Source of the DNA: Roseibium limicola
GTDB lineage: Bacteria; Pseudomonadota; Alphaproteobacteria; Rhizobiales; Stappiaceae
Length of the DNA stretch: 64,000 nt
Direction: 5' to 3'
Assembly (NCBI RefSeq): GCF_017313085.1
Contig: NZ_JAFLNF010000002.1
Coordinates: 1-64,000, forward strand
Position 1 is the stretch's first letter. The number at the start of each line of letters is the position of its first letter. The notes below the pieces were generated by a model. The model was not told where the DNA came from, did not search any database, and saw only the letters and a list, made by a program, of their open reading frames with translations. The position numbers and the translations under genes were made by a program. Shown here in pieces: positions 1 through 64,000 of this stretch.

Positions 1-655
1 CCTCGCGCACCATATAACCCGCATCCGGGTCGGTACGGCTGACCTTGGTCTCCTTGACCTCCGGCGCGCGGGCCTTCTCCTTCAGCGGCTTCTGGCCGTG
101 CAGTGTGCGTTCCGCCGCGATGGCCTTGTCCAGATCCGCCCAGTAGTCAGACCGCGACTTCTCTATCTGGGCCAGATCGTATTTGCCCTTGTTGGCGTTC
201 GCCTTCAGGTGGGTGCTGTCCGTGTAAAGCACCGTGCCATCCACGAGCCCATGAGACATCGCCTGCTCGACAATATGGTCGAAGATGTCCTGGGCCACGC
301 TCGCGTCGGTGTAGCGCCGGCGCCGGTTCTGGCTCAGCGTCGAGGCATCGAACACCTTGTCCGTCAGCTGCAGACGCAGAAACCACCGGTAGGCCACATT
401 CACCTCGATCTCCCGCACCAACTGGCGCTCGGAGCGGATGCCGAACAGATAGCCAATGAACAGCGCCTTGAACATCTGCGTTGGATCAAGCGGCGGACGG
501 CCGTTGTCCGCGCAGTAAAGATCCGCAACACGCGCGTGGATGAACGAAAAGTCGATCACCGCGTCGATCTTGCGCAACAAGTGATCTCTGGGGACAAGCT
601 GATCGAGCGTCACAATCTCGAGCGCTGTCTGGGAAGGGCCGGGCTGCTTCAACAT
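1..655 (-). CDS. IS1182-type transposase, 5' part (gene runs off the left edge)
   Basis: The reverse strand encodes at least 218 residues beginning MLKQPGPSQTALEIVTLDQL, without a stop before the window edge. The N-terminal part (PLDPTQMFKALFIGYLFGIR, then SERQLVREIEVN and DASTLSQNRRR) matches the helical N-terminal region of IS1182/IS5-type transposases. VLYTDSTHLKANANK would carry the first Asp of the DDE triad. An in-frame TGA lies 15 nt upstream of the ATG, so the start is well bounded. The remaining catalytic residues and the distal inverted repeat are outside the window, so I cannot say whether the element is complete. It is the only mobile-element gene seen and sits downstream of the SDR gene. 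Confidence 0.85.
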   Translation of the reverse strand, partial: MLKQPGPSQTALEIVTLDQLVPRDHLLRKIDAVIDFSFIHARVADLYCADNGRPPLDPTQMFKALFIGYLFGIRSERQLVREIEVNVAYRWFLRLQLTDKVFDASTLSQNRRRRYTDASVAQDIFDHIVEQAMSHGLVDGTVLYTDSTHLKANANKGKYDLAQIEKSRSDYWADLDKAIAAERTLHGQKPLKEKARAPEVKETKVSRTDPDAGYMVRE

Positions 656-709
656 CAAAACAGTGAATCAAAAACCCCCGGCAAACGCCAGAGGTTTGTC
701 AGCAGTCTG

Positions 710-730
710 AGCCCGGCAATTTGCCGGGCT
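710..730. terminator. Perfect stem-loop between the transposase gene and the SDR gene
   Basis: AGCCCGGCAA and TTGCCGGGCT are perfect 10-nt inverted arms around a single T. The stem lies 38 nt past the SDR stop on the minus strand and about 55 nt upstream of the transposase start. Only a short TTT follows on the plus strand and no T-tract on the minus strand, so it could be a weak terminator for the SDR operon or a structure at the IS end. Confidence 0.4.
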
Positions 731-768
731 TTCCATCATGTTGATAGGAGCAGGAGCTTTTATGTCGA

Positions 769-1491
769 TCAGATCAGGCCGCCGTTGGGCTGAATGATCT
801 GACCAAGAACCCAGGAAGACTTGTCCGAGGCGAGAAAGCCGACGACTTCGGCAATCTCTTGCGGCTTGCCGACTCGGTTAAGCGGGCTCATGCTGGCAGA
901 ACGCTGGATGGCGGCTTCGTCCTTGCCCGCGCGGAACAGATCCGTGTCGACGGGTCCCGGCGCCACGCCATTGACGCGGATGCCACGCCCGGCAAGTTCC
1001 TTCGACATCGAACGCACCAGACATTCCACCGCCGCCTTGGTGGCGCTGTAGGGCCCGACGCCAGGCACGGCGTGACGCACCAGTGTGGTGGTCGTGGCAA
1101 TGATCGTGCCGTTGTCGGCAACCTTGCGTGCTGATTCCGCCAGGATGTTGAAGGCGCCGACGATGTTGACCTCCACCAGCTTGCGGAAGTTGTCCGGATC
1201 AAACTGGGCCATTGGTCCGGGAGGCACATTGATCCCGGCGTTGGCAACGACACATGTCACCGCGCCGCCGAAGTCCGCCTCCACATCCGCAAACACCTTG
1301 GCGATCTGGTCCGGGCTGCCGATGTCGGCCTTATAGGCCCTGATCTGGGTACCGGCTGCTGCGGACGGTGTCTCTGGCTGGCTGCTGACATAGGTCAGGG
1401 CCACGTCAAAGCCGTCCTGGTTGAGTTTCGTCACGCAGGCCGCGCCGATGCCGCGCGAGCCGCCGAACACGATGGCGATTTTCTTGCTCAT
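769..1491 (-). CDS. Short-chain dehydrogenase/reductase (FabG-like), 240 aa
   Basis: This is a classical SDR of usual length. The NAD(P)-binding motif GGSRGIGA lies near residue 10, VVANAG near residue 85, and the active-site YSATK follows. The position of the catalytic Ser, 13 residues before the Tyr, is Thr in a TTTT run, which is atypical. C-terminal NGVAPGPVDTDLF and PNGG motifs are present. It is the last gene of the minus-strand operon that starts with the binding protein at 7822 and follows the aldehyde dehydrogenase. It probably interconverts a hydroxyl and carbonyl group of the imported substrate; the substrate is unknown. Confidence 0.9.
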   Translation of the reverse strand: MSKKIAIVFGGSRGIGAACVTKLNQDGFDVALTYVSSQPETPSAAAGTQIRAYKADIGSPDQIAKVFADVEADFGGAVTCVVANAGINVPPGPMAQFDPDNFRKLVEVNIVGAFNILAESARKVADNGTIIATTTTLVRHAVPGVGPYSATKAAVECLVRSMSKELAGRGIRVNGVAPGPVDTDLFRAGKDEAAIQRSASMSPLNRVGKPQEIAEVVGFLASDKSSWVLGQIIQPNGGLI

Positions 1492-1523
1492 GATGTGCTT
1501 TCTTTCAAGTCTGACCCGTTGGT

Positions 1524-2981
1524 TCAGGTCGTGGAAATAGTGATGACCCGCTCTTCGGTCATTTCATGGATGGCGTAGCGCGGTCCTTCGCGGCCAAAGC
1601 CGCTGTCCTTGGAGCCGCCATAGGGCATCACATCGACGCGGGAGCTCGAGGTTTCGTTGATGTGAACGCCGCCGACTTCAAGCCGCATGGCGACTTGAAA
1701 TGCGTCCTTGATCCGGTTGGTGAACATCCCTGTCGCCAGACCATAGGGCGTTGCATTGACCCGCGTGATCGCCTCATCCAGCGAGGAATAGGGCGCAACA
1801 CACATCACCGGACCGAAGATCTCCTGGCAGCCGACCTTCATGCTGTCACTGATGTTGGTCAGAAGGGTCGGCGGCAGAATGGCGCCCTGGCGGGCCGAGC
1901 CGGCGAGCCGTGTGGCACCGGAGGCCATTGCCTCTTCAACCCAGGCTTCGACGCGCATGGCCTCGCGCTCGGAGATCATCGGGCCGACGAATGTGTCGTC
2001 GTTCTTCGGGTCGCCATAGACCAGTTTCTCCACGCGCGCGGCGAGCTGCTTTGTCACGTCTTCAAAAATGCTCTCATGGACCAGCAGCATCTGGATGGAG
2101 GTGCAGACCTGCCCGGCCTTGCGATAGCCGGCGTTGACGATTTTGGGCAAGGCCCTATCAAGGTCGGCGTCGTCGCACAGCAGGGTGAAGGCAATCGATC
2201 CCAGTTCCATCTGGGTCCGCCGAAGGCCCGCTGATTGCTGGATGGAGCGCCCGACTTCGGTGCTGCCGGTAAAGGCAAAGAACCGAACCCGTTCATCCGC
2301 CAGAAGTGCCTTGGCAACATCACCGCCGCCTTGCAGGACACTGAGGTAGCCTTTCGGCATACCGGCTTCCAGCAGACATTCAGCCAGCAACATGGCCGTC
2401 ACGGGCGTCTGGCTGGAAGGCTTCAGAATGACCGCGTTGCCTGCGGCAAACCCCGGAGCCACCTTGTGGGTGACCGTGTTGAGTGGCGAATTAAACGGGG
2501 TGATTGCGGCAATGACGCCCAATGGTACCCGCACGGTAAAGCCAAGCCGCCCGGTTTGACCCGGTGCGCCTTCCAGGGGAATGACCTCACCGGACAATCT
2601 GCGGGCTTCTTCTGCGGACAGGCGCAACGTCTCCTGGCAGCGCTTGACCTCTCCGGCGGCATCGGAGCTTGTGAACCCGGCTTCGCGCACCATCGCGCTG
2701 ATGAACTCATCCGCCCGGCGGGAGAGACAGCCGATAGCGCGATCGAGAATGGCTCCGCGTTCATACGGCGTAGGTGCCCCTGCCTTGAAGGCAGCGTGTG
2801 CCGTGTCGACGGCACGGCGTACCTGGGTTTCGTCAGCGGATTTGATAAGCCTGAAGGGCTTCAGCGTGAACTTGTCGAGAACCTCGAATTGAGGCCCGTG
2901 TCCCGTCTCGAACGCTCCGTCGATGAGAAGCTGATCGAGCGTTCCGCTTTCCGGCTCCAGAACATTTTGCATATCGGTCAC
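1524..2981 (-). CDS. NAD(P)-dependent aldehyde dehydrogenase family protein
   Basis: This is a full-length ALDH-superfamily enzyme, oxidising an aldehyde to a carboxylate. Visible motifs are GVIAAITPFNSPLN (Rossmann part), FTGSTEVG (cofactor loop), MELGS carrying the general-base Glu, and GQVCTSIQ carrying the nucleophilic Cys. I place the start at a GTG (485 aa) because GAAAGGAT lies 5-6 nt before it. An ATG at 2999, only 5 nt after the upstream stop, would give 491 aa. It follows the LivMGF fusion in the same operon, so it likely acts on a catabolite of the transported compound. GQVCTSIQ resembles the phosphonoacetaldehyde/lactaldehyde-type branch, but the substrate is not determined. Confidence 0.9.
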   Translation of the reverse strand: MTDMQNVLEPESGTLDQLLIDGAFETGHGPQFEVLDKFTLKPFRLIKSADETQVRRAVDTAHAAFKAGAPTPYERGAILDRAIGCLSRRADEFISAMVREAGFTSSDAAGEVKRCQETLRLSAEEARRLSGEVIPLEGAPGQTGRLGFTVRVPLGVIAAITPFNSPLNTVTHKVAPGFAAGNAVILKPSSQTPVTAMLLAECLLEAGMPKGYLSVLQGGGDVAKALLADERVRFFAFTGSTEVGRSIQQSAGLRRTQMELGSIAFTLLCDDADLDRALPKIVNAGYRKAGQVCTSIQMLLVHESIFEDVTKQLAARVEKLVYGDPKNDDTFVGPMISEREAMRVEAWVEEAMASGATRLAGSARQGAILPPTLLTNISDSMKVGCQEIFGPVMCVAPYSSLDEAITRVNATPYGLATGMFTNRIKDAFQVAMRLEVGGVHINETSSSRVDVMPYGGSKDSGFGREGPRYAIHEMTEERVITISTT

Positions 2982-3004
2982 GATAGATCCTTTCATCATC
3001 GATC

Positions 3005-5539
3005 TCAGAGCCAGAGGATTTCTTTGCGATAGTCGATGTCGGTGAGCAGTGCCGTGGCAGGGCCTTCATGGAAGACCGCACCTCGTTCCAGGGCGAAAAC
3101 CCTGTCAGACAACGCCAGCACCAGATCCAGATTGTGCTCGACAATCAGGATTGGAAGTTCCAGGCGCAGCCGGTCGAACACGGTGAAAAGCTCTTCCACG
3201 ATGGCAGGCGCCAGTCCTTCGAAGGGTTCGTCGAGCAACAGCAGTTTGACGTTGCCGGACAGGGCACGGGCCACCGCCAGCATCTGCTGTTCGCCGCCCG
3301 ACAAAAGGTCGGCCGATGTCTTGGCGCGTTCTTTCAGGCGCGGGAACATCTCGTAGATGCGTTCCTCGCTCCAGACGACGCCGTCGGCGTTATCCGTCTT
3401 GCGCGCCAAGCGTCCGAGGGCAAGATTCTCCTCCACACTCATGCCGGAGAAGATGCCGCGTCCCTGAGGGACATAGCCGACACCCAACCGGGCGATGTCC
3501 GGCGCGGAGAGTGTCTCCAGATCCTGACCGTCGAAGCGGATGTTGCCAGAGGCAGCAGGCACCAGACCGGCCAGGGTTTTCAGCAAGGTCGATTTGCCGG
3601 CACCATTGCGGCCCAGTAGAGCGACAATCTCGCCCTTGCGAATGTTCAGGCAAGCATCGTTCAGGATGTGGCTCTTACCGTAGAAGGTGTTGATGTCCTT
3701 CACCTCGAGCAGCACCGGTTGCTCGCCTTTGGCTTCGCGTGAGCGTCCGACCACGGCAGGGGTCCCGGATCCGGTATAGATTTCCTGGACTTTGCTATGA
3801 GCGCGAACTTCTGCCGGAGACCCCGACATCAGAACTTCGCCCTGGTTCATCACGGTCACCTGATGCGACAGCGACAACACCCGGTCCAGATCATGTTCAA
3901 CGATCAGGACAGGAATATTTTCCGCCATTCGCCGCACCAGACTTGTGACGCGCTCCCTTTCGGCGGCGGCCAGACCAGCCAGCGGCTCGTCAAGCAGCAG
4001 GATCTGCGGTTTGGAGGCGAGGGCGATGCCGAGGTCGACCAGACGTTGGCCGCCGTAGGACAGATCGCCACCCATGATGTCCTCGATGCCTTCCAGACCG
4101 AGAAACTTTGCCAGCTCGGCTGTCTCGCCATGCACGGCCTCGTAGCTGTCGATATCGCGCCAGATGTTGAAGCGGCCGGGATGCTTGGCCTGCACGGAGA
4201 GGCGAAGGTTTTCGTAGATCGACACCCCTTCATGCAGGTTGGTGATCTGGAAGGACCGTGCCAGCCCGTTCTCCGAAATCTTGTGCGGAGGAAGGCCTGA
4301 GATGTCCTTCTGTGACAGGCGGACACTGCCTTGATCCGGTTGGAACATTCCCGAAATCAGATTGAAAGTCGTGGTCTTGCCGGCGCCATTCGGGCCGATC
4401 AGCGCATGGATCTGGCCGCTGTGAACATCGAGCGAGACCTTGTCGACCGCCGTGAACCCTCCGAACTTCTTGACGATGCCATTGACCTCCAGCACTGGCC
4501 CGATACGGGGCGCGGGGCGCAGGAACTCCGGCAGCGGCAATCCCTCATAGATCTTGCGACGGCTCATCGCAGCGGTTTCTTCCGCTGGTGGCTTCAGCCA
4601 ATTGCGGACCTGGGCGTAGATGCCCGCGATGCCGCCGGGGGCAAAGATGACAAAGCCGACGAAGATCAGGCCGAAGTACAGCAACCAGTTACTGGTCCAG
4701 ATGGAAAACAGCTCGCGGAAGACGATGTAGAAGACCACCCCGATGGCCGGACCGAGGATATGGTTCATGCCACCGATGACGACCATTGCCAGCATTTCGC
4801 CAGACAGGGCGACAGAGGTGGATTCCGCCGACACCAAATAGTGCTCAAAACCGGAGAGCGAGCCGGCGAGGCCGGTGATCATTGCCGACAAGGTGAAGGA
4901 GATCAGCTTGTAGCGCTGGATGTCATAGCCCTGAAACGAGGCGCGAAGCTGATTTTCCCGAATGGCGACGATGACCTGCCCGAAAGGCGAGCGCAGCAGC
5001 CGCACCATGAAGAACAGAACCAGCGCGCCGATGCAGGCGACGAAAGTGTAGTAGTTGAGCGAATCGTCCAGGCTGATCGAGCCTATGCTGCCCCGGCTCA
5101 ACCCGCCCAGGCCGTCTTCACCACCCGTCACATCCGTCCAGCGGAAGGCAATGGTGTAGCTGAGGGCAACCAGCGCCAGGGTCAGCAGGGCAAAGTAGAC
5201 GCCCCGTCGCCGCAGGATCAGGAAGCCGATCACGGCCCCGCCCAGGGCGGAAACGGTCATCGCGATAAGGATGGGTGCGATGATCTGATTCGGGAACCAG
5301 TTCAGCTGGGCGAGTGCGGCCGCATAGCCGCCAACCCCGAACCAGAGGGAATGACCGAAGGAATGCAGACCGGTGTAACCGACCAGCAGGTTCAGACCCA
5401 TGGTGGCGATGGCCAGCAACACGATGACCGAGGCTGTGTTGACGGTCAGCCCGATGGCTTCCATTGCGAAGGGCAGGACCACCAGCATGGCCAGGCCGAT
5501 CCACAGCGGCTGGTATTTTTGCAGGAGTGTGGTTTTCAT
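3005..5539 (-). CDS. Three-domain branched-chain-type ABC protein: LivM permease fused to LivG and LivF ATPases
   Basis: A single 844-aa ORF contains three parts normally encoded by three genes. Residues about 1-315 are a LivM permease with several membrane segments (MGLNLLVGYTGLHSFGHS; the IAIRENQLRA-type loop appears as VAIRENQLRA). Residues about 350-590 are a LivG ATPase with GPNGAGKT at 382, LSYGG at 493 and LLLDEP near 514. Residues about 608-844 are a LivF ATPase with GRNGAGKS at 643, LSGGE at 746 and LLLLDEP near 767. Both ATPases keep Walker A, signature and Walker B, so both sites look functional. The ATG overlaps the livH stop (TAATG), indicating translational coupling. LivM-LivG fusions are known; adding LivF is less usual. 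Confidence 0.93.
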   Translation of the reverse strand: MKTTLLQKYQPLWIGLAMLVVLPFAMEAIGLTVNTASVIVLLAIATMGLNLLVGYTGLHSFGHSLWFGVGGYAAALAQLNWFPNQIIAPILIAMTVSALGGAVIGFLILRRRGVYFALLTLALVALSYTIAFRWTDVTGGEDGLGGLSRGSIGSISLDDSLNYYTFVACIGALVLFFMVRLLRSPFGQVIVAIRENQLRASFQGYDIQRYKLISFTLSAMITGLAGSLSGFEHYLVSAESTSVALSGEMLAMVVIGGMNHILGPAIGVVFYIVFRELFSIWTSNWLLYFGLIFVGFVIFAPGGIAGIYAQVRNWLKPPAEETAAMSRRKIYEGLPLPEFLRPAPRIGPVLEVNGIVKKFGGFTAVDKVSLDVHSGQIHALIGPNGAGKTTTFNLISGMFQPDQGSVRLSQKDISGLPPHKISENGLARSFQITNLHEGVSIYENLRLSVQAKHPGRFNIWRDIDSYEAVHGETAELAKFLGLEGIEDIMGGDLSYGGQRLVDLGIALASKPQILLLDEPLAGLAAAERERVTSLVRRMAENIPVLIVEHDLDRVLSLSHQVTVMNQGEVLMSGSPAEVRAHSKVQEIYTGSGTPAVVGRSREAKGEQPVLLEVKDINTFYGKSHILNDACLNIRKGEIVALLGRNGAGKSTLLKTLAGLVPAASGNIRFDGQDLETLSAPDIARLGVGYVPQGRGIFSGMSVEENLALGRLARKTDNADGVVWSEERIYEMFPRLKERAKTSADLLSGGEQQMLAVARALSGNVKLLLLDEPFEGLAPAIVEELFTVFDRLRLELPILIVEHNLDLVLALSDRVFALERGAVFHEGPATALLTDIDYRKEILWL

Positions 5540-6414
5540 TATTCAAATTTCTCAATGCGTTCGCCCAACAGTCCGCGCGGGCGGAACATCAGAACGGCAA
5601 ACATCAGGACATACATGGAGGCAGCACCTGCTGCCGGATAGAAGTGGATGGTCACGCCGCGCACCACGCCGACAAGCAGAGCTGCGAGGATCACGCCCCA
5701 GAAGCTGCCAAGCCCGCCGATGATCACCACGACGAAGGCCACGGTGAGGATTTCAGCTCCCATGGCGGGGTGAACAATGGTGATCGGCGAGAACAGGGCT
5801 CCGGCAAGGGCTGCAAGGCCGACGCCCAGAACAATGACGGTGGTCATGTAGGGCTGAAGCTTGATGCCCAGGGCTGCGACCATGTCCGGCTGCTGGATCC
5901 CGGCCCTTACAACACGCCCGAAGGAGGTCTTGTTCAGCAGCGTCCAGATGGCGATCAACGCCACGATGACCACTCCCAACAGAAACAGCCGGTAGCGCGA
6001 GAACAGGAAGTCTCCGATAAACACCGGCCCCTTCAGGAGCAGAGGCATGGAGACAGGAACGGGAGCCGCGCCCCAAAGAATGCGGATCATCTGCTCTCCA
6101 ACCATGGCCAGGCCAAATGTGACCAGCAGGCTGAGGATCGGCTCCGCTCTGTAGAAGCGCCGCAGGATATAACGCTCGAACAGGATGCCGATGAAGCCGA
6201 CGACAACGGGCGACAGGATCGCGCCGCCGGCAAAGCCCAGCACCTTGGAGATCTCCATCGCGACATAGGCGCCGAGGGCATAAAAGGCGCCATGGGAAAG
6301 GTTGACGATGCCGCCGACGCTGAAGATGAGCGACAGGCCGAGAGCAACCAGCAGATAGTAACCGCCCAGTACCAGGCCGTTGACCACCTGCTCCATGAGA
6401 AAAACAAATTGCAT
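5539..6414 (-). CDS. livH: Branched-chain-type ABC permease LivH
   Basis: This 291-aa inner-membrane permease has the LivH hallmark GGYYLLVALGLSLIFSVGGIVNLSHGAFYALGAY near the N-terminus and GGLGSFWGVILAALLVGVV near the C-terminus. About eight hydrophobic segments are visible. It pairs with the LivM domain of the downstream fusion, whose ATG overlaps its stop codon. It follows the binding-protein gene after a 145-nt gap that contains a stem-loop. The transported compound is probably an amino acid, amide, aromatic acid or other small organic acid, as is usual for this family; the sequence alone does not decide. Confidence 0.93.
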   Translation of the reverse strand: MQFVFLMEQVVNGLVLGGYYLLVALGLSLIFSVGGIVNLSHGAFYALGAYVAMEISKVLGFAGGAILSPVVVGFIGILFERYILRRFYRAEPILSLLVTFGLAMVGEQMIRILWGAAPVPVSMPLLLKGPVFIGDFLFSRYRLFLLGVVIVALIAIWTLLNKTSFGRVVRAGIQQPDMVAALGIKLQPYMTTVIVLGVGLAALAGALFSPITIVHPAMGAEILTVAFVVVIIGGLGSFWGVILAALLVGVVRGVTIHFYPAAGAASMYVLMFAVLMFRPRGLLGERIEKFE

Positions 6415-6531
6415 TGTCTTGTCCGGTCAGAAAAACCGTTTCCGGTCTTCAAGGGAGAAAGACGGACAAGGGGGCATTGACGCCGTGCGTCGAGATGCAC
6501 GTCGGTGGGGAGCACCCTTGTCCGGAGGAGC

Positions 6532-6552
6532 GGGGAGGCGGCTGGCCTCCCC
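6532..6552 (-). promoter_or_regulatory. Stem-loop between binding-protein gene and livH (possible attenuator or 3'-end stabiliser)
   Basis: GGGGAGGC and GCCTCCCC form a perfect 8-bp stem with a 5-nt loop, starting 8 nt past the binding-protein stop. No U-tract follows, so partial termination or protection of the upstream mRNA end is more likely than a full stop. Such elements commonly raise binding-protein expression over permease expression. Confidence 0.55.
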
Positions 6553-6559
6553 GTAGGGT

Positions 6560-7822
6560 TTAGAGCTTGCAGGGGTTCTGATCAGACGTCGGATAAATGA
6601 CTTCGAGATCCTGTTCCGCGCCGGGAACAGCTTCGCCAAGCCTGAGAATGTCGAATTGATCAGCCGCCTCGCCCGGTGCCTTCACGGTGAAGGGGTAGGC
6701 TTCCTGGATGAGCTGGTGATCCCAGGAGCGGAAGTAGGCTTCACGGTCCTTCAGGATGTTGAACTTGGCGCCGCTTTCAAAGTAGTCGACCAGCTTTTCA
6801 CTGTCGGTCGATCCGGTTTCTTCCATCGCCTGGGCGGCGATTTTCAGGGCGATGTATTCAATCCAGGCATGGTTTTCCGGCAACTCGCCGTATTTCGCCT
6901 GGAAGCGTTCGACAAAGCCCTTGGAGTCCGGGTTATCCAGCGTGTGATACCAGACGGTTGGCCAGGTACCCGTCAGGTTGCCATCACCCGCAGCCCAGGC
7001 ATCCGCCGTGTTCAGGTTGAAGCCGACGGTTGGGAAGGGAAGGCCATATTCCGAGTACTGCTTGACGAAATTCGTCACCTGATTGCCGGCAAGGTTGAGG
7101 CAGACCACATCCGGCTGAGCCTGGCGGATCTTGATCAGATATGGCGAGAAGTCGGTGACGTCGGTCGCGACCAGATCATCTTGAACCAGGGTCGCACCGT
7201 TGCGATCGAAGAAGGCCTTTGCGGCTGTGAGAAGATCGTGACCGAAGACGTAGTCGGCCGTCAGTGTGACGAACTTCTTGCCCTCAACCATGCCTTCACG
7301 CAGCAGCGCGCTGCCGACAGCGTTGACCATTACCGTGTTGGGAATGTCGGTGCAGAACATGTAGCGGTTGCAGCTTTTGCCGCGAAGCGTATCTGAACGC
7401 GGGCCAAGGGCCATGAACAGGCGCTTGTTGCGAGCAGCGACCTGTGAGATCGCCAGTGCCGATGCAGAGCTGATTTCCCCCATCAGGAAGGCGTTACCGT
7501 CGCGCTCCAGCATACGCTGCGCCTTGGTGGCGGCGGTGTCTGGATTGATGCTGTCCTCCGAGGAGACATCCAGCGGCCGCCCCATCACACCGCCAGCTGC
7601 ATTGATTTCCTCTGCAGCAAGCTGAATGCCTTTAACGGCCCACTCACCAAGCGACCCCAAAAAGCCGGTCATTGGTGTCAGATGGCCAATCTTGATCGCT
7701 TCGGTCTGGCCGTAGACGAGGGATGGCATGGAAAGCATGGAGCCGGCGGCAAGACCGCCCGCACCCAGTTGGAGCGCAGACCGGCGCGAGATGCCACTGC
7801 TTTTTCCCTTGGAGTCCGTCAT
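6560..7822 (-). CDS. Tat-exported substrate-binding protein of a branched-chain-type ABC importer
   Basis: This 420-aa periplasmic binding protein (Peripla_BP_6 / LivJ type) has a twin-arginine signal, SRRSALQLGAG, near residue 13 and a likely cleavage after VYG near residue 40. The mature part begins IKIGHLTPMTGFLGSLGEW, followed by AAEEINAAGGVMGRP. I chose the ATG at 7822 because GGGAGGAAAT precedes it. An in-frame ATG 18 codons upstream has no such support. It is the first gene of the operon continuing with livH, the LivMGF fusion, ALDH and SDR. A LysR-type box lies about 144 nt upstream. The Tat signal, rather than Sec, is notable. Confidence 0.93.
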   Translation of the reverse strand: MTDSKGKSSGISRRSALQLGAGGLAAGSMLSMPSLVYGQTEAIKIGHLTPMTGFLGSLGEWAVKGIQLAAEEINAAGGVMGRPLDVSSEDSINPDTAATKAQRMLERDGNAFLMGEISSASALAISQVAARNKRLFMALGPRSDTLRGKSCNRYMFCTDIPNTVMVNAVGSALLREGMVEGKKFVTLTADYVFGHDLLTAAKAFFDRNGATLVQDDLVATDVTDFSPYLIKIRQAQPDVVCLNLAGNQVTNFVKQYSEYGLPFPTVGFNLNTADAWAAGDGNLTGTWPTVWYHTLDNPDSKGFVERFQAKYGELPENHAWIEYIALKIAAQAMEETGSTDSEKLVDYFESGAKFNILKDREAYFRSWDHQLIQEAYPFTVKAPGEAADQFDILRLGEAVPGAEQDLEVIYPTSDQNPCKL

Positions 7823-7965
7823 CGTATTTCCTCCCATGATAGACGTTTCCCGGTGAAGGTTTTGGTTATGTGGCAAGCTTTATTCTTATGGGTTGCCTGC
7901 TCTTCATGTCGGTCAGTTTAGGAAATCTATTTTTTTAGCGGAAATATTAAATAGAGAGACGGGCT

Positions 7966-7980
7966 ATAAGGTGGACTTAT
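7966..7980. promoter_or_regulatory. LysR-type operator (T-N11-A palindrome) between divergent genes
   Basis: ATAAG-GTGGA-CTTAT is a perfect inverted repeat with the T-N11-A layout typical of LysR-family binding sites. It lies 28 nt upstream of the divergent LysR gene and about 144 nt upstream of the binding-protein ATG. A near-identical element, also preceded by GACGGG, lies at 14286-14304 beside the other LysR gene. Confidence 0.7.
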
Positions 7981-8007
7981 GGCTAGAATTGCGCTTCCCT
8001 TCTGCTC

Positions 8008-8985
8008 ATGCTTGATACACGCCAACTTCGCTATTTTGTTCAGATCGTTGAAAGCGGCAGCCTATCGAAGGCAAGCCGTGAACTTCTCATCGCCCAACCG
8101 GCCTTGAGCCAGCAGATTGCCAAGCTGGAAGACGAGGTCGGAAAGCCGCTTTTGCACCGATCCTCCAAGGGGGTGACGCCGACCGAAAACGGCCTGGCGC
8201 TGTATCATCACGCCCGTTTCATGCTGCGACAGCTGGATCAGGCACTGTCGATTGCCCGCAGCGACACAGGCGCCGTGCAGGGGATGGTTTCGGTTGGTCT
8301 GCCGGCCACCACCGTGTCGGCGCTGGGGCTGCATCTGGTGCGCAAGATCCGGCAGCGCTATCCAAGCATTTTGCTGAATGTGGTGGAGGGCATGAGCGGT
8401 CATATCAGCCACCTGATGCGCTTGGGTCAGCTCGATCTGGCCGTGCTTTTTTCGACCGACATGTCGAATGAGTTGACGGTCGAGCCACTGCTGATAGAGG
8501 AATTGTTCGTGCTGATCCCCAAGCACAGCAAACTTTTTGCGGCAGATCGTGATTCGATCACTATTGCAGAGGCGGCGGAATTGCCGCTGATCCTGCCAAC
8601 CGGATCGCATGGGTTGCGCCAGAGGATTGCCGCTGAATTCGAAAACCGCGGCTTGGGCACCAATGTGGTGGCCGAGATCGACAGTCTGTCGCTGCTGATG
8701 AACTGCGTGTACGACGACATCGGCGCAACGATCAAGCCGATGGGCGCGGTGATGCACGAAGGGGCGCGGGGACGGGACTGGCGCTGCCTGCCGATTTCCG
8801 ATGCCCGGTTCCGACGGCGCAATTTCCTCTATTCCCTCGGTCCGGAACGTCTTTCGACGGCAGCTGCTGTGGTTGCCGGCGTGGTCAAGGAGACTGCGTT
8901 CGAGCTGGTGGAAAATCACGAATGGTCAGGCTTTGAGGACTACGAGGTGCTGAAAACAGTCGAGGCGACCAGTGTGATGATCTGA
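8008..8985 (+). CDS. LysR-family transcriptional regulator (first)
   Basis: This 325-aa regulator has an N-terminal winged HTH (LRYFVQIVESGSLSKASREL then AQPALSQQIAKLE) and a C-terminal inducer-binding domain (VSVGLPATTVSALG onward). It is divergent from the Liv-type operon at 7822 and convergent with the cupin gene at 9023. A palindromic box 28 nt before its ATG suggests autoregulation together with control of the divergent operon. The last 30 residues extend slightly beyond the usual LysR length and show no recognised motif. Confidence 0.93.
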   Translation: MLDTRQLRYFVQIVESGSLSKASRELLIAQPALSQQIAKLEDEVGKPLLHRSSKGVTPTENGLALYHHARFMLRQLDQALSIARSDTGAVQGMVSVGLPATTVSALGLHLVRKIRQRYPSILLNVVEGMSGHISHLMRLGQLDLAVLFSTDMSNELTVEPLLIEELFVLIPKHSKLFAADRDSITIAEAAELPLILPTGSHGLRQRIAAEFENRGLGTNVVAEIDSLSLLMNCVYDDIGATIKPMGAVMHEGARGRDWRCLPISDARFRRRNFLYSLGPERLSTAAAVVAGVVKETAFELVENHEWSGFEDYEVLKTVEATSVMI

Positions 8986-9022
8986 TCGCCTCGGTTTTGC
9001 CTGGTATGTTTGGTGCCTGTTC

Positions 9023-9391
9023 CTAGTCGTCGGTGAGCGGTGTCGTCACGACGATGAAAGTCAGGTCTCCCAGTCCGGTGTTCTGGATCGAGTGCCAGAC
9101 GCCTGGCGGCAGGAAGATCACATCGTGCTTGCGCACGACGCGCTTTTCATCGCCCACTTCCATCAGGCCTTCGCCGTCGAGCACATGGTAGACCTGCTCC
9201 TGCACCTTGTGGACATGCCGCTCGACATAGGCCATCGGCTGATAGGTCGAGATGCGGTAGTCGAGCTGTTTGGATCCGGTGGTGTCGGGATGCACCAGCG
9301 CCTTGGACAACGCACCGCCATAGTGGGCAGGAAATTGCTGCCAGGGCTCTTCCGCAATGTTGCGGATGCAGGCTTCGCCTTTTTCGGCCAT
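9023..9391 (-). CDS. Small single-domain cupin
   Basis: This 122-aa cupin_2-type protein has the two conserved beta-barrel motifs. Motif 1 is around residues 57-75 (ERHVHKVQEQVYHVLDGEG) and motif 2 around 88-105 (DVIFLPPGVWHSIQNTG). Metal-ligand candidates are the two His and the Glu of motif 1 and the His of motif 2. It is the last gene of the operon, 27 nt after the ThDP enzyme. Small cupins in catabolic operons act as isomerases, lyases or dioxygenase-like enzymes, or as ligand sensors; the sequence does not tell which. Confidence 0.85.
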   Translation of the reverse strand: MAEKGEACIRNIAEEPWQQFPAHYGGALSKALVHPDTTGSKQLDYRISTYQPMAYVERHVHKVQEQVYHVLDGEGLMEVGDEKRVVRKHDVIFLPPGVWHSIQNTGLGDLTFIVVTTPLTDD

Positions 9392-9418
9392 GAGTGTTCT
9401 CCTTGAAAATCAGACAGT

Positions 9419-11203
9419 TCAACCGGCCGGCGACCAGGGCTCGCCAAAGGCTGGCTGCTTCGGCGGGATTGGCGGCAATTCCCAGGCGCCTGTCGCAGGT
9501 GGGCGGATGTTGGCATCCACATGCACGTCGATCAGCACCGGACGGTTCGAGGCGATGGCCTTTTCCAGCACACCGGCGAAATCCTGCGATCGAGTGACCG
9601 TGTAGCCATCGACCCCGGCAGCCCGCGCCCAGGCGGCAAAGTCCGGATTGTAGGGCTGCTGGTTTTCGCCGTGATAGAAGGCCGTGCCATATTCACGACC
9701 GTCGAAATAGGCGTATTGAAGGTCGCGGATGGCGCCCCAGGCGAAGTTGTTCCAGACCACCCAGACGACGGGGATGTTGTATTCCACCGCGGTGCACAGC
9801 ACATGCGGCACCATAGTGAAGCCGCCATCACCACAGATGGACACCACAGGGCGATCCGGTGCGGCGAGCTTGGCGCCCAGAGCCGAACTCGGGCCGAAGC
9901 CCATGCCGGAATAGCCCCAGGTGTTCAGCATGGTTTGCGGGCGCCGGGCTTCCCAGAACTGCATGAACCAATTGTGGTGAATGCCGCTGTCCAGCGTGAT
10001 GATAGCATCATCCGGCAACACCTTGCGGCAGTCGGCAACAATACGCTCCGGCCGGATCGGGCTGGAATGCATTTCGAAGCCCGGGGCGATGAACTTCTGC
10101 CACTGTGCCGCCCAATCGGCGATATCCTTGTGCCAGTCTTTCAGGCGTGGCCCATTGCCGACATTGCGCCGGTCGAGTTCGTTCAAAACCTGCCGCAGAA
10201 AGGCGCGAGCGTCGGCCAGAATACCGAGATCCGGCGGATAATTACGTCCGATCTCCGCATGGTCGACATCGACATGCACCAGCTTGGTCTGTGGGAAGTT
10301 CCAGGAATAACCGGGGATCCACGACGAGGCAGAGCGGTCATCGAAGCGGGCGCCCACGGCCAGGACCAAATCGGAATGACGGCCCGCCTGATTGGAGGCA
10401 TAAGCGCCATTCCGGCCGATGAAGCCGAGTGACAGCTCATGACGCATATCCATGCAACCCATGCCGTTGGGCGAGGAAATGACCGGGATGGAAAGTCGTT
10501 CGGCCAGCGCGACGAGCTCGTCACCTGCTTCGGAGAGAGTGACGCCGTGCCCGATGAACAGAACCGGGCGCTCTGCCGCCAAAAGCCAGTCGACGGTGGT
10601 GGAAATATCGGCTTCGCTGGCGCCGCTGCGGCGGGTGTTCAGCCCGCTGGAAGCTGGCTCCTCCTTCACTTCGGCCTCTTCGACAAAGAGGTTGTAGGGC
10701 ACGTCCAGATTGACCGGGCCGGGACGGCCATTGGTCATGGTCTGGGCAGCTTGGCGCATGGCCAGCGGCAGCATTTCCACCCGCGTCGGCTGGAACGAGC
10801 GTTTGACCACAGGCTTGATGACATTGTTGAAATCAGCCTGATGATGCTGGTTCAACTCCTGAAACGGCCCGCGGTTGAACTGTGACGTCGGGACATTCGC
10901 CGTGATCGAGAAGATCGCCGATGAGTCCGTCTGGGCAACGGCCAGACCCATGATCAGATTGGCAGACCCCGGACCGGTGGAGGTCAGGGTTGCTGCCGGC
11001 TGATGTTTCACCCGGAAAAAGCCGTCGGCCATATGCGCGGCGGTCTGCTCATGCCGCGGAGAGACAAGTTTGACCTCATCCTTCACGTCATAAAGTGAAT
11101 CCAGCAGACCGACGTTGCCGTGGCCGCAGATCCCGAAAACATACGGGATCTTTTCCTTGACCAGAAATTCGGCGATCAGATCGCCGCCCTTGCGTTTGCT
11201 CAT
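9419..11203 (-). CDS. Thiamine-diphosphate-dependent enzyme (acetolactate synthase-like), first paralogue
   Basis: This 594-aa three-domain ThDP enzyme has the cofactor-activating Glu in RHEQTAAHMADG (E52), a central domain around LFIGHGVTLSEAG, and the diphosphate/Mg site GDGGF at 458 with NN 27-28 residues later. The family includes acetolactate synthase, glyoxylate carboligase and 2-oxoacid decarboxylases; nothing here fixes the substrate. The gene is 12 nt downstream of the FAD dehydrogenase and 27 nt upstream of the cupin. It is therefore translated in one unit with them and probably makes or breaks a C-C bond next to a carbonyl in the same catabolic route. Confidence 0.9.
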   Translation of the reverse strand: MSKRKGGDLIAEFLVKEKIPYVFGICGHGNVGLLDSLYDVKDEVKLVSPRHEQTAAHMADGFFRVKHQPAATLTSTGPGSANLIMGLAVAQTDSSAIFSITANVPTSQFNRGPFQELNQHHQADFNNVIKPVVKRSFQPTRVEMLPLAMRQAAQTMTNGRPGPVNLDVPYNLFVEEAEVKEEPASSGLNTRRSGASEADISTTVDWLLAAERPVLFIGHGVTLSEAGDELVALAERLSIPVISSPNGMGCMDMRHELSLGFIGRNGAYASNQAGRHSDLVLAVGARFDDRSASSWIPGYSWNFPQTKLVHVDVDHAEIGRNYPPDLGILADARAFLRQVLNELDRRNVGNGPRLKDWHKDIADWAAQWQKFIAPGFEMHSSPIRPERIVADCRKVLPDDAIITLDSGIHHNWFMQFWEARRPQTMLNTWGYSGMGFGPSSALGAKLAAPDRPVVSICGDGGFTMVPHVLCTAVEYNIPVVWVVWNNFAWGAIRDLQYAYFDGREYGTAFYHGENQQPYNPDFAAWARAAGVDGYTVTRSQDFAGVLEKAIASNRPVLIDVHVDANIRPPATGAWELPPIPPKQPAFGEPWSPAG

Positions 11204-11215
11204 GTAGTCCTCGCG

Positions 11216-12994
11216 TTACGCCTGTTGTCTGTGAAAAGAAGAGAGGGGTTCGGGCGGGGGCTCACCAACATCCTCAAGCGGGATGTCGGCGGCATGCAGT
11301 CCAGCCAGCCAGCCGAAGGTCATGGCCTGGCCGAGCTGTGCACCGGCACCCGGATATTCGCCGCCAAAGGCGGATTGAGCGTCATTGCCGCAGGCATAAA
11401 GCCCCAGCATTGGCTTGCCGGCCGTATCAAGTACGCGGGCGTTTTCATCCGTCAGCAGTCCACGGCTGGTGCCAAGTGGCGTGGGCCAGACGGCAACGGC
11501 ATAAAACGGCCCCTGGGTGATTTCGCCCAGGCATGGGTTGGGCGAAACATCCGCATCGCCGTTGCCACGCTCATAGAGCGTCTCGCCCTTGTGGAAGTCA
11601 TCATCGCGGCCTTGGCGAGCAAACTCGTTGAAGCGCGAAACGGTGTGTTTGAGCGCTTCCGGCGGCAGGTCAGCCTGCGTGGCAAGTTCGGCTATTGTCG
11701 TTGCTTCCAACAGGTAACCGGACGCAACATAGCGCCGCAGGGACGGCGTGCGCGGGCGGATGACGCCGAGGCCGTGTTTGCGGATGAAAGCCCGGTCGAC
11801 GATCAGCCATGCCGGGATGGCGTCTCCGCCTTTGTCTGTCTGCGCATACATGGCGCGGACAAATTCGTGATACGACAGCGCTTCATTGGCAAAGCGTTGT
11901 CCCTGGCGGTCGACCGCAATCAGACCGGGCTTGGGCCGGTCCAGCACAATATGCGGATAGACCGCCGTTGTGCCGTCAGCACGCTTGTAGAATGAGCTGG
12001 GAAACCACAGCCCGTTGTCCTTGCCCGAAGGTCCAAGTGCAGCGCTTGCGCTAAGTGCCAGATCCAGCGTCGTCCCCAGACAGCCCGGGGCTGCAGGTGT
12101 CGCCGGAGGGGTCGGCGAGGGGAGATGTTGCTGGCGTTTTTCTGAGCTGGCCGGAAACCCGCCGCCGGCAAGAACCACGCCCTTGTGCCCAAGAAGGCTG
12201 AGTGTTTCATTGTTCCGACGCAGGGAAACGCCGATGACTTTACCGCCGTCGGTCAGAAGACGCGTGGCCTCAACGTCGGAGTGGATGGCGACACCCAGAT
12301 CCCGGCAGGATTTCACAAGAGCGGCAATCAGCGCATTTCCAAGCACAAGTCGTGTGCCGCGCTTGTTGTTCAAGCGGTCGAGGGCAAACCGCAGTGTGAG
12401 CCGTGCCGCCAGTATCAGTGCGGACAAACTGCGGTCAGCGCGCAGCAATTGTGCCGCTTCGGAGCGGGTGACCATCATTCCGCCAAAGACCATCAATTCG
12501 CGTAAGGGGGAGGCAAGGCGTTTGAAGTCGCTTTTGAGGCGCCGGCCGTCAAAGGCCTGCGGCTCGAGAGCCCGGCCGCCTGCAGCGGCGCCCGGCATGT
12601 CCTGTCGGTAATCAGCAGCGCTCATGAAAGGTTTGAAGGTGAGGTCGGTCTTGGCCATCAGTTCATCCAGCATCAGTGGCCCTGCCTGAAGAAATCGCCG
12701 CCAAGGAGCCTCCGGCCCGGCATTGCCGACCAGAGCCGACAGATATCTGGCGGCTCTCGGGCCATCATCCGTGATGCCTTCAGCGCGCAACAGGGAATTG
12801 TCCGGGATCCAGACCGTGCCGGAAGAGCGCGCACTCGTGCCGCCGATCTCCGCCTGGCTTTCCAGAACGACAACCTTGAGGCCTTGCAAGGCAGCGGTGA
12901 TCGCAGCGGTCAGCCCCGCCGCGCCGCTTCCCAGCACGATCAGGTCGAACGCCTCATCTTGTTGCAGGTCCTCCCGGATCTCCGCTGAGGTCAT
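11216..12994 (-). CDS. FAD-dependent dehydrogenase (3-ketosteroid delta1-dehydrogenase / fumarate reductase flavoprotein family)
   Basis: This 592-aa FAD_binding_2 protein has the dinucleotide motif GSGAAG at residue 22 and a Glu ending the second strand (VVVLESQAEIGGTSARSSG). The C-terminal FAD motif is GLYACGNDAQSAFGGEYPGAG followed by AMTFGWLAG. The YPGAG signature resembles 3-oxosteroid 1-dehydrogenases. No signal peptide or haem motif is seen, so a soluble dehydrogenase that introduces or removes a C=C bond alpha to a carbonyl is likely. It is the second gene of the operon, after an RbsB-like binding protein and before the ThDP enzyme. A steroid substrate is not implied, since no other steroid genes are present. 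Confidence 0.88.
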   Translation of the reverse strand: MTSAEIREDLQQDEAFDLIVLGSGAAGLTAAITAALQGLKVVVLESQAEIGGTSARSSGTVWIPDNSLLRAEGITDDGPRAARYLSALVGNAGPEAPWRRFLQAGPLMLDELMAKTDLTFKPFMSAADYRQDMPGAAAGGRALEPQAFDGRRLKSDFKRLASPLRELMVFGGMMVTRSEAAQLLRADRSLSALILAARLTLRFALDRLNNKRGTRLVLGNALIAALVKSCRDLGVAIHSDVEATRLLTDGGKVIGVSLRRNNETLSLLGHKGVVLAGGGFPASSEKRQQHLPSPTPPATPAAPGCLGTTLDLALSASAALGPSGKDNGLWFPSSFYKRADGTTAVYPHIVLDRPKPGLIAVDRQGQRFANEALSYHEFVRAMYAQTDKGGDAIPAWLIVDRAFIRKHGLGVIRPRTPSLRRYVASGYLLEATTIAELATQADLPPEALKHTVSRFNEFARQGRDDDFHKGETLYERGNGDADVSPNPCLGEITQGPFYAVAVWPTPLGTSRGLLTDENARVLDTAGKPMLGLYACGNDAQSAFGGEYPGAGAQLGQAMTFGWLAGLHAADIPLEDVGEPPPEPLSSFHRQQA

Positions 12995-13106
12995 GGGTCA
13001 ACGCCTCCCAACGTTGACGGCGGTGAAGCTCACCACCGTTCTGACAGGCTCAGGTCTCGCTGCCTGCCTGGCAAATAGGTTTTGTGCCGGACGAATTGAA
13101 ACTGCG

Positions 13107-13158
13107 AACAGCGAAGCAGACGGCGGACTTTGGATCGCCATCCGCTCCGACCGCTGTT
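13107..13158 (-). promoter_or_regulatory. Nested inverted repeat after the RbsB-like binding-protein gene
   Basis: Outer arms AACAGCG (13107) and CGCTGTT (13152) and inner arms GCGGA / TCCGC can fold into a long interrupted stem beginning right after the stop codon at 13159. No U-tract is present. It may limit read-through into the FAD dehydrogenase gene. The remaining 110 nt before that gene show nothing clear. Confidence 0.3.
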
Positions 13159-14151
13159 TTATGGGGTGACGATTTCTTCCCAGGTCGGGCACTTGCGCTC
13201 ATTCAGCGGCACTTTCCACGGTGCCAGATTGGTCCTGTCGATCAGCACGGACGGCACGGTGATGTCGTCCGGAATATCCTGCCCATCCAGATGCCGCAGG
13301 CCGGCGCGCGCAGCGGTACAGGCGATCTTGAAGGCGCTGAATTCTACGGTTGCCAGCATGGTGCCGTCTTCGATCAGATTGATGGCGCCATCGAGGCCAT
13401 TGGCACCCACGAGTTGGGCCGCGCGATCGGCTTCATTCAGCGCGTCGAGGGCGCCATAGACCATGACGTCATTGGCCGCCCAGATGCCGTCAATCTGCGG
13501 ATGGTTCTTGAGAGCCTGGACGGTGACATCATAGGCAGCAGGCTTCTGGTACATGCCGGTAACGATCCCCAGAACTTCGATATCCGGAAACTCCGCGGCG
13601 GCGTTCTGCATGCCCTTGACCCGGTTGCGGCTGGTTGGGGCCGCCGGGTTGCCTTCGATTGCCAGCACCTTGCCGCTGCCGTTCATGCCTTCGAAGAGCG
13701 CCTTGGCGCCATTGTAGCCAACAGCCACGTCATCGGAGCCAACATGGGTAATGAAGTCGCCTTCCAACCGGTTGACGAAAGACACGACGGGAATGCCGGC
13801 GGCGGTAAATTTCGCCGCATCCTCAACCATCGCCTTGTCGTCGACAGGAACGAAGATCACCAGATCTGGATGTTGGGCGAGGGCCTCGACCACCAGAGCC
13901 TTCTGCTGCTCAACATTGTCCGGACTTTCCGGCACGAAATGAGCTGTCGTGGCGCCTTTTTCCTCGGCCACCAGATCGGCGCCCCGGCGCGCGGCGGCAT
14001 AGGCCGGGTTGGTGAAATTCTTCGTGAAAACCGCAATCAAAGGTGCGTCGTTGGCGGCTTGCACCGGTGTTGACAGCATGCTGCCGGCCAGAATGGCGGA
14101 AAACAGTCCAGCCTGACCAAATCGGCGAAACGTGCGTAGGGCTGATGTCAT
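13159..14151 (-). CDS. RbsB-like periplasmic sugar-type binding protein without adjacent permease
   Basis: This 330-aa type-I periplasmic binding protein has a Sec signal peptide (TSALRTFRRFGQAGLFSAILAG region, cleavage near PVQA-AN). A Peripla_BP_4 fold is indicated by PLIAVFTKNFTNPAYAAARRG, PDLVIFVPVDD and GIWAANDVMVYGALDAL. I chose the ATG at 14151 because AGGGAGAAAGAC precedes it; the longer frame adds 27 unlikely residues. It heads an operon with an FAD dehydrogenase, a ThDP enzyme and a cupin. No RbsC-type permease or RbsA-type ATPase is present in the window, so it is an orphan that may serve a transporter elsewhere or a sensor. Confidence 0.9.
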   Translation of the reverse strand: MTSALRTFRRFGQAGLFSAILAGSMLSTPVQAANDAPLIAVFTKNFTNPAYAAARRGADLVAEEKGATTAHFVPESPDNVEQQKALVVEALAQHPDLVIFVPVDDKAMVEDAAKFTAAGIPVVSFVNRLEGDFITHVGSDDVAVGYNGAKALFEGMNGSGKVLAIEGNPAAPTSRNRVKGMQNAAAEFPDIEVLGIVTGMYQKPAAYDVTVQALKNHPQIDGIWAANDVMVYGALDALNEADRAAQLVGANGLDGAINLIEDGTMLATVEFSAFKIACTAARAGLRHLDGQDIPDDITVPSVLIDRTNLAPWKVPLNERKCPTWEEIVTP

Positions 14152-14498
14152 GTCTTTCTCCCTAAAGACATGCATTGGGCGGAGGCGCTCAATGCAGGAT
14201 GCCGCGCCTTCTTTTTGCAAGGTCTTCGACATGGGAGAGACTAAGTGAATGACAGGCTTGGGAAAAATATCAAATACCGACGGGTCTATAAGTCAGGCTT
14301 ATAGCTCTCGGCGGGCCGTTCTGCCGATCATGCGGCGGGACAAGCGGAAAGCACGGGCGTCGCCGTTCGCTTTGCCCGTGTCATTGTTGGCTCTCGTACA
14401 ATTCGAATTTCCCTATCGGCCCGGTTCGCTGTAGGTCTGGGCGCGGGCGTCTGTCGTCGCCCCTGCAGACACCAACGAGACGAAGAGGCCGTGCTTTC
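14152..14498. other. 347-nt divergent intergenic control region
   Basis: The region lies between the RbsB-like operon (minus) and the second LysR gene (plus). It contains the LysR box at 14286-14304 and no convincing coding frame. The long N-terminal extension of the binding-protein frame into this region lacks a ribosome binding site and a hydrophobic leader start. Confidence 0.6.
14286..14304. promoter_or_regulatory. LysR-type operator, 7-bp perfect arms
   Basis: CTATAAG-TCAGG-CTTATAG is a perfect inverted repeat with 5-nt spacer and T-N11-A core. It lies 135 nt upstream of the RbsB-like binding-protein ATG. The element at 7966 has the same half-sites, the same spacer length, the same preceding GACGGG and almost the same distance to its target gene (144 nt), which points to shared control. 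Confidence 0.75.
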
Positions 14499-15437
14499 AT
14501 GCGGACTGATTACCTGGGCCTGGAGGCTTTTGTCGCGATTGCCGAGCTGGGGAGCTTCAGCCGGGCGGCGTCTTATCTCAATCTGTCTCAGACCGCATTG
14601 AGCCATCGGGTGCGAAAGCTGGAGGCGGATCTCGGCGTCCAGCTGATCATGCGCACCACCCGCGATGTGTCGCTGACCAAAGAGGCACAAGGGCTGTTGC
14701 CTCAGGTGAGACGCGATCTGCGACAGCTTGCGGATGCCTACTCGGGCCTCAAGAGTCGCGGCACGGCCCGTGAGGAAAAGCTTGCCTTTGCCTGTCTGCC
14801 AACCATCGCCAACTATTATATGCCGTCGATCCTGAAGGCCTTCGCCCGCGAGTGTCCCGACGTTCACATCCGGCTGCAGGATCAGCCGGTGGGAAGGGTC
14901 TATGATCTCGTCCAGGAAGGCGAAGTCGAGTTCGGCATCACCGTGGTGGGCGCGCGTCAGTGGGATCTGGATTTCCATGAAATCTACACCGAGCCCTATG
15001 TGCTGCTGGTACCGCAGGATCATCCGCTGGCGGAGCGCGACACGATTACCCGAGCTGATTTATCGGGTCAGGAGTTTGTGCGCATCGAGACCCAGTCGAC
15101 CAACCGAAAGCTGATCGATGAAGCGCTTGGCGATCACAGCTCGTCGATTATCTGGCGATATGAAGTTCAGAATTCAGCCATGGCCATGCGGATGGTGGCG
15201 GAAGGCGTGGCCTTGACCGTACTGCCGGCCTTGGCGTCCAGCTTGTTCGGGCCGGAGTTGAAGGCGCTGCATTTTTCCGATGTGAAGATGCAGCGCACTC
15301 TGGGGTTCGTGACCCGCAAGGGCATCACCCTGTCACGCCCGGCGTCCCGCTTGCTCGAGATGACAAGGGAACGTCTGGCGCGACAGGGGGAGCCGAAAGT
15401 CAGGCGTGCTGCTTTGGCGGGTGCGCCCGCTGAATAA
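14499..15437 (+). CDS. LysR-family transcriptional regulator (second)
   Basis: This 312-aa regulator has an N-terminal HTH (LEAFVAIAELGSFSRAASYL, then SQTALSHRVRKLE) and a substrate-binding domain starting at LAFACLPTIANYYMPS. It is divergent from the RbsB-like operon and has a strong palindromic box 195 nt upstream of its ATG. Its last 38 nt overlap the 3' end of the convergent ThDP enzyme gene, so the two mRNAs would be antisense there. The inducer is unknown. Confidence 0.93.
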   Translation: MRTDYLGLEAFVAIAELGSFSRAASYLNLSQTALSHRVRKLEADLGVQLIMRTTRDVSLTKEAQGLLPQVRRDLRQLADAYSGLKSRGTAREEKLAFACLPTIANYYMPSILKAFARECPDVHIRLQDQPVGRVYDLVQEGEVEFGITVVGARQWDLDFHEIYTEPYVLLVPQDHPLAERDTITRADLSGQEFVRIETQSTNRKLIDEALGDHSSSIIWRYEVQNSAMAMRMVAEGVALTVLPALASSLFGPELKALHFSDVKMQRTLGFVTRKGITLSRPASRLLEMTRERLARQGEPKVRRAALAGAPAE

Positions 15438-17073
15438 CCGGTGAGATTACTTGGTCGGAGACCGGAACATCCCAGACGGCAGCGCCGCCGCCATTCGACT
15501 TGAACTGCGCGATGAGCTCCGGCAGACGGGACAGGTCGTCGATGGTTTCGCCACCGATGCCAAACCCGCGCGCAATGGCCGCCAGATCGGTCCGGCCGAA
15601 AACCGCACCCTCATCAGACAGACCTTCGGCCCGCAGCTTGTGGATCTCGGATCCGTAAGCTCCGTCGTTCAGCACGATGATCAGAATGTTGAGCCCATGG
15701 CGCTTGATCGTCTCAAGCTCCTGGATGTGCATCAGCAGACTGCCGTCACCGTCGAACATAACCACGGTGTCATCCGGGTTGGCAGCCGCGACACCCATGG
15801 CGAACGAAATGCCGTTGCCGATTGCCCCGAATTCGCGGATCGTCAGGAAGCGCTCCTGCGGGCGCGATGGCATCTGCGCAAAGAAGTAGGAGCAATGGCC
15901 TGATGAATTGACCATCTGCCAATCGGCAGGCAATCCGGCTTCCAATGCGCTGACCACATCACGTGGATCATGGACATCCGGTTCCATCTCGAACGGTGTG
16001 TCGTCGGCAGGTGTCGTGCGAATGGCGTTTGCCAACTCGTCGCTGCGCCAAGCAGGAGACCGTTCGGCAATCGCAGATGTCAGAGCCTCAACGCCGAGAC
16101 GTGCGTCTGCGCGAAGATGGGCGTCGGCTGCAATACGGCCCTGACTGATAGTGATGGGATCCGTATCTATCTGCAGAACCTTGGCGTTCGGCCACAGCTT
16201 GCCGGCATCCGCGTTGTGGCGGGCCAGTGAGCAGCCAACCGCAATCACCAGATCGGCCTCGGCAAAGCAATCCCTCGCGATCTTGGTAGAGAACCCACCG
16301 GCAATCGACAGCGAGAACGGATCGTCGTGGAACAGTCCGCGAGCGGGCAGGGTGACTGCAAGCAGACCGTTACAGCGTTGTGCAAGCGCTCGGCAGGCAG
16401 AACCAGCCTCGGCTTCCACGGCCCCAAGGCCGGCCACAACGACAATCTTCTCAGCCTTTGAGATCAACGCAGCCGCCTGATCCACATCCGTCGGGTTTGG
16501 CGGAATGGGCGAGAGCTTCGGCAGCAGATCCGCCGACGGTGTCGGCAGCAACTCAGACCCGGTCCAGGCGCGGTTCTGCAAATCAAACGGCACGCCGATG
16601 ACCACCGGGCGCCGTTCGCGCTTTGCCTGCAGAAACGCGTCGCGAATGGCTGTCGGCATACGCTCCACATGGTGGAGAGAATGATAGGCGGCACCGGTTG
16701 CTGTGATGATTGGCGCCTGGTCTATGGCCTGATTGTACCAGCCCGAGTTCAACGGGGCTTCGCCGGCGAAGATCACCAGCGGCAACCGCGCTCTGACCGC
16801 AGCCGGAAGGGCCGTGGTCAGCTGGGTCAATCCGGGACCACAGGTGACCGTCGCAACACCGACATCGCCGGTCTTGCGGGCATAGGCCATCGCAGCGGCC
16901 GCCGCGCAATGCTCATGCCGGACATAGATCATCCGGCAGCCCTGCTCGGCCAGCCGTGTCGCCCAGTTCATGTTTGCATCGCCCAATAGGGAGAAGCAGG
17001 TGGTCACGTTCTCATTGATGAAGACGCGCGCCAGCATGTCGAAAACATGCATTGGACTGTCGGCGTCACTCAT
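15400..17073 (-). CDS. Thiamine-diphosphate-dependent enzyme, second paralogue
   Basis: This 557-aa ThDP-binding enzyme has the activating Glu in VRHEHCAAAAAMAYARKTG (E54) and the Mg-ThDP motif GDGSL at 442 with ND at 469-470. It differs clearly from the other ThDP enzyme (9419) in both terminal domains, so it is not a recent duplicate. The start ATG overlaps the stop of the PrpF-family gene (ATGA), placing it last in the tct operon. A 2-oxoacid decarboxylase or C-C lyase role acting after the tautomerase is a reasonable inference; the substrate is unknown. Confidence 0.9.
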   Translation of the reverse strand: MSDADSPMHVFDMLARVFINENVTTCFSLLGDANMNWATRLAEQGCRMIYVRHEHCAAAAAMAYARKTGDVGVATVTCGPGLTQLTTALPAAVRARLPLVIFAGEAPLNSGWYNQAIDQAPIITATGAAYHSLHHVERMPTAIRDAFLQAKRERRPVVIGVPFDLQNRAWTGSELLPTPSADLLPKLSPIPPNPTDVDQAAALISKAEKIVVVAGLGAVEAEAGSACRALAQRCNGLLAVTLPARGLFHDDPFSLSIAGGFSTKIARDCFAEADLVIAVGCSLARHNADAGKLWPNAKVLQIDTDPITISQGRIAADAHLRADARLGVEALTSAIAERSPAWRSDELANAIRTTPADDTPFEMEPDVHDPRDVVSALEAGLPADWQMVNSSGHCSYFFAQMPSRPQERFLTIREFGAIGNGISFAMGVAAANPDDTVVMFDGDGSLLMHIQELETIKRHGLNILIIVLNDGAYGSEIHKLRAEGLSDEGAVFGRTDLAAIARGFGIGGETIDDLSRLPELIAQFKSNGGGAAVWDVPVSDQVISPVIQRAHPPKQHA

Positions 17074-18179
17074 GAGCTGGCCTCGGCCTCTTCGTTGCTG
17101 AAGATGGACTTGGATACCATGACGTCACCGCGCGCGATCATCCGCGCTGTGCGGACCAGACCGGCTGAGTTGAACTTGAAGCCGTCGTCGGCCCGCTCGA
17201 AATCGACTGTAACATCCATGATCCCGGCCGGATGCTCGATCCGGATCCGCGACGGGGAGGTGTCAACCGGCTTGGCAATGCCTTCCGCAATGGTGCCCGG
17301 AATGAGCGAACAGGCAGCCAGGCACTGAGAGCCGGTGACTGCAAGGCTGGGATGGCAGTTCCAAGGCATGAAGTAACGGACACTGAAGTTGCCGTCGTTC
17401 TGGGCTTCGGACATCAACCCGAATTTCGGAACAACAGACTTGGTCACGTCACCCAGGCCCATCAGCTTGCCTGCTTCAAGGCGGACTTTTTCGATCTTCT
17501 CGTAAAGCGCCTTGTTGGCATCCAGCTCGGCCGGGGTTTCATACCCCGTAATGCCGAAGTCGCGGGCCCGCCCGATGACCATCGGCATGGCAACGTCAAC
17601 GCAGCTGACTTCAGTACCGTCGACGGTGATCGTCGGTGCACCTGCCGGCAGCAGCTTTTTGGTGCGCGATCCCACAACATCGAGGAAGTTCAGGGCAACT
17701 GGAGCCGAAGCGTTGGGCACGCCGGCGATTTCAACATCACCTTCGTAGCTGACGAAGCCGCCGGGGGTCTGGATCTGTGCCTCGACCAGAGAGCTGGTGT
17801 TGACGGAATGGATCCGGACGGTGGTGACACCGTCGACAGCCTTCACAAGGCCCATCTCGATGGCTGCCGGGCCGACGCCGACCAGGATGTTGCCGCAAGT
17901 CGGGCCGTAGTCGACCAAACGGTCTTCGACGCTGACTTGAGCAAAGAAGTAATCCACATCCGCATCGTCTCGGGTGGAGGGGCTCAGCATGGCGACTTTC
18001 GTCGTCACGGCTGTCCCGCCGCCCAGACCATCGATGTTGGTGGCATTGCCGGAACCGACAACTTGCACCAGGACATTGGACAAGACGTCGAGGTCTTGCG
18101 GTAGATCCTTGCGCTGGAAGTAGGGACCTCTGGAGGTTCCGCCACGCATAAACAGGAAAGGGATTGCTGTCTGGGTCAT
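17070..18179 (-). CDS. PrpF/GalD-family tautomerase (4-oxalomesaconate tautomerase or aconitate-type isomerase)
   Basis: This is a PrpF-family two-domain isomerase with the N-terminal signature FMRGGTSRGPYF, the first-domain GPTCGNILVGVGPAAIE carrying the catalytic Cys candidate, and the second-domain FMPWNCHPSLAVTGSQCLA. GalD converts the keto and enol forms of 4-oxalomesaconate in gallate catabolism, whereas PrpF isomerises aconitate-type tricarboxylates. The adjacent tricarboxylate transporter fits either. I prefer the ATG at 18179 (369 aa), which overlaps the upstream stop as ATGA; an in-frame ATG at 18191 gives 373 aa. GalB and GalC partners are not in the window. Confidence 0.88.
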   Translation of the reverse strand: MTQTAIPFLFMRGGTSRGPYFQRKDLPQDLDVLSNVLVQVVGSGNATNIDGLGGGTAVTTKVAMLSPSTRDDADVDYFFAQVSVEDRLVDYGPTCGNILVGVGPAAIEMGLVKAVDGVTTVRIHSVNTSSLVEAQIQTPGGFVSYEGDVEIAGVPNASAPVALNFLDVVGSRTKKLLPAGAPTITVDGTEVSCVDVAMPMVIGRARDFGITGYETPAELDANKALYEKIEKVRLEAGKLMGLGDVTKSVVPKFGLMSEAQNDGNFSVRYFMPWNCHPSLAVTGSQCLAACSLIPGTIAEGIAKPVDTSPSRIRIEHPAGIMDVTVDFERADDGFKFNSAGLVRTARMIARGDVMVSKSIFSNEEAEASS

Positions 18180-20191
18180 GTCAAAGGCCATGGAAGTTCG
18201 AAGTAAGACTGCAGCAGGCCGGGAGGGAAGTCACGTCCCAGAACGCCGCCGAGGAAGCAGATGAAGGCGATGGCTGAGCCGGTCAGGAAGGCCGTGAAGA
18301 GCCAAGTCAGTCCGGCACGGATGCGCAGGAAGGACAGGAAGAAAATTCCCAACGCCAGAACGAAGCCGAGCAACGAGGACAGCACCAGCAGGAACGCGAA
18401 CCACGACAACGTGGACCACAGGCCATGCGGAGCTGCACCGTCTTCGCCACCACGTTCAAAGTCGGTGAACAATGGATCGGATTCTGGCGTCATCTTCATC
18501 CGGAAGATCAGGGCCACACAGCCCGCTAGTGCGATGCCGGAAACGAGGATCGGGAAGATCTTGTCGCTGATCATGTCGATCGACAGTGCATTGACCAGGG
18601 CCACAGCCAGGTATCCGGTGATGCACAGCAGGAAGATCATGGGCGCACGCTTGGTGCCGGTCGGAGTGTCGCCGTTGCCGAGGATGTTCTTGCTCTGGCG
18701 AATACCGATGACCACAGAGACAATGGTCAGCGCCAGAATGGCCAGAACGATTGGCGAAGCGATGTACTCGATCCCGGTGCCGAAGCTCTGACGGAATTTT
18801 GCGCCGGCAATCTGGTTGGCCATATTGGCGAAGTTTTCAGCCTGATGTGACAGAACGAAGCCGATCAGGAATGCCGGGCGCGACCAGTCGAACCGACGCA
18901 GGAAGATGCCGATCATGCCGATGGCCATGAGCGAGGCCAGATCGCCAAGGGACTGGCGGGACTGGAAGGCCGCGAAGGCAATGACCATGAACAGGAACGG
19001 TGCAACCAGCGTGAAGCGGATTGTCGTCAGTTTGGCGATCTGGCCGGAGAGCAGAATGCACAGACCCGCGCCGAAGACGTTGGCGAGTGCCAGTGACCAG
19101 ACGATGGTGTAGGTCAGGTCCAGCTCATAGCGGACCATGTGCGGACCGGCGTCGTAGCCCAACAACGCCAGGCCACCGAGGAAGACAGCCATGCTGCCGG
19201 AACCTGGAATGCCGAAGATTAGCGTCGGAACCAGCCCGCCGCCCTCTTTGGCGTTGTTGGACGATTCCGGCCCGATCACGCCACGGATGTCGCCCTTGCC
19301 AAACTGCGACTTGTCTTTCGAAGACTGCACAGTCATGCCATAGGCAATCCAGTCGACGACTGAACCGCCAAGACCGGGAATGACACCGACAACGACGCCG
19401 ATGATGGCGCTGCGCACGGAAAGCCAGATGTTGACCCACCAGTCACGGACACCTTCAAGCCAGCCCTTGCCGAGACCACCCGTTGTCGAGATGGCTCGAT
19501 CCTGGCGCAGCAGGGCAACGATTTCGGGAATGGCAAAAATGCCGAGACCGACGATAACCAGCGAGAAACCGTCGATCAGATACGGAATATCATAGGTCGT
19601 CATGCGCAGGGAGCCACCGGCCCCTGCTTCACCAATGGTGCCGACCATCAGACCAAGTCCGGCGGCGACAATTCCCTTCAGTGGGATGCGACCGGCCAGA
19701 ATGGCCACCATCGACAGGCCGAGAAGTGTGATCATCAGCATTTCGGGAAGTCCGAATGCGAGGATCAGCGGGCGTGCGATGAGGATGAAGAATGTCAGAA
19801 CAACCGCGCCAAGCAATCCGCCGAACAACGACGAGATGAAGGCTGCGGAAAGCGCGCGTGCCGCTTCCCCTTTCTTGGCCAGGGGGAAACCGTCAAGAAC
19901 GGTGGCCTGGCTGGCCGTCGACCCGGGAATGCCGAGCAAGACCGATGCGAAGGTGTCCGAGGTGGGTACAACAGCGATAAGGCCGACCATCAGGGCGAGA
20001 CCGGAGACCGGATCCATGCCAAACATGAAGGGCAGCACGAGGCTGAGTCCGGCGATGCCGCCTAGGCCGGGAAAAATCCCGACAGAAAGACCCAGCAGAA
20101 CGCCGAGAAAAAGAAAGCCGATCTGCGCCGGCTGAAAGATAAGCGTCAGCGCTTCGCCAAGCGCCGGTAACGCGGTCGCGACCAAGTCCAT
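18176..20191 (-). CDS. Tripartite tricarboxylate transporter: TctA fused to TctB
   Basis: This 671-aa membrane protein has two parts. Residues about 1-510 are TctA, with the family motifs GIFPGLGGIAGLSLVLPFMFGM and GVIPGLGGSVVDWIAYG and about a dozen hydrophobic segments. Residues about 515-671 match the small four-helix TctB subunit (IFPILVSGIALAGCVALIF, then SWFAFLLVLSSLLGFVLALG). TctA and TctB are usually separate genes, though natural fusions occur. It lies 63 nt downstream of tctC and overlaps the tautomerase start. It uses the ion gradient to import a carboxylate captured by TctC. Confidence 0.92.
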   Translation of the reverse strand: MDLVATALPALGEALTLIFQPAQIGFLFLGVLLGLSVGIFPGLGGIAGLSLVLPFMFGMDPVSGLALMVGLIAVVPTSDTFASVLLGIPGSTASQATVLDGFPLAKKGEAARALSAAFISSLFGGLLGAVVLTFFILIARPLILAFGLPEMLMITLLGLSMVAILAGRIPLKGIVAAGLGLMVGTIGEAGAGGSLRMTTYDIPYLIDGFSLVIVGLGIFAIPEIVALLRQDRAISTTGGLGKGWLEGVRDWWVNIWLSVRSAIIGVVVGVIPGLGGSVVDWIAYGMTVQSSKDKSQFGKGDIRGVIGPESSNNAKEGGGLVPTLIFGIPGSGSMAVFLGGLALLGYDAGPHMVRYELDLTYTIVWSLALANVFGAGLCILLSGQIAKLTTIRFTLVAPFLFMVIAFAAFQSRQSLGDLASLMAIGMIGIFLRRFDWSRPAFLIGFVLSHQAENFANMANQIAGAKFRQSFGTGIEYIASPIVLAILALTIVSVVIGIRQSKNILGNGDTPTGTKRAPMIFLLCITGYLAVALVNALSIDMISDKIFPILVSGIALAGCVALIFRMKMTPESDPLFTDFERGGEDGAAPHGLWSTLSWFAFLLVLSSLLGFVLALGIFFLSFLRIRAGLTWLFTAFLTGSAIAFICFLGGVLGRDFPPGLLQSYFELPWPLT

Positions 20192-20216
20192 GATTGTCCT
20201 GCAAGTCTAGGGAAGT

Positions 20217-20247
20217 GGGGCCCGCCGGCACGTGGCAGGCGAGCCCC
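20217..20247 (-). promoter_or_regulatory. Stem-loop between tctC and the tctAB fusion
   Basis: GGGGC...GCCCC (5 bp) and CGCC...GGCG (4 bp) stack with one mismatch around an 11-nt loop. The stem starts 7 nt past the tctC stop. No U-tract follows. It occupies the same relative position as the stem-loops behind the other binding-protein genes in this window. Confidence 0.45.
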
Positions 20248-20254
20248 CTTGAAC

Positions 20255-21352
20255 TTACTTCAGAGAGACGCCGTAGTCTTCCTGCAGCCAGTTGACCACA
20301 TAGGCCTTGGCTTCAGCCGGCACTTTGGTGGCCAGTTCTTTTGCCTTCTCAGCGCCTTTGCCCGTCATCTGCGGGTAAGCACCAAGAGTGGCCTCAGAAA
20401 GCTTGGTGAAGTCAGGGCGAGCGATGATGTCCTTGAACGCCTGCTCGTAAGTGGCGCGGACTTCAGCGGACGCAGTCTTCGGCAGGAAGACCATCTTCTG
20501 GGCCGGGAAGCCGGCGATGAAGAAGGCTTTCCAGGCTTCCCAGGCAATGCCCGAGGTTTCACAGCCGTCGGTTGCTTCACAGACTTCCTTGAAAGTCGGC
20601 ATGTCCGGGAATGTCGGGTCACGAACGATGTTGCCATCGTCGTCCAGACCGCCCCAGGTCATCATCGGAACCGCACGACCAGCTTCAACCATCGGCACAA
20701 CGCTCTTCAGGTAGGCCGGGGATGTCTGGTAATCGATGTTGGCTTCGCCACGTTCGAACATCAGGCGTCCATCGCCACGTCCGGCAATGCCGAAGACCGG
20801 CTGAACGTTCATGCCGAGCATTTTCCATGCAAGGTTGGCGACGAGGTCAAGACGTGTTGCGCCCTGGCTACCCCAGATGAAATCGATGTCCTTGAGATCG
20901 TTGGCATCGCCATCGAACTTCTCGCCGAGTTCCGGCGGCAGGTAGGTTACGCCGCCAACGCCGGAGGCCAAAATGACCTGCCAGTCATTGTAGTCAAACT
21001 TCACGCGCGGATCGTCGAGGAGGTACGGAAACTGTGTCGACCCGGAGGAGCCGAAGATCAGCGTGCCGTCATCGGTCTTCTGACGCTGGAACCAGTTGGC
21101 ACCCTTGGTGGAGCCTGCACCTGGGCGATACCGCACGACCACAGTCGGGTTGCCCGGAAGTGCTTCGCTCAGCAGCGGTGCGAAGAAGTTTGCCCAACGG
21201 GCGGATCCACCGGACTCGGAGAACGGGATGACGAATTCAACGGTCTTGCCGGAAAAGTCGACTTCAGCCTGTGCGGTCGAAGTCAGCGCACAAGCGGCGA
21301 CGCCGGCGAGCATTACAGTCAGGCCACGGCTGATGGATTTCATAAGTTTCAT
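20255..21352 (-). CDS. tctC: TctC/Bug-family periplasmic binding protein
   Basis: This 365-aa extracytoplasmic solute receptor has a Sec signal (ISRGLTVMLAGVAACALTSTAQA) followed by VDFSGKTVEFVIPFSESGGSARWANFFAPLL. That segment is the Bug-family N-terminal strand and ligand loop. It is followed by the TctA-TctB fusion, the PrpF-family enzyme and a ThDP enzyme. The acidic residues and SESGGSARW differ from the common PGGGSD pattern, so the ligand may not be simple citrate. A 25-bp imperfect palindrome lies about 140 nt upstream. Confidence 0.9.
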   Translation of the reverse strand: MKLMKSISRGLTVMLAGVAACALTSTAQAEVDFSGKTVEFVIPFSESGGSARWANFFAPLLSEALPGNPTVVVRYRPGAGSTKGANWFQRQKTDDGTLIFGSSGSTQFPYLLDDPRVKFDYNDWQVILASGVGGVTYLPPELGEKFDGDANDLKDIDFIWGSQGATRLDLVANLAWKMLGMNVQPVFGIAGRGDGRLMFERGEANIDYQTSPAYLKSVVPMVEAGRAVPMMTWGGLDDDGNIVRDPTFPDMPTFKEVCEATDGCETSGIAWEAWKAFFIAGFPAQKMVFLPKTASAEVRATYEQAFKDIIARPDFTKLSEATLGAYPQMTGKGAEKAKELATKVPAEAKAYVVNWLQEDYGVSLK

Positions 21353-21492
21353 ATATTCCTCCCGAAAAATTTTAGACGGAACCCTATGCGTTCTCCTGGA
21401 AAGTCGCCATATCAGACGAATTACCTAGCAAAAAGGTCTTGATATTTAAGCTGTCATGCTGGGACGATGCAGACAAGTTCGTTTTTCCAATT

Positions 21493-21517
21493 CACTTATG
21501 AAAATTATTCATCAGTG
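21493..21517. promoter_or_regulatory. 25-bp inverted repeat upstream of tctC (probable operator)
   Basis: Half-sites CACTTATGAA and TTCATCAGTG are reverse complements with one mismatch, separated by AATTA. The inner ATGAA-N5-TTCAT is perfect and has T-N11-A geometry. It lies 141 nt before the tctC ATG and 54 nt past the stop of the 6PGDH-like gene, in a locally AT-rich stretch. A LysR-type or GntR-type regulator would suit it, but no regulator gene is adjacent. Confidence 0.6.
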
Positions 21518-21570
21518 ACGGGGTGCCCGTGCCCGACGAAAACCCTTGGGTTTCCGCCATGGAAATGCCT

Positions 21571-22458
21571 TTATTTCGCCCGGATGTGAGCCAGAAGCGC
21601 GTTTGCAATCGTTTCTGGAGGTGTCTGACGCGCATTTTCAGGCGCTGCGACATCAACTTCCGACAGTTTGCGTTGCCATGTGATCGTCGCTTCAACCATG
21701 TCGGCGGGCAGACCTAGATCCTTCAGGGTTTTGGCAACTTCTTCCATCTCGGAAGCGCGGCGTGCACCGTGCACCATCGAGCGTTCGAAATTATAAGCGG
21801 CCTGCGACGGCCAGTCTGTACCTGGATGGCTCTTGATGAGGGAGGAGAACACCTCCTTGTCGACGCCGGCAGCGACTGCCGCAAGGGTGCATTCTGCGGT
21901 CAGGGCTTCCAGACCCTTCACCATCACTGAGCGAATCATCTTGATTGAGGAGGCAGACCCGATTGGACCCGGCACAACCCGCGGGACCAGAGGCAGGCTT
22001 TCCAGAACCGGGCGGAGGGTCTCGGCGTGCGGACCGGCGATCAGCAGCGGCACCTTGTTGAGCTTCGGGTGCACCGGCGCCATGACGGCGACATCGAGAT
22101 AGCGTGCGCCTGTCGCCTCGACCAGCTCGCTGGAGGTTGTCTTGGACGACGGCGCGCAGGAATTCAGATCCAGCCAGACCTGTCCGTCCGATAGCAGTGG
22201 GGCTGCTGTGCGGGCCGCAATCACGGCCTGATCTGCTGTCACCGTGCAAAAGATCAACTCAGCGCCAGAAATGGCAGCTTTGACTGAAGGGCAGCACGTG
22301 ACGCCGAGGTCGTCGCAGCGTTTTGCGATCTCGCCGCGTGTGGCAGCGTCTTCATGCTTGATGTCATAGGCGCTGACCTCATGTGTGCCTGCGCCCCAGC
22401 CTGCAACCAGTGCGCTGGCGGCTTCCCCGAACCCGATGAAGGTGATCTTGGTACTCAT
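21571..22458 (-). CDS. NAD(P)-dependent 6-phosphogluconate/3-hydroxyisobutyrate dehydrogenase-like oxidoreductase
   Basis: This 295-aa protein has an N-terminal Rossmann motif (ITFIGFGEAASALVAGW) and a central catalytic region with ASSIKMIRSVMVKGLEA, where the Lys is the usual catalytic residue of beta-hydroxyacid dehydrogenases. The C-terminal part matches the DUF1932 type. It probably oxidises a beta-hydroxyacid or reduces the matching oxoacid. It is in line with the tct operon but separated by 218 nt containing a strong palindrome, so it may have its own transcript. It is divergent from the hydroxyacid dehydrogenase at 22658, with nothing clear in the 199 nt between them. Confidence 0.85.
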   Translation of the reverse strand: MSTKITFIGFGEAASALVAGWGAGTHEVSAYDIKHEDAATRGEIAKRCDDLGVTCCPSVKAAISGAELIFCTVTADQAVIAARTAAPLLSDGQVWLDLNSCAPSSKTTSSELVEATGARYLDVAVMAPVHPKLNKVPLLIAGPHAETLRPVLESLPLVPRVVPGPIGSASSIKMIRSVMVKGLEALTAECTLAAVAAGVDKEVFSSLIKSHPGTDWPSQAAYNFERSMVHGARRASEMEEVAKTLKDLGLPADMVEATITWQRKLSEVDVAAPENARQTPPETIANALLAHIRAK

Positions 22459-22657
22459 CCACGTCCTCCCGAAAACGCTTGTTCTTGGATTATTTGATCG
22501 GTTGTGCGACGAGTTTGTCCCACAGCTTGGCCCTCTCCGGGAGGTCTTGGCGAATTATCAATGACCTTTCGTGGCAAACCTATGTGTTCGGGCGGTCTTG
22601 CCCTTTAGGGTTTAAGTGCCTGAAAAGGCTCTGAGATGAAACATTTGGAGGAAAGAT

Positions 22658-23632
22658 TTGAAGCTCGCGATACTCGATGATTATTTCGACACCCTGAGAG
22701 GGCTGCCCTGCTTTGAGAAGCTGAAGGGGCAGGACGTTACGGTCTTCAACGATCATCTGCAGGACACGGATCTGCTGGTTGAACGCCTGAAAGACTTCGA
22801 CGGGGTTGTGCTGTTTCGCGAACGGACCAAGGTGACGGCCGAGTTGCTGGACCGACTGCCGAACCTGAAACTGATTAGCCAGCGGAGCGGCTATCCGCAC
22901 GTTGATCTGGAGGCCTGCACCCGCAACGAGGTGCTGTTGTGCTCCAACATGCATTCCGGCACGCCATCGTTTGCTGCTGCAGAACACACATTCGCACTGA
23001 TCCTGGCCAGCGCGCGTCAGATTCCAGCACAAATGGCGTCGCTGCAGGCCGGAAACTGGCAAATGGGCGTCGGCAAGACGCTGCGGGGCCGGACGCTGGG
23101 TGTCTACGGCTATGGCCGGATCGGTCGCGCAGTGGGTGACTTTGCCAAGGCTTTCGGCATGAATGTCGTATTCTGGGCCTCGGAAGCCTCTCGCCAGCGT
23201 GCTGCCGATGACGGCGAGACCGTTGCTGAAAGTCGGGAAGCTTTCTTCTCCGGGTGCGACGTGGTCAGCGTGCATTTGCGCCTGGTGGCGGCCACCCGTG
23301 GGGTGGTGACAGCACAAGATCTGGCAGCGATGAAGTCAGGGGCCATCTTCGTCAACACCTCACGCGCAGGCCTGATCGAGGAAGGTGCACTGTTGGCTGC
23401 TTTGAACCAGGGACGTCCGGGCTTTGCCGCCATTGATGTCTTCGACAAGGAGCCGGTGACTGACCCGAGCGATCCGCTGGTGCAACACCCGAACATCATC
23501 GTGACACCGCACATCGGCTTTGTCACAGAGGATGAGTTCGAATTGCAGTTCTCCGACATCTTCGATCAGGTCGCGGCTTACGCCGATGGCAAGCCGATCA
23601 ATATGATCAACCCGGAGGTCTGGAAGGGCTGA
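22658..23632 (+). CDS. D-2-hydroxyacid dehydrogenase family protein
   Basis: This 324-aa enzyme has a 2-hacid_dh fold: nucleotide-binding GRTLGVYGYGRIGRAV near residue 148, VNTSRAGLIEEGAL carrying the catalytic Arg, and the Glu/His motifs near DKEP and TPHIGFVT. It starts with TTG, supported by GGAGG six nt upstream and no better ATG. It would reduce a 2-oxoacid or oxidise a 2-hydroxyacid with NAD(P). It is convergent with the AbrB-family gene, with 15 nt between the stops, and may act on the same carboxylate as the tct locus. Confidence 0.9.
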   Translation: MKLAILDDYFDTLRGLPCFEKLKGQDVTVFNDHLQDTDLLVERLKDFDGVVLFRERTKVTAELLDRLPNLKLISQRSGYPHVDLEACTRNEVLLCSNMHSGTPSFAAAEHTFALILASARQIPAQMASLQAGNWQMGVGKTLRGRTLGVYGYGRIGRAVGDFAKAFGMNVVFWASEASRQRAADDGETVAESREAFFSGCDVVSVHLRLVAATRGVVTAQDLAAMKSGAIFVNTSRAGLIEEGALLAALNQGRPGFAAIDVFDKEPVTDPSDPLVQHPNIIVTPHIGFVTEDEFELQFSDIFDQVAAYADGKPINMINPEVWKG

Positions 23633-23655
23633 CCCTCAGGAATAGCCCTAGGGCT
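23625..23655. terminator. Possible shared terminator at convergent gene ends
   Basis: AGGGCT (23625) pairs with AGCCCT (23644). The latter is also part of the palindrome AGCCCTAGGGCT (23644-23655), which contains the stop of the minus-strand gene. There is no T-tract, so support is weak. Confidence 0.3.
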
Positions 23656-24736
23656 TACCGCTCCCGGAGCCGCTGTCGTCGGTGGCCGGGAGCGGTTTCG
23701 CCAGAATTTTTGCAAACACCGGCGCGCCCAGAATGACAAGGATCAGGCGGGTCAGGTGATGCACCACCACATAGCCCAGATCCGCGCCGGTGATGATTGC
23801 CAGAACCGTCATCTCGGCCTGACCACCCGGTGCGAAGGCCAGGAATCCGTCCAGGGGAGGGGCCAACCCGGTGAGCACGACAATCTCTGAAAAGATGACG
23901 GCCAGAACCGCCAGCAGCGCCACATAGACGACGCCTGAAACGACGTAGTTTCGCAGCTCCTTCACTGTCACACCGACATAGCCAACACCAATCCCGGTGC
24001 CGATGAAGAACTGGGCGAAGAGAATGGCCTCGGCCGGTGGGCGCGAATGGATCAGGTCGGTCAGGGAGCAGATGGCAGCGACAATCATCGGACCGATGAT
24101 TGAAGCTCCGAACATGCCAACCCGCTCAGCGCCCTTCCAGCCGATCAGCGCAGCGGCGGCCATGATCAGCATCTCGGTAACCGGCAGGGAGGACGCAGGC
24201 GCGCCAACCGGGTTGTCAAGCGTTATGCCCATGAAACTGGTCAGGATGATCGGTGCAAGGCTGACGATCAGCAGAACACGGGTCGCATGAACCAGTGACA
24301 AGGCGCGGACGTTCCCGCCTGCTTCTTCGCCAAACAGGATCATGTCCTGAAGCCCGCCGGGCATGGCGGAATAGTAGGCAGTCACCCGGTCCATCTTGCA
24401 GACCATGGTGAAATACGGCAGTCCGATGGCGCCGATCAACATCAGATAAATCGGGATCAATGCAACGGATGCCGCCATTTGAGGCAGCTGATGAATGACG
24501 GCTGGCGTGATCGATGCACCCACGGCAACCCCCAGGATTGTCCTGGCACCTTTCGACACGGGTCCGGCGCCCCGCAGCTGAAATCCGGCGAGTGCTGCCA
24601 CGAGGCTTGCAAACATCGGCCCGAAGAGAAAGGGCAGGGGCAGATCCAGGGACCAGAAAACCGCCGCGCCAACGGCGGAGATGGCGAGCGTGATGATGGT
24701 CCGAGTCAACGGGTTGGGAGTGTTGAGAATGGGCAC
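23648..24736 (-). CDS. AbrB-family integral membrane protein (putative transporter)
   Basis: This 362-aa, highly hydrophobic protein has about ten membrane segments and the AbrB/ammonia-monooxygenase-like family features: FLFGPMFASLVAALAG, YYSAMPGGLQDMILFGEEAGG, and the second-repeat FLAFAPGGQAEMTVLAI. Two PGG(L/Q) motifs reflect an internal duplication. The family name is historical and members are unrelated to the AbrB DNA-binding protein. Solute specificity is unknown; these proteins often lie near tricarboxylate-type transport loci. The upstream region has GTATAC-type repeats. Confidence 0.85.
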   Translation of the reverse strand: MPILNTPNPLTRTIITLAISAVGAAVFWSLDLPLPFLFGPMFASLVAALAGFQLRGAGPVSKGARTILGVAVGASITPAVIHQLPQMAASVALIPIYLMLIGAIGLPYFTMVCKMDRVTAYYSAMPGGLQDMILFGEEAGGNVRALSLVHATRVLLIVSLAPIILTSFMGITLDNPVGAPASSLPVTEMLIMAAAALIGWKGAERVGMFGASIIGPMIVAAICSLTDLIHSRPPAEAILFAQFFIGTGIGVGYVGVTVKELRNYVVSGVVYVALLAVLAVIFSEIVVLTGLAPPLDGFLAFAPGGQAEMTVLAIITGADLGYVVVHHLTRLILVILGAPVFAKILAKPLPATDDSGSGSGKP

Positions 24737-24760
24737 AGGAGAATCCAGGAGTTAGTGATT

Positions 24761-24832
24761 GCATACTTTTGTATACTAACTGACCCGAAAGGGAAACCTG
24801 CAAGTTTCACCGAATGTATGGCAGCGATACAT
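24761..24832. promoter_or_regulatory. GTATAC-type repeats upstream of the AbrB-family gene
   Basis: A GTATAC palindrome (24771-24776) sits in GCATACTTTTGTATACT; on the minus strand this reads as direct repeats AGTATACA and AGTATGCA. A second inverted repeat, ATGTAT-N7-ATACAT, follows at 24814-24832. GTATAC-centred sites are typical of FadR-subfamily GntR regulators. No such regulator gene is adjacent. Confidence 0.45.
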
Positions 24833-24918
24833 CTTTCGCGGAATCAAGGTGTTGGGCCGGTGTCTCTGCTGCGGAATCAAGCGAAAACATTGACCCGTTT
24901 CAAAGCGTTCTCCGCGGA

Positions 24919-25725
24919 TCAGGAGTGCAATGTATACTGTCCGGACCACTTGCTCATTTCCGCCAGAAATTCCGCATTGTCATGGTTTTTCGAAATGTTC
25001 AGATAAGGCAATTCCGACAGAGCCGTACGGTATGGATCGAAGCGGTCTGGATACGTCGCCATGCGGTGCGCCAGCTGGGTCAGTTTCTGCGGTAATCTGC
25101 GTTCCGGCCGATAAGATGAATAATAAAGCGCCAAAGGCGACGCATTCAGTCGGACACAAAGATCAGTGAGTTTCGGCAACAGAACGTTGTCACTCGCCGG
25201 ATCCGCCAGATCTTGTATCTGAATCAAGGCAAGAAAACCCCGTCCACTCACAACTGTTTGGGTGATGTTGAGTACGAAGGTGACTGACAACGTCAGTTCG
25301 ATCATGCCGTTGACGGCCGTCAAAGCTGCCAAATTATCCCAAAGCGTATCGGACGGCTGGACGTTTGACGCTCCGGCCGTAGAGAGGGCATTGCCGACAA
25401 AGGCATAGGTCTGCGCCCACGAGGCCTGAACGCCTGTTGCCTTGGTGACAAGCGCACCGTCGACGCTTTTGAAAACGAGGAGCCAGCCAATTGAGGTCAT
25501 TGCGATCCAGACGAAAGCAACTCCACACATAATCAGGGGGCCTGTTAGCCGCGGATTTAGCGATTGCCCAGGGAGTTTGCTGAAAAGCGAGAGGACTCTC
25601 CATATCCCCTCGGCGACCCCCAAACTCACGGGACCTGTTTTGTTGGCACTAATTGTCGTGAAGGCAAAGTCATAGGTGATCACTACGAGGATCAGGCAAC
25701 CCAAGCCTAGAAGAATTACCGTCAT
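24919..25725 (-). CDS. Putative ion-channel-like membrane protein
   Basis: This 268-aa protein has three or four hydrophobic segments: LLGLGCLILVVITYDFAF at the N-terminus, LIMCGVAFVWIAMTSIGWLL near residue 65, and the region around LAALTAVNGMIELTLSVTFVL near 140. A pore-loop-like stretch TYAFVGNALSTAGASN precedes the last helix. The layout recalls two-helix potassium channels, but no TVGYG filter is visible. A soluble C-terminal domain of about 110 residues follows. GGGAG precedes the ATG. It is the 3' gene of a possible pair with the small ORF at 25793, and its role is unassigned. Confidence 0.7.
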   Translation of the reverse strand: MTVILLGLGCLILVVITYDFAFTTISANKTGPVSLGVAEGIWRVLSLFSKLPGQSLNPRLTGPLIMCGVAFVWIAMTSIGWLLVFKSVDGALVTKATGVQASWAQTYAFVGNALSTAGASNVQPSDTLWDNLAALTAVNGMIELTLSVTFVLNITQTVVSGRGFLALIQIQDLADPASDNVLLPKLTDLCVRLNASPLALYYSSYRPERRLPQKLTQLAHRMATYPDRFDPYRTALSELPYLNISKNHDNAEFLAEMSKWSGQYTLHS

Positions 25726-25792
25726 GAAGCGCTCCCTTTCATGAGCAACGGCAAGCTTCGCCTGCCGTTCCCTTGCATAAGGCAGTCATTGC

Positions 25793-26044
25793 CTAGTCCG
25801 CTGGCGTTTCGGCTTCTCTCAGGGCGAACTTAAGCCAGTTCACCACAGGAACCTTCGTGCGGTTGGCCCGTTCAAACCACCTAGCCATACGCGTTTTAGA
25901 GGCTGCTCCAGGGCCATCTTTGCCAGACCAGATTCTGAACAGCGTTAGCCATCGATAGGTGGATATGCCGTCGATGCGCCTACTGACCAACTGCGTGTCT
26001 CTGTCGGGATACGCAATGAGCCAAAGGGAATGCACGCCATGCAT
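25793..26044 (-). CDS. Hypothetical 83-aa ORF
   Basis: This reading frame would start at an ATG overlapping the paoA start region and end 67 nt before the ion-channel-like gene. The product is basic and Trp/Arg-rich (YRWLTLFRIWSGKDG, MARWFERANRTKVPVVNWLK), and I do not recognise it. It has only a weak GGAGTGG upstream. The alternative is that the 313-nt interval 25726-26038 is simply a divergent promoter region. No other gene is seen in that interval. Confidence 0.3.
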   Translation of the reverse strand: MHGVHSLWLIAYPDRDTQLVSRRIDGISTYRWLTLFRIWSGKDGPGAASKTRMARWFERANRTKVPVVNWLKFALREAETPAD

Positions 26045-26542
26045 CCACTCCGGATAACCGTTAACGGTCAAGAGCACCGGGCGGACATCGATCCCCGCCG
26101 CAGCTTGCTGGATTTCGCTCGGGACAGCCTGAATTTGACCGGACCGAAGAAAGGCTGCGACCACGGCCAATGCGGTGCTTGCACGATGATTGTCAACGGT
26201 CGTCGGATCAATTCCTGCCTGTCTCTCGCGGTAAGCCATGAGGGTGACGAGGTCACGACCATCGAGGGCCTGGCAGAAGGGAGTGATCTCAGTGCATTGC
26301 AACGGGCGTTCGTGGAACACGACGCTTTTCAGTGCGGGTTTTGCACGCCGGGTCAGATCTGTTCGGCCACCGCGTTGCTTGACGAGTTGAAGGAAGGGCT
26401 GCCGAGCGTCGTCTCCAGCCCTGACAAGCTGGCGGAGATGGATGAGGAAATCCGCGAACGCATGAGCGGAAATCTGTGTCGTTGCGGTGCTTACAACAAC
26501 ATTGTCGCTGCCATTTCTAGTGTCGCAGGAGACAAATCATGA
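26039..26542 (+). CDS. paoA: Aldehyde oxidoreductase 2Fe-2S subunit (PaoA/YagT type)
   Basis: This 167-aa xanthine-dehydrogenase-family small subunit has a plant-ferredoxin-type cluster, GCDHGQCGACTMIVNGRRINSC, and a second helical-domain cluster with FQCGFCTPGQI and NLCRCGAYNNI. All eight Cys are present. I prefer the ATG at 26039, nine nt after AAAGGGA; an ATG at 26030 is possible. E. coli PaoA carries a Tat signal, which is missing here, so this enzyme is probably cytoplasmic. It passes electrons from the Mo centre of the large subunit to FAD. It overlaps the next gene by 4 nt. Confidence 0.93.
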   Translation: MHPLRITVNGQEHRADIDPRRSLLDFARDSLNLTGPKKGCDHGQCGACTMIVNGRRINSCLSLAVSHEGDEVTTIEGLAEGSDLSALQRAFVEHDAFQCGFCTPGQICSATALLDELKEGLPSVVSSPDKLAEMDEEIRERMSGNLCRCGAYNNIVAAISSVAGDKS

Positions 26543-27531
26543 AGCCCTTCGACTATTCCCGACTGGACAGCCCGGATGCTCTATCGCCGCTTGGGGCAGG
26601 AAAATTCCTCGCTGGCGGGACCAATCTCATCGACCTTATGAAGCATGAGATTGAAACACCAGACGCCTTGGTCGATGTGACGCGTGCTGGAATGAAAGAG
26701 ATCTCTCAGCAGCCCGACGGCAGCATCCGGATCGGATCACAAATCACCAATACGGATCTGGCGGCCAACTCCGACGTTCGGCAGAACTATCCGGTTTTGT
26801 CAGAAGCGCTTTTGTGGGGCGCGACCCAACAGCTGCGAAACAAGGCGACAACTGGTGGGAACTTCCTGCAACGTACCCGCTGCCAGTATTTCTATGACAC
26901 TGCGCGTGCCTGCAACAAGCGCGATCCAGGCAGCGGTTGCGACGCGATGAAAGGCCTTAACCGCTTCCACGCAATTCTTGGGGCGAGTTCCAGTTGCATC
27001 GCTGTTCACCCGTCCGACATGGCAGTTGCAATGGCTGCGCTTGATGCCGAAGTTCTGACCAGAAAAGTCGATGGTGTCGAGCGCCGCATACCGGCAAGCG
27101 AGCTCCACAGATTGCCAGGCGATGCGCCAGAGAGAGACCATGTACTCGAAAATGGCGAATTGATTATGGCCGTTGATCTTCCGGCGTCTCCGCCCCGTCT
27201 CCAAAGCTACAGAAAGATCCGCGACAGATCTTCTTATGCGTTTGCCGTCGTCTCGGCCGCGGTGGCATTGGATCTGGATGATGGGCGGATGTCGAATGTC
27301 CGGATCGCCCTGGGCGGTGTTGCGCACAAGCCCTGGCGGGCAAGCCGCGCAGAGACTGCCCTGGAAGGCCAAATGCCATCCCGGGAGATGTTCCTGAAAG
27401 CCATGAAGGAGGAAATGTCGGAAGCACAGGGGCACGGGCACAATGACTTCAAGATCGACCTTCTCCCGCGCGTCGTAGCGGGCGTGCTGCGAGATCTGAC
27501 TGCGCCAGAACGGAACGGAGACCGGACATGA
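26539..27531 (+). CDS. paoB: Aldehyde oxidoreductase FAD / 4Fe-4S subunit (PaoB/YagS type)
   Basis: This 330-aa FAD_binding_5 protein has the FAD-binding loop LAGGTNLIDLMK near residue 25 and ATTGGNFLQRTRC near residue 108. An extra Cys-rich insertion (RCQYFYDTARACNKRDPGSGC) fits the additional 4Fe-4S cluster known in PaoB and 4-hydroxybenzoyl-CoA reductase. The C-terminal CO_deh_flav_C domain is present. ATGA-type overlaps on both sides show tight coupling with paoA and paoC. Confidence 0.93.
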   Translation: MKPFDYSRLDSPDALSPLGAGKFLAGGTNLIDLMKHEIETPDALVDVTRAGMKEISQQPDGSIRIGSQITNTDLAANSDVRQNYPVLSEALLWGATQQLRNKATTGGNFLQRTRCQYFYDTARACNKRDPGSGCDAMKGLNRFHAILGASSSCIAVHPSDMAVAMAALDAEVLTRKVDGVERRIPASELHRLPGDAPERDHVLENGELIMAVDLPASPPRLQSYRKIRDRSSYAFAVVSAAVALDLDDGRMSNVRIALGGVAHKPWRASRAETALEGQMPSREMFLKAMKEEMSEAQGHGHNDFKIDLLPRVVAGVLRDLTAPERNGDRT

Positions 27532-29735
27532 ACGAGATGACCAACAAGATCATTGGCACACCTCTGGACCGTGTCGACGGGCCAGCAAAGGTCACGGGTC
27601 AGGCCACGTACACGGCCGATTATCGACCGACCGGAAAGACAGCAGAAGGCTTCATCGTCGAGGCAGCCGCCGCTCCGGGTAAAATTCGCAAGATCGACAC
27701 GCAAGCAGCTGAAGCATCTGACGGTGTCATTGCGGTTCTGACCCATCATAATGCTCCCAAGCAAAACCCTTACGGCACACCGGAAGAAGCGGGCCGGTTT
27801 ACCCAATCCCACGCCATGCTGGAGAGCGATCATGTTCGCCATGTCGGGGACCCGGTTGCACTGGTCATTGCGGAAACACTGGAGCAGGCCCGTCACGCTG
27901 CGAAGCTCGTGCGCGTGGAGGTCGAAACCTCCGAGGGAACTTTCGATCAGTTCGCAGCTGACGTGGAAATCGCGAAGCCTGACAGCCTTGACGGTGCGGA
28001 TGAGGTCGACACGTCGACAGGGGATTTCGAAAAGGAGTTCGCCGCGTCTGACGTAACTGTCGAAGCGAGCTATTTCACCGGCGCTCAACATTCCGCAGCA
28101 ATGGAGCCTCATGCAACAGTGGCAGAATGGGACGGAGATGAGTTGACCGTTCACATGGCAATTCAGATCGTGGCGCCTGGCCTGAAGGCCTTCGCCAATA
28201 CGCTGGGCATTGAAGCGGACAAAGTGCGGATCTTGTCACCCTTCGTCGGTGGTGGTTTCGGATCCAAGCTTGGTGTCCACAATGATGCGATCCTGGCGGC
28301 GCTTGGCGCGAAGGTAACCGGCCGACCGGTGCGCGTGGTGCAAACCCGTCGCAATGTCTTCTCCAATGCGCCGCATCGTTCCAAGCATCGACAGGATCTG
28401 AAGATTGGTGCTGATGCAAGTGGGAAACTGAAAGCGATCTCGCACGATTCTCTGGCAGCAATGGCCCGCAACTATCCGTTTGCCGAGGCGCCAGCATCCC
28501 CAACCCGCGCCAGCTATTTCGCCCCTGCCATCAAGACCACTCACCGCGTCGTCGAAGCAGATATTCCACGTGTCGACAGCATGCGGGCTCCAGGCGAGGC
28601 CATTGGAACACTGACCTTTGAAACGGCGATTGACGAGATCGCCGAACAGTGCGGGATCGATCCGGTTGAGTTCCGTTTGCAAAATGATGCAGACCGCGAT
28701 CCCAATTCAGGCGCTCCCTTGGCCGATCGACGGTTGAGCGAATGTATCCGTGAGGGGGCGAAGAAATTCGGTTGGGATGGCCGCGTGACGCCTGGCAGGC
28801 GTCGTGAGGGCAACAAACTGATTGGTCGTGGCATGGCATCTGCTATTCGCCCGAACTTTCTTGTGCCAGCTGAAGCTGAAGTGGTGCTGTCCGCCAATGG
28901 ACAGCTTCGCGTGCGCCTCGACATGACGGACATCGGCACCGGCACCTATACGATCCTGACCCAGGTTGCGGCAGAGACTTTGGCGATCCCCGTTGATCAG
29001 ATAACTGTGGAACTCGGCGACAGTCATTTTCCGGCAAGCTCCGGCTCAGGCGGTTCCTTCGGGGCGGCCAGTTGCGGGTCTGCAGTTTTCGATGCGTGTG
29101 GGAAATTGTCCAAGCTGCTGCAGCAACGCCTTTCCGGCAAAGGCATCGCTGCCAATGCCATCTCGGTCGAAGGCGATCGAGTGCGCGCTGGCGGCAATGA
29201 TTATGCCCTGGCTGATCTCGTCGATGACGGTGCGCTGACGGTTAAAGGTGCGGTTGACCCGTCCGAGTTCGATCACGGCGAAGAGGAATACTCTTATGGC
29301 GCTCTGTTCTCTGAGGTGGAAGTCGACGTTGATAGCGGCGAAATCCGCGTGCGCCGTTTGCTCGGGGCGTTCGACGCGGGACGCATTCTGAACGAGAAAA
29401 CCGCCCGGTCCCAGCTGATGGGAGGGATGATCTTCGGCATTGGAGGGGCTCTGCTTGAAGAAAGCACCATGGATACCCGCTACGGCAGCTTCATGAACCG
29501 GGATTTCGCAGAGTATCATATCGCGGTCAACCGGGACGTTCCTGAACTTGAGGTTCACATGCTGGAGGGCTTCTCGGAAAAATCGAACCCTTTGGGAAGC
29601 AAGGGCATCGGCGAGCTGGGGATCTGCGGAACCGGGCCGGCGATTGCCAATGCGATCTATGAGGCGACGGGCTGCCGGGTGCGAAAGTTCCCCATCCATA
29701 TGGAAGATCTTCTTCAGCACCTTCCCCAAGGCTGA
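27528..29735 (+). CDS. paoC: Aldehyde oxidoreductase molybdenum subunit (PaoC/YagR type)
   Basis: This 735-aa Mo-binding subunit has the N-terminal a/b hammerhead domain starting IGTPLDRVDGPAKVTGQATY, the Mo-pterin motif VGGGFGSKLG near residue 240, GSGGSFGAASCGS near residue 505, and the catalytic Glu in KGIGELGICGTGP near residue 698. It oxidises aldehydes, often aromatic ones, to acids with water as oxygen source. The molybdenum-cofactor insertion chaperone normally encoded next (PaoD/XdhC type) is not present downstream. A strong terminator follows at 29767. Confidence 0.93.
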   Translation: MNEMTNKIIGTPLDRVDGPAKVTGQATYTADYRPTGKTAEGFIVEAAAAPGKIRKIDTQAAEASDGVIAVLTHHNAPKQNPYGTPEEAGRFTQSHAMLESDHVRHVGDPVALVIAETLEQARHAAKLVRVEVETSEGTFDQFAADVEIAKPDSLDGADEVDTSTGDFEKEFAASDVTVEASYFTGAQHSAAMEPHATVAEWDGDELTVHMAIQIVAPGLKAFANTLGIEADKVRILSPFVGGGFGSKLGVHNDAILAALGAKVTGRPVRVVQTRRNVFSNAPHRSKHRQDLKIGADASGKLKAISHDSLAAMARNYPFAEAPASPTRASYFAPAIKTTHRVVEADIPRVDSMRAPGEAIGTLTFETAIDEIAEQCGIDPVEFRLQNDADRDPNSGAPLADRRLSECIREGAKKFGWDGRVTPGRRREGNKLIGRGMASAIRPNFLVPAEAEVVLSANGQLRVRLDMTDIGTGTYTILTQVAAETLAIPVDQITVELGDSHFPASSGSGGSFGAASCGSAVFDACGKLSKLLQQRLSGKGIAANAISVEGDRVRAGGNDYALADLVDDGALTVKGAVDPSEFDHGEEEYSYGALFSEVEVDVDSGEIRVRRLLGAFDAGRILNEKTARSQLMGGMIFGIGGALLEESTMDTRYGSFMNRDFAEYHIAVNRDVPELEVHMLEGFSEKSNPLGSKGIGELGICGTGPAIANAIYEATGCRVRKFPIHMEDLLQHLPQG

Positions 29736-29766
29736 CGCCTTTTGCTTTCCGGATCGGCGCACAGCA

Positions 29767-29810
29767 CGAGCTAAGCCCTGTCACAATGCCGGGGCTTAGC
29801 TCGAATTTTG
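29767..29810 (+). terminator. Rho-independent terminator of the pao operon
   Basis: CGAGCTAAGCCC (29767-29778) and GGGCTTAGCTCG (29792-29803) form a perfect 12-bp stem with a 13-nt loop, followed by AATTTTG. The stem starts 31 nt after the paoC stop. The convergent M20 gene ends at 29872, so it may serve both strands. Confidence 0.8.
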
Positions 29811-29871
29811 GGATTGGCGCCGCTCTAGCCATGTGTGCATTGAACGATATGGGCTGTCTTTTCCAGTCAGT

Positions 29872-31083
29872 TCAGCTTTCCGAGAAACCGGCCGTTGCGA
29901 TGAGGGCGAGCAGGCCGGCTTTCAGTCCGCGCAGGCTTTGGGTCGGTTCCACATCGATCCACTCATCTAGCCGGTGGGCGTTGCCGCCGGAGCCGCCATG
30001 GCCGAATTTCACTGCGGGAATGCCGAGTGACATGGGGATATTGGCATCCGTCGAGGAAGCTCCAAGGACGGGTTTGAAATCGAAGGTTTCGAGGGCGGAT
30101 TCGCAAAGCTTGACGATGTCTGCGTTGCGATCGGTCTTTCCGGCAGGACGATTGCCGATTTTCTCAGCGTCGGCAGTGATTTTTCCAGAAGATGCAGTTC
30201 CGCGCGTGTTTTCCGCAACAACAGCTGTCTCGATCAGGTTCAAAACATCGGCGTCGAGCTGCGCCAGAACGTCGGCGTCTTCGGAACGCAGATCGACCTC
30301 GATCCAGATGGCCTCCGGTATGGCATTCACCGACGTTCCACCCTGCAGGACGCTGGCGCAAAAAGTGGTGCGGGGCGCCTTCGGGACGTTGAGTTGCGAC
30401 ATGCCGACCAGAAAGTGCCCCAGAGCATAGGCCGGATTGACGGTGCCGAAGTCGGCGAGGCTGTGGCCGCCCGGCCCGGTGAAGGTTATGCGGTAGCGAT
30501 AGGATCCAACAGCACCGACAGTCAGCTCATCAGGCTCGATTCCGTCGAAGGTGAAAAACGCCCCGATCCTGTCCTTGTACACCCCATGCGTGAAAAGGTG
30601 CCGGATGCCGCGCAGATCGCCTTTGCCTTCCTCGCCGACGTCTCCGACGAACAGAATGTCCTGTTCTGTTTCGATGCCGGCTTCGTCCAGTGCGCGGATG
30701 AAAGCCAGCAGAGCGGCCAGTCCGCGGGTGTCATCGCCAACGCCCGGCGCCATCAATTTTGTGCCTTCGCGGCGCACCGTGACGTCAGTCCCTTCCGGAA
30801 ACACCGTATCGAGATGGGACGAGGCGACCACGAGTGCGCCGTTGCCGGTGCCGCGCCGCAGGCCGGTTACATTGCCTATTTCGTCCAGACCAACGTCTTG
30901 AAGACCAAGCGCGTGAAACATCTTTTCATAGGCGGCCGCACGCACCGCCTCCTTGAATGGCGGGGCCGGAATTTCCGTCAGTGTGACGATTTCTTCGACG
31001 AACCGATCATGCTCGGAGGTGAGAACCTCGGCAGCCTTGATGAATTTGGCGTGGGACCGGATCTTCGCGACGTCGTTGGTCAT
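29872..31083 (-). CDS. M20-family metallopeptidase
   Basis: This 403-aa protein has the M20 metal-binding signature: SSHLDTVFPEGT, GVGDDTRGLAALLAFIRAL (bridging Asp), VGDVGEEGKGDLRG (Glu base and Glu ligand) and the C-terminal HGGSGGNAHRLDEW. The middle lid domain carries GGHSLADFGTVNPAYALG. It probably cleaves a dipeptide or N-acyl amino acid in the cytoplasm. It stands alone between the pao terminator and the LacI gene, and no operon partner is visible. The next 167 nt upstream (31084-31250) show nothing clear. Confidence 0.9.
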   Translation of the reverse strand: MTNDVAKIRSHAKFIKAAEVLTSEHDRFVEEIVTLTEIPAPPFKEAVRAAAYEKMFHALGLQDVGLDEIGNVTGLRRGTGNGALVVASSHLDTVFPEGTDVTVRREGTKLMAPGVGDDTRGLAALLAFIRALDEAGIETEQDILFVGDVGEEGKGDLRGIRHLFTHGVYKDRIGAFFTFDGIEPDELTVGAVGSYRYRITFTGPGGHSLADFGTVNPAYALGHFLVGMSQLNVPKAPRTTFCASVLQGGTSVNAIPEAIWIEVDLRSEDADVLAQLDADVLNLIETAVVAENTRGTASSGKITADAEKIGNRPAGKTDRNADIVKLCESALETFDFKPVLGASSTDANIPMSLGIPAVKFGHGGSGGNAHRLDEWIDVEPTQSLRGLKAGLLALIATAGFSES

Positions 31084-31250
31084 GTCAGCTCGCTTCAGGG
31101 CAGGGATTGGGGCAGTGGGCTTTGTTCGAAAGGATGGGAAACAGCGGGTGTTCTCGCCCAGAGATCGCAGAAGGTCAACGCCATCAAGTACAGCCGCTCT
31201 CTGCTCCTTTTCGCGTAGTACAGCGGCCAGGTGGTGCCGCCTGTTCTGGC

Positions 31251-32285
31251 TTAGGATTTTGACGCGCGCGGGACTGCAACGCTGTTGCGGATCTTGAGCG
31301 AGACCGGAAGCACAGTTTCCCGTGGCACCTGATCGGCATGGCCATCAAGGATCTTGGCCAGAAGCCGTGCCGCTTGGGCCCCGGCTTCAAACTGTTCGAT
31401 CCGCACGGTCGTCAGTCCGGGGGGGATCAGGTCAAGAAACGCCATGTCGTTGAAGCCGGTAATGGAAATGTCTGCCGGACATTTGACCCCGGTGCGGGTG
31501 CAATGGTCGATGGCTCCCAACGCCAATCGGTCATTGGCGCAAAGGACGGCGGTGGTTTCCGGCGCACGGCTGAGAATGGCCTGCGTGCAGCGACGCCCCT
31601 CAGCTTCCTCGAAACGGTCGGCTTCCTCGATCACCAGATCGTCGCGGGCCATGCCGTAATCGGCCGTCACCGCCAGAAAAGCCTGCTGGCGCAAGAGGCC
31701 CGTGGAGAGGTCTGGTGGTCCCGACAGGTGGGCAATATTCCGATGCCCTGCCTGATACAACAGCTCGAAGATTTGCCGGATACCGGCTTCCTCGTCGTTG
31801 ATGACATAGGGGATGTCGGCTTCCTCGACCTTTCGGTTGAGGGTCACTACCGGCAATCCCTGATGTGCAACCTCAACGATGTTCGGGGCGCTTCGCAACA
31901 CGGCGGTGTGGATGATTCCATCGACGCCCCGGTCTTGCAGGGTTTCGATCAGCCGCTTTTCCCGATCGCTGTTACCGTCTGTGTTGACGATGATCGCCGC
32001 ATAGCCCAGCGGCTCCATGACGCTCTCGATACCGCGTACGATGGCAGGAAAGATCATGTTGGTAATGTCGGGGATCATGACGCCAATGGTCATGCTCTTC
32101 TGCTTGCGCAGGCTGAAGGCGATGCGGTTCGGCCGATAGTCCAGCCGTTCAGCCGCTTCGCGGATCTTGTCGACCACTTCCTCGGTGATGCTGCCCCGCT
32201 TCTGCGGATCCAGAGCCCGGGAGACAGTCGAGACATGCACGCCGGTTTCCCGGGCAATGTCCTTGAGGGTTGTGCGTCTCGTCAT
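31251..32285 (-). CDS. LacI-family transcriptional regulator
   Basis: This 344-aa regulator has an N-terminal HTH and hinge (TLKDIARETGVHVSTVSRAL, then DYRPNRIAFSLRK) and a periplasmic-binding-protein-like inducer domain (MTIGVMIPDITNMIFPAIVRG; CANDRLALGAI). I chose the ATG at 32285 because GGAAGGAT precedes it; the frame is open for 68 further codons upstream but those cover operator DNA. It is divergent from the ABC importer and aromatic-catabolism genes starting at 32882. Its control region contains several GCAATCGATTGC-type palindromes, so it is likely the repressor of that operon and of itself. Confidence 0.93.
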   Translation of the reverse strand: MTRRTTLKDIARETGVHVSTVSRALDPQKRGSITEEVVDKIREAAERLDYRPNRIAFSLRKQKSMTIGVMIPDITNMIFPAIVRGIESVMEPLGYAAIIVNTDGNSDREKRLIETLQDRGVDGIIHTAVLRSAPNIVEVAHQGLPVVTLNRKVEEADIPYVINDEEAGIRQIFELLYQAGHRNIAHLSGPPDLSTGLLRQQAFLAVTADYGMARDDLVIEEADRFEEAEGRRCTQAILSRAPETTAVLCANDRLALGAIDHCTRTGVKCPADISITGFNDMAFLDLIPPGLTTVRIEQFEAGAQAARLLAKILDGHADQVPRETVLPVSLKIRNSVAVPRASKS

Positions 32286-32329
32286 GATCCATCCTTCCGA
32301 TTTCTGTATAGCTGCGGAACGGCGATGGC

Positions 32330-32341
32330 GCAAACGATTGC
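32330..32341. promoter_or_regulatory. LacI-type operator O1 (one mismatch)
   Basis: GCAAACGATTGC matches the perfect palindrome GCAATCGATTGC at 11 of 12 positions. It is 45 nt upstream of the LacI ATG on the minus strand. Its flanks (GC before, ATAA after) mirror those of O2 in inverted orientation. Confidence 0.65.
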
Positions 32342-32384
32342 ATAATTCATTTGACGGGCGGATTGAGGTTGTGTTAACGGTTAT

Positions 32385-32396
32385 GCAATCGATTGC
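32385..32396. promoter_or_regulatory. LacI-type operator O2 (perfect)
   Basis: GCAATCGATTGC is a perfect 12-bp even palindrome with the central CG typical of LacI-family sites. Centre-to-centre distance from O1 is 55 bp. Confidence 0.75.
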
Positions 32397-32659
32397 GCAA
32401 ACTTGCAGCGAGCGTGCTGCGGAACAGGAGATATGCCGGTCTCCGGTACGAAAACGGAAAGCGACGGTATTCATAGTGGCTGTTCGCACGGTTTGTGTTT
32501 CGATGACAGAGCTTCTCCTTGGGAGGGGAGAGGCTCAACCGGTCTGAAGCGGCGAGGGGCCACTGACGGCTGGTTTGGGAGGATCAAGGTGAGGATCATG
32601 ATCAGATCTGAAGTCTTGCGCGCCGGGTATCTTGGCGTGTGTTTTCTTCCGAATAGCTA

Positions 32660-32673
32660 TGCAATCGATTGCA
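32660..32673. promoter_or_regulatory. LacI-type operator O3 (perfect, 14 bp)
   Basis: TGCAATCGATTGCA is a perfect 14-bp palindrome identical in its core to O2. It lies 276 bp from O2 and 208 nt upstream of the binding-protein ATG, which would allow DNA looping between O1/O2 and O3. Confidence 0.75.
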
Positions 32674-32796
32674 CGGGGTGTTCGCCGTAGGATCGATGGC
32701 GACTGAGAAGACACGAGTGTTCGATTGATCTGAGTTCAATGCAACTGCCGGAGCTACGCAGCACGTTCGGGAAACCGGACCCGACAGGAGCAAGAT

Positions 32797-32804
32797 GCAA
32801 TCGA
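32797..32804. promoter_or_regulatory. LacI-type operator half-site O4
   Basis: GCAATCGA repeats one half of the operator and its centre. The other half is degenerate. It lies about 77 nt before the importer operon start. Confidence 0.35.
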
Positions 32805-32881
32805 ACCGGTAAGGCGCAAGGGCTTGGGAGCGCTCCGCCGCAGGTCTACCGCAAACGGCCTGAACTCATCTAGGGAGGAAC

Positions 32882-34171
32882 ATGATGAAACGAGCAATTT
32901 GGACGGTGGCGGGACTGATGTCCGTCAGCATGCTTGCGCTTGGCGCAAGTGCCCAGGCGGCAGAGCCGCTGAAGATCGGTGCTAGCCTGCCGCTGACTGG
33001 TGGGTTTTCCATCGCAGGGACGAAGCATCAGCAAGGCTATGAGCTCTGCGTCGACACGATCAACGAGCGCGGTGGAATTCTGGGGCGGCAAGTTGAGCTT
33101 CTGGTGTCCGACAACCGCTCTGATCCGGCCACGGCCATCAATCAGTATGAGCGCTTTATCAACGTTGATGGCGTGGAAGCTGTTTACGGGACATTCTCGT
33201 CGCGCTTGTCCTTTCCAGTGGCAAGCATTCTGGCCAAGAACAACATGGTTCATGCGCTGCCTGCCGGCGGTGCCCTGCGCATCTACACGCAAGGCCATAA
33301 GAATATCTTCTACTTCCAGCCCAACGCTGCTGAATACGTCGGGGCTTCGCTTGCCGGCGTGATTGCCGATCTGGTGCCAGAGGGCGAAAAGCCGAAGACG
33401 GCGGCAGTGGTCTCTGCTGACGACTTCTTTGCCAATGGCGTCTGGTCGGGATTGATGGGCGAGAAGGTGATGGATCCGGCCGATGGCTCGCTGGTACGCG
33501 ACCTGGCACCGGGCTATCTGGCGGAAAACGACATCGAAGTGGTGTTCTCCGAGCGTTGGCCGGAAGAAGGCTACAGCGACTGGCTGAACCTCGCCAATCA
33601 AGTGAAGCGTTCAGGCGCCGAGCTGATCGTCGGTCTGACCGCCTCGGCGGAAGAAGCTGTCCAGCTGACCCGCGCTCTGAAGACAGTCCGTGCAGAGCCC
33701 AAGCTGGTTTACTTCAGCCAGGGAACCCAGGCCGAGTATCTGGAAGGCACTGGCTCAAGTGCGGAAGGTGTGCTGGTTCACACCTCTTGGCACAAGGACG
33801 CGCCGTTTGAATCCGTTCTTGCGGGCGAGCCGTTCTCCAACACCGACTTTGTTGCTGCGTACCAGGAAAAGTTCGGCGCAGTGCCGGATGAAGATGCAGC
33901 CATCCCCTTTGCCGTGTGTCAGGGCATCGAGCAGGCCATCATTGGCGCCGGCTCCACCGACAATACTGCCATGGGCAAGTGGCTGTCCGAGCGGACCAAG
34001 GAAAATCCGGTTCGCACGATCCTCGGACGCTTTAACTGGGATGAACTCGGGCTTCCGGCCAACAAGCCGTTCCTGATGACCCAGTGGAATGATGGAGAAC
34101 TTCAGTTCGTCTACCCCACCGACGAATTTGAAGGCGTCTCGGCCATGTCCTACCCGAAAGGGTCTTTCTAA
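32882..34171 (+). CDS. Branched-chain-type ABC substrate-binding protein
   Basis: This 429-aa periplasmic protein has a Sec signal (RAIWTVAGLMSVSMLALGAS, cleavage near AQA-AE). The mature start LKIGASLPLTGGFSIAGTKHQ and CVDTINERGGILGRQVEL are typical of Peripla_BP_6. AGGGAGGAAC lies just before tandem ATGs; the second (32885) has better spacing. It heads the LacI-controlled operon. Given the downstream ring-cleavage genes, an aromatic acid or related compound is the likely ligand, which is inference from context. Confidence 0.93.
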   Translation: MMKRAIWTVAGLMSVSMLALGASAQAAEPLKIGASLPLTGGFSIAGTKHQQGYELCVDTINERGGILGRQVELLVSDNRSDPATAINQYERFINVDGVEAVYGTFSSRLSFPVASILAKNNMVHALPAGGALRIYTQGHKNIFYFQPNAAEYVGASLAGVIADLVPEGEKPKTAAVVSADDFFANGVWSGLMGEKVMDPADGSLVRDLAPGYLAENDIEVVFSERWPEEGYSDWLNLANQVKRSGAELIVGLTASAEEAVQLTRALKTVRAEPKLVYFSQGTQAEYLEGTGSSAEGVLVHTSWHKDAPFESVLAGEPFSNTDFVAAYQEKFGAVPDEDAAIPFAVCQGIEQAIIGAGSTDNTAMGKWLSERTKENPVRTILGRFNWDELGLPANKPFLMTQWNDGELQFVYPTDEFEGVSAMSYPKGSF

Positions 34172-34181
34172 GACCGGGAGC

Positions 34182-34210
34182 GCGGCCCGGCGCGAAAGTG
34201 ACCGGGCCGC
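34182..34210 (+). promoter_or_regulatory. Stem-loop between binding-protein gene and livG
   Basis: GCGGCCCGG (34182-34190) and CCGGGCCGC (34202-34210) form a perfect 9-bp GC stem with an 11-nt loop, 10 nt after the stop. It is followed by ATCGCTTCTTT rather than a clean T-tract, so it may give partial termination or protect the upstream mRNA. Confidence 0.6.
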
Positions 34211-34249
34211 ATCGCTTCTTTCCGTAAATTCGTGAGCCAGGGTGTCCTC

Positions 34250-34993
34250 ATGCTCGAAGTACAAAGCCTTGCCAAGCATTTTGGCGGGATCCGCGCCGTC
34301 GACGGCTGCAGTTTCATGGTTCCCAAAGGCAGCATCACGGCCCTTATCGGTCCCAATGGTGCAGGCAAGACGACAGCATTCAACTGTATCAGCCGGACCA
34401 CTCAACCGACATCCGGTCAGGTCCTTCTGGATGGAAAACGCATCGACCAGCTGCGTCCGCACAAGATCACCCGAATGGGTCTGAGCCGGACGTTTCAGAT
34501 CAGCCGCAATCTCGCCGACATGACGGTTCTGGAGAACGTCATCTGCCAGGCGCGGATCGGTGGTTGGAGGGACCTCTTCAAGCCGGCTCTGGGCGCAGAG
34601 GAAGTGGACAAAGCCATGGAGATCCTCGACTTCCTTGGCATCACCCGCATTGCCTTCGAAGATGGCTCCAATCTCTCCTATGGCCAGAAGAAATTGATGG
34701 ATCTGGCGGCGCTCCTGATGAGTGATCCGAAGATCATCCTGCTCGATGAACCTGCCGGGGGCGTCAACCCGACCCTTCTTGAAGAGATCGTCGGCCACAT
34801 TCGCAAACTCAACGACCAGGGCATGACGGTGCTGATCGTCGAACACAACATGGATCTGGTGATGCGCCTGTCCCACAAGATCGTCGTGATGGCGCAAGGT
34901 CGGGTGATCGCCGACGGCAAGCCGGAAGAAATTCGTGAAAACCCGGCCGTCCTCGATGCATATCTCGGCGGTGTCCTTGAGGAGGCTGCATAA
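34250..34993 (+). CDS. livG: Branched-chain-type ABC ATPase LivG
   Basis: This 247-aa ATPase has Walker A GPNGAGKT, signature LSYGQKKLMDLAALL and Walker B IILLDEPAGGVNP. The LivG-specific insertion region is present after the Q-loop. The start is placed at the ATG at 34250 with a weak AGGG seven nt upstream; a GTG at 34232 would add six residues. It energises uptake together with LivF, and its stop overlaps the livF ATG (TAATG). Confidence 0.93.
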   Translation: MLEVQSLAKHFGGIRAVDGCSFMVPKGSITALIGPNGAGKTTAFNCISRTTQPTSGQVLLDGKRIDQLRPHKITRMGLSRTFQISRNLADMTVLENVICQARIGGWRDLFKPALGAEEVDKAMEILDFLGITRIAFEDGSNLSYGQKKLMDLAALLMSDPKIILLDEPAGGVNPTLLEEIVGHIRKLNDQGMTVLIVEHNMDLVMRLSHKIVVMAQGRVIADGKPEEIRENPAVLDAYLGGVLEEAA

Positions 34994-35721
34994 TGAGCGA
35001 ACTCCTGCATGTCTCCAATGTGACCGCCGGCTACGGTGACGGGCCTGCCATTCTCGATGGCGCGGAGCTGACCGTTGAGCCGGGCAAGGTTCACTGCATC
35101 ATCGGCCCCAACGGCGCCGGTAAATCGACCCTTCTGAAAGCCATCTGCGGCATGCTGAAAGTGCGCAAGGGCGATGTTTTGTATCGCGGCGAAAGCCTCA
35201 AGGGCCTGCGCCCGGATCAGGTCCTGCGTAAGGGCATCTGCTTCGTACCTCAGGAGCGGGCGCTGTTTCCGAAGATGACCGTGCGCGAAAACATGCGTAT
35301 GGGCGGATTTTCGCTCCCTGACACCTCCAATCTGGAAAAGCGTATCGATGAGATCGAGGAGCGCTTTCCGATCCTGAAGGAACGCCGTGACCAACACGCG
35401 GGCACCATGTCTGGTGGCCAGCAACAGACGCTGGCGATGGCCCGCACGATGATCCTCAAGCCCGATATCGTGATGCTTGATGAGCCGTCGCTCGGCCTGG
35501 CGCCGAAGATTGTACAGGAAATGTTCGACATCATGCGGATGATGGCCGCCGAAGGCATCACCATTCTGCTGGTTGAGCAGAATGCTCTGATGGGGCTGAA
35601 GAATTCCGACTGGGGCGTGGTTCTGGATCTGGGGAAGACGTTGTTTTCCGGACCGGCCAAGGACGTCCTGCAGGATCCGCGCATCCAGGATCTTTATCTT
35701 GGCGGCAGCAAGGCGGCCTGA
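34993..35721 (+). CDS. livF: Branched-chain-type ABC ATPase LivF
   Basis: This 242-aa ATPase has Walker A GPNGAGKS, signature MSGGQQQTLAMARTM and Walker B IVMLDEPSLGLAP. The LivF-type VPQERALFPKMTVREN segment is present. It overlaps livG by one nucleotide and is followed by livH after 11 nt. Unlike the transporter at 3005-6414, all parts are separate genes here. Confidence 0.93.
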   Translation: MSELLHVSNVTAGYGDGPAILDGAELTVEPGKVHCIIGPNGAGKSTLLKAICGMLKVRKGDVLYRGESLKGLRPDQVLRKGICFVPQERALFPKMTVRENMRMGGFSLPDTSNLEKRIDEIEERFPILKERRDQHAGTMSGGQQQTLAMARTMILKPDIVMLDEPSLGLAPKIVQEMFDIMRMMAAEGITILLVEQNALMGLKNSDWGVVLDLGKTLFSGPAKDVLQDPRIQDLYLGGSKAA

Positions 35722-35732
35722 GGAGAGACAAT

Positions 35733-36611
35733 ATGGCAGACATACTTCAAACACTCATTCTCGGCCTTGCACTTGGCGGTGTCTTCGCGCTGATGGGCTC
35801 CGGTCTCAGCCTGGTTTTCGGCGTCATGCGCATCGTCAACCTGGCACACCCGGTGATGATCATTGCCGGTGCTTACGTGGCCTATTGGGGCTTCAAGCTT
35901 TACGGCATCGACCCTCTGGTGATGTTGCCCGTCGCAATCGTCATTCTCGCGGTTATCGGGATCCTTCTTTACAAACTGGTCTTCGAGCGTGAGGCACGCT
36001 CGGCCAAGTATTCCGAGATGACCGTTCTCCTGACCTTCGCCGTGGCAATGATCGTCGAGGGCGCACTTGGTGGGCTCTTTACCAACACCCAGCGCGTGAC
36101 ATCGCCAGCATATGCCACCGACGCCATCTTCATTGGTGACGTGTTCATTCCCACAGGTCAGCTGTACGCAGGCATTCTGTCGCTGGTGATCATCGCCGGC
36201 TTGGCGTTGTTCCTCAAATACTCGCGCTTTGGCTATGCCATCCGCGCGACGACGCAGAACCGCGAAGCTGCCGAACTTCTGGGTGTCAACGTCAGCATGG
36301 TGGCGCTGGTCAGCTTCGCCATCGGTATCGGCCTCGCCGGGGCGGCGGGAAGTCTGGTGTCCTTCGTCTTCTCGTTCTTCCCTGCCAAACACTGGGAGTG
36401 GATCGCTGTTCTCATGTCGCTGGTCGTTCTGGGCGGAATGGGCTCGCTTCTGGGCACGGTTGTCGCCTCGTTCCTGCTCAGTGTGATCGCAGCTTTTGTC
36501 GGTACCTATATCGGGGCAACCTGGTCAACGATGACTTTCTTTCTCGCCCTGTTCCTCATTCTTCTCGTACGGCCCCAGGGGTTGTTCGGTGAAAAGCCGG
36601 AGCTTGCATGA
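35733..36611 (+). CDS. livH: Branched-chain-type ABC permease LivH
   Basis: This 292-aa membrane protein has the LivH N-terminal motif LGGVFALMGSGLSLVFGVMRIVNLAHP and the C-terminal LGGMGSLLGTVVASFLLSVI. GAGGAGAG precedes the ATG. It overlaps livM by 4 nt (ATGA) and forms the transmembrane channel with it. Confidence 0.93.
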   Translation: MADILQTLILGLALGGVFALMGSGLSLVFGVMRIVNLAHPVMIIAGAYVAYWGFKLYGIDPLVMLPVAIVILAVIGILLYKLVFEREARSAKYSEMTVLLTFAVAMIVEGALGGLFTNTQRVTSPAYATDAIFIGDVFIPTGQLYAGILSLVIIAGLALFLKYSRFGYAIRATTQNREAAELLGVNVSMVALVSFAIGIGLAGAAGSLVSFVFSFFPAKHWEWIAVLMSLVVLGGMGSLLGTVVASFLLSVIAAFVGTYIGATWSTMTFFLALFLILLVRPQGLFGEKPELA

Positions 36612-37648
36612 TGTCCATTGCTTTTCAGGATACCTCAAACGTTCTCCAGGCCCGGGCCGAACACAACGCCAAGCTGGCGCTGCGGGCAGACCGCAAGCGG
36701 GTCACCTGGTTCCCGGTCGTGGTGCTGGGCTTGCTTCTGGCCTTGCCGGCGTTGCAGTTCGTCGGGAACTACAACTACGTCCTGCATCTGATCCTCTTCA
36801 CGGCCTGTTATGCGACGATGGCATCAGGCTGGAATATCCTCGGCGGGTTCACCGGCTATATCTCGCTGGGCCATAACGTCTTCTTCTGCATCGGCGGCTA
36901 TTTCGCCGGGATGATCCTGGCCCGTTACGGCGTTTCAACACTCGTGACAGCGCCTTTGGCTGGTTTGATTTGTGCAGCTGTCGGATATCTCATCGGCCGG
37001 ATCACGCTGAAAACCCGCGGTCCGAGCTTCATTATCTCGTCGCTGGCACTGGTGATGATTGCCCGCATTCTCTTCGACAACTGGCACTTCGTTGGTGGCG
37101 CCAACGGTGTTGCCTTGCCGGCAAATGACTTGAGCGTGGTCTGGGCCAAGCTGCCTTACTACTACGCTTTCGTTGTGCTCGCCGCTGCCGCTGTCTTCGT
37201 CAGCTACAAGATCAAGCACTCAAAATTCGGATTGGGCCTGCGGGCTATTTCCAAGGACGAGATCAAGGCGGAAAGCGCCGGCATCGACACCCGTACCTAC
37301 AAGACGCTGGCCTTTGCCATCTCAGCTGCCTTCGTCGGCATGGCCGGGGCGATCTGGGGTGAATATCTCACCTACATCCGCCCTAACATCTTCCTCGTCA
37401 TTCTGGTCAGCGTGAACATGGTTCTGATGTGCATTCTCGGTGGCAAGGGCACGGTTGCCGGTCCGGTTATCGGCGCCATTCTGATAGTTGCCTTCAACGA
37501 GATCTTCGTCGCAACGCTTGGCTCTTCGGAACTCAACATCCTTGCCTCGGGGCTGATCATGGCCCTGGCGCTGATGTTCTTTCCGCTCGGCGTCATCGGA
37601 ACTCTGGCTGCCAAACACCGGTTGCCCAGAATTCTGAACTGGGATTGA
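36608..37648 (+). CDS. livM: Branched-chain-type ABC permease LivM
   Basis: This 346-aa permease has the LivM motif ASGWNILGGFTGYISLGHN, the cytoplasmic coupling loop region GLGLRAISKDEIKAESAGI, and a C-terminal FFPLGVIGTLA segment. About nine hydrophobic helices are visible after a roughly 30-residue charged N-terminus. It completes the importer; enzymes start 12 nt later, so transport and catabolism share one transcript. Confidence 0.93.
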   Translation: MMSIAFQDTSNVLQARAEHNAKLALRADRKRVTWFPVVVLGLLLALPALQFVGNYNYVLHLILFTACYATMASGWNILGGFTGYISLGHNVFFCIGGYFAGMILARYGVSTLVTAPLAGLICAAVGYLIGRITLKTRGPSFIISSLALVMIARILFDNWHFVGGANGVALPANDLSVVWAKLPYYYAFVVLAAAAVFVSYKIKHSKFGLGLRAISKDEIKAESAGIDTRTYKTLAFAISAAFVGMAGAIWGEYLTYIRPNIFLVILVSVNMVLMCILGGKGTVAGPVIGAILIVAFNEIFVATLGSSELNILASGLIMALALMFFPLGVIGTLAAKHRLPRILNWD

Positions 37649-37660
37649 GGAGAATAGGCA

Positions 37661-38455
37661 ATGAGTTTCACGCTCTACAACGCGCCGCAGTCCACCTGTT
37701 CCCAGCGTGTGCGCTTTACTCTGCATGCCAAGGGGTTGGAATTTCAGGAAAACAGGCTGGATCTCTTCAGCGGTGATCAGTTGAAGCCAGAGTATTTGGC
37801 GATCAACCCCAATGGCGTTGTTCCGGCACTGGTGCATGACGACGTTCCGGTGATCGATAGCGCGGTCATCATGGAATACCTCGAGGATATTCACCCGAAC
37901 GTTGTACCCATGCGACCGAAGGATCCAAAGGAATCCGCCCGGATGCGGGCCATGCTGCGCTTCATTGATGAGGTGCCTGCTCCCGCCATTCGCATTCCTT
38001 CGTATAATCTGGCGTTCTTGCCGCATTTTCAGGCCATGAGCGCGGAGTCTTTCCAGACGCTGTGCGACAGCAAGCCGTTGCGCCGCGAGTTTCTCATGAA
38101 GATGGGACGCAGCGGATTTCCTCAGGAAGATATGGACGAAGCCCTGGGTCGGTTGGGGCGGGCGGTGACCCGTCTGAACGACTGGCTGATAGAGAACGGC
38201 GGTCCCTGGATGATGGGCCATCAGCTGACCTATGCCGACATTGCGCTTATGCCGGTGATCGTGCGGATGGACGATATCAACCTGCATGAGATGTGGGCCG
38301 ACAAGCCGATGGTGTCCGACTGGCTGGCTGCGCTCAAGGCGCACCCGGCCTTTGAGGCTACTTATTATCACGGCTCTCTACTGACCGAAAAATACCCGCA
38401 CTTACAGGCGCTGCGTGACGAACGGGCGCAACAACCCGCCGCGAGGTCTGCGTGA
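37661..38455 (+). CDS. Glutathione S-transferase family protein (beta-etherase-like)
   Basis: This 264-aa GST has an N-terminal thioredoxin-like domain (LYNAPQSTCSQRVRFTLHAKG with the Ser-centred active-site region, PNGVVPALVHDD and IDSAVIMEYL for glutathione binding) and a longer all-helical C-terminal domain. The shape recalls LigE/LigF beta-etherases and isomerase-type GSTs of aromatic catabolism. Possible roles are thioether-forming cleavage of an aryl ether or maleyl-type isomerisation. It overlaps the dioxygenase reading frame region and sits directly after the importer genes. The exact reaction is uncertain. Confidence 0.88.
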   Translation: MSFTLYNAPQSTCSQRVRFTLHAKGLEFQENRLDLFSGDQLKPEYLAINPNGVVPALVHDDVPVIDSAVIMEYLEDIHPNVVPMRPKDPKESARMRAMLRFIDEVPAPAIRIPSYNLAFLPHFQAMSAESFQTLCDSKPLRREFLMKMGRSGFPQEDMDEALGRLGRAVTRLNDWLIENGGPWMMGHQLTYADIALMPVIVRMDDINLHEMWADKPMVSDWLAALKAHPAFEATYYHGSLLTEKYPHLQALRDERAQQPAARSA

Positions 38456-38466
38456 TGGAGGCTCAA

Positions 38467-39393
38467 ATGAATACCCGCGTTCCGCCGCAACGGCTGATTG
38501 CCACTGAAGACGACGTGACGCCGATGGTTCTCGCGGCGATGGATCAGACGACTGATCCGCGCTTCAAGGAAATCATCACCTCGCTGGTGCGCCATCTCCA
38601 CGCTTTCATCCAGGAGGTACGTCCGACTGAGGAGGAATACGAGCGCGGCTTGCAGATCCTCAACGCCATTGGCCAGCAAACAGATGACACCCACAATGAG
38701 GCCGTGCTGATCTGTGACGTTCTGGGAGCTTCCACGCTGATTGACCTGATCAACAACGATGGCATGCAGGGCGAAACCATGTCGGCACTGCTCGGCCCGT
38801 TTTATCGCGGCAATGCCCCGCACTGTGGTCACGGCGAAAGCATTGCCCGAAGCAGCACCTCCGGTGATCCGCTGATCCTGAAAGGACGGGTTCTGGACGT
38901 TAACGGTGCACCAATTGCCGGTGCCAAACTTGATGTCTGGCAGGCGTCTCCCGATGGGCTTTATGAAAATCAGGATCGCGAGCAGGATGACTTCAACCTG
39001 CGGGGATTGTTCACCACCAATAAGGATGGCGAATACCTGATCCGGACCACGAAACCCGCCGGGTACCCGGTGCCGGTTCACACCACCACGGGCGATTTGC
39101 TCCGGGCGCAAAACCGTACGCCGATGCGACCCGCGCATGTGCATTTCATCGTCTCGGCGCCTGAGCACAAGACATTGGTTACCCAGATCTTTTCCGACAC
39201 GGATGAGGCGATGATCAGTGATGTGGTCTTCGGCGCCAAGGAACAGATTGCGGGCGATCTGCAACGGCACGATACGCCGATGGCAGATTATCCCGATCAG
39301 GTGCCACCGTTTTACACCTGCACCTATGATTTCATTCTGAAGCCCGGCGTTCCGACGTTTCCCGAGCCGCCGATCAAGGGGAAAGTTTCGTGA
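38467..39393 (+). CDS. Intradiol ring-cleavage dioxygenase (hydroxyquinol 1,2-dioxygenase type)
   Basis: This 308-aa nonheme Fe(III) enzyme has an N-terminal helical dimerisation domain and a catalytic beta-sandwich. The four iron ligands are visible: Tyr in SPDGLYENQD, Tyr in KPAGYPVPVH, and two His in RPAHVHFIVSAP. RPAHVHFIVSAPEHKTLVTQ and the NLRGLF segment favour hydroxyquinol 1,2-dioxygenase over catechol dioxygenase. The product would be maleylacetate if hydroxyquinol is the substrate. I use the ATG at 38467 because GGAGG lies six nt upstream; upstream in-frame ATG/GTG codons are part of that site. The stop overlaps the SDR start (GTGA). Confidence 0.92.
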   Translation: MNTRVPPQRLIATEDDVTPMVLAAMDQTTDPRFKEIITSLVRHLHAFIQEVRPTEEEYERGLQILNAIGQQTDDTHNEAVLICDVLGASTLIDLINNDGMQGETMSALLGPFYRGNAPHCGHGESIARSSTSGDPLILKGRVLDVNGAPIAGAKLDVWQASPDGLYENQDREQDDFNLRGLFTTNKDGEYLIRTTKPAGYPVPVHTTTGDLLRAQNRTPMRPAHVHFIVSAPEHKTLVTQIFSDTDEAMISDVVFGAKEQIAGDLQRHDTPMADYPDQVPPFYTCTYDFILKPGVPTFPEPPIKGKVS

Positions 39394-40136
39394 GCATGAT
39401 TTTGACAGACAAGGTGGCGCTGGTGGTCGGTGGCTCCGGTGGCATTGGGGCAGCCTCTGCCAAGCTTCTGGCAGAGGCCGGATGCAAGGTGGTAATCGGT
39501 TATCGCTCCAATGAGGCGAAGGCAAAATCTCTTCTGCAGGACCTGTCCGGAACCGGGCACAGGGCGCTGCATGTCGATGTGATGGACAGTGCTTCGATTA
39601 TCGCGCTGATTGCCGAGCTGAAAGCGGACTACGGACGGTTGGACATTCTGGTCAATTCCGCAGGCACCACCACGCCTGTGGCCCATGCAGATCTGGACGG
39701 GTTGACCGATGAGATCATCGATGAGGTTTTTGCCTCGAATGTTCGCGGTGTCTTTGCCACCATTCGCGCCAGCGCCGAGTTGCTGAAGGCCAGCGGTGAT
39801 GCGGTCATCATCAACGTGTCCTCGATTGCAGCGTTCAAGGGCTTTGGCTCTTCCGTGGCCTATTGCGGTGCCAAGGCAGCGCTCGATTCCATGACCCATA
39901 CGCTGGCACTGGCTCTGGGGCCGGAAATCCGGATTCTCTCTGTTTCGCCGGGCATGGTCGCGACCGACTTTGTGCCGGGGCGGACACGCGAGCAGGTGGA
40001 AAAAGCCGGCGCTGCGACGCCGCTGAAAAAGGTGGTGGAAGCAGAAGATGTAGCGCGTGCGATTTTCTCAAGCGTTGCTTATCTGACCCATTCGACCGGC
40101 ACCCGGATTGTGGTGGATGCGGGACGGGGGCTCTGA
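39390..40136 (+). CDS. Short-chain dehydrogenase/reductase
   Basis: This 248-aa classical SDR has GGSGGIGAA near residue 14, ILVNSAG near 86, NVSSIAAF with the catalytic Ser, and AYCGAKAA with Tyr and Lys. It starts at GTG overlapping the dioxygenase stop; an ATG two codons later is equally possible. It likely oxidises or reduces an alcohol/carbonyl on the imported aromatic or a ring-cleavage product. It is followed after 3 nt by the BKACE gene. Confidence 0.9.
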   Translation: MSMILTDKVALVVGGSGGIGAASAKLLAEAGCKVVIGYRSNEAKAKSLLQDLSGTGHRALHVDVMDSASIIALIAELKADYGRLDILVNSAGTTTPVAHADLDGLTDEIIDEVFASNVRGVFATIRASAELLKASGDAVIINVSSIAAFKGFGSSVAYCGAKAALDSMTHTLALALGPEIRILSVSPGMVATDFVPGRTREQVEKAGAATPLKKVVEAEDVARAIFSSVAYLTHSTGTRIVVDAGRGL

Positions 40137-40139
40137 GCG

Positions 40140-41018
40140 ATGGCGCGCAAGACAATCATCACCTGTGCTGTCACCGGCAATCTGACCACCCGCGAACAGC
40201 ATTCCGGGTTGCCGGCAACGCCTGAAGAAATCGCGACCGCCTGCCTTGAGGCAGCTGACGCGGGGGCGGCCATTGCCCACATCCACGTGCGGGATCCGCA
40301 GACGGCCAAGCCGTCGATGGAGCTGGAGCTCTACGCCCTGGTGGTGGAGCTTATCCGGCAAAAGAACACGGATCTGATCCTCAATATCACAACGGGGCCG
40401 GGGGGGCGCTTTGTTCCGTCCGACGCGGATCCTTCCGTGGCCGGTCCAGGAACCACCATTCTGCCGCCGGAAAAACGCGTCGAGCATATTGCCCGATTGA
40501 AGCCGGAGATCTGCACGCTGGATTTCAACACCATGAATTCCGGGGCTCAGGTGGTCATCAACACGCCGCGCAATGTGCGGATCATGGCAGAGATTATTCG
40601 CGACAATGGTGTCAAGCCGGAGCTTGAGCTCTTCGACACCGGCGACATCGTTTTGGCCAATGACTTTCTGAAGCAGGGCCTGATCGAGGGGGCGCCCATG
40701 TGCTCGCTGGTGACCGGCGTCAAATACGGGTTGCCCAGCACCCCGGACGCCATGGCCATGGCATCGCGCATGTTACCGCCCAACGCCGCCTGGACCGGTT
40801 TTGGTGTTGGACGTTGGGCCTTTCCGATGCTGGTGCAGTCCTGGCTGCTCGGCGGACATGTGCGCATCGGCATGGAAGACACCGTCTACATTGGCAAGGG
40901 ACAGCTGACGACCGGTAACGGTGAGCTGACGGCCCGCGCCAGAGAATTTATCGAAAAGCTTGGAGGCGAAGTCGCCAGCACCGGAGAGGCCCGGCAGATG
41001 CTGGGTCTCGCCGACTAA
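40140..41018 (+). CDS. Beta-keto acid cleavage enzyme (BKACE, DUF849)
   Basis: This 292-aa TIM-barrel enzyme of the Kce family has the zinc ligands His47 and His49 in AHIHVRDP, and a C-terminal Glu in RIGMEDTVYIGKG. BKACEs transfer the beta-keto fragment onto acetyl-CoA: a beta-keto acid plus acetyl-CoA gives acetoacetate plus a new acyl-CoA. In this operon the natural candidate is 3-oxoadipate or maleylacetate from ring cleavage, which would yield succinyl-CoA or an unsaturated analogue. Known family substrates include several beta-keto acids, but the one used here is inference. Confidence 0.9.
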   Translation: MARKTIITCAVTGNLTTREQHSGLPATPEEIATACLEAADAGAAIAHIHVRDPQTAKPSMELELYALVVELIRQKNTDLILNITTGPGGRFVPSDADPSVAGPGTTILPPEKRVEHIARLKPEICTLDFNTMNSGAQVVINTPRNVRIMAEIIRDNGVKPELELFDTGDIVLANDFLKQGLIEGAPMCSLVTGVKYGLPSTPDAMAMASRMLPPNAAWTGFGVGRWAFPMLVQSWLLGGHVRIGMEDTVYIGKGQLTTGNGELTARAREFIEKLGGEVASTGEARQMLGLAD

Positions 41019-41042
41019 CAGGAAGCGACGGGGAGGAAGCCC

Positions 41043-42047
41043 ATGAATATTCAAAACAACAAGGTCGCCGGTGAGGCCCTCTGGGTCACCGAGAAATCCG
41101 CAGATCTGGACAATCTGCTGATCGACGTCATTGAGGCCGAGCGGCCGCGTCCGGGACCCGGACAGGTGCTGATCGAGATCCGTGCCGCAGGCGTCAACCC
41201 ATCTGACGTAAAGGCCTCGCTCGGCCATATGCCGCATGCCATCTGGCCACGGGTTCCGGGCCGGGATTTTTCCGGTGTCGTCGTCGAGGGACCCTCGCAT
41301 TTGCTCGGCACCGAAGTCTGGGGCGGGGGCGGGGAACTGGGTATCACCCAGAATGGCTCGCACGCCCGTTACATGGCTTTGCCTCAGGCGGCTGTGCGCG
41401 AAAAGCCGGCGAATTTCTCGTTTGAGGAAGCCGGTTCCATCGGCGTTCCGTTCATCACTGCCTTCGAGGGCCTGCAAGAGGCCGGTGGCGTTCAGCCTTG
41501 GGATAATGTTCTGGTGTGTGGCGCCAACGGTAAGGTGGGCCAGGCCGCCATTCAGCTGGCAACCATGGCCGGCGCCAATGTCTTCGGCGTGGAATACAAG
41601 CCGATGGAGTTTCTCGGCCACGCCTCACAGCCGGTCGAAATGTTCGATAGCTCGTCTCAGGATGTCGCCGAGCTGGTGCGCGAAAAGACCGGTGGTCGTG
41701 GCGCCGATATCATTTTCAATACGGTGGGAAGTCCCTATTTCGAGATGGCCAACAAGGCGCTCGCCAGACAAGGGCGGCAGATTTTCATCTCGACCTTTGA
41801 TCGCGCGGTCGACTTCGACATTTTCACCTTCTTCCGGGGGCGTCACAAGTTCATCGGGGTCGATACACTGGCGCTCGACAGTGTCTATGGCGCCCGGATT
41901 TTCGACATGTTGAAGCCGAAGTTCGAGAGCGGCGCGTTGAAGCCTTTCCCGATCACGCCGGAGACGGTTTACGGACTGGCGGATGCGGCAAAGGCCTATG
42001 CCTCGGTTCTGCGTTCGACGCCGGAACGCGTCATCCTCAAACCCTAG
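41043..42047 (+). CDS. MDR-superfamily NAD(P)H-dependent enone/quinone oxidoreductase
   Basis: This 334-aa medium-chain dehydrogenase/reductase has the GroES-like N-terminal domain (GVNPSDVKASLGHMP, RVPGRDFSGVV) and a nucleotide-binding domain with VCGANGKVGQAAIQLA. The Cys/His zinc ligands of alcohol dehydrogenases are absent, so it belongs to the zinc-free quinone/enone reductases that reduce C=C bonds next to carbonyls. In this context it could reduce maleylacetate to 3-oxoadipate. GGGGAGGAAG precedes the ATG. Confidence 0.88.
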   Translation: MNIQNNKVAGEALWVTEKSADLDNLLIDVIEAERPRPGPGQVLIEIRAAGVNPSDVKASLGHMPHAIWPRVPGRDFSGVVVEGPSHLLGTEVWGGGGELGITQNGSHARYMALPQAAVREKPANFSFEEAGSIGVPFITAFEGLQEAGGVQPWDNVLVCGANGKVGQAAIQLATMAGANVFGVEYKPMEFLGHASQPVEMFDSSSQDVAELVREKTGGRGADIIFNTVGSPYFEMANKALARQGRQIFISTFDRAVDFDIFTFFRGRHKFIGVDTLALDSVYGARIFDMLKPKFESGALKPFPITPETVYGLADAAKAYASVLRSTPERVILKP

Positions 42048-42096
42048 CCCGTCAAGCAGAAACAGGCACACGCAAATATCACGAAGGAAGCAAGCC

Positions 42097-42447
42097 GTGC
42101 AGGTAACCCCGATCAACGACGCCAAGGCGTATGAAGCACCGGAACATTACGGCATGGCTTGCCTTCGACTACAGGGAAAAGAAGCCAGCGCGACCTCCGC
42201 AATGTGGGTCGGGCTGTCTCACATTCTGCCCGGTGGGCACACATCCCTGAAAGCTTCCGACCAGGAAAAAATCTACGTGGTCGTGGCCGGAGAAGTGACA
42301 ATCGGCACCGGTCAGGAGACGGCCACTCTTGGCCCTCTGGATTCCTGCGTCATTGCGCCGGGGGAGCCGCGCAAACTGGAAAATCGCACCAATGCGCCGG
42401 CAAGCATTCTTCTTGTCATGGAAGAAGTCAGGCCAACGGACACATGA
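42097..42447 (+). CDS. Small cupin at the end of the aromatic operon
   Basis: This 116-aa cupin has motif 1 (GGHTSLKASDQEKIYVVVAGEVTIGTG) with partial metal-ligand pattern and motif 2 (LDSCVIAPGEPRKLENRTNAPA) lacking the usual His. The metal site is therefore degenerate and a sensing or non-catalytic role is possible. I place the start at a GTG six nt after GAAGGAAG; the frame is open farther upstream but overlaps the MDR gene. It is 49 nt after the MDR stop. Confidence 0.75.
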   Translation: MQVTPINDAKAYEAPEHYGMACLRLQGKEASATSAMWVGLSHILPGGHTSLKASDQEKIYVVVAGEVTIGTGQETATLGPLDSCVIAPGEPRKLENRTNAPASILLVMEEVRPTDT

Positions 42448-42777
42448 AGCGGTAAGCCTTGTGTTGGTAAAAATTCAATATATTTTTCAAAGTCCTATTC
42501 TTCCTTAGAGATGATTTTTCAGGGGGATGGAGCGCAAGGGTCACGTTGTGTCTGGCGTTTCTCGACAGGAAAAAAAGCTTTCCCGACCAGCGCGCCTTGC
42601 AGTACCGATGGAGGCAGAATCGATCCCGGTTCAGTCCATTTGGTTTCGCTCAGGCTCGACATCGACGGTCTCTGAAGGTCGTCTTTTTGTCAGCGAAGCC
42701 CAGCCAGAAAGACCCGCGCCACCTGCCAACAGGAGTGCGTTTGGGTCTCAACTTGCAAACTCCCATGAGGTACTGCC
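42448..42777. other. 330-nt intergenic region before the amidohydrolase gene
   Basis: The first 80 nt are unusually AT-rich (AAAAATTCAATATATTTTTC near 42470) and are probably a promoter zone. An open frame from 42527 has its ribosome-binding-like AGGGGG directly abutting the ATG and a product without recognisable features, so I do not call it. No clear terminator or operator was seen. Confidence 0.5.
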
Positions 42778-43932
42778 ATGTTTGAAGATCTGAATGAAAT
42801 CGTCGGGGAAGCACGCGCCTGGCGCCATCATCTTCACGCCCAGCCGGAACTTCAATTCGTGGAAACCAGAACTGCGGAGTTTGTCGCCGATAAACTTCGC
42901 ACATTTGGCCTGGAGCCCAATCAGGGGCTGGGCGGCACTGGCGTAGTTGCCGTCATTGAGGGCAATGGAACGCCCGGCAAATCGATCGGCCTGCGCTGCG
43001 AGCTGGACGCTTTGCCGATCGAAGAACAGACCAATGTTGCCTACACGTCCAAGACCCCCGGGGTGATGCATGCCTGCGGTCATGACGGTCACATGGCGAT
43101 GCTTCTGGGCGCTGCAAAAGCGCTGAGTGCATCGCGTGATTTTCCCGGCCGGGTGGTGGTGATCTTTCAGCCGGCAGAGGAGTTTGGTGGTGGCGGCGAG
43201 AAGATGATCGAGCAGGGATTGTTCGAGAAATTTCCAGTCGATGAGGTCTACGGAATTCACAACATGCCGGGGATCGAAGCGGGCAAGATCGCTGGGGTCG
43301 CCGGGCCGGTGATGGCAGCAGCCCGTGCCTGGGATCTGCGCATTGACGGCAAGGGCGCTCACGCAGGCTGGCCGCATACGGGCATCGACAGCATTGCCGT
43401 GGCGATGGACTTCATCAACGCTTGCAACGCGATTGTAGCGCGCGAAACAGATCCGATTGCTGCCGTGGTGATTTCCCCCACCCAGATCCATGCCGGCACG
43501 AACTACAACGTTATTCCCCAGTCGGTTCAAGTCGGTGGAACCATCAGAACCCTGTCGGACGAGGCGATGGCCGATGTTATCGAACGGATGCAGCGAGTGG
43601 CAAAGGGGCTGGCTATCGCCAAGGCCTGCGAGATCTCGCTCGAGGTTCAGTCCGGCTATCCGGTGACTGTCAACCCGGAAGTGCAGGTCGCAGCCGCTCT
43701 GCGGGCAGTGAGCGTGGCTTTCGGCAGTGAGGTGCTGGAGACCAGCTGCGATCCGAAGATGGGAACAGAGGATTTCTCTTACATGCTCAATCGCAAGCCG
43801 GGGGCCTATTTGTTTCTCGGTTCCGGCGACGTCGCACCGCTGCACAACCCATCTTACGACTTTCCCGACGGGATTCTTGAGCGGGGAATCGCCACCTGGG
43901 TGACTATTGCGCAGGCACGCACTGCGGCCTGA
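42778..43932 (+). CDS. M20-family amidohydrolase (hippurate hydrolase / IAA-amino acid hydrolase type)
   Basis: This 384-aa metallohydrolase has WRHHLHAQPEL near residue 19, the metal motif MHACGHDGHMAMLLGAA near residue 95, FQPAEEFGGGGEKMIEQG with the catalytic Glu pair, a lid domain with GKGAHAGWPHTGID, and a C-terminal GTEDFSYML. It hydrolyses N-acyl or aromatic amide bonds such as those of hippurate-like conjugates. GAGG lies 7 nt before the ATG. A strong terminator follows, so it is probably monocistronic. It could act with the downstream peptide-type importer. Confidence 0.92.
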   Translation: MFEDLNEIVGEARAWRHHLHAQPELQFVETRTAEFVADKLRTFGLEPNQGLGGTGVVAVIEGNGTPGKSIGLRCELDALPIEEQTNVAYTSKTPGVMHACGHDGHMAMLLGAAKALSASRDFPGRVVVIFQPAEEFGGGGEKMIEQGLFEKFPVDEVYGIHNMPGIEAGKIAGVAGPVMAAARAWDLRIDGKGAHAGWPHTGIDSIAVAMDFINACNAIVARETDPIAAVVISPTQIHAGTNYNVIPQSVQVGGTIRTLSDEAMADVIERMQRVAKGLAIAKACEISLEVQSGYPVTVNPEVQVAAALRAVSVAFGSEVLETSCDPKMGTEDFSYMLNRKPGAYLFLGSGDVAPLHNPSYDFPDGILERGIATWVTIAQARTAA

Positions 43933-43959
43933 CCCCACTAAATCGCCGAAGAATGCATC

Positions 43960-43987
43960 AAGCCGGGCCTCGCCCGGCTTTTTCTTT
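43960..43987 (+). terminator. Rho-independent terminator after the amidohydrolase gene
   Basis: AAGCCGGGC and GCCCGGCTT form a 9-bp stem with a CTC loop, followed by TTTCTTT. The stem starts 27 nt after the stop codon. This is the clearest intrinsic terminator in the window. Confidence 0.88.
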
Positions 43988-44008
43988 AGGCATGTCCAGA
44001 TGGTCGAG

Positions 44009-44037
44009 TTGACATGTTCATAGGAGTCGTTGAACAT
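44009..44037 (+). promoter_or_regulatory. Promoter -35 box overlapping an operator-like inverted repeat before the GntR gene
   Basis: TTGACA (44009-44014) overlaps the left arm of a perfect inverted repeat, ATGTTCA (44014-44020) and TGAACAT (44031-44037), spaced by 10 nt. The position would let a bound regulator block RNA polymerase. It lies 27 nt before the GntR ATG, suggesting autoregulation of the whole operon. Confidence 0.6.
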
Positions 44038-44063
44038 CTTCATACTGTAATTAGGAAATTTTC

Positions 44064-44879
44064 ATGTACGACCGTAATTCCCCTTTCACGTCAAAACCCT
44101 CCGCTCTCGAACCGCGTCAGAAGACCGAGTTTGCAGAAGAACGTCTGACTCAAGCCATTCTGTGGTGTGAGCTGGCGCCCGGAGCAACGGCGACGGAAGT
44201 GGAGCTTGCGGAAAGGTTCGGCCTGGGACGCGCGGCCACACGTGCTGCTCTGGCGAAACTGTCGGCCTTTGGATTGATGCAACCGATCCCGCGTTTGGGA
44301 TGGCGGACGCTGCCGATGAGCGGAGCTCTGATCGGCCAGGTGATTTCGGCACGTCGTCTGACGGAGATAGCTCTGGCGGATGCCACATTGAGCCCTGAAG
44401 CTTTGGCTGAGGGCGTCAAGCTGGCCGGCATGATCTCTGTCACCGGCGACCGTTGTGAAGTTGGTCTGCTGCCGACCCGTCGTGGATATGAGCGTGATCT
44501 GCTCAATCTGATTGCCTATGACATCAATCCGATCATCGGGAATTTTCTGTCCAGTCTGTGGGACCAGTCGGACAGGATCGTCCGGTTTCTGGAGCTGAGC
44601 GGCGCCAAGCCGATGAGCGCTCTCGATGGGGAGACGCTGATTGCTGCTCTTGCGGAAGGACGGGCCGACGACGTCCGGGCCGCGCTGCTTGAGCATCTCG
44701 ACAGATTTCAAAGCTTCGCCAGTGAAGGACTGCTGAATCACAGCAGCGAACTGGTGTTGGAAGGGGGAGACTTCGACAAGCAGGCAACGTCTAAAAAACA
44801 AGAAAAAGACGAGCCTGCAGACCGACCGATCCGCATCTCCTCGCGTGGACGGTCATCCAGTACGGGGACACAGTCATGA
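44064..44879 (+). CDS. GntR-family transcriptional regulator
   Basis: This 271-aa regulator has a winged HTH (GATATEVELAERFGLGRAATRAALAKL, FGLMQPIPRLGWR) and an FCD-type helical ligand-binding domain. About 40 C-terminal residues are hydrophilic, Lys/Ser/Arg-rich and look disordered. It is the first gene of the peptide-importer operon, overlapping the first binding-protein ATG by 4 nt. An inverted repeat at 44014 is its likely target. The ligand may be the imported compound. Confidence 0.9.
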   Translation: MYDRNSPFTSKPSALEPRQKTEFAEERLTQAILWCELAPGATATEVELAERFGLGRAATRAALAKLSAFGLMQPIPRLGWRTLPMSGALIGQVISARRLTEIALADATLSPEALAEGVKLAGMISVTGDRCEVGLLPTRRGYERDLLNLIAYDINPIIGNFLSSLWDQSDRIVRFLELSGAKPMSALDGETLIAALAEGRADDVRAALLEHLDRFQSFASEGLLNHSSELVLEGGDFDKQATSKKQEKDEPADRPIRISSRGRSSSTGTQS

Positions 44880-46390
44880 ATACCTTCAAGAAAACAGCGC
44901 GCCGCCTGGCGCCGCTGATGCTGTCGGTCGGTCTGGCCTTTGCCGCACCTGCTACCGGGTTCGCAAAGGATCTACTGACGGTCAATCTGGTCAATGAGCC
45001 AGCTACACTGGATCCGCACCAGCAGTGGAATCCGGACAGTTACTACGTGTACCGAAATATCTTCGACAACATGTTGACCCGCGACAACGCGGGGGAAATC
45101 GAACCGCAGATCGCCACCTCCTGGGAGCAGATCAGCGATACGGAAGTCGTCTTCGACCTGCGGGATGATGTTGTCTTCCACGATGGCGAGAAGCTGACGG
45201 CTGACGACGTCGTCTACACCATCGAGCGCATCACCAACCCGGACTTCGCCAGTCCGCAGCTGGGGCAGTTCAACAAGATCATCAAGGCCGAGGCGCTTGA
45301 CGACACCAAGGTCAAGCTAACGACCGACGGCCCGTACCCGGCGCTGCTGGCGCAGCTGGTAAAGCTCTCCATCGTGCCGCAGCACGTCGCCTCGACTATG
45401 TCGAGCGAGGAGTTCAATGCGGCACCTGTCGGCTCCGGACCCTACAAGTTCGTCAAATGGGATCGTGGTGTCGAAGTCGTCGTCGAAATGAACGATGCCT
45501 ACTGGGGTAAAAAAGGCCCGTTCGAGACTGTCTCGTTCAAGGGCGTTCCCGATGCCTCGACCCGCATGGCCAACCTGCAGGCTGGCACCGCAGATCTGGT
45601 GGTGACGTTGAATGCCGATCTGGCCGATCAGCTGGAAGCCAGCGGTCGGGGTGTGGTGAAGAACGTCAACACCGAGCGTGTTGCCTATTTCGCTATGAAC
45701 AGCACGAAGGCACCGCTCGACAACATCGAGCTGCGCCGGGCTATCGGCTATGCCATCGACCGGGAAGGCATTGTCGAAGGTCTGCTAGGCGGCTATCCGA
45801 AAGTCGTTGACCAGATGCTGTCGCCAGCGCATTTCGGCTGGAAGGAAGGCCTGACCGGCTTCACCTACGATCCGGAAAAGGCCAAGGAAATCGTCGCAGG
45901 TCTTGGTGATTCCGCAAAAGCGGAGCTGGAGCTGGCAACCTCGCCGGTCTTCGATCAGCGCGTGGTTCAGGCAATCCAGCAGATGCTCACGGATGTGGGC
46001 CTGAATGCCTCTATCGAGATCGTCGACATGGCAACCTGGTTGAAGGATCAGCAGACCACCAACGATCAGGCGCCGATGCTGACGTTCTCCCGTTGGTCCT
46101 GCGCGTGTCAGGACCCGGATGGCATCATGTATCCGCTGTTGCATTCCTCGTCAAACTGGTCGCGGTTTTCCGATCCGGTGATGGATGAAAAGCTGGATGC
46201 CGCCCGTAGCGAGTTGGATCTGGAAAAGCGTGCTGACCTCTATGCGGAGATCAACATGCTGGCTCTGGAAAAGGTCGCAATCCTGCCGCTCTACCAGGCT
46301 GCGATCATTTACGGCGCCTCCGAGCAGCTGGAGTGGCAGCCGACATCCAACGAAAGCATGTTCCTCAACCGCATGGCTTGGTCGGAATAA
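44876..46390 (+). CDS. Dipeptide/oligopeptide-type ABC substrate-binding protein, first copy
   Basis: This 504-aa SBP_bac_5 protein has a Sec signal (APLMLSVGLAFAAPATGFA-K). The mature start is LLTVNLVNEPATLDPHQQWN, followed by the family motif (VVFHDGEKLTADDVVYTIERI) and GSGPYKFVKWDRG. GGGGA precedes the ATG. A close paralogue follows directly, sharing the same start and ending (NRMAWSE versus NRMSWKD), so this is a tandem duplication with divergence. Substrate specificity is not visible. Confidence 0.93.
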   Translation: MNTFKKTARRLAPLMLSVGLAFAAPATGFAKDLLTVNLVNEPATLDPHQQWNPDSYYVYRNIFDNMLTRDNAGEIEPQIATSWEQISDTEVVFDLRDDVVFHDGEKLTADDVVYTIERITNPDFASPQLGQFNKIIKAEALDDTKVKLTTDGPYPALLAQLVKLSIVPQHVASTMSSEEFNAAPVGSGPYKFVKWDRGVEVVVEMNDAYWGKKGPFETVSFKGVPDASTRMANLQAGTADLVVTLNADLADQLEASGRGVVKNVNTERVAYFAMNSTKAPLDNIELRRAIGYAIDREGIVEGLLGGYPKVVDQMLSPAHFGWKEGLTGFTYDPEKAKEIVAGLGDSAKAELELATSPVFDQRVVQAIQQMLTDVGLNASIEIVDMATWLKDQQTTNDQAPMLTFSRWSCACQDPDGIMYPLLHSSSNWSRFSDPVMDEKLDAARSELDLEKRADLYAEINMLALEKVAILPLYQAAIIYGASEQLEWQPTSNESMFLNRMAWSE

Positions 46391-46396
46391 CGCTCC

Positions 46397-46420
46397 CGGC
46401 CGGCGCTCGCTCGCCGGCCG
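46397..46420 (+). promoter_or_regulatory. GC-rich stem-loop between the two binding-protein genes
   Basis: CGGCCGGCG (46397-46405) and CGCCGGCCG (46412-46420) form a perfect 9-bp stem with a 6-nt loop, 7 nt after the first stop. No T-tract follows. It probably reduces read-through or stabilises the first binding-protein mRNA. Confidence 0.6.
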
Positions 46421-46475
46421 CACTTCTCATGCTCACTCTCAGGCGCTGCGCGCCTCTTTATCCTGACAATGGAGA

Positions 46476-47984
46476 ATGCAGGTGACTTTCTCGACGTTCA
46501 TCAAGGCGGCGGCACTTGCCACCGTCGTCTTTCTGCCGGCCAACGCGGCCCTGGCAAAGGACGATCTGGTCGTCAATCTGGTCAATGAACCAGCGACCCT
46601 CGATCCGCACATGCAGTGGAATCCCGACAGCTATTACGTTTATCGCAACATCTTCGACAACCTCGTCACCCGTGATGATGCCGGCGAGATCGTGCCGCAG
46701 GTCGCCGAAAGCTGGAAGCAGCTGTCCGACACCGAGTTGGAGCTCGACATTCGCGAAGGTATCACCTTTCACGATGGCGAAGCCCTGACTGCCGACGATG
46801 TGGTCTATTCGGTCAAGCGCATCACCGATCCGGAGTTCTCCAGCCCACAGCTCGGCCAGTTCAACTCCATCATTGACGCCAAGAAGATCGATGAGGACAC
46901 AGTTGTCCTGACCACCAAGTCGCCATATCCGGCGCTTCTGGCACAGTTGGTAAAACTTTCCATCGTGCCCGAGCATGTCGCGTCGGAGCTTGGCAAGGAA
47001 GGCTTCAATGAAGCACCTGTCGGCTCAGGCCCATACAAGTTTGCCGGTTGGGATCGTGGTGTTCAGGTCAAGCTGACCCGAAACGATGCCTATTGGGGCG
47101 AGCAGGGTGCATTCAAGACGGTCACGTTTAAGTCTGTTCCCGATGCCTCGACCCGCGTCGCCAACCTGCGTGCAGGCACGGCGGATCTGGTCGTCTCACT
47201 CGACAGCGATCTGGCGATGCAGCTGGAAGGCTCAACCGAGGCTCAAGTGCTTTCAGCTCCGACGGAACGCGTTGGTTTCATGGGCATGAACACGCTTGTG
47301 GCACCTTTGGATGATCCGGAAATCCGCCGAGCTGCCGCGATGGCAATCGATCGGGAAGGTATTGTTGAGGGCATCCTGCGCGGCGGTGAAACCGTTGCCA
47401 GCCAGATGGCGACTTCAGCTCACTTTGGCTTTGTCGACAGTGCCGAGCCAATCCCGTTCGATCTGGAAAAGGCCCGTGAAATTGTTGCAGCCAAGGGGGA
47501 TGCGGCAAAGGTTCCCATGAAGTTCGCCACATCCCCGGTCTATGACCAGCGGATCGTGCAGGCCATCCAGCAGATGTTGAATGAGGCCGGATTTAACGTC
47601 GAGATCTCCATGACTGACATGGCGACCTACCTCAAGGCCGCCCAGAACCCGGATCAGATGGCCCGTCCGCAGCTCAGCTTCGGTCGTTGGTCCTGCGCCT
47701 GTCAGGATGTTGATGGGGTTCAGTACCCGCTGCTGCATTCCAGCTCCAACTGGTCTCGCGTCAACGACCCGGAGCTGGATGCGCTGCTGGAAACCGGTCG
47801 GACCACCCTGGACAAGGAAGCCCGCCTGGCAGCCTACGCCAAGGTGCAGAAGATCGTTGCCGACAACACCTACATCATGCCGCTCTATCAGGCCGCAGCA
47901 CTTTACGGTGCCAGCAACGGTCTTGAATGGCAGCCGACGGCCAATGAAAGCCTCTTCCTTAACCGGATGAGCTGGAAAGACTGA
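46476..47984 (+). CDS. Dipeptide/oligopeptide-type ABC substrate-binding protein, second copy
   Basis: This 502-aa SBP_bac_5 protein has a Sec signal (STFIKAAALATVVFLPANAALA). It is a clear paralogue of the preceding gene: both contain LVVNLVNEPATLDPH-type starts, VYRNIFDN, GSGPYKF and RWSCACQD. The C-terminal halves differ more, as expected for changed ligand choice. It is followed after 11 nt by the first permease gene, without a stem-loop. Confidence 0.93.
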   Translation: MQVTFSTFIKAAALATVVFLPANAALAKDDLVVNLVNEPATLDPHMQWNPDSYYVYRNIFDNLVTRDDAGEIVPQVAESWKQLSDTELELDIREGITFHDGEALTADDVVYSVKRITDPEFSSPQLGQFNSIIDAKKIDEDTVVLTTKSPYPALLAQLVKLSIVPEHVASELGKEGFNEAPVGSGPYKFAGWDRGVQVKLTRNDAYWGEQGAFKTVTFKSVPDASTRVANLRAGTADLVVSLDSDLAMQLEGSTEAQVLSAPTERVGFMGMNTLVAPLDDPEIRRAAAMAIDREGIVEGILRGGETVASQMATSAHFGFVDSAEPIPFDLEKAREIVAAKGDAAKVPMKFATSPVYDQRIVQAIQQMLNEAGFNVEISMTDMATYLKAAQNPDQMARPQLSFGRWSCACQDVDGVQYPLLHSSSNWSRVNDPELDALLETGRTTLDKEARLAAYAKVQKIVADNTYIMPLYQAAALYGASNGLEWQPTANESLFLNRMSWKD

Positions 47985-47995
47985 GGCGTCTGATA

Positions 47996-48925
47996 ATGAC
48001 GATCTTCCTTCTGCGCCGTCTGGGGCAGTCTCTGGTAGCACTCTTCGGGGTTATGACGCTGGTGTTCTTCATCCAGCGTCTGACCGGAGATCCAACCTAC
48101 TTGCTGGTGCCCGAAACGGCGACGCAGGCGGATATCGAGGCCATGCGACATGCGCTTGGCCTCGATCGGGCCCTGGTGGTCCAATATGTGGATTTTCTCT
48201 GGGACACCCTGCGCTTTGATTTCGGCAAATCCTTCATCCAGAACGTGCCGGTTACAACAATCATTGCATCGCGTTTGCCCTACACGCTGCAGCTTGCCGG
48301 CGGTGCGCTTCTGGTCGCCATCGCCATCGGCCTGCCGGTCGGGCTTCTGCTGGCGCTGGCCCGCAAGCAGCGCTGGACAAACATTCTGATGGGTGTGGTG
48401 CTCGCGGCCCAGAGTATGCCTACCTTCTGGAGCGGTATTCTCATGATCCTGTTGTTCGGTGTCGGCCTTGGCTGGTTGCCACCGTCCGGCTCCGGCTCCT
48501 TTGCCCATCTGATCATGCCGTCGATTGCCCTGGGGCTGCTGTCCATGGCGACCTACGCCCGCATCACTCGCAGTTCTGTTCTTGATGAACTGTCCAAGGA
48601 CTACATCCGCTCCGCCAAGGCGCGTGGCGTGAAGACCGGTAGGCTGGTCACGCGGCATCTGCTGCGCAACTCAGCCATCCCGGTCATTTCCATCACGGCG
48701 CTGGAAATCTCCCAGCTGCTGGCCGGAGCGGTGATTGTCGAGACGGTCTTCGCCTGGCCGGGACTTGGCCTCCTGACGGTGCAGTCGGTTGTCTCGCGCG
48801 ACTTTGTCGTGGTGCAGGGTGTCGTCCTACTGGGCGCGCTGGTGACCATCATGATGAATTTCCTCGCCGATATCCTCTACAGCTTCGTGGATCCGCGTAT
48901 CCGCCTTGATGGGGTCAGTGGATGA
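47996..48925 (+). CDS. Dipeptide-type ABC permease (DppB-like)
   Basis: This 309-aa permease has the DppB N-terminal pattern (RRLGQSLVALFGVMTLVFFIQRLTGDP), about six helices, and the ATPase-coupling EAA loop (YIRSAKARGVKTGRLVTRHLLRN). It overlaps the DppC-like gene by 4 nt and forms the channel with it. Confidence 0.93.
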   Translation: MTIFLLRRLGQSLVALFGVMTLVFFIQRLTGDPTYLLVPETATQADIEAMRHALGLDRALVVQYVDFLWDTLRFDFGKSFIQNVPVTTIIASRLPYTLQLAGGALLVAIAIGLPVGLLLALARKQRWTNILMGVVLAAQSMPTFWSGILMILLFGVGLGWLPPSGSGSFAHLIMPSIALGLLSMATYARITRSSVLDELSKDYIRSAKARGVKTGRLVTRHLLRNSAIPVISITALEISQLLAGAVIVETVFAWPGLGLLTVQSVVSRDFVVVQGVVLLGALVTIMMNFLADILYSFVDPRIRLDGVSG

Positions 48926-49788
48926 TGAAACTGCTCAAGACCCTCAGGGAAGCGTTTTTCCCGAAAAGTGCCAAAGGCATTCCGGTTGGCGTGTTCGTGG
49001 CGATTGTCGCGGTCCTGGTGCTGGTCGCCATCCTCGCGCCGCTGTTGGCGCCGGTGGGGCCCAACACGCAGAACCTGATGGGACGCCTGAAGCCTCCGGG
49101 AACGGTGGCCAGAGGCACTATGTTTATTCTCGGATCCGATGAACTCGGGCGCGATCTTCTCTCGCGTCTGATCTACGGAGCCCGTGTTTCTCTCTCCGTC
49201 GCGTTTCTCTCGGTGGTTCTGTCTGGCTGCCTCGGAACGGTGCTCGGCATGGCCGCCGGATACAAGCGCGGCTGGGTGGAAACGATCATCATGCGGGTGG
49301 TCGATATCTTCCTGTCGATCCCGGCCATCCTGCTGGCCATCATCACGGTCGCCGTTCTGGGGCCGGGCTTCATCAACGTCATTCTGGTGCTCGCCCTGAC
49401 CCGCTGGCCACGTTACGCCCGTGTTGCCTACGGCCAGACTCTGGCCGTTGCCAACATGCCTTACGTGCGCCTGTCTAAAGCCATGGGTGCGAGCTGGATC
49501 CGCATCCTCGGTCTGCACATCCTGCCGAACATCATTGCCGCGCTTTCTGTGGTGGCCACGCTGGAGTTCGGTCTGATGGTGCTTTTCGAGGCGGGTCTGT
49601 CGTTCCTCGGCCTCGGCGTTCAGCCGCCTATGGCCAGCTGGGGCGCGATGCTCAGCGTTGGACGAAATTATGTGTCCAACGCCTGGTGGATCGCCACTTT
49701 CCCCGGCATTTGCCTCTTCCTTCTCGTGCTGTCGGTCAACCTCATCGGTGACCGCCTCAGCGAATATCTCAATCCCAAGTCACGGTAG
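48922..49788 (+). CDS. Dipeptide-type ABC permease (DppC-like)
   Basis: This 288-aa permease has an N-terminal helix, the DppC segment LGSDELGRDLLSRLIYGARVSLSVAF and the EAA loop (YVRLSKAMGASWIRILGLHILPN). Its ATG overlaps the dppB-like stop. The two ATPase genes of this importer come later, after three enzyme genes. Confidence 0.93.
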   Translation: MMKLLKTLREAFFPKSAKGIPVGVFVAIVAVLVLVAILAPLLAPVGPNTQNLMGRLKPPGTVARGTMFILGSDELGRDLLSRLIYGARVSLSVAFLSVVLSGCLGTVLGMAAGYKRGWVETIIMRVVDIFLSIPAILLAIITVAVLGPGFINVILVLALTRWPRYARVAYGQTLAVANMPYVRLSKAMGASWIRILGLHILPNIIAALSVVATLEFGLMVLFEAGLSFLGLGVQPPMASWGAMLSVGRNYVSNAWWIATFPGICLFLLVLSVNLIGDRLSEYLNPKSR

Positions 49789-49794
49789 TTCAAC

Positions 49795-50583
49795 ATGGAA
49801 TTCGGTACACAGTTTCAAGGAAAAGGTGTTGTTGTCACCGGAGCGCTCGGTCTCTTCGGTCGGGGCATTGCCAAGGCATTCGCCGACGTTGGCGCAAAGA
49901 TCTGCGTAACGGACCGCGACGAAGCTGCCCTCAAGACCCTGGTGGAAGAATTTGGTGTGGAGGGCAGCTTTGCCCACGTCTGTGATCTCACCTCGGCAGA
50001 GGACATGGACGGGCTGATTGCCGCAGTCGGTGAAGCCTGGGGGGCGCCGGACATTCTGATCAACAATGCCGGCATCTATCCCAGTGGCTTCCTGCTCGAC
50101 ATTGACGTCGATGCCTGGGATCAGATCATGGACGTCAATCTGCGCGCGCCTTTCCATCTGTCACGCGGCTTTGCCCTGCAGATGATCGAAGCCAAAAAGA
50201 CCGGCAGCTTCGTCAACGTGTCCTCCGGCGCGGCGCGCAAGATGCGCCGCACGGTCGTGCCCTACTGCGTTTCCAAGACCGCACTCGACCGTCTGACCAA
50301 GGGCTTCGCCATCGAGTTGGCCGAATTCGGCATTCGCGTCAACGCGCTGGAGCCGGGCTTCGCCGCCGGCAGCACCGTCAGCTCCCTGTCGGAAGAACAC
50401 GTCACCCGCGCTATCAAGGGTATTCCGCTCGGCCGTGCCACCAGCATGGACGATATTGGCCCTGCGACCCTCTACCTTTCGTCTCAGGAGGCCTCCTTCG
50501 TCACCGGCACGACCCTGTCGGTCGATGGTGGCAACTCTGCTGGCACACTCGATGTATTCCAGGACAAGAAGGCACCGCTATGA
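49795..50583 (+). CDS. Short-chain dehydrogenase/reductase in the peptide-importer operon
   Basis: This 262-aa SDR has an altered glycine motif (TGALGLFGRGIAKAF), ILINNAG, NVSSGAAR with the catalytic Ser and PYCVSKTALD with Tyr-Lys. The C-terminal SVDGGNSAG is typical. It begins 6 nt after the permease stop and overlaps the next gene by 4 nt, so it is an integral operon member. It probably oxidises a hydroxyl on the imported compound. Confidence 0.9.
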   Translation: MEFGTQFQGKGVVVTGALGLFGRGIAKAFADVGAKICVTDRDEAALKTLVEEFGVEGSFAHVCDLTSAEDMDGLIAAVGEAWGAPDILINNAGIYPSGFLLDIDVDAWDQIMDVNLRAPFHLSRGFALQMIEAKKTGSFVNVSSGAARKMRRTVVPYCVSKTALDRLTKGFAIELAEFGIRVNALEPGFAAGSTVSSLSEEHVTRAIKGIPLGRATSMDDIGPATLYLSSQEASFVTGTTLSVDGGNSAGTLDVFQDKKAPL

Positions 50584-51473
50584 GCAGTTTGAAAGTCGCA
50601 GAAGCCTATCCATGGCCAGAGGGCAAAAAATCCGCATTCTGCTTCAGCGTTGACGTGGACGCCCATTCGCCCTGGATGTGGAACAACCGCGAGAACACCC
50701 CGGAGTTGTTGTCGCATCTGGAGCAGCGCCACTATGGCCCACGTGTCGGCCTGCCGCGTCTGGTGCGCATGCTCGAGAGTTTCGACGTAAAGGGCAGCTT
50801 CTTTGTGCCGGGCGCAGTTGCCGAGGCGCACCCGTGGATGCTGCCGGAGCTGGTTGATGCCGGACATGAAGTCGGGCTGCATGGCTATTTTCATGAGCTG
50901 GTGCAGCAGGTTTCTGACGACGAGTTCTCGCAGGTGCTTGGCGCATCCATCGAGCTTTTCGAAAAGCAAACGGGCAAGAAACCTGCCGGCTTCCGCTCCC
51001 CGGCTTGGGAAATGACGCCGCATATGGTGGCCGAAATCAAACGCCTCGGCTTCTACGACAGTTCGCTGATGGGCTTCGATACGCCTTACTCTGTCAATGG
51101 CGTCACCGAGGTTCCTGTGAACTGGTCGACGGATGACGCCATCTTCTTCAAGTTCCTCGGTGGGCCCGGCATGGACAGTTGGCCGCCTGTCGGCACAGAT
51201 GCAGTCCTTTCTGCATGGCAGGAAGAACTGGCCGCCAGCCAGCGTTACGGAACTCTCTTCATGCTGACGGTCCACGACTGGATTTCCGGTCGCGGCGCCC
51301 GCACGGCCATGCTCGAGAAGCTTCTGGGAAGCGTCATGACTTCGCGTGATACCTGGGTCGCCACTGTCGGCGAGGTTGCCGCCCACCATGAAGCGACGGC
51401 GTCGGGACTGAACAACGTGATGCCGGAGGTTCCCGAGACCCTCTTCAACCATCCGGCTTGGAAAGGCGCCTGA
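50580..51473 (+). CDS. Polysaccharide-deacetylase-fold hydrolase (NodB homology; amidase-like)
   Basis: This 297-aa CE4-type protein has the metal triad Asp25/Asp27 in FSVDVDAH and His101/His105 in GLHGYFHE, followed by GFRSPAWEMTP. It has no signal peptide, so it acts in the cytoplasm. The relatives it resembles (HpPgdA-like and PuuE/imidase-like members) open amide or cyclic imide bonds of small molecules. That fits a catabolic operon better than cell-wall deacetylation. It overlaps the gamma-glutamyltransferase start (TGATG). Confidence 0.85.
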   Translation: MSSLKVAEAYPWPEGKKSAFCFSVDVDAHSPWMWNNRENTPELLSHLEQRHYGPRVGLPRLVRMLESFDVKGSFFVPGAVAEAHPWMLPELVDAGHEVGLHGYFHELVQQVSDDEFSQVLGASIELFEKQTGKKPAGFRSPAWEMTPHMVAEIKRLGFYDSSLMGFDTPYSVNGVTEVPVNWSTDDAIFFKFLGGPGMDSWPPVGTDAVLSAWQEELAASQRYGTLFMLTVHDWISGRGARTAMLEKLLGSVMTSRDTWVATVGEVAAHHEATASGLNNVMPEVPETLFNHPAWKGA

Positions 51474-53026
51474 TGCAAACCTGGAACATTCACAAGCGTC
51501 AGCTTGAATCTTCTGAAGGCGTCGTGGCAGCCCAGCATTTCGAAGCCGCACAAGCCGGCGCAGATGTGCTGAAGAAGGGCGGCAACGCCATGGACGCGGC
51601 CGTGGTGACGGCCCTCGTCCTTTCTGTCGTCGAGCCATGGTTGAGCGGTGTTGGCGGTGGCGGTCTCATGCTATGGGCCGAGGCTGATGGCAGCAAGGTC
51701 GACACGCTGGACTTCAACGTTCGCGCCAGCCGCAATATGAACCGCAGCCAATATCCTTTGAGTGGCGGTCAGGACGGCGACTGGTTCGACTGGCCAGCGG
51801 TTGAGGACGATCGCAACATCATCGGCTATTCGTCGATCTGTATTCCTGGCGCAGTGGCGGGTTTTGCAGCTGCTTTGGAAAAATACGGCACGATCAGCTG
51901 GGCCGAAGCACTCGAGCCTGCCATCGCGTTCGCCGAACGCGGCATGATCGTCGATTGGTTCACCAGCCTCTGCTTGGCAATCGATCTGGCAGGCCTGTCG
52001 CTTTATCCGGCCACGGCGGAGTTGTTCCTTGACAACGGCAAACCGCGCAAAGTCGGGCAGGGGCAGCCTGAAACCTTCCTGCCGATGAAAACCAAGGCAA
52101 AGATGCTGCGGCGCTTGGCGGAAGCTGGCCCGCGCGACTTCTATGAAGGCGAAATCGCCAAAGGCATCGTCGCAGACCTTAATGCCGGTGGGTCAGTGAT
52201 CGATGCGCATGATCTGGCGGGCTATCAGCCGACATGGGCGGCTGCCCAAAGTGCAGGTTACCGCGGCCGCGAGGTTCATGTGGTGCCGGGGCTTTGCGGT
52301 GGTCCAAGCCTGTTGAACACACTCAACACGCTTGAAACCTCGCTGGAAGGCAAGTTGGTTGACAGCGCTGCTGCCGCTGCGGCCTACGCCCAGGCTATTC
52401 GCGGAACCTACGAAGAACGCCTGAAAACCATGGGCCATGCCAGCCAGCAGGAAGATTGCACGAGCCACGTCTCTGTGGTCGACAAGGCTGGCAACATGGT
52501 CTCCCTGACCAACACGCTCCTGTCACGCTTCGGCTCCAAGGTCCTTCTGCCGCAAAGTGGTATGCTGATGAACAACGGCATGATGTGGTTCGACCCACGC
52601 GACGGCGTGCCGAATGCGATTGCGCCTGCTGCCCGGCCTCTGGCCAATATGGCGCCTGCCATTGTGTCGAGCGGTGGCAAGCCCTGGCTTGCCATTGGCG
52701 CAGCCGGCGGACGGCAGATCTTCCCGGCGCTCACCCAACTGATTTCTTATGTGATCGACGGTCAGATGTCGCTGGAGGAGGCCTTCCACGCGCCGCGTCT
52801 CGACGGCAGCGGACCGACGGTGATTATTGATCGGGCTGCAGCAGCAAATGTAGCCGCCGCGGTCGCCGAGCACTATCCGGTTCGGCTGACCAGCAACACA
52901 TTGCACCCGGTGTGTTTTGCCATTCCGTCTGCCGTGTTGAATGATCACGCCAGCGGCAAGCGTTTTGGCATGGTGCATCCGATCAACCCCTGGACCGGTG
53001 CGGCCGAAGGAGGGGGGTATGATTGA
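51473..53026 (+). CDS. Gamma-glutamyltransferase family protein, leaderless
   Basis: This 517-aa Ntn-hydrolase has GGNAMDAAVVTALVLSVVEP near residue 36 and the autocleavage/nucleophile Thr330 in CTSHVSVVDKAGNMVSLTN. After self-cleavage the small subunit would begin at Thr330. No signal peptide is present, unlike typical periplasmic GGTs, so it should process imported gamma-glutamyl or similar amides inside the cell. I use the ATG at 51473 (GAAAGG 8 nt upstream); a TTG at 51458 is less likely. It overlaps the ATPase gene by 8 nt. Confidence 0.9.
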   Translation: MQTWNIHKRQLESSEGVVAAQHFEAAQAGADVLKKGGNAMDAAVVTALVLSVVEPWLSGVGGGGLMLWAEADGSKVDTLDFNVRASRNMNRSQYPLSGGQDGDWFDWPAVEDDRNIIGYSSICIPGAVAGFAAALEKYGTISWAEALEPAIAFAERGMIVDWFTSLCLAIDLAGLSLYPATAELFLDNGKPRKVGQGQPETFLPMKTKAKMLRRLAEAGPRDFYEGEIAKGIVADLNAGGSVIDAHDLAGYQPTWAAAQSAGYRGREVHVVPGLCGGPSLLNTLNTLETSLEGKLVDSAAAAAAYAQAIRGTYEERLKTMGHASQQEDCTSHVSVVDKAGNMVSLTNTLLSRFGSKVLLPQSGMLMNNGMMWFDPRDGVPNAIAPAARPLANMAPAIVSSGGKPWLAIGAAGGRQIFPALTQLISYVIDGQMSLEEAFHAPRLDGSGPTVIIDRAAAANVAAAVAEHYPVRLTSNTLHPVCFAIPSAVLNDHASGKRFGMVHPINPWTGAAEGGGYD

Positions 53027-54008
53027 CGGGTTTAGCAACACGACTCTGAGCATCTCCAATCTCAAGGTCGCAGTTGGACCACACTCCGTTGTTGACGGTG
53101 TCGATATCGACATCCGCAAGGGCGAGATCGTCGCCCTGGTCGGCGAGAGTGGATCCGGCAAAAGCTTGACCGCCTTGTCGGCGATGGGGCTGCTCTCGGG
53201 CCGGGTCGGCCAGAGCGGTGGCGAAATCAAATTGAATGGCCAGACGATCAATCCCCAGGATGAAGTCGAGATGGGTCGTCTGCGCGGCACCCGGCTGTCG
53301 ATGATCTTTCAGGAACCGGTGGCCTCGCTCAATCCCCTGCTTTCGGTTGGCGAACAGGTGGCTGAGAGCCTGGTCGTTCATGGCCGCGCGACAAAAGCCC
53401 AGGCGATGGAAAGGGCAGTTCAGATGCTCGCAGATGTCGGTATTCCGGAGCCTGAAAAGCGCGCGAAGCAATTCGCGTGGGAACTCTCCGGCGGCATGTG
53501 CCAGCGGGTGATGATCGCCTCGGCGCTGATTGCCGAGCCGGATCTGCTGATTGCCGATGAACCAACGACAGCCCTGGACGTCACGGTGCAGGCGCAGATC
53601 CTCGATCTGATGCGGCGTCTGCGCGACAAGACAGGCACCTCCATCCTGATCATCACCCATGACATGGGGGTGGTTGCCTCCATCGCTGATCGAGTCTGCG
53701 TGATGTATGGTGGGCGGGTTGTCGAACAGGCAGAAGTGCATCAGCTGTTCAAGGCACCGAAGCACCCGTACACCAAGCTGCTTCTGACAACGATCCCCAA
53801 GCTGACCGATGCGCCGAAGCAAGATCTTTATTCCATCAAGGGCATGGTGCCGGACATCGCCGACTTCCCCGAGGGCTGCCGGTTTCGCACCCGCTGTCCG
53901 CTTGCAGATAAGCAATGCGTGAAGACGCCTCCTTTGCAGCCGCGAAAGACTTTTGATGATGGGCTCGTTGCCTGCTGGCACTCCGAGCTGACGGAAACTC
54001 TGCAATGA
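53019..54008 (+). CDS. Dipeptide-type ABC ATPase (DppD-like)
   Basis: This 329-aa ATPase has Walker A GESGSGKS, signature LSGGMCQRVMIASAL and Walker B LLIADEPTTALDV. A C-terminal oligopeptide-type extension has the Cys-containing CRFRTRCPLADKQC motif that binds an Fe-S cluster in some relatives. I use the ATG at 53019, preceded by GAAGGAGGGGGG; the frame is open upstream into the GGT gene. The stop overlaps the next ATG. Confidence 0.93.
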   Translation: MIDGFSNTTLSISNLKVAVGPHSVVDGVDIDIRKGEIVALVGESGSGKSLTALSAMGLLSGRVGQSGGEIKLNGQTINPQDEVEMGRLRGTRLSMIFQEPVASLNPLLSVGEQVAESLVVHGRATKAQAMERAVQMLADVGIPEPEKRAKQFAWELSGGMCQRVMIASALIAEPDLLIADEPTTALDVTVQAQILDLMRRLRDKTGTSILIITHDMGVVASIADRVCVMYGGRVVEQAEVHQLFKAPKHPYTKLLLTTIPKLTDAPKQDLYSIKGMVPDIADFPEGCRFRTRCPLADKQCVKTPPLQPRKTFDDGLVACWHSELTETLQ

Positions 54009-54994
54009 GAGGCGATATGGACGCGACCGACGCCCCCCTTCTTCAGGTGAAAAATCTCAAGGTGCATTTCCCTTCCGGCTCCAAGGGCTTGTTCTCTGAA
54101 CAGCAATTGGTCAAAGCAGTAGACGGAGTTTCCTTCATGGTCCATGCGGGTGAAACCCTGGCGATTGTCGGCGAAAGCGGCTGCGGAAAATCCACCACGG
54201 GCAATGCCATTCTCGGATTGGCGCCCGTCACTGAGGGGCAGGTGACGTTTCGTGGGCAGGATATAGCCCGCCTGTCGCCGGACGAACGCAGCCGCATGTG
54301 GCGAAATCTGCAGGTGGTGTTTCAAGATCCGGTTGCAGCGCTCAACCCGAAGCTCACCATCGGCAATTCGATTGCGGAACCGCTAGCAATCAATGGCGTT
54401 CCACGTGCCAAACAACTGGAGCGTATTGTCGAACTGCTGGATCTTGTTGGCCTGAACCCGAGCCAGAAAGACCGCTTTCCCAATGAGCTCTCCGGCGGGC
54501 AGAGGCAGCGTGTGGTGATCGCGCGGGCTCTGGCATTGGAGCCGGATGTTATCATCTGCGATGAGCCGGTGTCTGCGCTCGACGTCTCGATCCAGTCGCA
54601 GATCCTCAATCTGCTGATGAAGCTGCAGCGCGAACTGGGGTTGGCCTACCTCTTCATCTCTCATGACCTCTCCGTCGTGCGCCATATCGCCGACCGGGTC
54701 ATCGTGATGTATCTCGGCCACATTATCGAACAGGGGCCAGCGGAGGTTCTGTTCAGCAATCCGCGTCATCCCTATACGGAAGCTCTCTTGTCGGCGATCC
54801 CCTTGCCGGATCCGGTGGCCGAGCGGTCGAAGAAACGGGTGCTGCTGGAAGGGGATCTTCCGAGCCCGCTCAACCCGCCAAAGGGCTGTCCGTTTGTCAC
54901 CCGTTGCCCAATCCGGGAAGAACGCTGCGCCGAGGCAAAGCCTCAGTTGGTCCAGGATGAAAACAATCGCGAAGTCGCCTGTTTCTTGCGTTGA
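54005..54994 (+). CDS. Dipeptide-type ABC ATPase (DppF-like)
   Basis: This 329-aa ATPase has Walker A GESGCGKS, signature LSGGQRQRVVIARAL and Walker B VIICDEPVSALDV, plus the C-terminal CPFVTRCPIREERC extension. An ATG at 54017 is an alternative start. It is the last gene of the operon; a strong inverted repeat covers its stop codon. Confidence 0.93.
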   Translation: MRGDMDATDAPLLQVKNLKVHFPSGSKGLFSEQQLVKAVDGVSFMVHAGETLAIVGESGCGKSTTGNAILGLAPVTEGQVTFRGQDIARLSPDERSRMWRNLQVVFQDPVAALNPKLTIGNSIAEPLAINGVPRAKQLERIVELLDLVGLNPSQKDRFPNELSGGQRQRVVIARALALEPDVIICDEPVSALDVSIQSQILNLLMKLQRELGLAYLFISHDLSVVRHIADRVIVMYLGHIIEQGPAEVLFSNPRHPYTEALLSAIPLPDPVAERSKKRVLLEGDLPSPLNPPKGCPFVTRCPIREERCAEAKPQLVQDENNREVACFLR

Positions 54995-55002
54995 AACAGG
55001 CG
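54976..55002. terminator. Inverted repeat over the end of the DppF-like gene (convergent terminator candidate)
   Basis: CGCCTGTTTC (54976-54985) and GAAACAGGCG (54993-55002) form a perfect 10-bp stem with a 7-nt loop spanning the TGA. The convergent GH42 gene ends at 55017. No T-tract follows on either strand, so it may serve both directions weakly. Confidence 0.6.
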
Positions 55003-55016
55003 GCCGCCGGATCGGA

Positions 55017-56948
55017 TTACGCCCGCCAGATCGCCAGATCCTGTGCTGCAACCTCTGACGACCCGAGGATCAGGCGAATGCCTTCAGGCACGCTCCAGCT
55101 GTCAGGGCCGTAGTTGAACGCAAAGATCAGATCACCGCGCCGCCGCAGGCGCACGTGGGCGGGCAGGGACACAGTCTCAAGCTTGGCTTCTTGCACGAGC
55201 ATATGCATCATGTCGGCAAGGAGCGTTTCATCCGGCCAGCAGTGCAGGGAAAAAACGTTCTCCTTGCGGGTCAGGGCCGGGTCGCCGTTGTCAAAGTGGG
55301 CCAGCATTTCCGTCGCAGCTTCGACATACTCGCGCCAGCGTATAGCGGCGCCTGATAGAGCTCCTGTAACCTTGTCCTGCAGGCCGGGGCGGAGCGATGC
55401 TACCTGAGTGACCCGTGTGCCGGTGAGTGCAGAAAGAGGGCCGGGTGGCAGTCCTGAAGGGATGCGGAAATGGCGGTCTCTCGACCCGGAACGCGGCCCT
55501 AGCATGACAAGCCCGTCGGCATCTTGCAGGGCCCGGAGAGAGGCCTCGTCCACCTGCATCATGCACGGAACGAGCACCAGTTTGTAGCCCCTCAGGTTAC
55601 CTCCGGGCCGGACGAAATCGACATCCAGACCAAGGCGACGGATGGCCTCATACCAGCGAAAAGAAAGTTCCTCGTAACGGAAATCAGCGCCTTGTGGCTG
55701 GATGCTGGTGGCCCAGTGGGTCGGATAATCGAAGACCAGCGCAACCGGCGTCTTTCGGCTGTCCGGCAGAGTGCCGACGTCTGCCAGCTCGCGCGCGGTT
55801 TCGGCTGCCTCCCGTCCGCCCACAGACAGCTCATCGGAACCTGGCAAATTCAATCCGGCGTGGTGTTGCTCCTGGGCGAAATCCGCTTGCCGCCAGCGGA
55901 AATAGCTGACCACTTCTGCGCCGTGAGCGAGCGCCTCCCAGGTCCACAGCCGCACCATGCCAGGTTTGGGAACCGGATTCCACTTTGCCCAGTTGACGGG
56001 TCCGGGCTGCTGTTCCATCACCCAGAAGCGTCCCCGCCCGACACTGCGATAGAGGTCGTGGTGATAGGCGGCAATGTCCGGGTGGGAGGTTTCCGCCCAG
56101 CGGTTGCGTTCCACCTCACTGAAGGGGAATTTCTCGACGAAGCCGATCGGATAGCTGTCCCACGAGGCCAGGTCGAGGTTGTCCCCGACCTTGAAGTGGT
56201 CAAAGTCGGAAATGAACCCCATGAAATTGTGTGTGATCCAGCGGCCGGGCGAGTTCTTGCGCAGGATGTCACATTGCATCCGGTCGAAGTCGGCAATCTG
56301 ATCGGAGTGAAATCGCCAGAAATCATGCCGTGCAGCTGGGTTGGGCTCGGTCACGGTGCGGCAGGGCAGCGCCACGTCTTCAAAGCTTCGCAGTTCCATT
56401 GACCAGAACACATTGCCCCAGGCAGCATTCAGCTGGTCAATGCCCTGGTAGCGTCGCCGCAGCCACTCGGCAAACGCCTTTCGATCTTCCTCGCCCCACG
56501 ACATAGTGGTGTCATGGCAGCCATACTCATTGTCGGTTTGCCAACCGACCAGACCGGGATGATGGCCATAGCGCTGACTGACCTTCTCGACAATTCGGGC
56601 ACTCTCACGCCACCAGGTGCGGGAGGAAAACGTCGAGTGCCGACGCGATCCGAAGCCGCGAACCTGGCCATGTTCATCGTAGGGGAGAATGTCCGGATGC
56701 GCGTCCACCAGCCACTTGGGCGGCGTGGCTGTCGGGGTGCCGAGCACGATCTTAAGGCCTGCGTTGGCAAGCGTGTCCATGGCACGGTCGAGCCACGCGA
56801 AATCAAAACAATCGCGCTCAAGTTCCAGTCGCGACCAGGCAAATTCGCCGATACGCACATGGGAAATCCCCATCTTGCGCATTCGCCGCGCATCCTTTGC
56901 CCAGCGCTCTTCGGGCCAATGTTCGGGATAGTAGCAGACGCCCAGCAT
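55017..56948 (-). CDS. GH42 beta-galactosidase
   Basis: This 643-aa TIM-barrel enzyme has LGVCYYPEHWPEERW at the N-terminus, the acid/base Glu141 in WQTDNEYGCH and the nucleophile Glu312 in WVMEQQPGPVNW. The trimerisation (domain B) and C-terminal domains of GH42 follow. No signal peptide is present, so it splits imported beta-galactosides in the cytoplasm. It is the last gene of the galactoside operon; its ATG overlaps the stop of the ATPase gene by one nucleotide. Confidence 0.93.
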   Translation of the reverse strand: MLGVCYYPEHWPEERWAKDARRMRKMGISHVRIGEFAWSRLELERDCFDFAWLDRAMDTLANAGLKIVLGTPTATPPKWLVDAHPDILPYDEHGQVRGFGSRRHSTFSSRTWWRESARIVEKVSQRYGHHPGLVGWQTDNEYGCHDTTMSWGEEDRKAFAEWLRRRYQGIDQLNAAWGNVFWSMELRSFEDVALPCRTVTEPNPAARHDFWRFHSDQIADFDRMQCDILRKNSPGRWITHNFMGFISDFDHFKVGDNLDLASWDSYPIGFVEKFPFSEVERNRWAETSHPDIAAYHHDLYRSVGRGRFWVMEQQPGPVNWAKWNPVPKPGMVRLWTWEALAHGAEVVSYFRWRQADFAQEQHHAGLNLPGSDELSVGGREAAETARELADVGTLPDSRKTPVALVFDYPTHWATSIQPQGADFRYEELSFRWYEAIRRLGLDVDFVRPGGNLRGYKLVLVPCMMQVDEASLRALQDADGLVMLGPRSGSRDRHFRIPSGLPPGPLSALTGTRVTQVASLRPGLQDKVTGALSGAAIRWREYVEAATEMLAHFDNGDPALTRKENVFSLHCWPDETLLADMMHMLVQEAKLETVSLPAHVRLRRRGDLIFAFNYGPDSWSVPEGIRLILGSSEVAAQDLAIWRA

Positions 56949-58042
56949 TATCTCGTCAAATCCCCGTTGATGACGGCTCGTCCGTCGGTGTCGAAGAGGT
57001 GGCAGGCTTTTGCACTCAGACCCAAGGCGAGAACGTCTCCAGCCTTCTGCGTCGCCAGCCCGTCCGCCTTGACCGTGATTTCGCTGCCGTCGGCGAGTGT
57101 GACGAAGAAAATGGTCTCCGACCCGAGGTGCTCGGCCAGTTTGACGCTGGCCTGAACCTGGGCGTCACCGCCAGTGATCAGGTCTGTATGCTCCGGTCGA
57201 ATGCCGAGTGTCATCTCGCCGTCTGAAATGGGTTTGCCTTCCGTCGGCAAGGATAGCCGCGACCCGCCGGGCAGCGTCACCAGAGCAGCCTCTCCCTCGA
57301 CGCGAACATCGACCTTGAGAAAATTCATCTTCGGTGAGCCGATGAAACCTGCCACGAAGAGATTGGCCGGACGATGATAAAGTTCGAGCGGCGAACCGAC
57401 CTGCTCGATGTGTCCTGACGAAAGAACAACGATCTTGTCGGCCATGGTCATGGCTTCCACCTGATCGTGGGTGACATAGATCATCGTTGCCTTTAGCTCC
57501 TGGTGGAGACCCGACAGTTCCGCGCGCATCTGGACCCGCAAGGCCGCGTCGAGGTTGGACAGGGGCTCATCAAACAGAAAGACCTCCGGATCGCGCACGA
57601 TGGCGCGGCCAATGGCAACGCGCTGGCGCTGACCGCCGGAGAGCTGACCCGGTTTGCGTTTCAGCAAGGGCTCAAGTTGCAGCATCTTGGCCGCCTTGTC
57701 GGTGCGGGCTGCGACTTCCGCCTTCGGGTGGCCGGTCATCTTCAGGCCGAAGCCGATGTTTTCAGCCACGCTCATATGCGGGTAAAGCGCGTAGGACTGG
57801 AACACCATCGCGACACCGCGCTCCGACGGGCCAACCCGTGTCATGTCCTGCCCGCCAATGGAAAGCGCGCCGGCGGTGATCTCTTCCAACCCGGCGATCA
57901 TCCGCAAAAGGGTGGACTTGCCACAGCCTGAAGGGCCGACAAAGACGCAGAATTCGCCGTCTTTCACCTCAAGGTCGAGGTCCTTGACCACAGTGACATT
58001 GCCATATTGCTTGCGGATGCCACGAAGGGTCACATCAGCCAT
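56948..58042 (-). CDS. Sugar ABC importer ATPase (MsmK/UgpC type)
   Basis: This 364-aa ATPase has Walker A GPSGCGKS near residue 36, signature LSGGQRQRVAIGRAI near 135, Walker B VFLFDEPLSNLD and a C-terminal TOBE/regulatory domain (GIRPEHTDL). It energises the MalFG-like permeases encoded upstream. It sits between the alpha- and beta-galactosidase genes, overlapping both neighbours, so glycosidases and ATPase are co-translated. Confidence 0.93.
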   Translation of the reverse strand: MADVTLRGIRKQYGNVTVVKDLDLEVKDGEFCVFVGPSGCGKSTLLRMIAGLEEITAGALSIGGQDMTRVGPSERGVAMVFQSYALYPHMSVAENIGFGLKMTGHPKAEVAARTDKAAKMLQLEPLLKRKPGQLSGGQRQRVAIGRAIVRDPEVFLFDEPLSNLDAALRVQMRAELSGLHQELKATMIYVTHDQVEAMTMADKIVVLSSGHIEQVGSPLELYHRPANLFVAGFIGSPKMNFLKVDVRVEGEAALVTLPGGSRLSLPTEGKPISDGEMTLGIRPEHTDLITGGDAQVQASVKLAEHLGSETIFFVTLADGSEITVKADGLATQKAGDVLALGLSAKACHLFDTDGRAVINGDLTR

Positions 58043-60149
58043 GATCGGGGTCTCCCGTGGTGGGTTCTAGTTCAATCAAGAGCGCGCTTTCCGGCCGCAG
58101 CATGGGCAGCGGCAGACCGGCAGAGGTCAGGCTGACGAGACTGAAGTCGATCTTGCCGGCCAGCAGATCGGATTGGCCTTCGGAGATGCGGATGAAATCG
58201 GGCTGCTGCGGCGTACGGTCGGCGATCCGCCACCGCCCGCCGAATTGGGTGATATGGGTCGGCAAGCGCAAAGGTGCGGGCTGTTCTCCGACCATCTGCG
58301 AGCCTTGTGCAACGATGACCGCAATCCGCTCAGCAGAGGCCGCTCCCCAGACATACCGCCCATCGACAGGGTCCAGGCGGAACTGTGTCCCAGGCGCATG
58401 CAACAGCTTCCGCAAGCGCTTGTGCAAGGCGATGAACTGGGCCAGTTCGTCCTGCTCAGGCAGCGTCATGTTCAGCGGGTTCAGCTCGACGCCGAAATGA
58501 TAGGCCATGGCGACCAGGGACCGGAACGACAGGCTGAGCTGTCGGCCGGTCTGGTGGTTGGGGCTGGCCGATACATGGGCGCCCAGCAGTTCAGGAGGAA
58601 AGAACTTCGAGGCGCCGTGCTGGATTTCCAACCGCTCCAGAGCATCCGTGCAGTCGGAGGTCCAGACCCGATGGGTATATTTGAGCACGCCATAATCCAC
58701 CCGGCCGCCGCCAGAGGCGCAACTCTCGATTTCCACCTTCGGATGCGCTCTGCGGATGCGATCCATCAACCCGTAAAGGGCGCGCATTTGTCGGGCCGTT
58801 GCTGCCTTGCCGTCTCGTCCGCCGACATGGGTCAGATCGCGGTTCATATCCCATTTGATGCAGGAGATATCATGGGATGACAGCAACGAGTCGATCTTGG
58901 CAAACAGATAGTCGGCAACCTCGGAGCGCGTCAGGTCCAGAACAAGTTGATGACGCGACAGACGAAGCGGGCGCCCTTCCACCTGCAGCACCCACTCCGG
59001 GTGTGTCTCGAAAAGCCGGGAAGTCGGATTGACCATTTCAGGCTCGAACCAGAGGCCGAACTCCATCCCGAGCGACGTTACATGATCAACCAACGGGGCA
59101 AGTCCGTCGGGGTATTTGGTGGTGTCGATGTCCCAGTCACCCAGACTGGTGGTGTCGTCATCGCGACGGGCAAACCAGCCGTCGTCCAGGACAAAACGCT
59201 CAATGCCCAGTTCGGCTGCCTTGCTGGCCTGATCTTTCAGCGATGCCACCTTGTGATCGAAATAGTTGCCTTCCCAGGTGTTAAGCGTCACGGGGCGTGG
59301 CGTCATGACATCGCCTGGCCAGGTGATCAGCTCCTGCCGCACGAAGCTATGGAAGGCGGCACTATCGGCCCCGGCATAGGCGAGCGGGCTGAGATAGCTT
59401 TCACCGGGATCAAGCAACATTTCCCCCGGCTCGAACAACTCCCCCATATGCACGAGGCGTCTGCCGTCGTCGCAGCGGTCGATAACGATCTGGTGGTTGC
59501 CGCTGAAGCCGAGGGCCACGCCAAATCGTTGGTTCGCGCTTTCAACGAAGAGCATCGGAAAGCGGTCATGCGATGTGCGCCCGCGGCGGTTTTCCTGCAA
59601 CCAGATGCCGGTTCCCAATTTCTCGCGGCGGGTCTGAAATTCCCGCCCCCACATCCCCGTGAAGCTCTCGACGGTTGCGTCTTCCGCCAAGGTTGGAAAG
59701 GACCCGGCCATGCAGCGATCGAGCTGATAGGGCGCATCTCCGTCATTGGTCAGGCAAACTTGCGAGGAAACAACGCCGCCCTTGTGTGCAGACAGAGTCA
59801 GGCGCAGGGACATCCGGGCGACTGTATCTGTCGCGGCGAGGGCAAGGCGACCTTCGCTTTCCTCTGCAGTCCAGTTGCAAAAGCCGAGGACGAAATCCCT
59901 GCCGGAGCGGTGGCCGCAAATCGCCGGCCAGCCGAAAAAACCCATGCCGCCTGTCGGCAATAGAACCGCGGAGGCAACAGCTTCATCCATGCCGTTGATA
60001 CGGCTGGCACGCTCAATAATCGGCGCATCAGACGCTTCGGACGGGCCGAAGGAGATGACTTCGGGCATGGCAATCGACCCGTCCGCCGCGGGCAGGCGAA
60101 GTGTAACCGTCAGCCCGTCAGGGGAAGAAAGCGAGACGATACGGCTCAT
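58035..60149 (-). CDS. GH36 alpha-galactosidase
   Basis: This 704-aa enzyme has the GH36 barrel motifs FVLDDGWF near residue 319, the nucleophile Asp434 in IKWDMNRDLTH and the acid/base motif SDCTDALER at 498-506, with the ESCASGGGRVDYG segment between. It has no signal peptide and acts on imported alpha-galactosides such as melibiose or raffinose-type sugars. The start is the ATG at 60149 overlapping the permease stop (ATGA). The frame is open 97 codons further upstream, but that stretch is antisense-free shadow of the permease gene. Confidence 0.92.
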   Translation of the reverse strand: MSRIVSLSSPDGLTVTLRLPAADGSIAMPEVISFGPSEASDAPIIERASRINGMDEAVASAVLLPTGGMGFFGWPAICGHRSGRDFVLGFCNWTAEESEGRLALAATDTVARMSLRLTLSAHKGGVVSSQVCLTNDGDAPYQLDRCMAGSFPTLAEDATVESFTGMWGREFQTRREKLGTGIWLQENRRGRTSHDRFPMLFVESANQRFGVALGFSGNHQIVIDRCDDGRRLVHMGELFEPGEMLLDPGESYLSPLAYAGADSAAFHSFVRQELITWPGDVMTPRPVTLNTWEGNYFDHKVASLKDQASKAAELGIERFVLDDGWFARRDDDTTSLGDWDIDTTKYPDGLAPLVDHVTSLGMEFGLWFEPEMVNPTSRLFETHPEWVLQVEGRPLRLSRHQLVLDLTRSEVADYLFAKIDSLLSSHDISCIKWDMNRDLTHVGGRDGKAATARQMRALYGLMDRIRRAHPKVEIESCASGGGRVDYGVLKYTHRVWTSDCTDALERLEIQHGASKFFPPELLGAHVSASPNHQTGRQLSLSFRSLVAMAYHFGVELNPLNMTLPEQDELAQFIALHKRLRKLLHAPGTQFRLDPVDGRYVWGAASAERIAVIVAQGSQMVGEQPAPLRLPTHITQFGGRWRIADRTPQQPDFIRISEGQSDLLAGKIDFSLVSLTSAGLPLPMLRPESALLIELEPTTGDPDHG

Positions 60150-60997
60150 CCTTTGGTTGCTCCAAGGGTTAGCCCGGCAATGAAATGCCGTTGCATGAGG
60201 AAGAACATCAGAACCGGCGGCAGTGCGGCAATGATCGATCCGGCCGAAACAAGATGCCAGGCGGCGACCCATTGGCCGTTGAGGGCGTAAAGCCCGGCGG
60301 TTACCGGCATGGCGTGCTGGCCCTGAACCAGAACGGTGGCCCAGAAATAGTCGTTCCAGATGAAAGTGAAGACCAGCACGGACAGGGCGGCGATTGCCGG
60401 GCGCATCAAAGGCAACACGATGCGGGTGAAGATCTTCCACTCCGAAACGCCTTCGACACGGGCTGCCTCAATCAGCGCAAAGGGCAGGCCCTTGATGAAG
60501 TTGCGCATGAAGAGGGTGCAGAAGCCTGTTTGAAAGGCCACATGGAACAGCACCAGTCCGAAGGTTGTGTCGTACATGCCTGCCTTCAGGGTCATGTCGC
60601 GCACCGGCACCATGAGGATCTGGAAGGGAATGAAATTCCCGGCGATGAACATGAAGAACAGCAGAAGATTGGCGCGGAAATTGTAGACCGCCAAGGCAAA
60701 TCCAGTAAGGCAAGACAATGCCACGGCACCGATTACCGTTGGAATGGTCACCTTGAAGGAGTTCAGGATGTACCAGCCGATGGGCGAGTTCTGAAAGACG
60801 GCGGTATAGTTCTCCACGCCGGCGAAGCTCGATGGAATCCCGAAGTAATTTCCGGCAGCAAGATCACCGGCGGGGCGCACCGAGGTAACGGCAACGCCGA
60901 TGAGCGGCAGCAACCACAGCACCAGTGCCATGGGCAGCAGCAACTTGTAGCCGATCTGCGCCCAGCGTGCGGATTTCTGAATGGGTGTGGGGAACAT
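60146..60997 (-). CDS. Sugar ABC permease (MalG-like)
   Basis: This 283-aa CUT1-family permease has six hydrophobic segments, an EAA loop (ALIEAARVEGVSEWKIFTRIVLP) and the C-terminal FFLMQRHFIAGLTLGATKG typical of MalG-type subunits. Its ATG overlaps the MalF-like stop by one nucleotide. It forms the heterodimeric channel for galactosides. Confidence 0.93.
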   Translation of the reverse strand: MFPTPIQKSARWAQIGYKLLLPMALVLWLLPLIGVAVTSVRPAGDLAAGNYFGIPSSFAGVENYTAVFQNSPIGWYILNSFKVTIPTVIGAVALSCLTGFALAVYNFRANLLLFFMFIAGNFIPFQILMVPVRDMTLKAGMYDTTFGLVLFHVAFQTGFCTLFMRNFIKGLPFALIEAARVEGVSEWKIFTRIVLPLMRPAIAALSVLVFTFIWNDYFWATVLVQGQHAMPVTAGLYALNGQWVAAWHLVSAGSIIAALPPVLMFFLMQRHFIAGLTLGATKG

Positions 60998-61914
60998 CAG
61001 CTGTTCCTTTCCTGGGACAGCATGCGCACGATGAACAGGGTGATGAACACCATCATGATCAGGAACAGCACCACGGCAATCGCCGCGCCATAGCCCATGC
61101 GGTAGCCATACTCGGACAGGGCCTGCTCATACATGAAGTAGGAGAGGATCTGGCTTGACCCGTAAGGACCGCCAGCCGTCATGATCGACACCAGGTCGAA
61201 GGACCGCAGCGAGCCGATGACCGTGACCACCAGCGCGATGAAGCTGGCTGGGGCGAGCTGAGGCAGGATCACATGCCACAACAGCTTCAACCCCTTGGCA
61301 CCGTCCATGCGAGCGGCTTCTACCTGCTCTGGGTTGATGTTGTTGAGCCCGGTCAGATACAGGATCATGCAATAGGCGGTTTGCGGCCAGAGACCGGCGA
61401 CGATAATGCCGTAGGTGACAAAGCGTTCGTCGGCCAGGATGGCGATCTGTTGCCCGGTCAGCTTTTCGATCAGGGCTGAAAACAGCCCGAAGTCCGGTGC
61501 GTAGAACCAGGTGAACATCAGGCCGACGACAACCTGAGAAATTACGAAGGGAAAGAAGAACAGCGACTTGTAGAGCCGGATGCCCATCACATTCTGGTTC
61601 AGGAAAAGTGCCACGGCCAGACCGCCAGGGATCGCCAGAAGATACAGAACCAACCAGAGGAAGTTGTTTTTCAGGGATGTGTAGAACGTGTCGTCGTCCA
61701 GGAGTTCGATGTAATTGCCGAGCCCGATCCACGCCTTGTCGCCAAGGCCATCCCATTCGTGAAAGCTGATCCAGATGGATTGAACAATCGGGATGAGCAC
61801 ATAGATCGCGAACATCAACAACCCCGGGAGCAGAAACAGCCAGGGTGTGAGAGTGCCTTTGTGCTTTTTCCAAAGCGCAAGCGACGGGGCAGGGGCAGGG
61901 ATCACGGGTTCCAT
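60997..61914 (-). CDS. Sugar ABC permease (MalF-like)
   Basis: This CUT1 permease of 305 aa starts at the ATG at 61914 (MEPVIPAPAPS). The EAA loop is QVEAARMDGAKGLKLLWHVILP, and helices such as LTPWLFLLPGLLMFAIYVLIP are visible. A GTG at 61989 would add 25 residues but overlaps an intergenic inverted repeat. The ribosome binding site is poor (CAGG abutting the ATG). It follows the binding protein gene by 78 nt. Confidence 0.9.
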   Translation of the reverse strand: MEPVIPAPAPSLALWKKHKGTLTPWLFLLPGLLMFAIYVLIPIVQSIWISFHEWDGLGDKAWIGLGNYIELLDDDTFYTSLKNNFLWLVLYLLAIPGGLAVALFLNQNVMGIRLYKSLFFFPFVISQVVVGLMFTWFYAPDFGLFSALIEKLTGQQIAILADERFVTYGIIVAGLWPQTAYCMILYLTGLNNINPEQVEAARMDGAKGLKLLWHVILPQLAPASFIALVVTVIGSLRSFDLVSIMTAGGPYGSSQILSYFMYEQALSEYGYRMGYGAAIAVVLFLIMMVFITLFIVRMLSQERNS

Positions 61915-61946
61915 CCTGATGAACGCGGCAACGACAAAGATGAACG

Positions 61947-61972
61947 GGGACCCGACCCGAAGGCCAGGTCCC
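61947..61972 (-). promoter_or_regulatory. Short inverted repeat between binding-protein and permease genes
   Basis: GGGACC (61947-61952) and GGTCCC (61967-61972) can form a 6-bp stem with a 14-nt loop, about 20 nt after the binding-protein stop. It is weaker than the comparable stems elsewhere in the window. Confidence 0.3.
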
Positions 61973-61992
61973 TGCTCGGGAGGAAACACCTC

Positions 61993-63243
61993 TTATTTGT
62001 AGACGCGCGCGCGCACCTTCTCGAGACGCTTCAGGATGGCATCGGCCTTATCCGGCTTGACCATGAATTCCTGAAAGCCTTCCATGCCTGCCTTGGCCAT
62101 AGCTGCCGGAGCGTCCCGGTCATAGAACTGGGCCAGCGCATAGGCGTTTGACAGCATGTGGAAACCGGCATCCAGATACGGGTCTTCCGGGGTTTCCGAC
62201 TGGCTGTTGACCGGAAGTTGGCCAAGCGTCTTGTTCATGCGGGTCTGTGCCTCCGGAGAGGCGAGGTAGGCCAGGAACTTCTTGGCATCTTCCTTGTTCT
62301 TCGCGCCCGATGGAATGTGGAACGTGTCGGTTGGCGCTTCCTCAGCCATCGGCAGACCAGGTGTGATCTCGGGGAACTGCAGGAAGCCGATCTGCTCGTC
62401 GGTCAGGCCGCCATCCTTCATGGTGGCGACGGCAAAGTTACCCATCAGATACATGGCGGCCTTTCCCTGAACCAGATGCGGAATGGCATCCTGCCAGTCG
62501 ATGGCGGCGTGATTGGCAACGAAGTACCCGGGCTCAACGAGTTCGGCCCATTTGTCGAAGACGGCTTTCACACGCTCGTCTGTGTAAGGGATCTTGCCGG
62601 AAGTGAGGTCCATGTGGAACTCGTAGCCATTGACCCGCAGATCCAGGTAGTCAAACCAGCCTGCCGTCGGCCAGAGCGCCTTGCTGCCGATGGTGAAGGG
62701 TGTAACGCCGGCTTCCTGCAGCTTGGCGCAAGCGGCCAGAAGCTCGTCCCAGGTTTTGGGGGGCGTGATGCCCTGCTCGGCGAAAATGTCTTTCCGATAA
62801 TAAATGCCCCACTGATAGTAGGTGTAGGGAACACCCCACTTCTTGCCGTCGATGGTCATGGAGGCTGCAGCCGACTTCAGCTGGTCGTTCAGTCCGTTGT
62901 CTTCCCAGACGTCGCTGACATCTTCAAACAGCCCTGCGTTGACGAAAGGCGCCATGCGATTGCCGGCATACCAGGCGGCAACATCCGGCGTCTCGGCAGT
63001 CAGGAAATTGCGAATGGCGGACTTGTAGCCCTCGTGATCGAAGTTGTTCCATTTCACCGATATGTCGGGGTGCACTTCCTCGAAGCCGGCGATCAATTCT
63101 TCCATCGCCTGTTTCGGCGCCGGATCGGTTTGATCGGAGTTGAGAATGATCTCGCCCCCGAAGGCAGACGTCGACATTAGGGCAGCCGAAAAGGCCAGTC
63201 CTGCAAGCTTGTGGAGCCCGGCAAGCTGTTTGATGAAGGTCAT
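61993..63243 (-). CDS. Sugar ABC substrate-binding protein (extracellular solute-binding family 1)
   Basis: This 416-aa SBP_bac_1 protein has a Sec signal (KQLAGLHKLAGLAFSAALMS, cleavage near SAFG). The mature part begins EIILNSDQTDPAPKQAMEELIAGFEEVHPDISVKW. I chose the ATG at 63243, preceded by AGGGAGGAAATT; the 40-codon upstream extension lacks support. It is the first gene of the galactoside operon and divergent from an AraC-type regulator. The ligand is probably a galacto-oligosaccharide. Confidence 0.93.
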   Translation of the reverse strand: MTFIKQLAGLHKLAGLAFSAALMSTSAFGGEIILNSDQTDPAPKQAMEELIAGFEEVHPDISVKWNNFDHEGYKSAIRNFLTAETPDVAAWYAGNRMAPFVNAGLFEDVSDVWEDNGLNDQLKSAAASMTIDGKKWGVPYTYYQWGIYYRKDIFAEQGITPPKTWDELLAACAKLQEAGVTPFTIGSKALWPTAGWFDYLDLRVNGYEFHMDLTSGKIPYTDERVKAVFDKWAELVEPGYFVANHAAIDWQDAIPHLVQGKAAMYLMGNFAVATMKDGGLTDEQIGFLQFPEITPGLPMAEEAPTDTFHIPSGAKNKEDAKKFLAYLASPEAQTRMNKTLGQLPVNSQSETPEDPYLDAGFHMLSNAYALAQFYDRDAPAAMAKAGMEGFQEFMVKPDKADAILKRLEKVRARVYK

Positions 63244-63395
63244 AATTTCCTCCCTATGACCATGTGAAGTCATTCTTTTGAGCCTTGCGAGGGCCGTCTC
63301 CTCTACGGGTGTCCTCAAAGGCGTAGATTGATTTTCGGGAAAAGGAAGATAGGATCTACCCATATTCCAAGGAACAGTTCCGGGATCCTAAGATT
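63244..63395. promoter_or_regulatory. Divergent control region of the galactoside operon and AraC-type gene
   Basis: The 152-nt region contains the palindrome GGAAC-A-GTTCC (63371-63381), overlapped by TTCCAAGGAA, close to the regulator start. No firm -35/-10 pair could be assigned. An AraC-type activator would be expected to bind here. Confidence 0.4.
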
Positions 63396-64000
63396 ATGCA
63401 ATTTACGCGTAGGGAACTCAAAGACGAGTCCGTCCCGGTGCATCCCGAATTGAACCCGCGTCACCCCATGGTGATTTTTGACGATCACCGGTTTTGTGCC
63501 GGTGAAGCGCTTGATGTCCACGCCATGCCGGGACCGCACATGCACAGCCAGATCGAGTTAAACTTCCTGCTTGAAGGCCGCATGAGCTATTGGTTCGATG
63601 GCCGCGAGCTGACAATTGATGCCGGACGGCTGTGCCTGTTCTGGGGCATGATCCCGCATCAGGTGACCGACACGGAGGCGCCGACCCGCTTCGTCTGCTT
63701 CTATGTGCCCATGGCCGTGTTCCTGCGGTTAGCGAACATGGATGGCCTGCGCGACGCGATCTTTCGCGGTGCCATGGTGGAAGCGCTGGAAGTGCGCTCC
63801 TATGATAGGGAGATCTTCCTGAGATGGCGCGAAGAGCTGCTGTCCGGCGACGAAGGCCTGGCCGAAATTGTACGGAACGAGCTGACGGCCCGCCTGTTGC
63901 GCATTGCCCGTGATGGTTGGCGGGACCTGCGTGAGGAAGGCTCGGCGATTGCCGGCTTTCACGCCATGGAAACGGAACGGGCCCGTCATGTTGAGGGAAT
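63396..64000 (+). CDS. AraC-family regulator, N-terminal part (runs off the right edge)
   Basis: The open frame of at least 201 residues begins MQFTRRELKDESVPVHP and continues to the window end. It contains a cupin-like sensory domain (PGPHMHSQIELNFLLEG, then LFWGMIPHQVTD) of the type found in MelR-like AraC regulators. The DNA-binding HTH part lies outside the window. It is divergent from the galactoside importer and alpha-galactosidase genes, which fits a MelR-like activator responding to an imported galactoside. Confidence 0.82.
   Translation, partial: MQFTRRELKDESVPVHPELNPRHPMVIFDDHRFCAGEALDVHAMPGPHMHSQIELNFLLEGRMSYWFDGRELTIDAGRLCLFWGMIPHQVTDTEAPTRFVCFYVPMAVFLRLANMDGLRDAIFRGAMVEALEVRSYDREIFLRWREELLSGDEGLAEIVRNELTARLLRIARDGWRDLREEGSAIAGFHAMETERARHVEG

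Follow-up and report, generated by a model that had tools for sequence, protein, structure and literature searches.

The canonical hydroxyquinol pathway comprises hydroxyquinol 1,2-dioxygenase and maleylacetate reductase (MAR), after which a 3-oxoadipate CoA-transferase and a thiolase provide the standard exit. No published pathway joining a BKACE (DUF849) with intradiol cleavage, hydroxyquinol or maleylacetate was found among the papers listed by searches of the open-access full texts of PMC. In the available excerpt of the BsfD study, this nearest characterised relative of the BKACE described here was reported to perform acetyl transfer rather than cleavage, its Arg91 and Phe166 were called distinctive, and all BKACE sequences were said to have Tyr at the position of Phe166 (PMC12871164).

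The window, a stretch of 64,000 nucleotides from the genome of Roseibium limicola, contained an operon in the order of branched-chain-type ABC importer, glutathione S-transferase (GST), intradiol dioxygenase, SDR, BKACE, MDR and cupin, all on the plus strand, with a divergent LacI-type regulator on the minus strand (31251..32489; PF00356, 47 bits; PF00532, 108 bits). The importer (32882-37648) comprised five genes: a substrate-binding protein (32882..34171; PF13458, 130 bits), a LivG-like ATPase (34232..34993; PF00005, 103.6 bits; PF12399, 44.5 bits), a LivF-like ATPase (34993..35721; PF00005, 120 bits), a LivH-like permease (35733..36611; PF02653, 113 bits) and a LivM-like permease (36608..37648; PF02653, 131.9 bits). 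The GST and dioxygenase genes overlapped by 4 bases, as did those of the dioxygenase and SDR; the following gaps were 3 bases (SDR-BKACE), 24 bases (BKACE-MDR) and 49 bases (MDR-cupin). The preliminary description had named the dioxygenase, MDR and BKACE, and all three were present where it placed them. It left unnamed the GST, whose first base (37661) was its own start coordinate, as well as the SDR, cupin, LacI regulator and importer.

The dioxygenase-SDR-BKACE-MDR-cupin genes form a conserved five-gene cassette in many soil and marine Proteobacteria. Among 80 loci of relatives, tblastn detected the BKACE in 74, the SDR in 71, the MDR in 70 and the cupin in 66; because similarity to cassette dioxygenases was the criterion for including a locus, the high frequency is in part a product of this selection. 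Four of the six loci lacking the BKACE reached a contig edge less than 0.9 kb from the dioxygenase, and the SDR was not found between the dioxygenase and BKACE in L094, L106, L132 and L150. The 40 control loci, which were more distant hydroxyquinol-type loci searched with the same limits, held MAR in 21 cases, a cupin in one, and no MDR, SDR or window-type BKACE; BKACEs of other subfamilies occurred in 4 of them. A LacI relative (at least 35%) was encoded no more than 8 kb from the dioxygenase in 66/80 loci vs. 1/40 control loci. Because the gene order was conserved against this control set, the cassette is more than a chance neighbourhood, and the dioxygenase-MDR-BKACE order for which the preliminary description had proposed a search proved to be widespread. 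Our own gene-calling script produced shadow ORFs in high-GC loci, so cassette genes and GST were counted by tblastn, and the figures for other neighbouring genes are lower bounds. The 80 loci and the further genomes overlap (e.g., L083 and L057), and both entered the cassette and residue counts. In L058, visual inspection of the region upstream of the cassette suggested a LigB-like gene, but its sequence, which holds unknown letters, had no Pfam match at 1e-8.

The dioxygenase (38452..39393) matched PF00775 (144 bits, cut-off 27.3) and PF04444 (89.5 bits, cut-off 27), had the N- and C-terminal domains of catechol dioxygenases, and retained the four iron ligands claimed for it (Y171, Y205, H229, and H231). 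Its D89 corresponded to Asp83 of 1TMX, a hydroxyquinol dioxygenase of known structure (1TMX residues were numbered by counting in the alignment). Asp83 presumably has a role in hydroxyquinol binding; Asp occupied this position in 88/88 cassette rows and also in 27/27 MAR-linked rows. The two sets differed at positions aligned with 1TMX residues 76, 106, 107, 113, 199 and 237, and N82, A112, L113, R119 and Q245 were typical of the cassette. For this comparison, L058 was dropped from 153 rows; the other 152 made up four groups, none of which contained the two PDB rows. The tree was built from 150 rows (without L058, L103, and L160), thinned at 85% to 99, plus two PDB rows; it was a quick search without bootstrap and included two long rows (L219_926 and L243_1394). 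Cassette and MAR-linked dioxygenases fell on opposite sides of a branch of length 0.73 (SH-aLRT 100), a single label change separated them, and the characterised 3n9t and 1tmx both lay on the MAR side. In its iron ligands and the Asp83 position the enzyme agreed with the hydroxyquinol dioxygenases, but it belonged to its own group beside them. Since it differed from the MAR-linked enzymes at several aligned positions, it may act on a ring other than plain hydroxyquinol. The AlphaFold model was poor (pLDDT 61.3).

The BKACE (40140..41018) matched PF05853 with 306 bits (cut-off 24.8) and had the barrel fold of the family; the His-x-His motif described earlier (H47-x-H49) aligned, together with E246, with the zinc ligands of BsfD. 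Among solved structures, BsfD matched best by sequence (368.6 bits), and the structure model (pLDDT 88.3) had the uncharacterised solved protein 3c6c as its top Foldseek match. Against NF053568 (3-oxoadipate:acetyl-CoA acetyltransferase), the window BKACE scored 167 bits and did not reach the cut-off of 350, and another BKACE encoded in the same genome exceeded it (C13:285253, 488.6 bits). R90 and F165 of the window protein correspond to BsfD positions 91 and 166, where Arg and Phe were found in 88/88 cassette BKACEs. The same pair, called distinctive of BsfD, was present in all four examined proteins above the 3-oxoadipate cut-off, and dioxohexanoate-type BKACEs (4/4) and Kce carried Tyr and no Arg. 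This pattern is consistent with a beta-keto diacid as the substrate of the cassette BKACEs. Phe165 alone was rejected as a mark of non-cleaving chemistry, given the Phe in the four 3-oxoadipate-type proteins; 3c6c also has Phe there. At BsfD positions 15 and 131, all 88 cassette BKACEs had N, and BsfD itself has S and D. Seventeen of 105 window-like BKACEs had no nearby cassette-type dioxygenase; in six such loci inspected, the neighbours were mixed and did not reveal the substrate.

The MDR protein (41043..42047) exceeded the cut-offs of PF00107, PF08240 and PF13602 and belonged to the C=C reductase/quinone-reductase type. As claimed, it was zinc-free: GRD replaced GHE, which we take to be the catalytic zinc motif of zinc-dependent MDR enzymes, only one Cys (C159) was present, and the NAD(P) fold was kept. 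It passed no NCBIfam cut-off (quinone_pig3, 120 of 297 bits), and its solved-chain relatives included enoyl-thioester reductase domains of polyketide and fatty acid synthases. The SDR (39390..40136; PF13561, 157.8 bits) carried GGSGGIG, S144, Y158 and K162. The small cupin (42097..42447; PF07883, 34.1 bits, cut-off 27.2), whose GTG start at 42097 was picked by eye, had no conserved His pair in an alignment of 10 rows; metal cupins have a His-x-His metal motif. Searches with the SDR and cupin returned generic relatives only. The GST (37661..38455) exceeded the GST_N and GST_C cut-offs, and its best solved chain was LigF (4xt0); its assignment as maleylacetoacetate isomerase was rejected, since it scored 82.8 of 171 bits and matched that model only with its N-terminal part.

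The window contained no MAR, CoA-transferase or thiolase, in agreement with the preliminary description, and none of the genome's matches to PF00465 (five), PF01144 or pcaF lay on C10, the contig that holds the window. A close MAR retained elsewhere in the genome was rejected by PF00465 profile and MAR query searches: the queries reached proteins at only 28–34%, and GGGSTTGLGKAIA, present in both MARs compared, was missing from the four of the five PF00465 proteins that were inspected. The genome search proposed earlier thus found no close MAR, but it did find pcaIJF: a pca cluster on contig C13 encodes pcaI, pcaJ and pcaF, which leaves the canonical route open to 3-oxoadipate. Of 15 cassette genomes tested, nine yielded no close MAR, and in the other six each MAR (49–61%) was near another dioxygenase in the canonical range. 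Lack of MAR also occurs outside the cassette: 19 of the 40 control loci had no MAR within the stretch examined, and genome G271 has a canonical-range dioxygenase without a close MAR.

The cassette is probably an undescribed route finishing aromatic breakdown, and a lower pathway without MAR and CoA-transferase is likely. We infer all substrates, as well as the order of the MDR and BKACE steps. In the main reading, the ABC importer would bring in an aromatic or aromatic-yielding compound, and the dioxygenase would open a hydroxyquinol-type ring between neighbouring hydroxyls to give maleylacetate or a close relative. The MDR enzyme would then reduce the conjugated C=C bond to form 3-oxoadipate or a homologue, and the BKACE, with zinc and acetyl-CoA, would cleave the resulting beta-keto diacid to give acetoacetate plus a CoA ester, which would be succinyl-CoA if the substrate is plain. 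As guesses for accessory roles, the SDR might act in redox conversion of acetoacetate or of a precursor, the cupin in tautomer handling, and the GST in cis-trans isomerisation or quinone protection. Such an importer-dioxygenase-MDR-BKACE pathway, replacing MAR and 3-oxoadipate CoA-transferase/thiolase, has in our judgement an even chance of being correct. Three loci outside the cassette (L247, L222, and L219) paired a MAR-side dioxygenase with a BKACE scoring 489–497 against the NF053568 cut-off of 350; two of them also had MAR, and an aromatic-ring hydroxylase gene adjoined the dioxygenase in L247. This independent pairing supports the logic of combining a dioxygenase with a BKACE. The interpretation in the preliminary description was thus favoured in part, by gene order, the lack of a close MAR and this convergence, while the score of the window BKACE, the chemistry of BsfD and the presence of pcaIJF spoke against it. 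In addition, plain hydroxyquinol as the substrate leaves the SDR without explanation, which counts against the main reading.

Other readings overlap with this one and with each other, and their probabilities should not be expected to add up to one. Maleylacetate is already a beta-keto acid, and the BKACE might attack it directly, yielding acetoacetate and maleyl- or fumaryl-CoA, which the MDR enzyme would then reduce to succinyl-CoA; the GST-like protein may first form the trans isomer. This differs from the main reading in order alone and seems rather unlikely to us, although the cassette BKACE is unlike the 3-oxoadipate-type one found beside MAR-side dioxygenases and elsewhere in the genome, and the enoyl-thioester reductase relatives of the MDR also speak for it. 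Several Paraburkholderia loci also have a hexapeptide-repeat gene between BKACE and MDR, PaaY-like by reading, that could encode a thioesterase. However, the cassette dioxygenases group together, so the constant BKACE type may reflect inheritance instead of substrate choice, and the GST was found in only 24/80 loci, each of which also had a branched-chain-type importer. It is likewise doubtful that a widespread second lower pathway for hydroxyquinol-type ring fission exists in which the BKACE cleaves the unsaturated product, the zinc-free MDR, in place of an iron-type MAR, reduces the CoA ester, and 3-oxoadipate is never made. Somewhat less doubtful is a different ring, i.e., a substituted (e.g., carboxylated or aminated) hydroxyquinol-like or N-heteroaromatic compound, with MDR, SDR, BKACE and cupin processing a substituted beta-keto diacid. 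The five residues typical of cassette dioxygenases point in this direction, the MAR-type dioxygenase coexisting in 6/15 cassette genomes argues against simple redundancy, and some cassettes have a gene for a molybdenum hydroxylase, an amidohydrolase or an alpha/beta-hydrolase in their vicinity. Against it, the cassette dioxygenases keep the complete set of four iron ligands and the Asp aligned with Asp83, and R119 occurs in 4/27 MAR-linked rows. The amidohydrolase type (45–46% identical) is common to cassette loci L060, L065 and L089 and MAR-type loci L220, L221, L223 and L246, and its link is thin, as it lay within 7 kb in only 1/80 loci.

It is very unlikely that the BKACE acts like BsfD, transferring acetyl to the beta-keto diacid with decarboxylation to a 1,3-diketone and no cleavage. 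The high match to BsfD, the shared Arg and Phe and a common loop insertion favour this chemistry, but the two residues may not be diagnostic, as all four BKACEs over the 3-oxoadipate cut-off have them, and a diketone would make little sense in a catabolic operon. The least probable reading is an ordinary accessory set, in which pcaIJF and an unrecognised reductase, encoded elsewhere, process the ring-cleavage product, and the genes of the cassette serve redox protection and side products. The pca cluster on C13 and the MAR-less control loci agree with it; however, the cassette order is conserved in two classes, and the nine cassette genomes without a close MAR also stand against it.

A cassette replacing MAR and CoA-transferase/thiolase, if confirmed, would account for completion of the hydroxyquinol pathway in some Proteobacteria that lack MAR, would assign functions to BKACE and MDR subfamilies that now match generic models only, and would provide a further route to acetoacetate and an acyl-CoA that needs no CoA-transferase. 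Compared with the canonical pathway, the cassette has a homologous dioxygenase with the same iron ligands and Asp83 position, but this belongs to a separate group, and MDR and BKACE are present instead of MAR. Some canonical MAR-type loci also have branched-chain-type importers or an amidohydrolase, and L221 has a LacI regulator. The NF053568 BKACEs share the fold family, zinc ligands and Arg/Phe pair (4/4 members compared) with the window BKACE, whereas the latter falls below their cut-off and has a long loop after strand 3. BsfD (PDB 9ZSC) is the closest solved relative, with the same insertion and equivalents of Arg91 and Phe166, whereas its context, in the available excerpt, is the biosynthesis of the phosphonate flavophos (PMC12871164), and the cassette BKACEs have N at positions 15 and 131. 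The deoxyribonate pathway of Pseudomonas simiae acts on a sugar acid, and the accessible part of its report describes no dioxygenase or MDR, but it resembles the cassette in that a single catabolic operon encodes both an SDR and a BKACE, which act in this order there, with acetoacetate as a by-product (PMC6365646).

The operon at 32882-42447 (+), on contig C10 of the 4.51-Mb genome, comprised five importer genes (one for a periplasmic binding protein, two for ABC ATPases and two for permeases), followed by genes for GST, intradiol dioxygenase, SDR, BKACE, zinc-free MDR protein and a small cupin; a LacI gene (31251-32489) was divergent from it. From the GST to the cupin the genes overlapped by 4 bases or were otherwise separated by at most 49 bases, and this tight spacing is that of one operon. 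The dioxygenase, MDR protein and BKACE of the preliminary description were present with their key residues, and the GST, SDR, cupin, LacI and importer were further parts of the locus that it had not named. Upstream (26030-29735, +), there was a three-gene molybdenum hydroxylase with 2Fe-2S, FAD and MoCo subunits, and genes of a two-subunit molybdenum enzyme lay near the cassette (dioxygenase-SDR-BKACE-MDR-cupin) in some relatives, such as loci L099 and L107. Such an enzyme is perhaps an upper-pathway hydroxylase. A separate cluster on the opposite strand (15400-20191) carried genes for a TPP enzyme, a PrpF-type isomerase and a TctA transporter. Downstream, a tandem pair of similar binding-protein genes, dipeptide-type by reading (44876-47984, +), was preceded by an M20 amidohydrolase and a GntR gene.

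The window dioxygenase had a match at 1e-30 in 96 of the 297 genomes of its order. Twenty of these loci were taken with their flanks (the best 18 and two others), and 11 of them showed the order dioxygenase-SDR-BKACE-MDR-cupin. A profile of the 11 led to at least 80 named loci, in which gene presence was scored by tblastn with fixed limits. Among the 80 listed, the window-type BKACE was present in 74, the SDR in 71, the MDR gene in 70, the cupin in 66 and all four in 62. The neighbourhood of dioxygenase, MDR and BKACE is thus conserved. The 74 BKACE-bearing loci bore 35 genus or record labels (23 alphaproteobacterial, 10 betaproteobacterial and two unassigned). Four of the six loci lacking BKACE (L090, L111, L123, and L162) had a contig edge less than 0.9 kb from the dioxygenase; L153 and L160 were real exceptions. 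The adjacent importers differed, being of branched-chain type, with Bug-type binding proteins, or sugar-type ABC or DctA-like, the last two named from translations. In L094, L106, L132, and L150 the search located no SDR gene between those for the dioxygenase and the BKACE, which suggested that the SDR may be replaceable; L094 and L106 had one about 8 kb away. In L058, two genes immediately upstream of the cassette dioxygenase (7734-8960) were LigB- and LigA-like by reading, the former with no Pfam match at 1e-8. Paraburkholderia loci (e.g., L128, L130, L139, and L142) had a hexapeptide-repeat gene between BKACE and MDR, PaaY/gamma-carbonic-anhydrase-like by reading and with a PF00132 match in the L130 copy, which could encode a thioesterase.

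Since the named loci were selected for likeness to cassette dioxygenases, a comparison with control loci weighs more than these high percentages. Forty control loci with flanks, whose dioxygenases were 36-44% identical to that of the window, were scored under the same limits. By tblastn, maleylacetate reductase (MAR) was present in 21, the cupin and LacI in one each, and the MDR, SDR and window-type BKACE in none. MAR was absent from the other 19 within the stretch examined, some stretches ending at contig ends. In L220, L221, L223, and L246 (L223 by tblastn only), MAR, a TRZ/ATZ-type amidohydrolase and a hydroxyquinol-type dioxygenase lay close together; L220, L221, and L246 also had, by reading, a gene resembling those of beta-hydroxyacid dehydrogenases as well as a sugar-type ABC transporter, and L221 a LacI gene. 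These four loci were read as carrying an upper pathway.

The dioxygenase phylogeny gave a similar division. In a maximum-likelihood tree of 99 thinned sequences and two from the PDB, built by a quick search without bootstrap, a branch of length 0.73 with SH-aLRT 100 had the MAR-linked sequences and the solved hydroxyquinol dioxygenases 3n9t and 1tmx on one side and 52 cassette sequences outside, and one change on the tree suffices to separate the two labels. Six loci without the cassette (L061, L066, L068, L071, L072, and L153) formed a separate group on the same side of that branch as the cassette sequences. The position of Asp83 (1TMX numbering) was Asp in all 88 cassette sequences and Gly in 7 of the 12 non-cassette sequences of at least 45% identity. 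R119 occurred in 88/88 cassette and also in 4/27 MAR-linked sequences. Cassette dioxygenases differed from MAR-linked ones at positions aligned with 1TMX 76, 106, 107, 113, 199, and 237, which leaves room for a substituted ring.

A complete canonical set elsewhere in the genome, a point raised in the preliminary description, was borne out for pcaIJF and not for MAR. Genes like pobA, pcaB, pcaF, pcaI, pcaJ, pcaG, pcaH, pcaC, and pcaD lay together on contig C13, those without a family search being named from translations and neighbourhood. Five PF00465 matches were found, none on the window's contig, and MAR queries reached the proteins of this genome at 28-34% identity only. The four PF00465 proteins read had GGGSxxDxxK stretches, where two MARs read had GGGSTTGLGKAIA. 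Among 15 cassette genomes, nine had no MAR-query match above 36% identity and six had a MAR of 49-61%, each near another, canonical-range dioxygenase match (with a gap of about 6.6 kb in genome G172). In genome G271, of the window's own genus, a canonical-range dioxygenase was present and no close MAR was found, so cassette carriers are not alone in lacking MAR.

The window BKACE passed none of three NCBIfam models, scoring below the cut-off for Kce (231.9; cut-off 382), 3,5-dioxohexanoate (184.8; 430) and 3-oxoadipate:acetyl-CoA acetyltransferase (167; 350). Four control loci (L216, L219, L222, and L247) had a BKACE of 30-33% identity. The 3-oxoadipate cut-off was exceeded near hydroxyquinol-type dioxygenases in L247 (7864-8697; 497), L222 (6159-6989; 489) and L219 (3890-4720; 494), and by the own-genome C13 copy (L077; 489). 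The dioxohexanoate type was found near such dioxygenases in L222 (10723-11649; 546) and L216 (3660-4586; 541), and in the own genome, surrounded by SDR genes and importer genes of branched-chain type (L075, 6970-7905; 549). L247 and L222 also contained MAR and a large gene right upstream of the dioxygenase, which in L247 encoded an FAD aromatic-ring hydroxylase (PF01494, 372 bits). The preliminary description had the MDR protein reduce maleylacetate to 3-oxoadipate, from which BKACE and acetyl-CoA would give succinyl-CoA and acetoacetate; hydroxylase, dioxygenase, MAR and 3-oxoadipate-type BKACE together are that pathway with MAR retained. It is thus possible that the canonical branch, too, has a CoA-transferase-free exit. 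No description of this set was found in open PMC full text.

For the cassette, the dioxygenase would open the ring at a hydroxyquinol-like diol, as suggested by its iron ligands and the Asp83 position and, weakly, by the amidohydrolase type common to MAR-type loci (4/40 control loci, L060 and L065, and 1/80 listed named cassette loci). The MDR and BKACE steps are proposed from chemistry and gene content. Possibly reduction comes before BKACE cleavage, as in the preliminary description; it is also possible that maleylacetate is cleaved and the resulting enoyl-CoA then reduced. We regard a MAR-free, CoA-transferase-free lower pathway, at the level of the module, as evenly balanced between right and wrong, and any exact step order and substrate are held much less firmly. 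No such pathway turned up when the full text of open-access PMC was searched for intradiol, hydroxyquinol, 3-oxoadipate or maleylacetate together with BKACE or a related name. All the enzyme families are known already; those searches yielded no description of their combination or of its conservation.

Sequence comparison with solved structures placed the window BKACE nearest to BsfD (9ZSC, 368.6 bits), with 3c6c at 267 bits. The predicted model of the window BKACE was good (pLDDT 88.3), and Foldseek placed 3c6c best, with 9ZSC not among the best 50 matches listed. A preprint (PMC12871164) reports that BsfD acetylates 3-oxo-4-phosphonobutanoate and does not cleave it, which the authors linked to Phe166 in place of Tyr and to the Arg91 loop. 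The window BKACE shares both equivalents with BsfD. By alignment, Arg91 was present in 88/88 cassette, 16/17 other window-like and 4/4 3-oxoadipate-type BKACEs (in the last, its short-loop position is alignment-dependent), and Phe166 in 88/88, 17/17 and 4/4, respectively. The four dioxohexanoate-type BKACEs and Kce had Tyr and no Arg; 3c6c had Phe and no Arg. Arg with Phe may mark beta-keto diacid substrates, judging from two specificities, one of them through an NCBIfam name alone. The SDR would have no obvious task if the substrate were plain hydroxyquinol. In the deoxyribonate pathway (PMC6365646), an SDR produces the beta-keto acid used by a BKACE, and the cassette likewise pairs an SDR with a BKACE.
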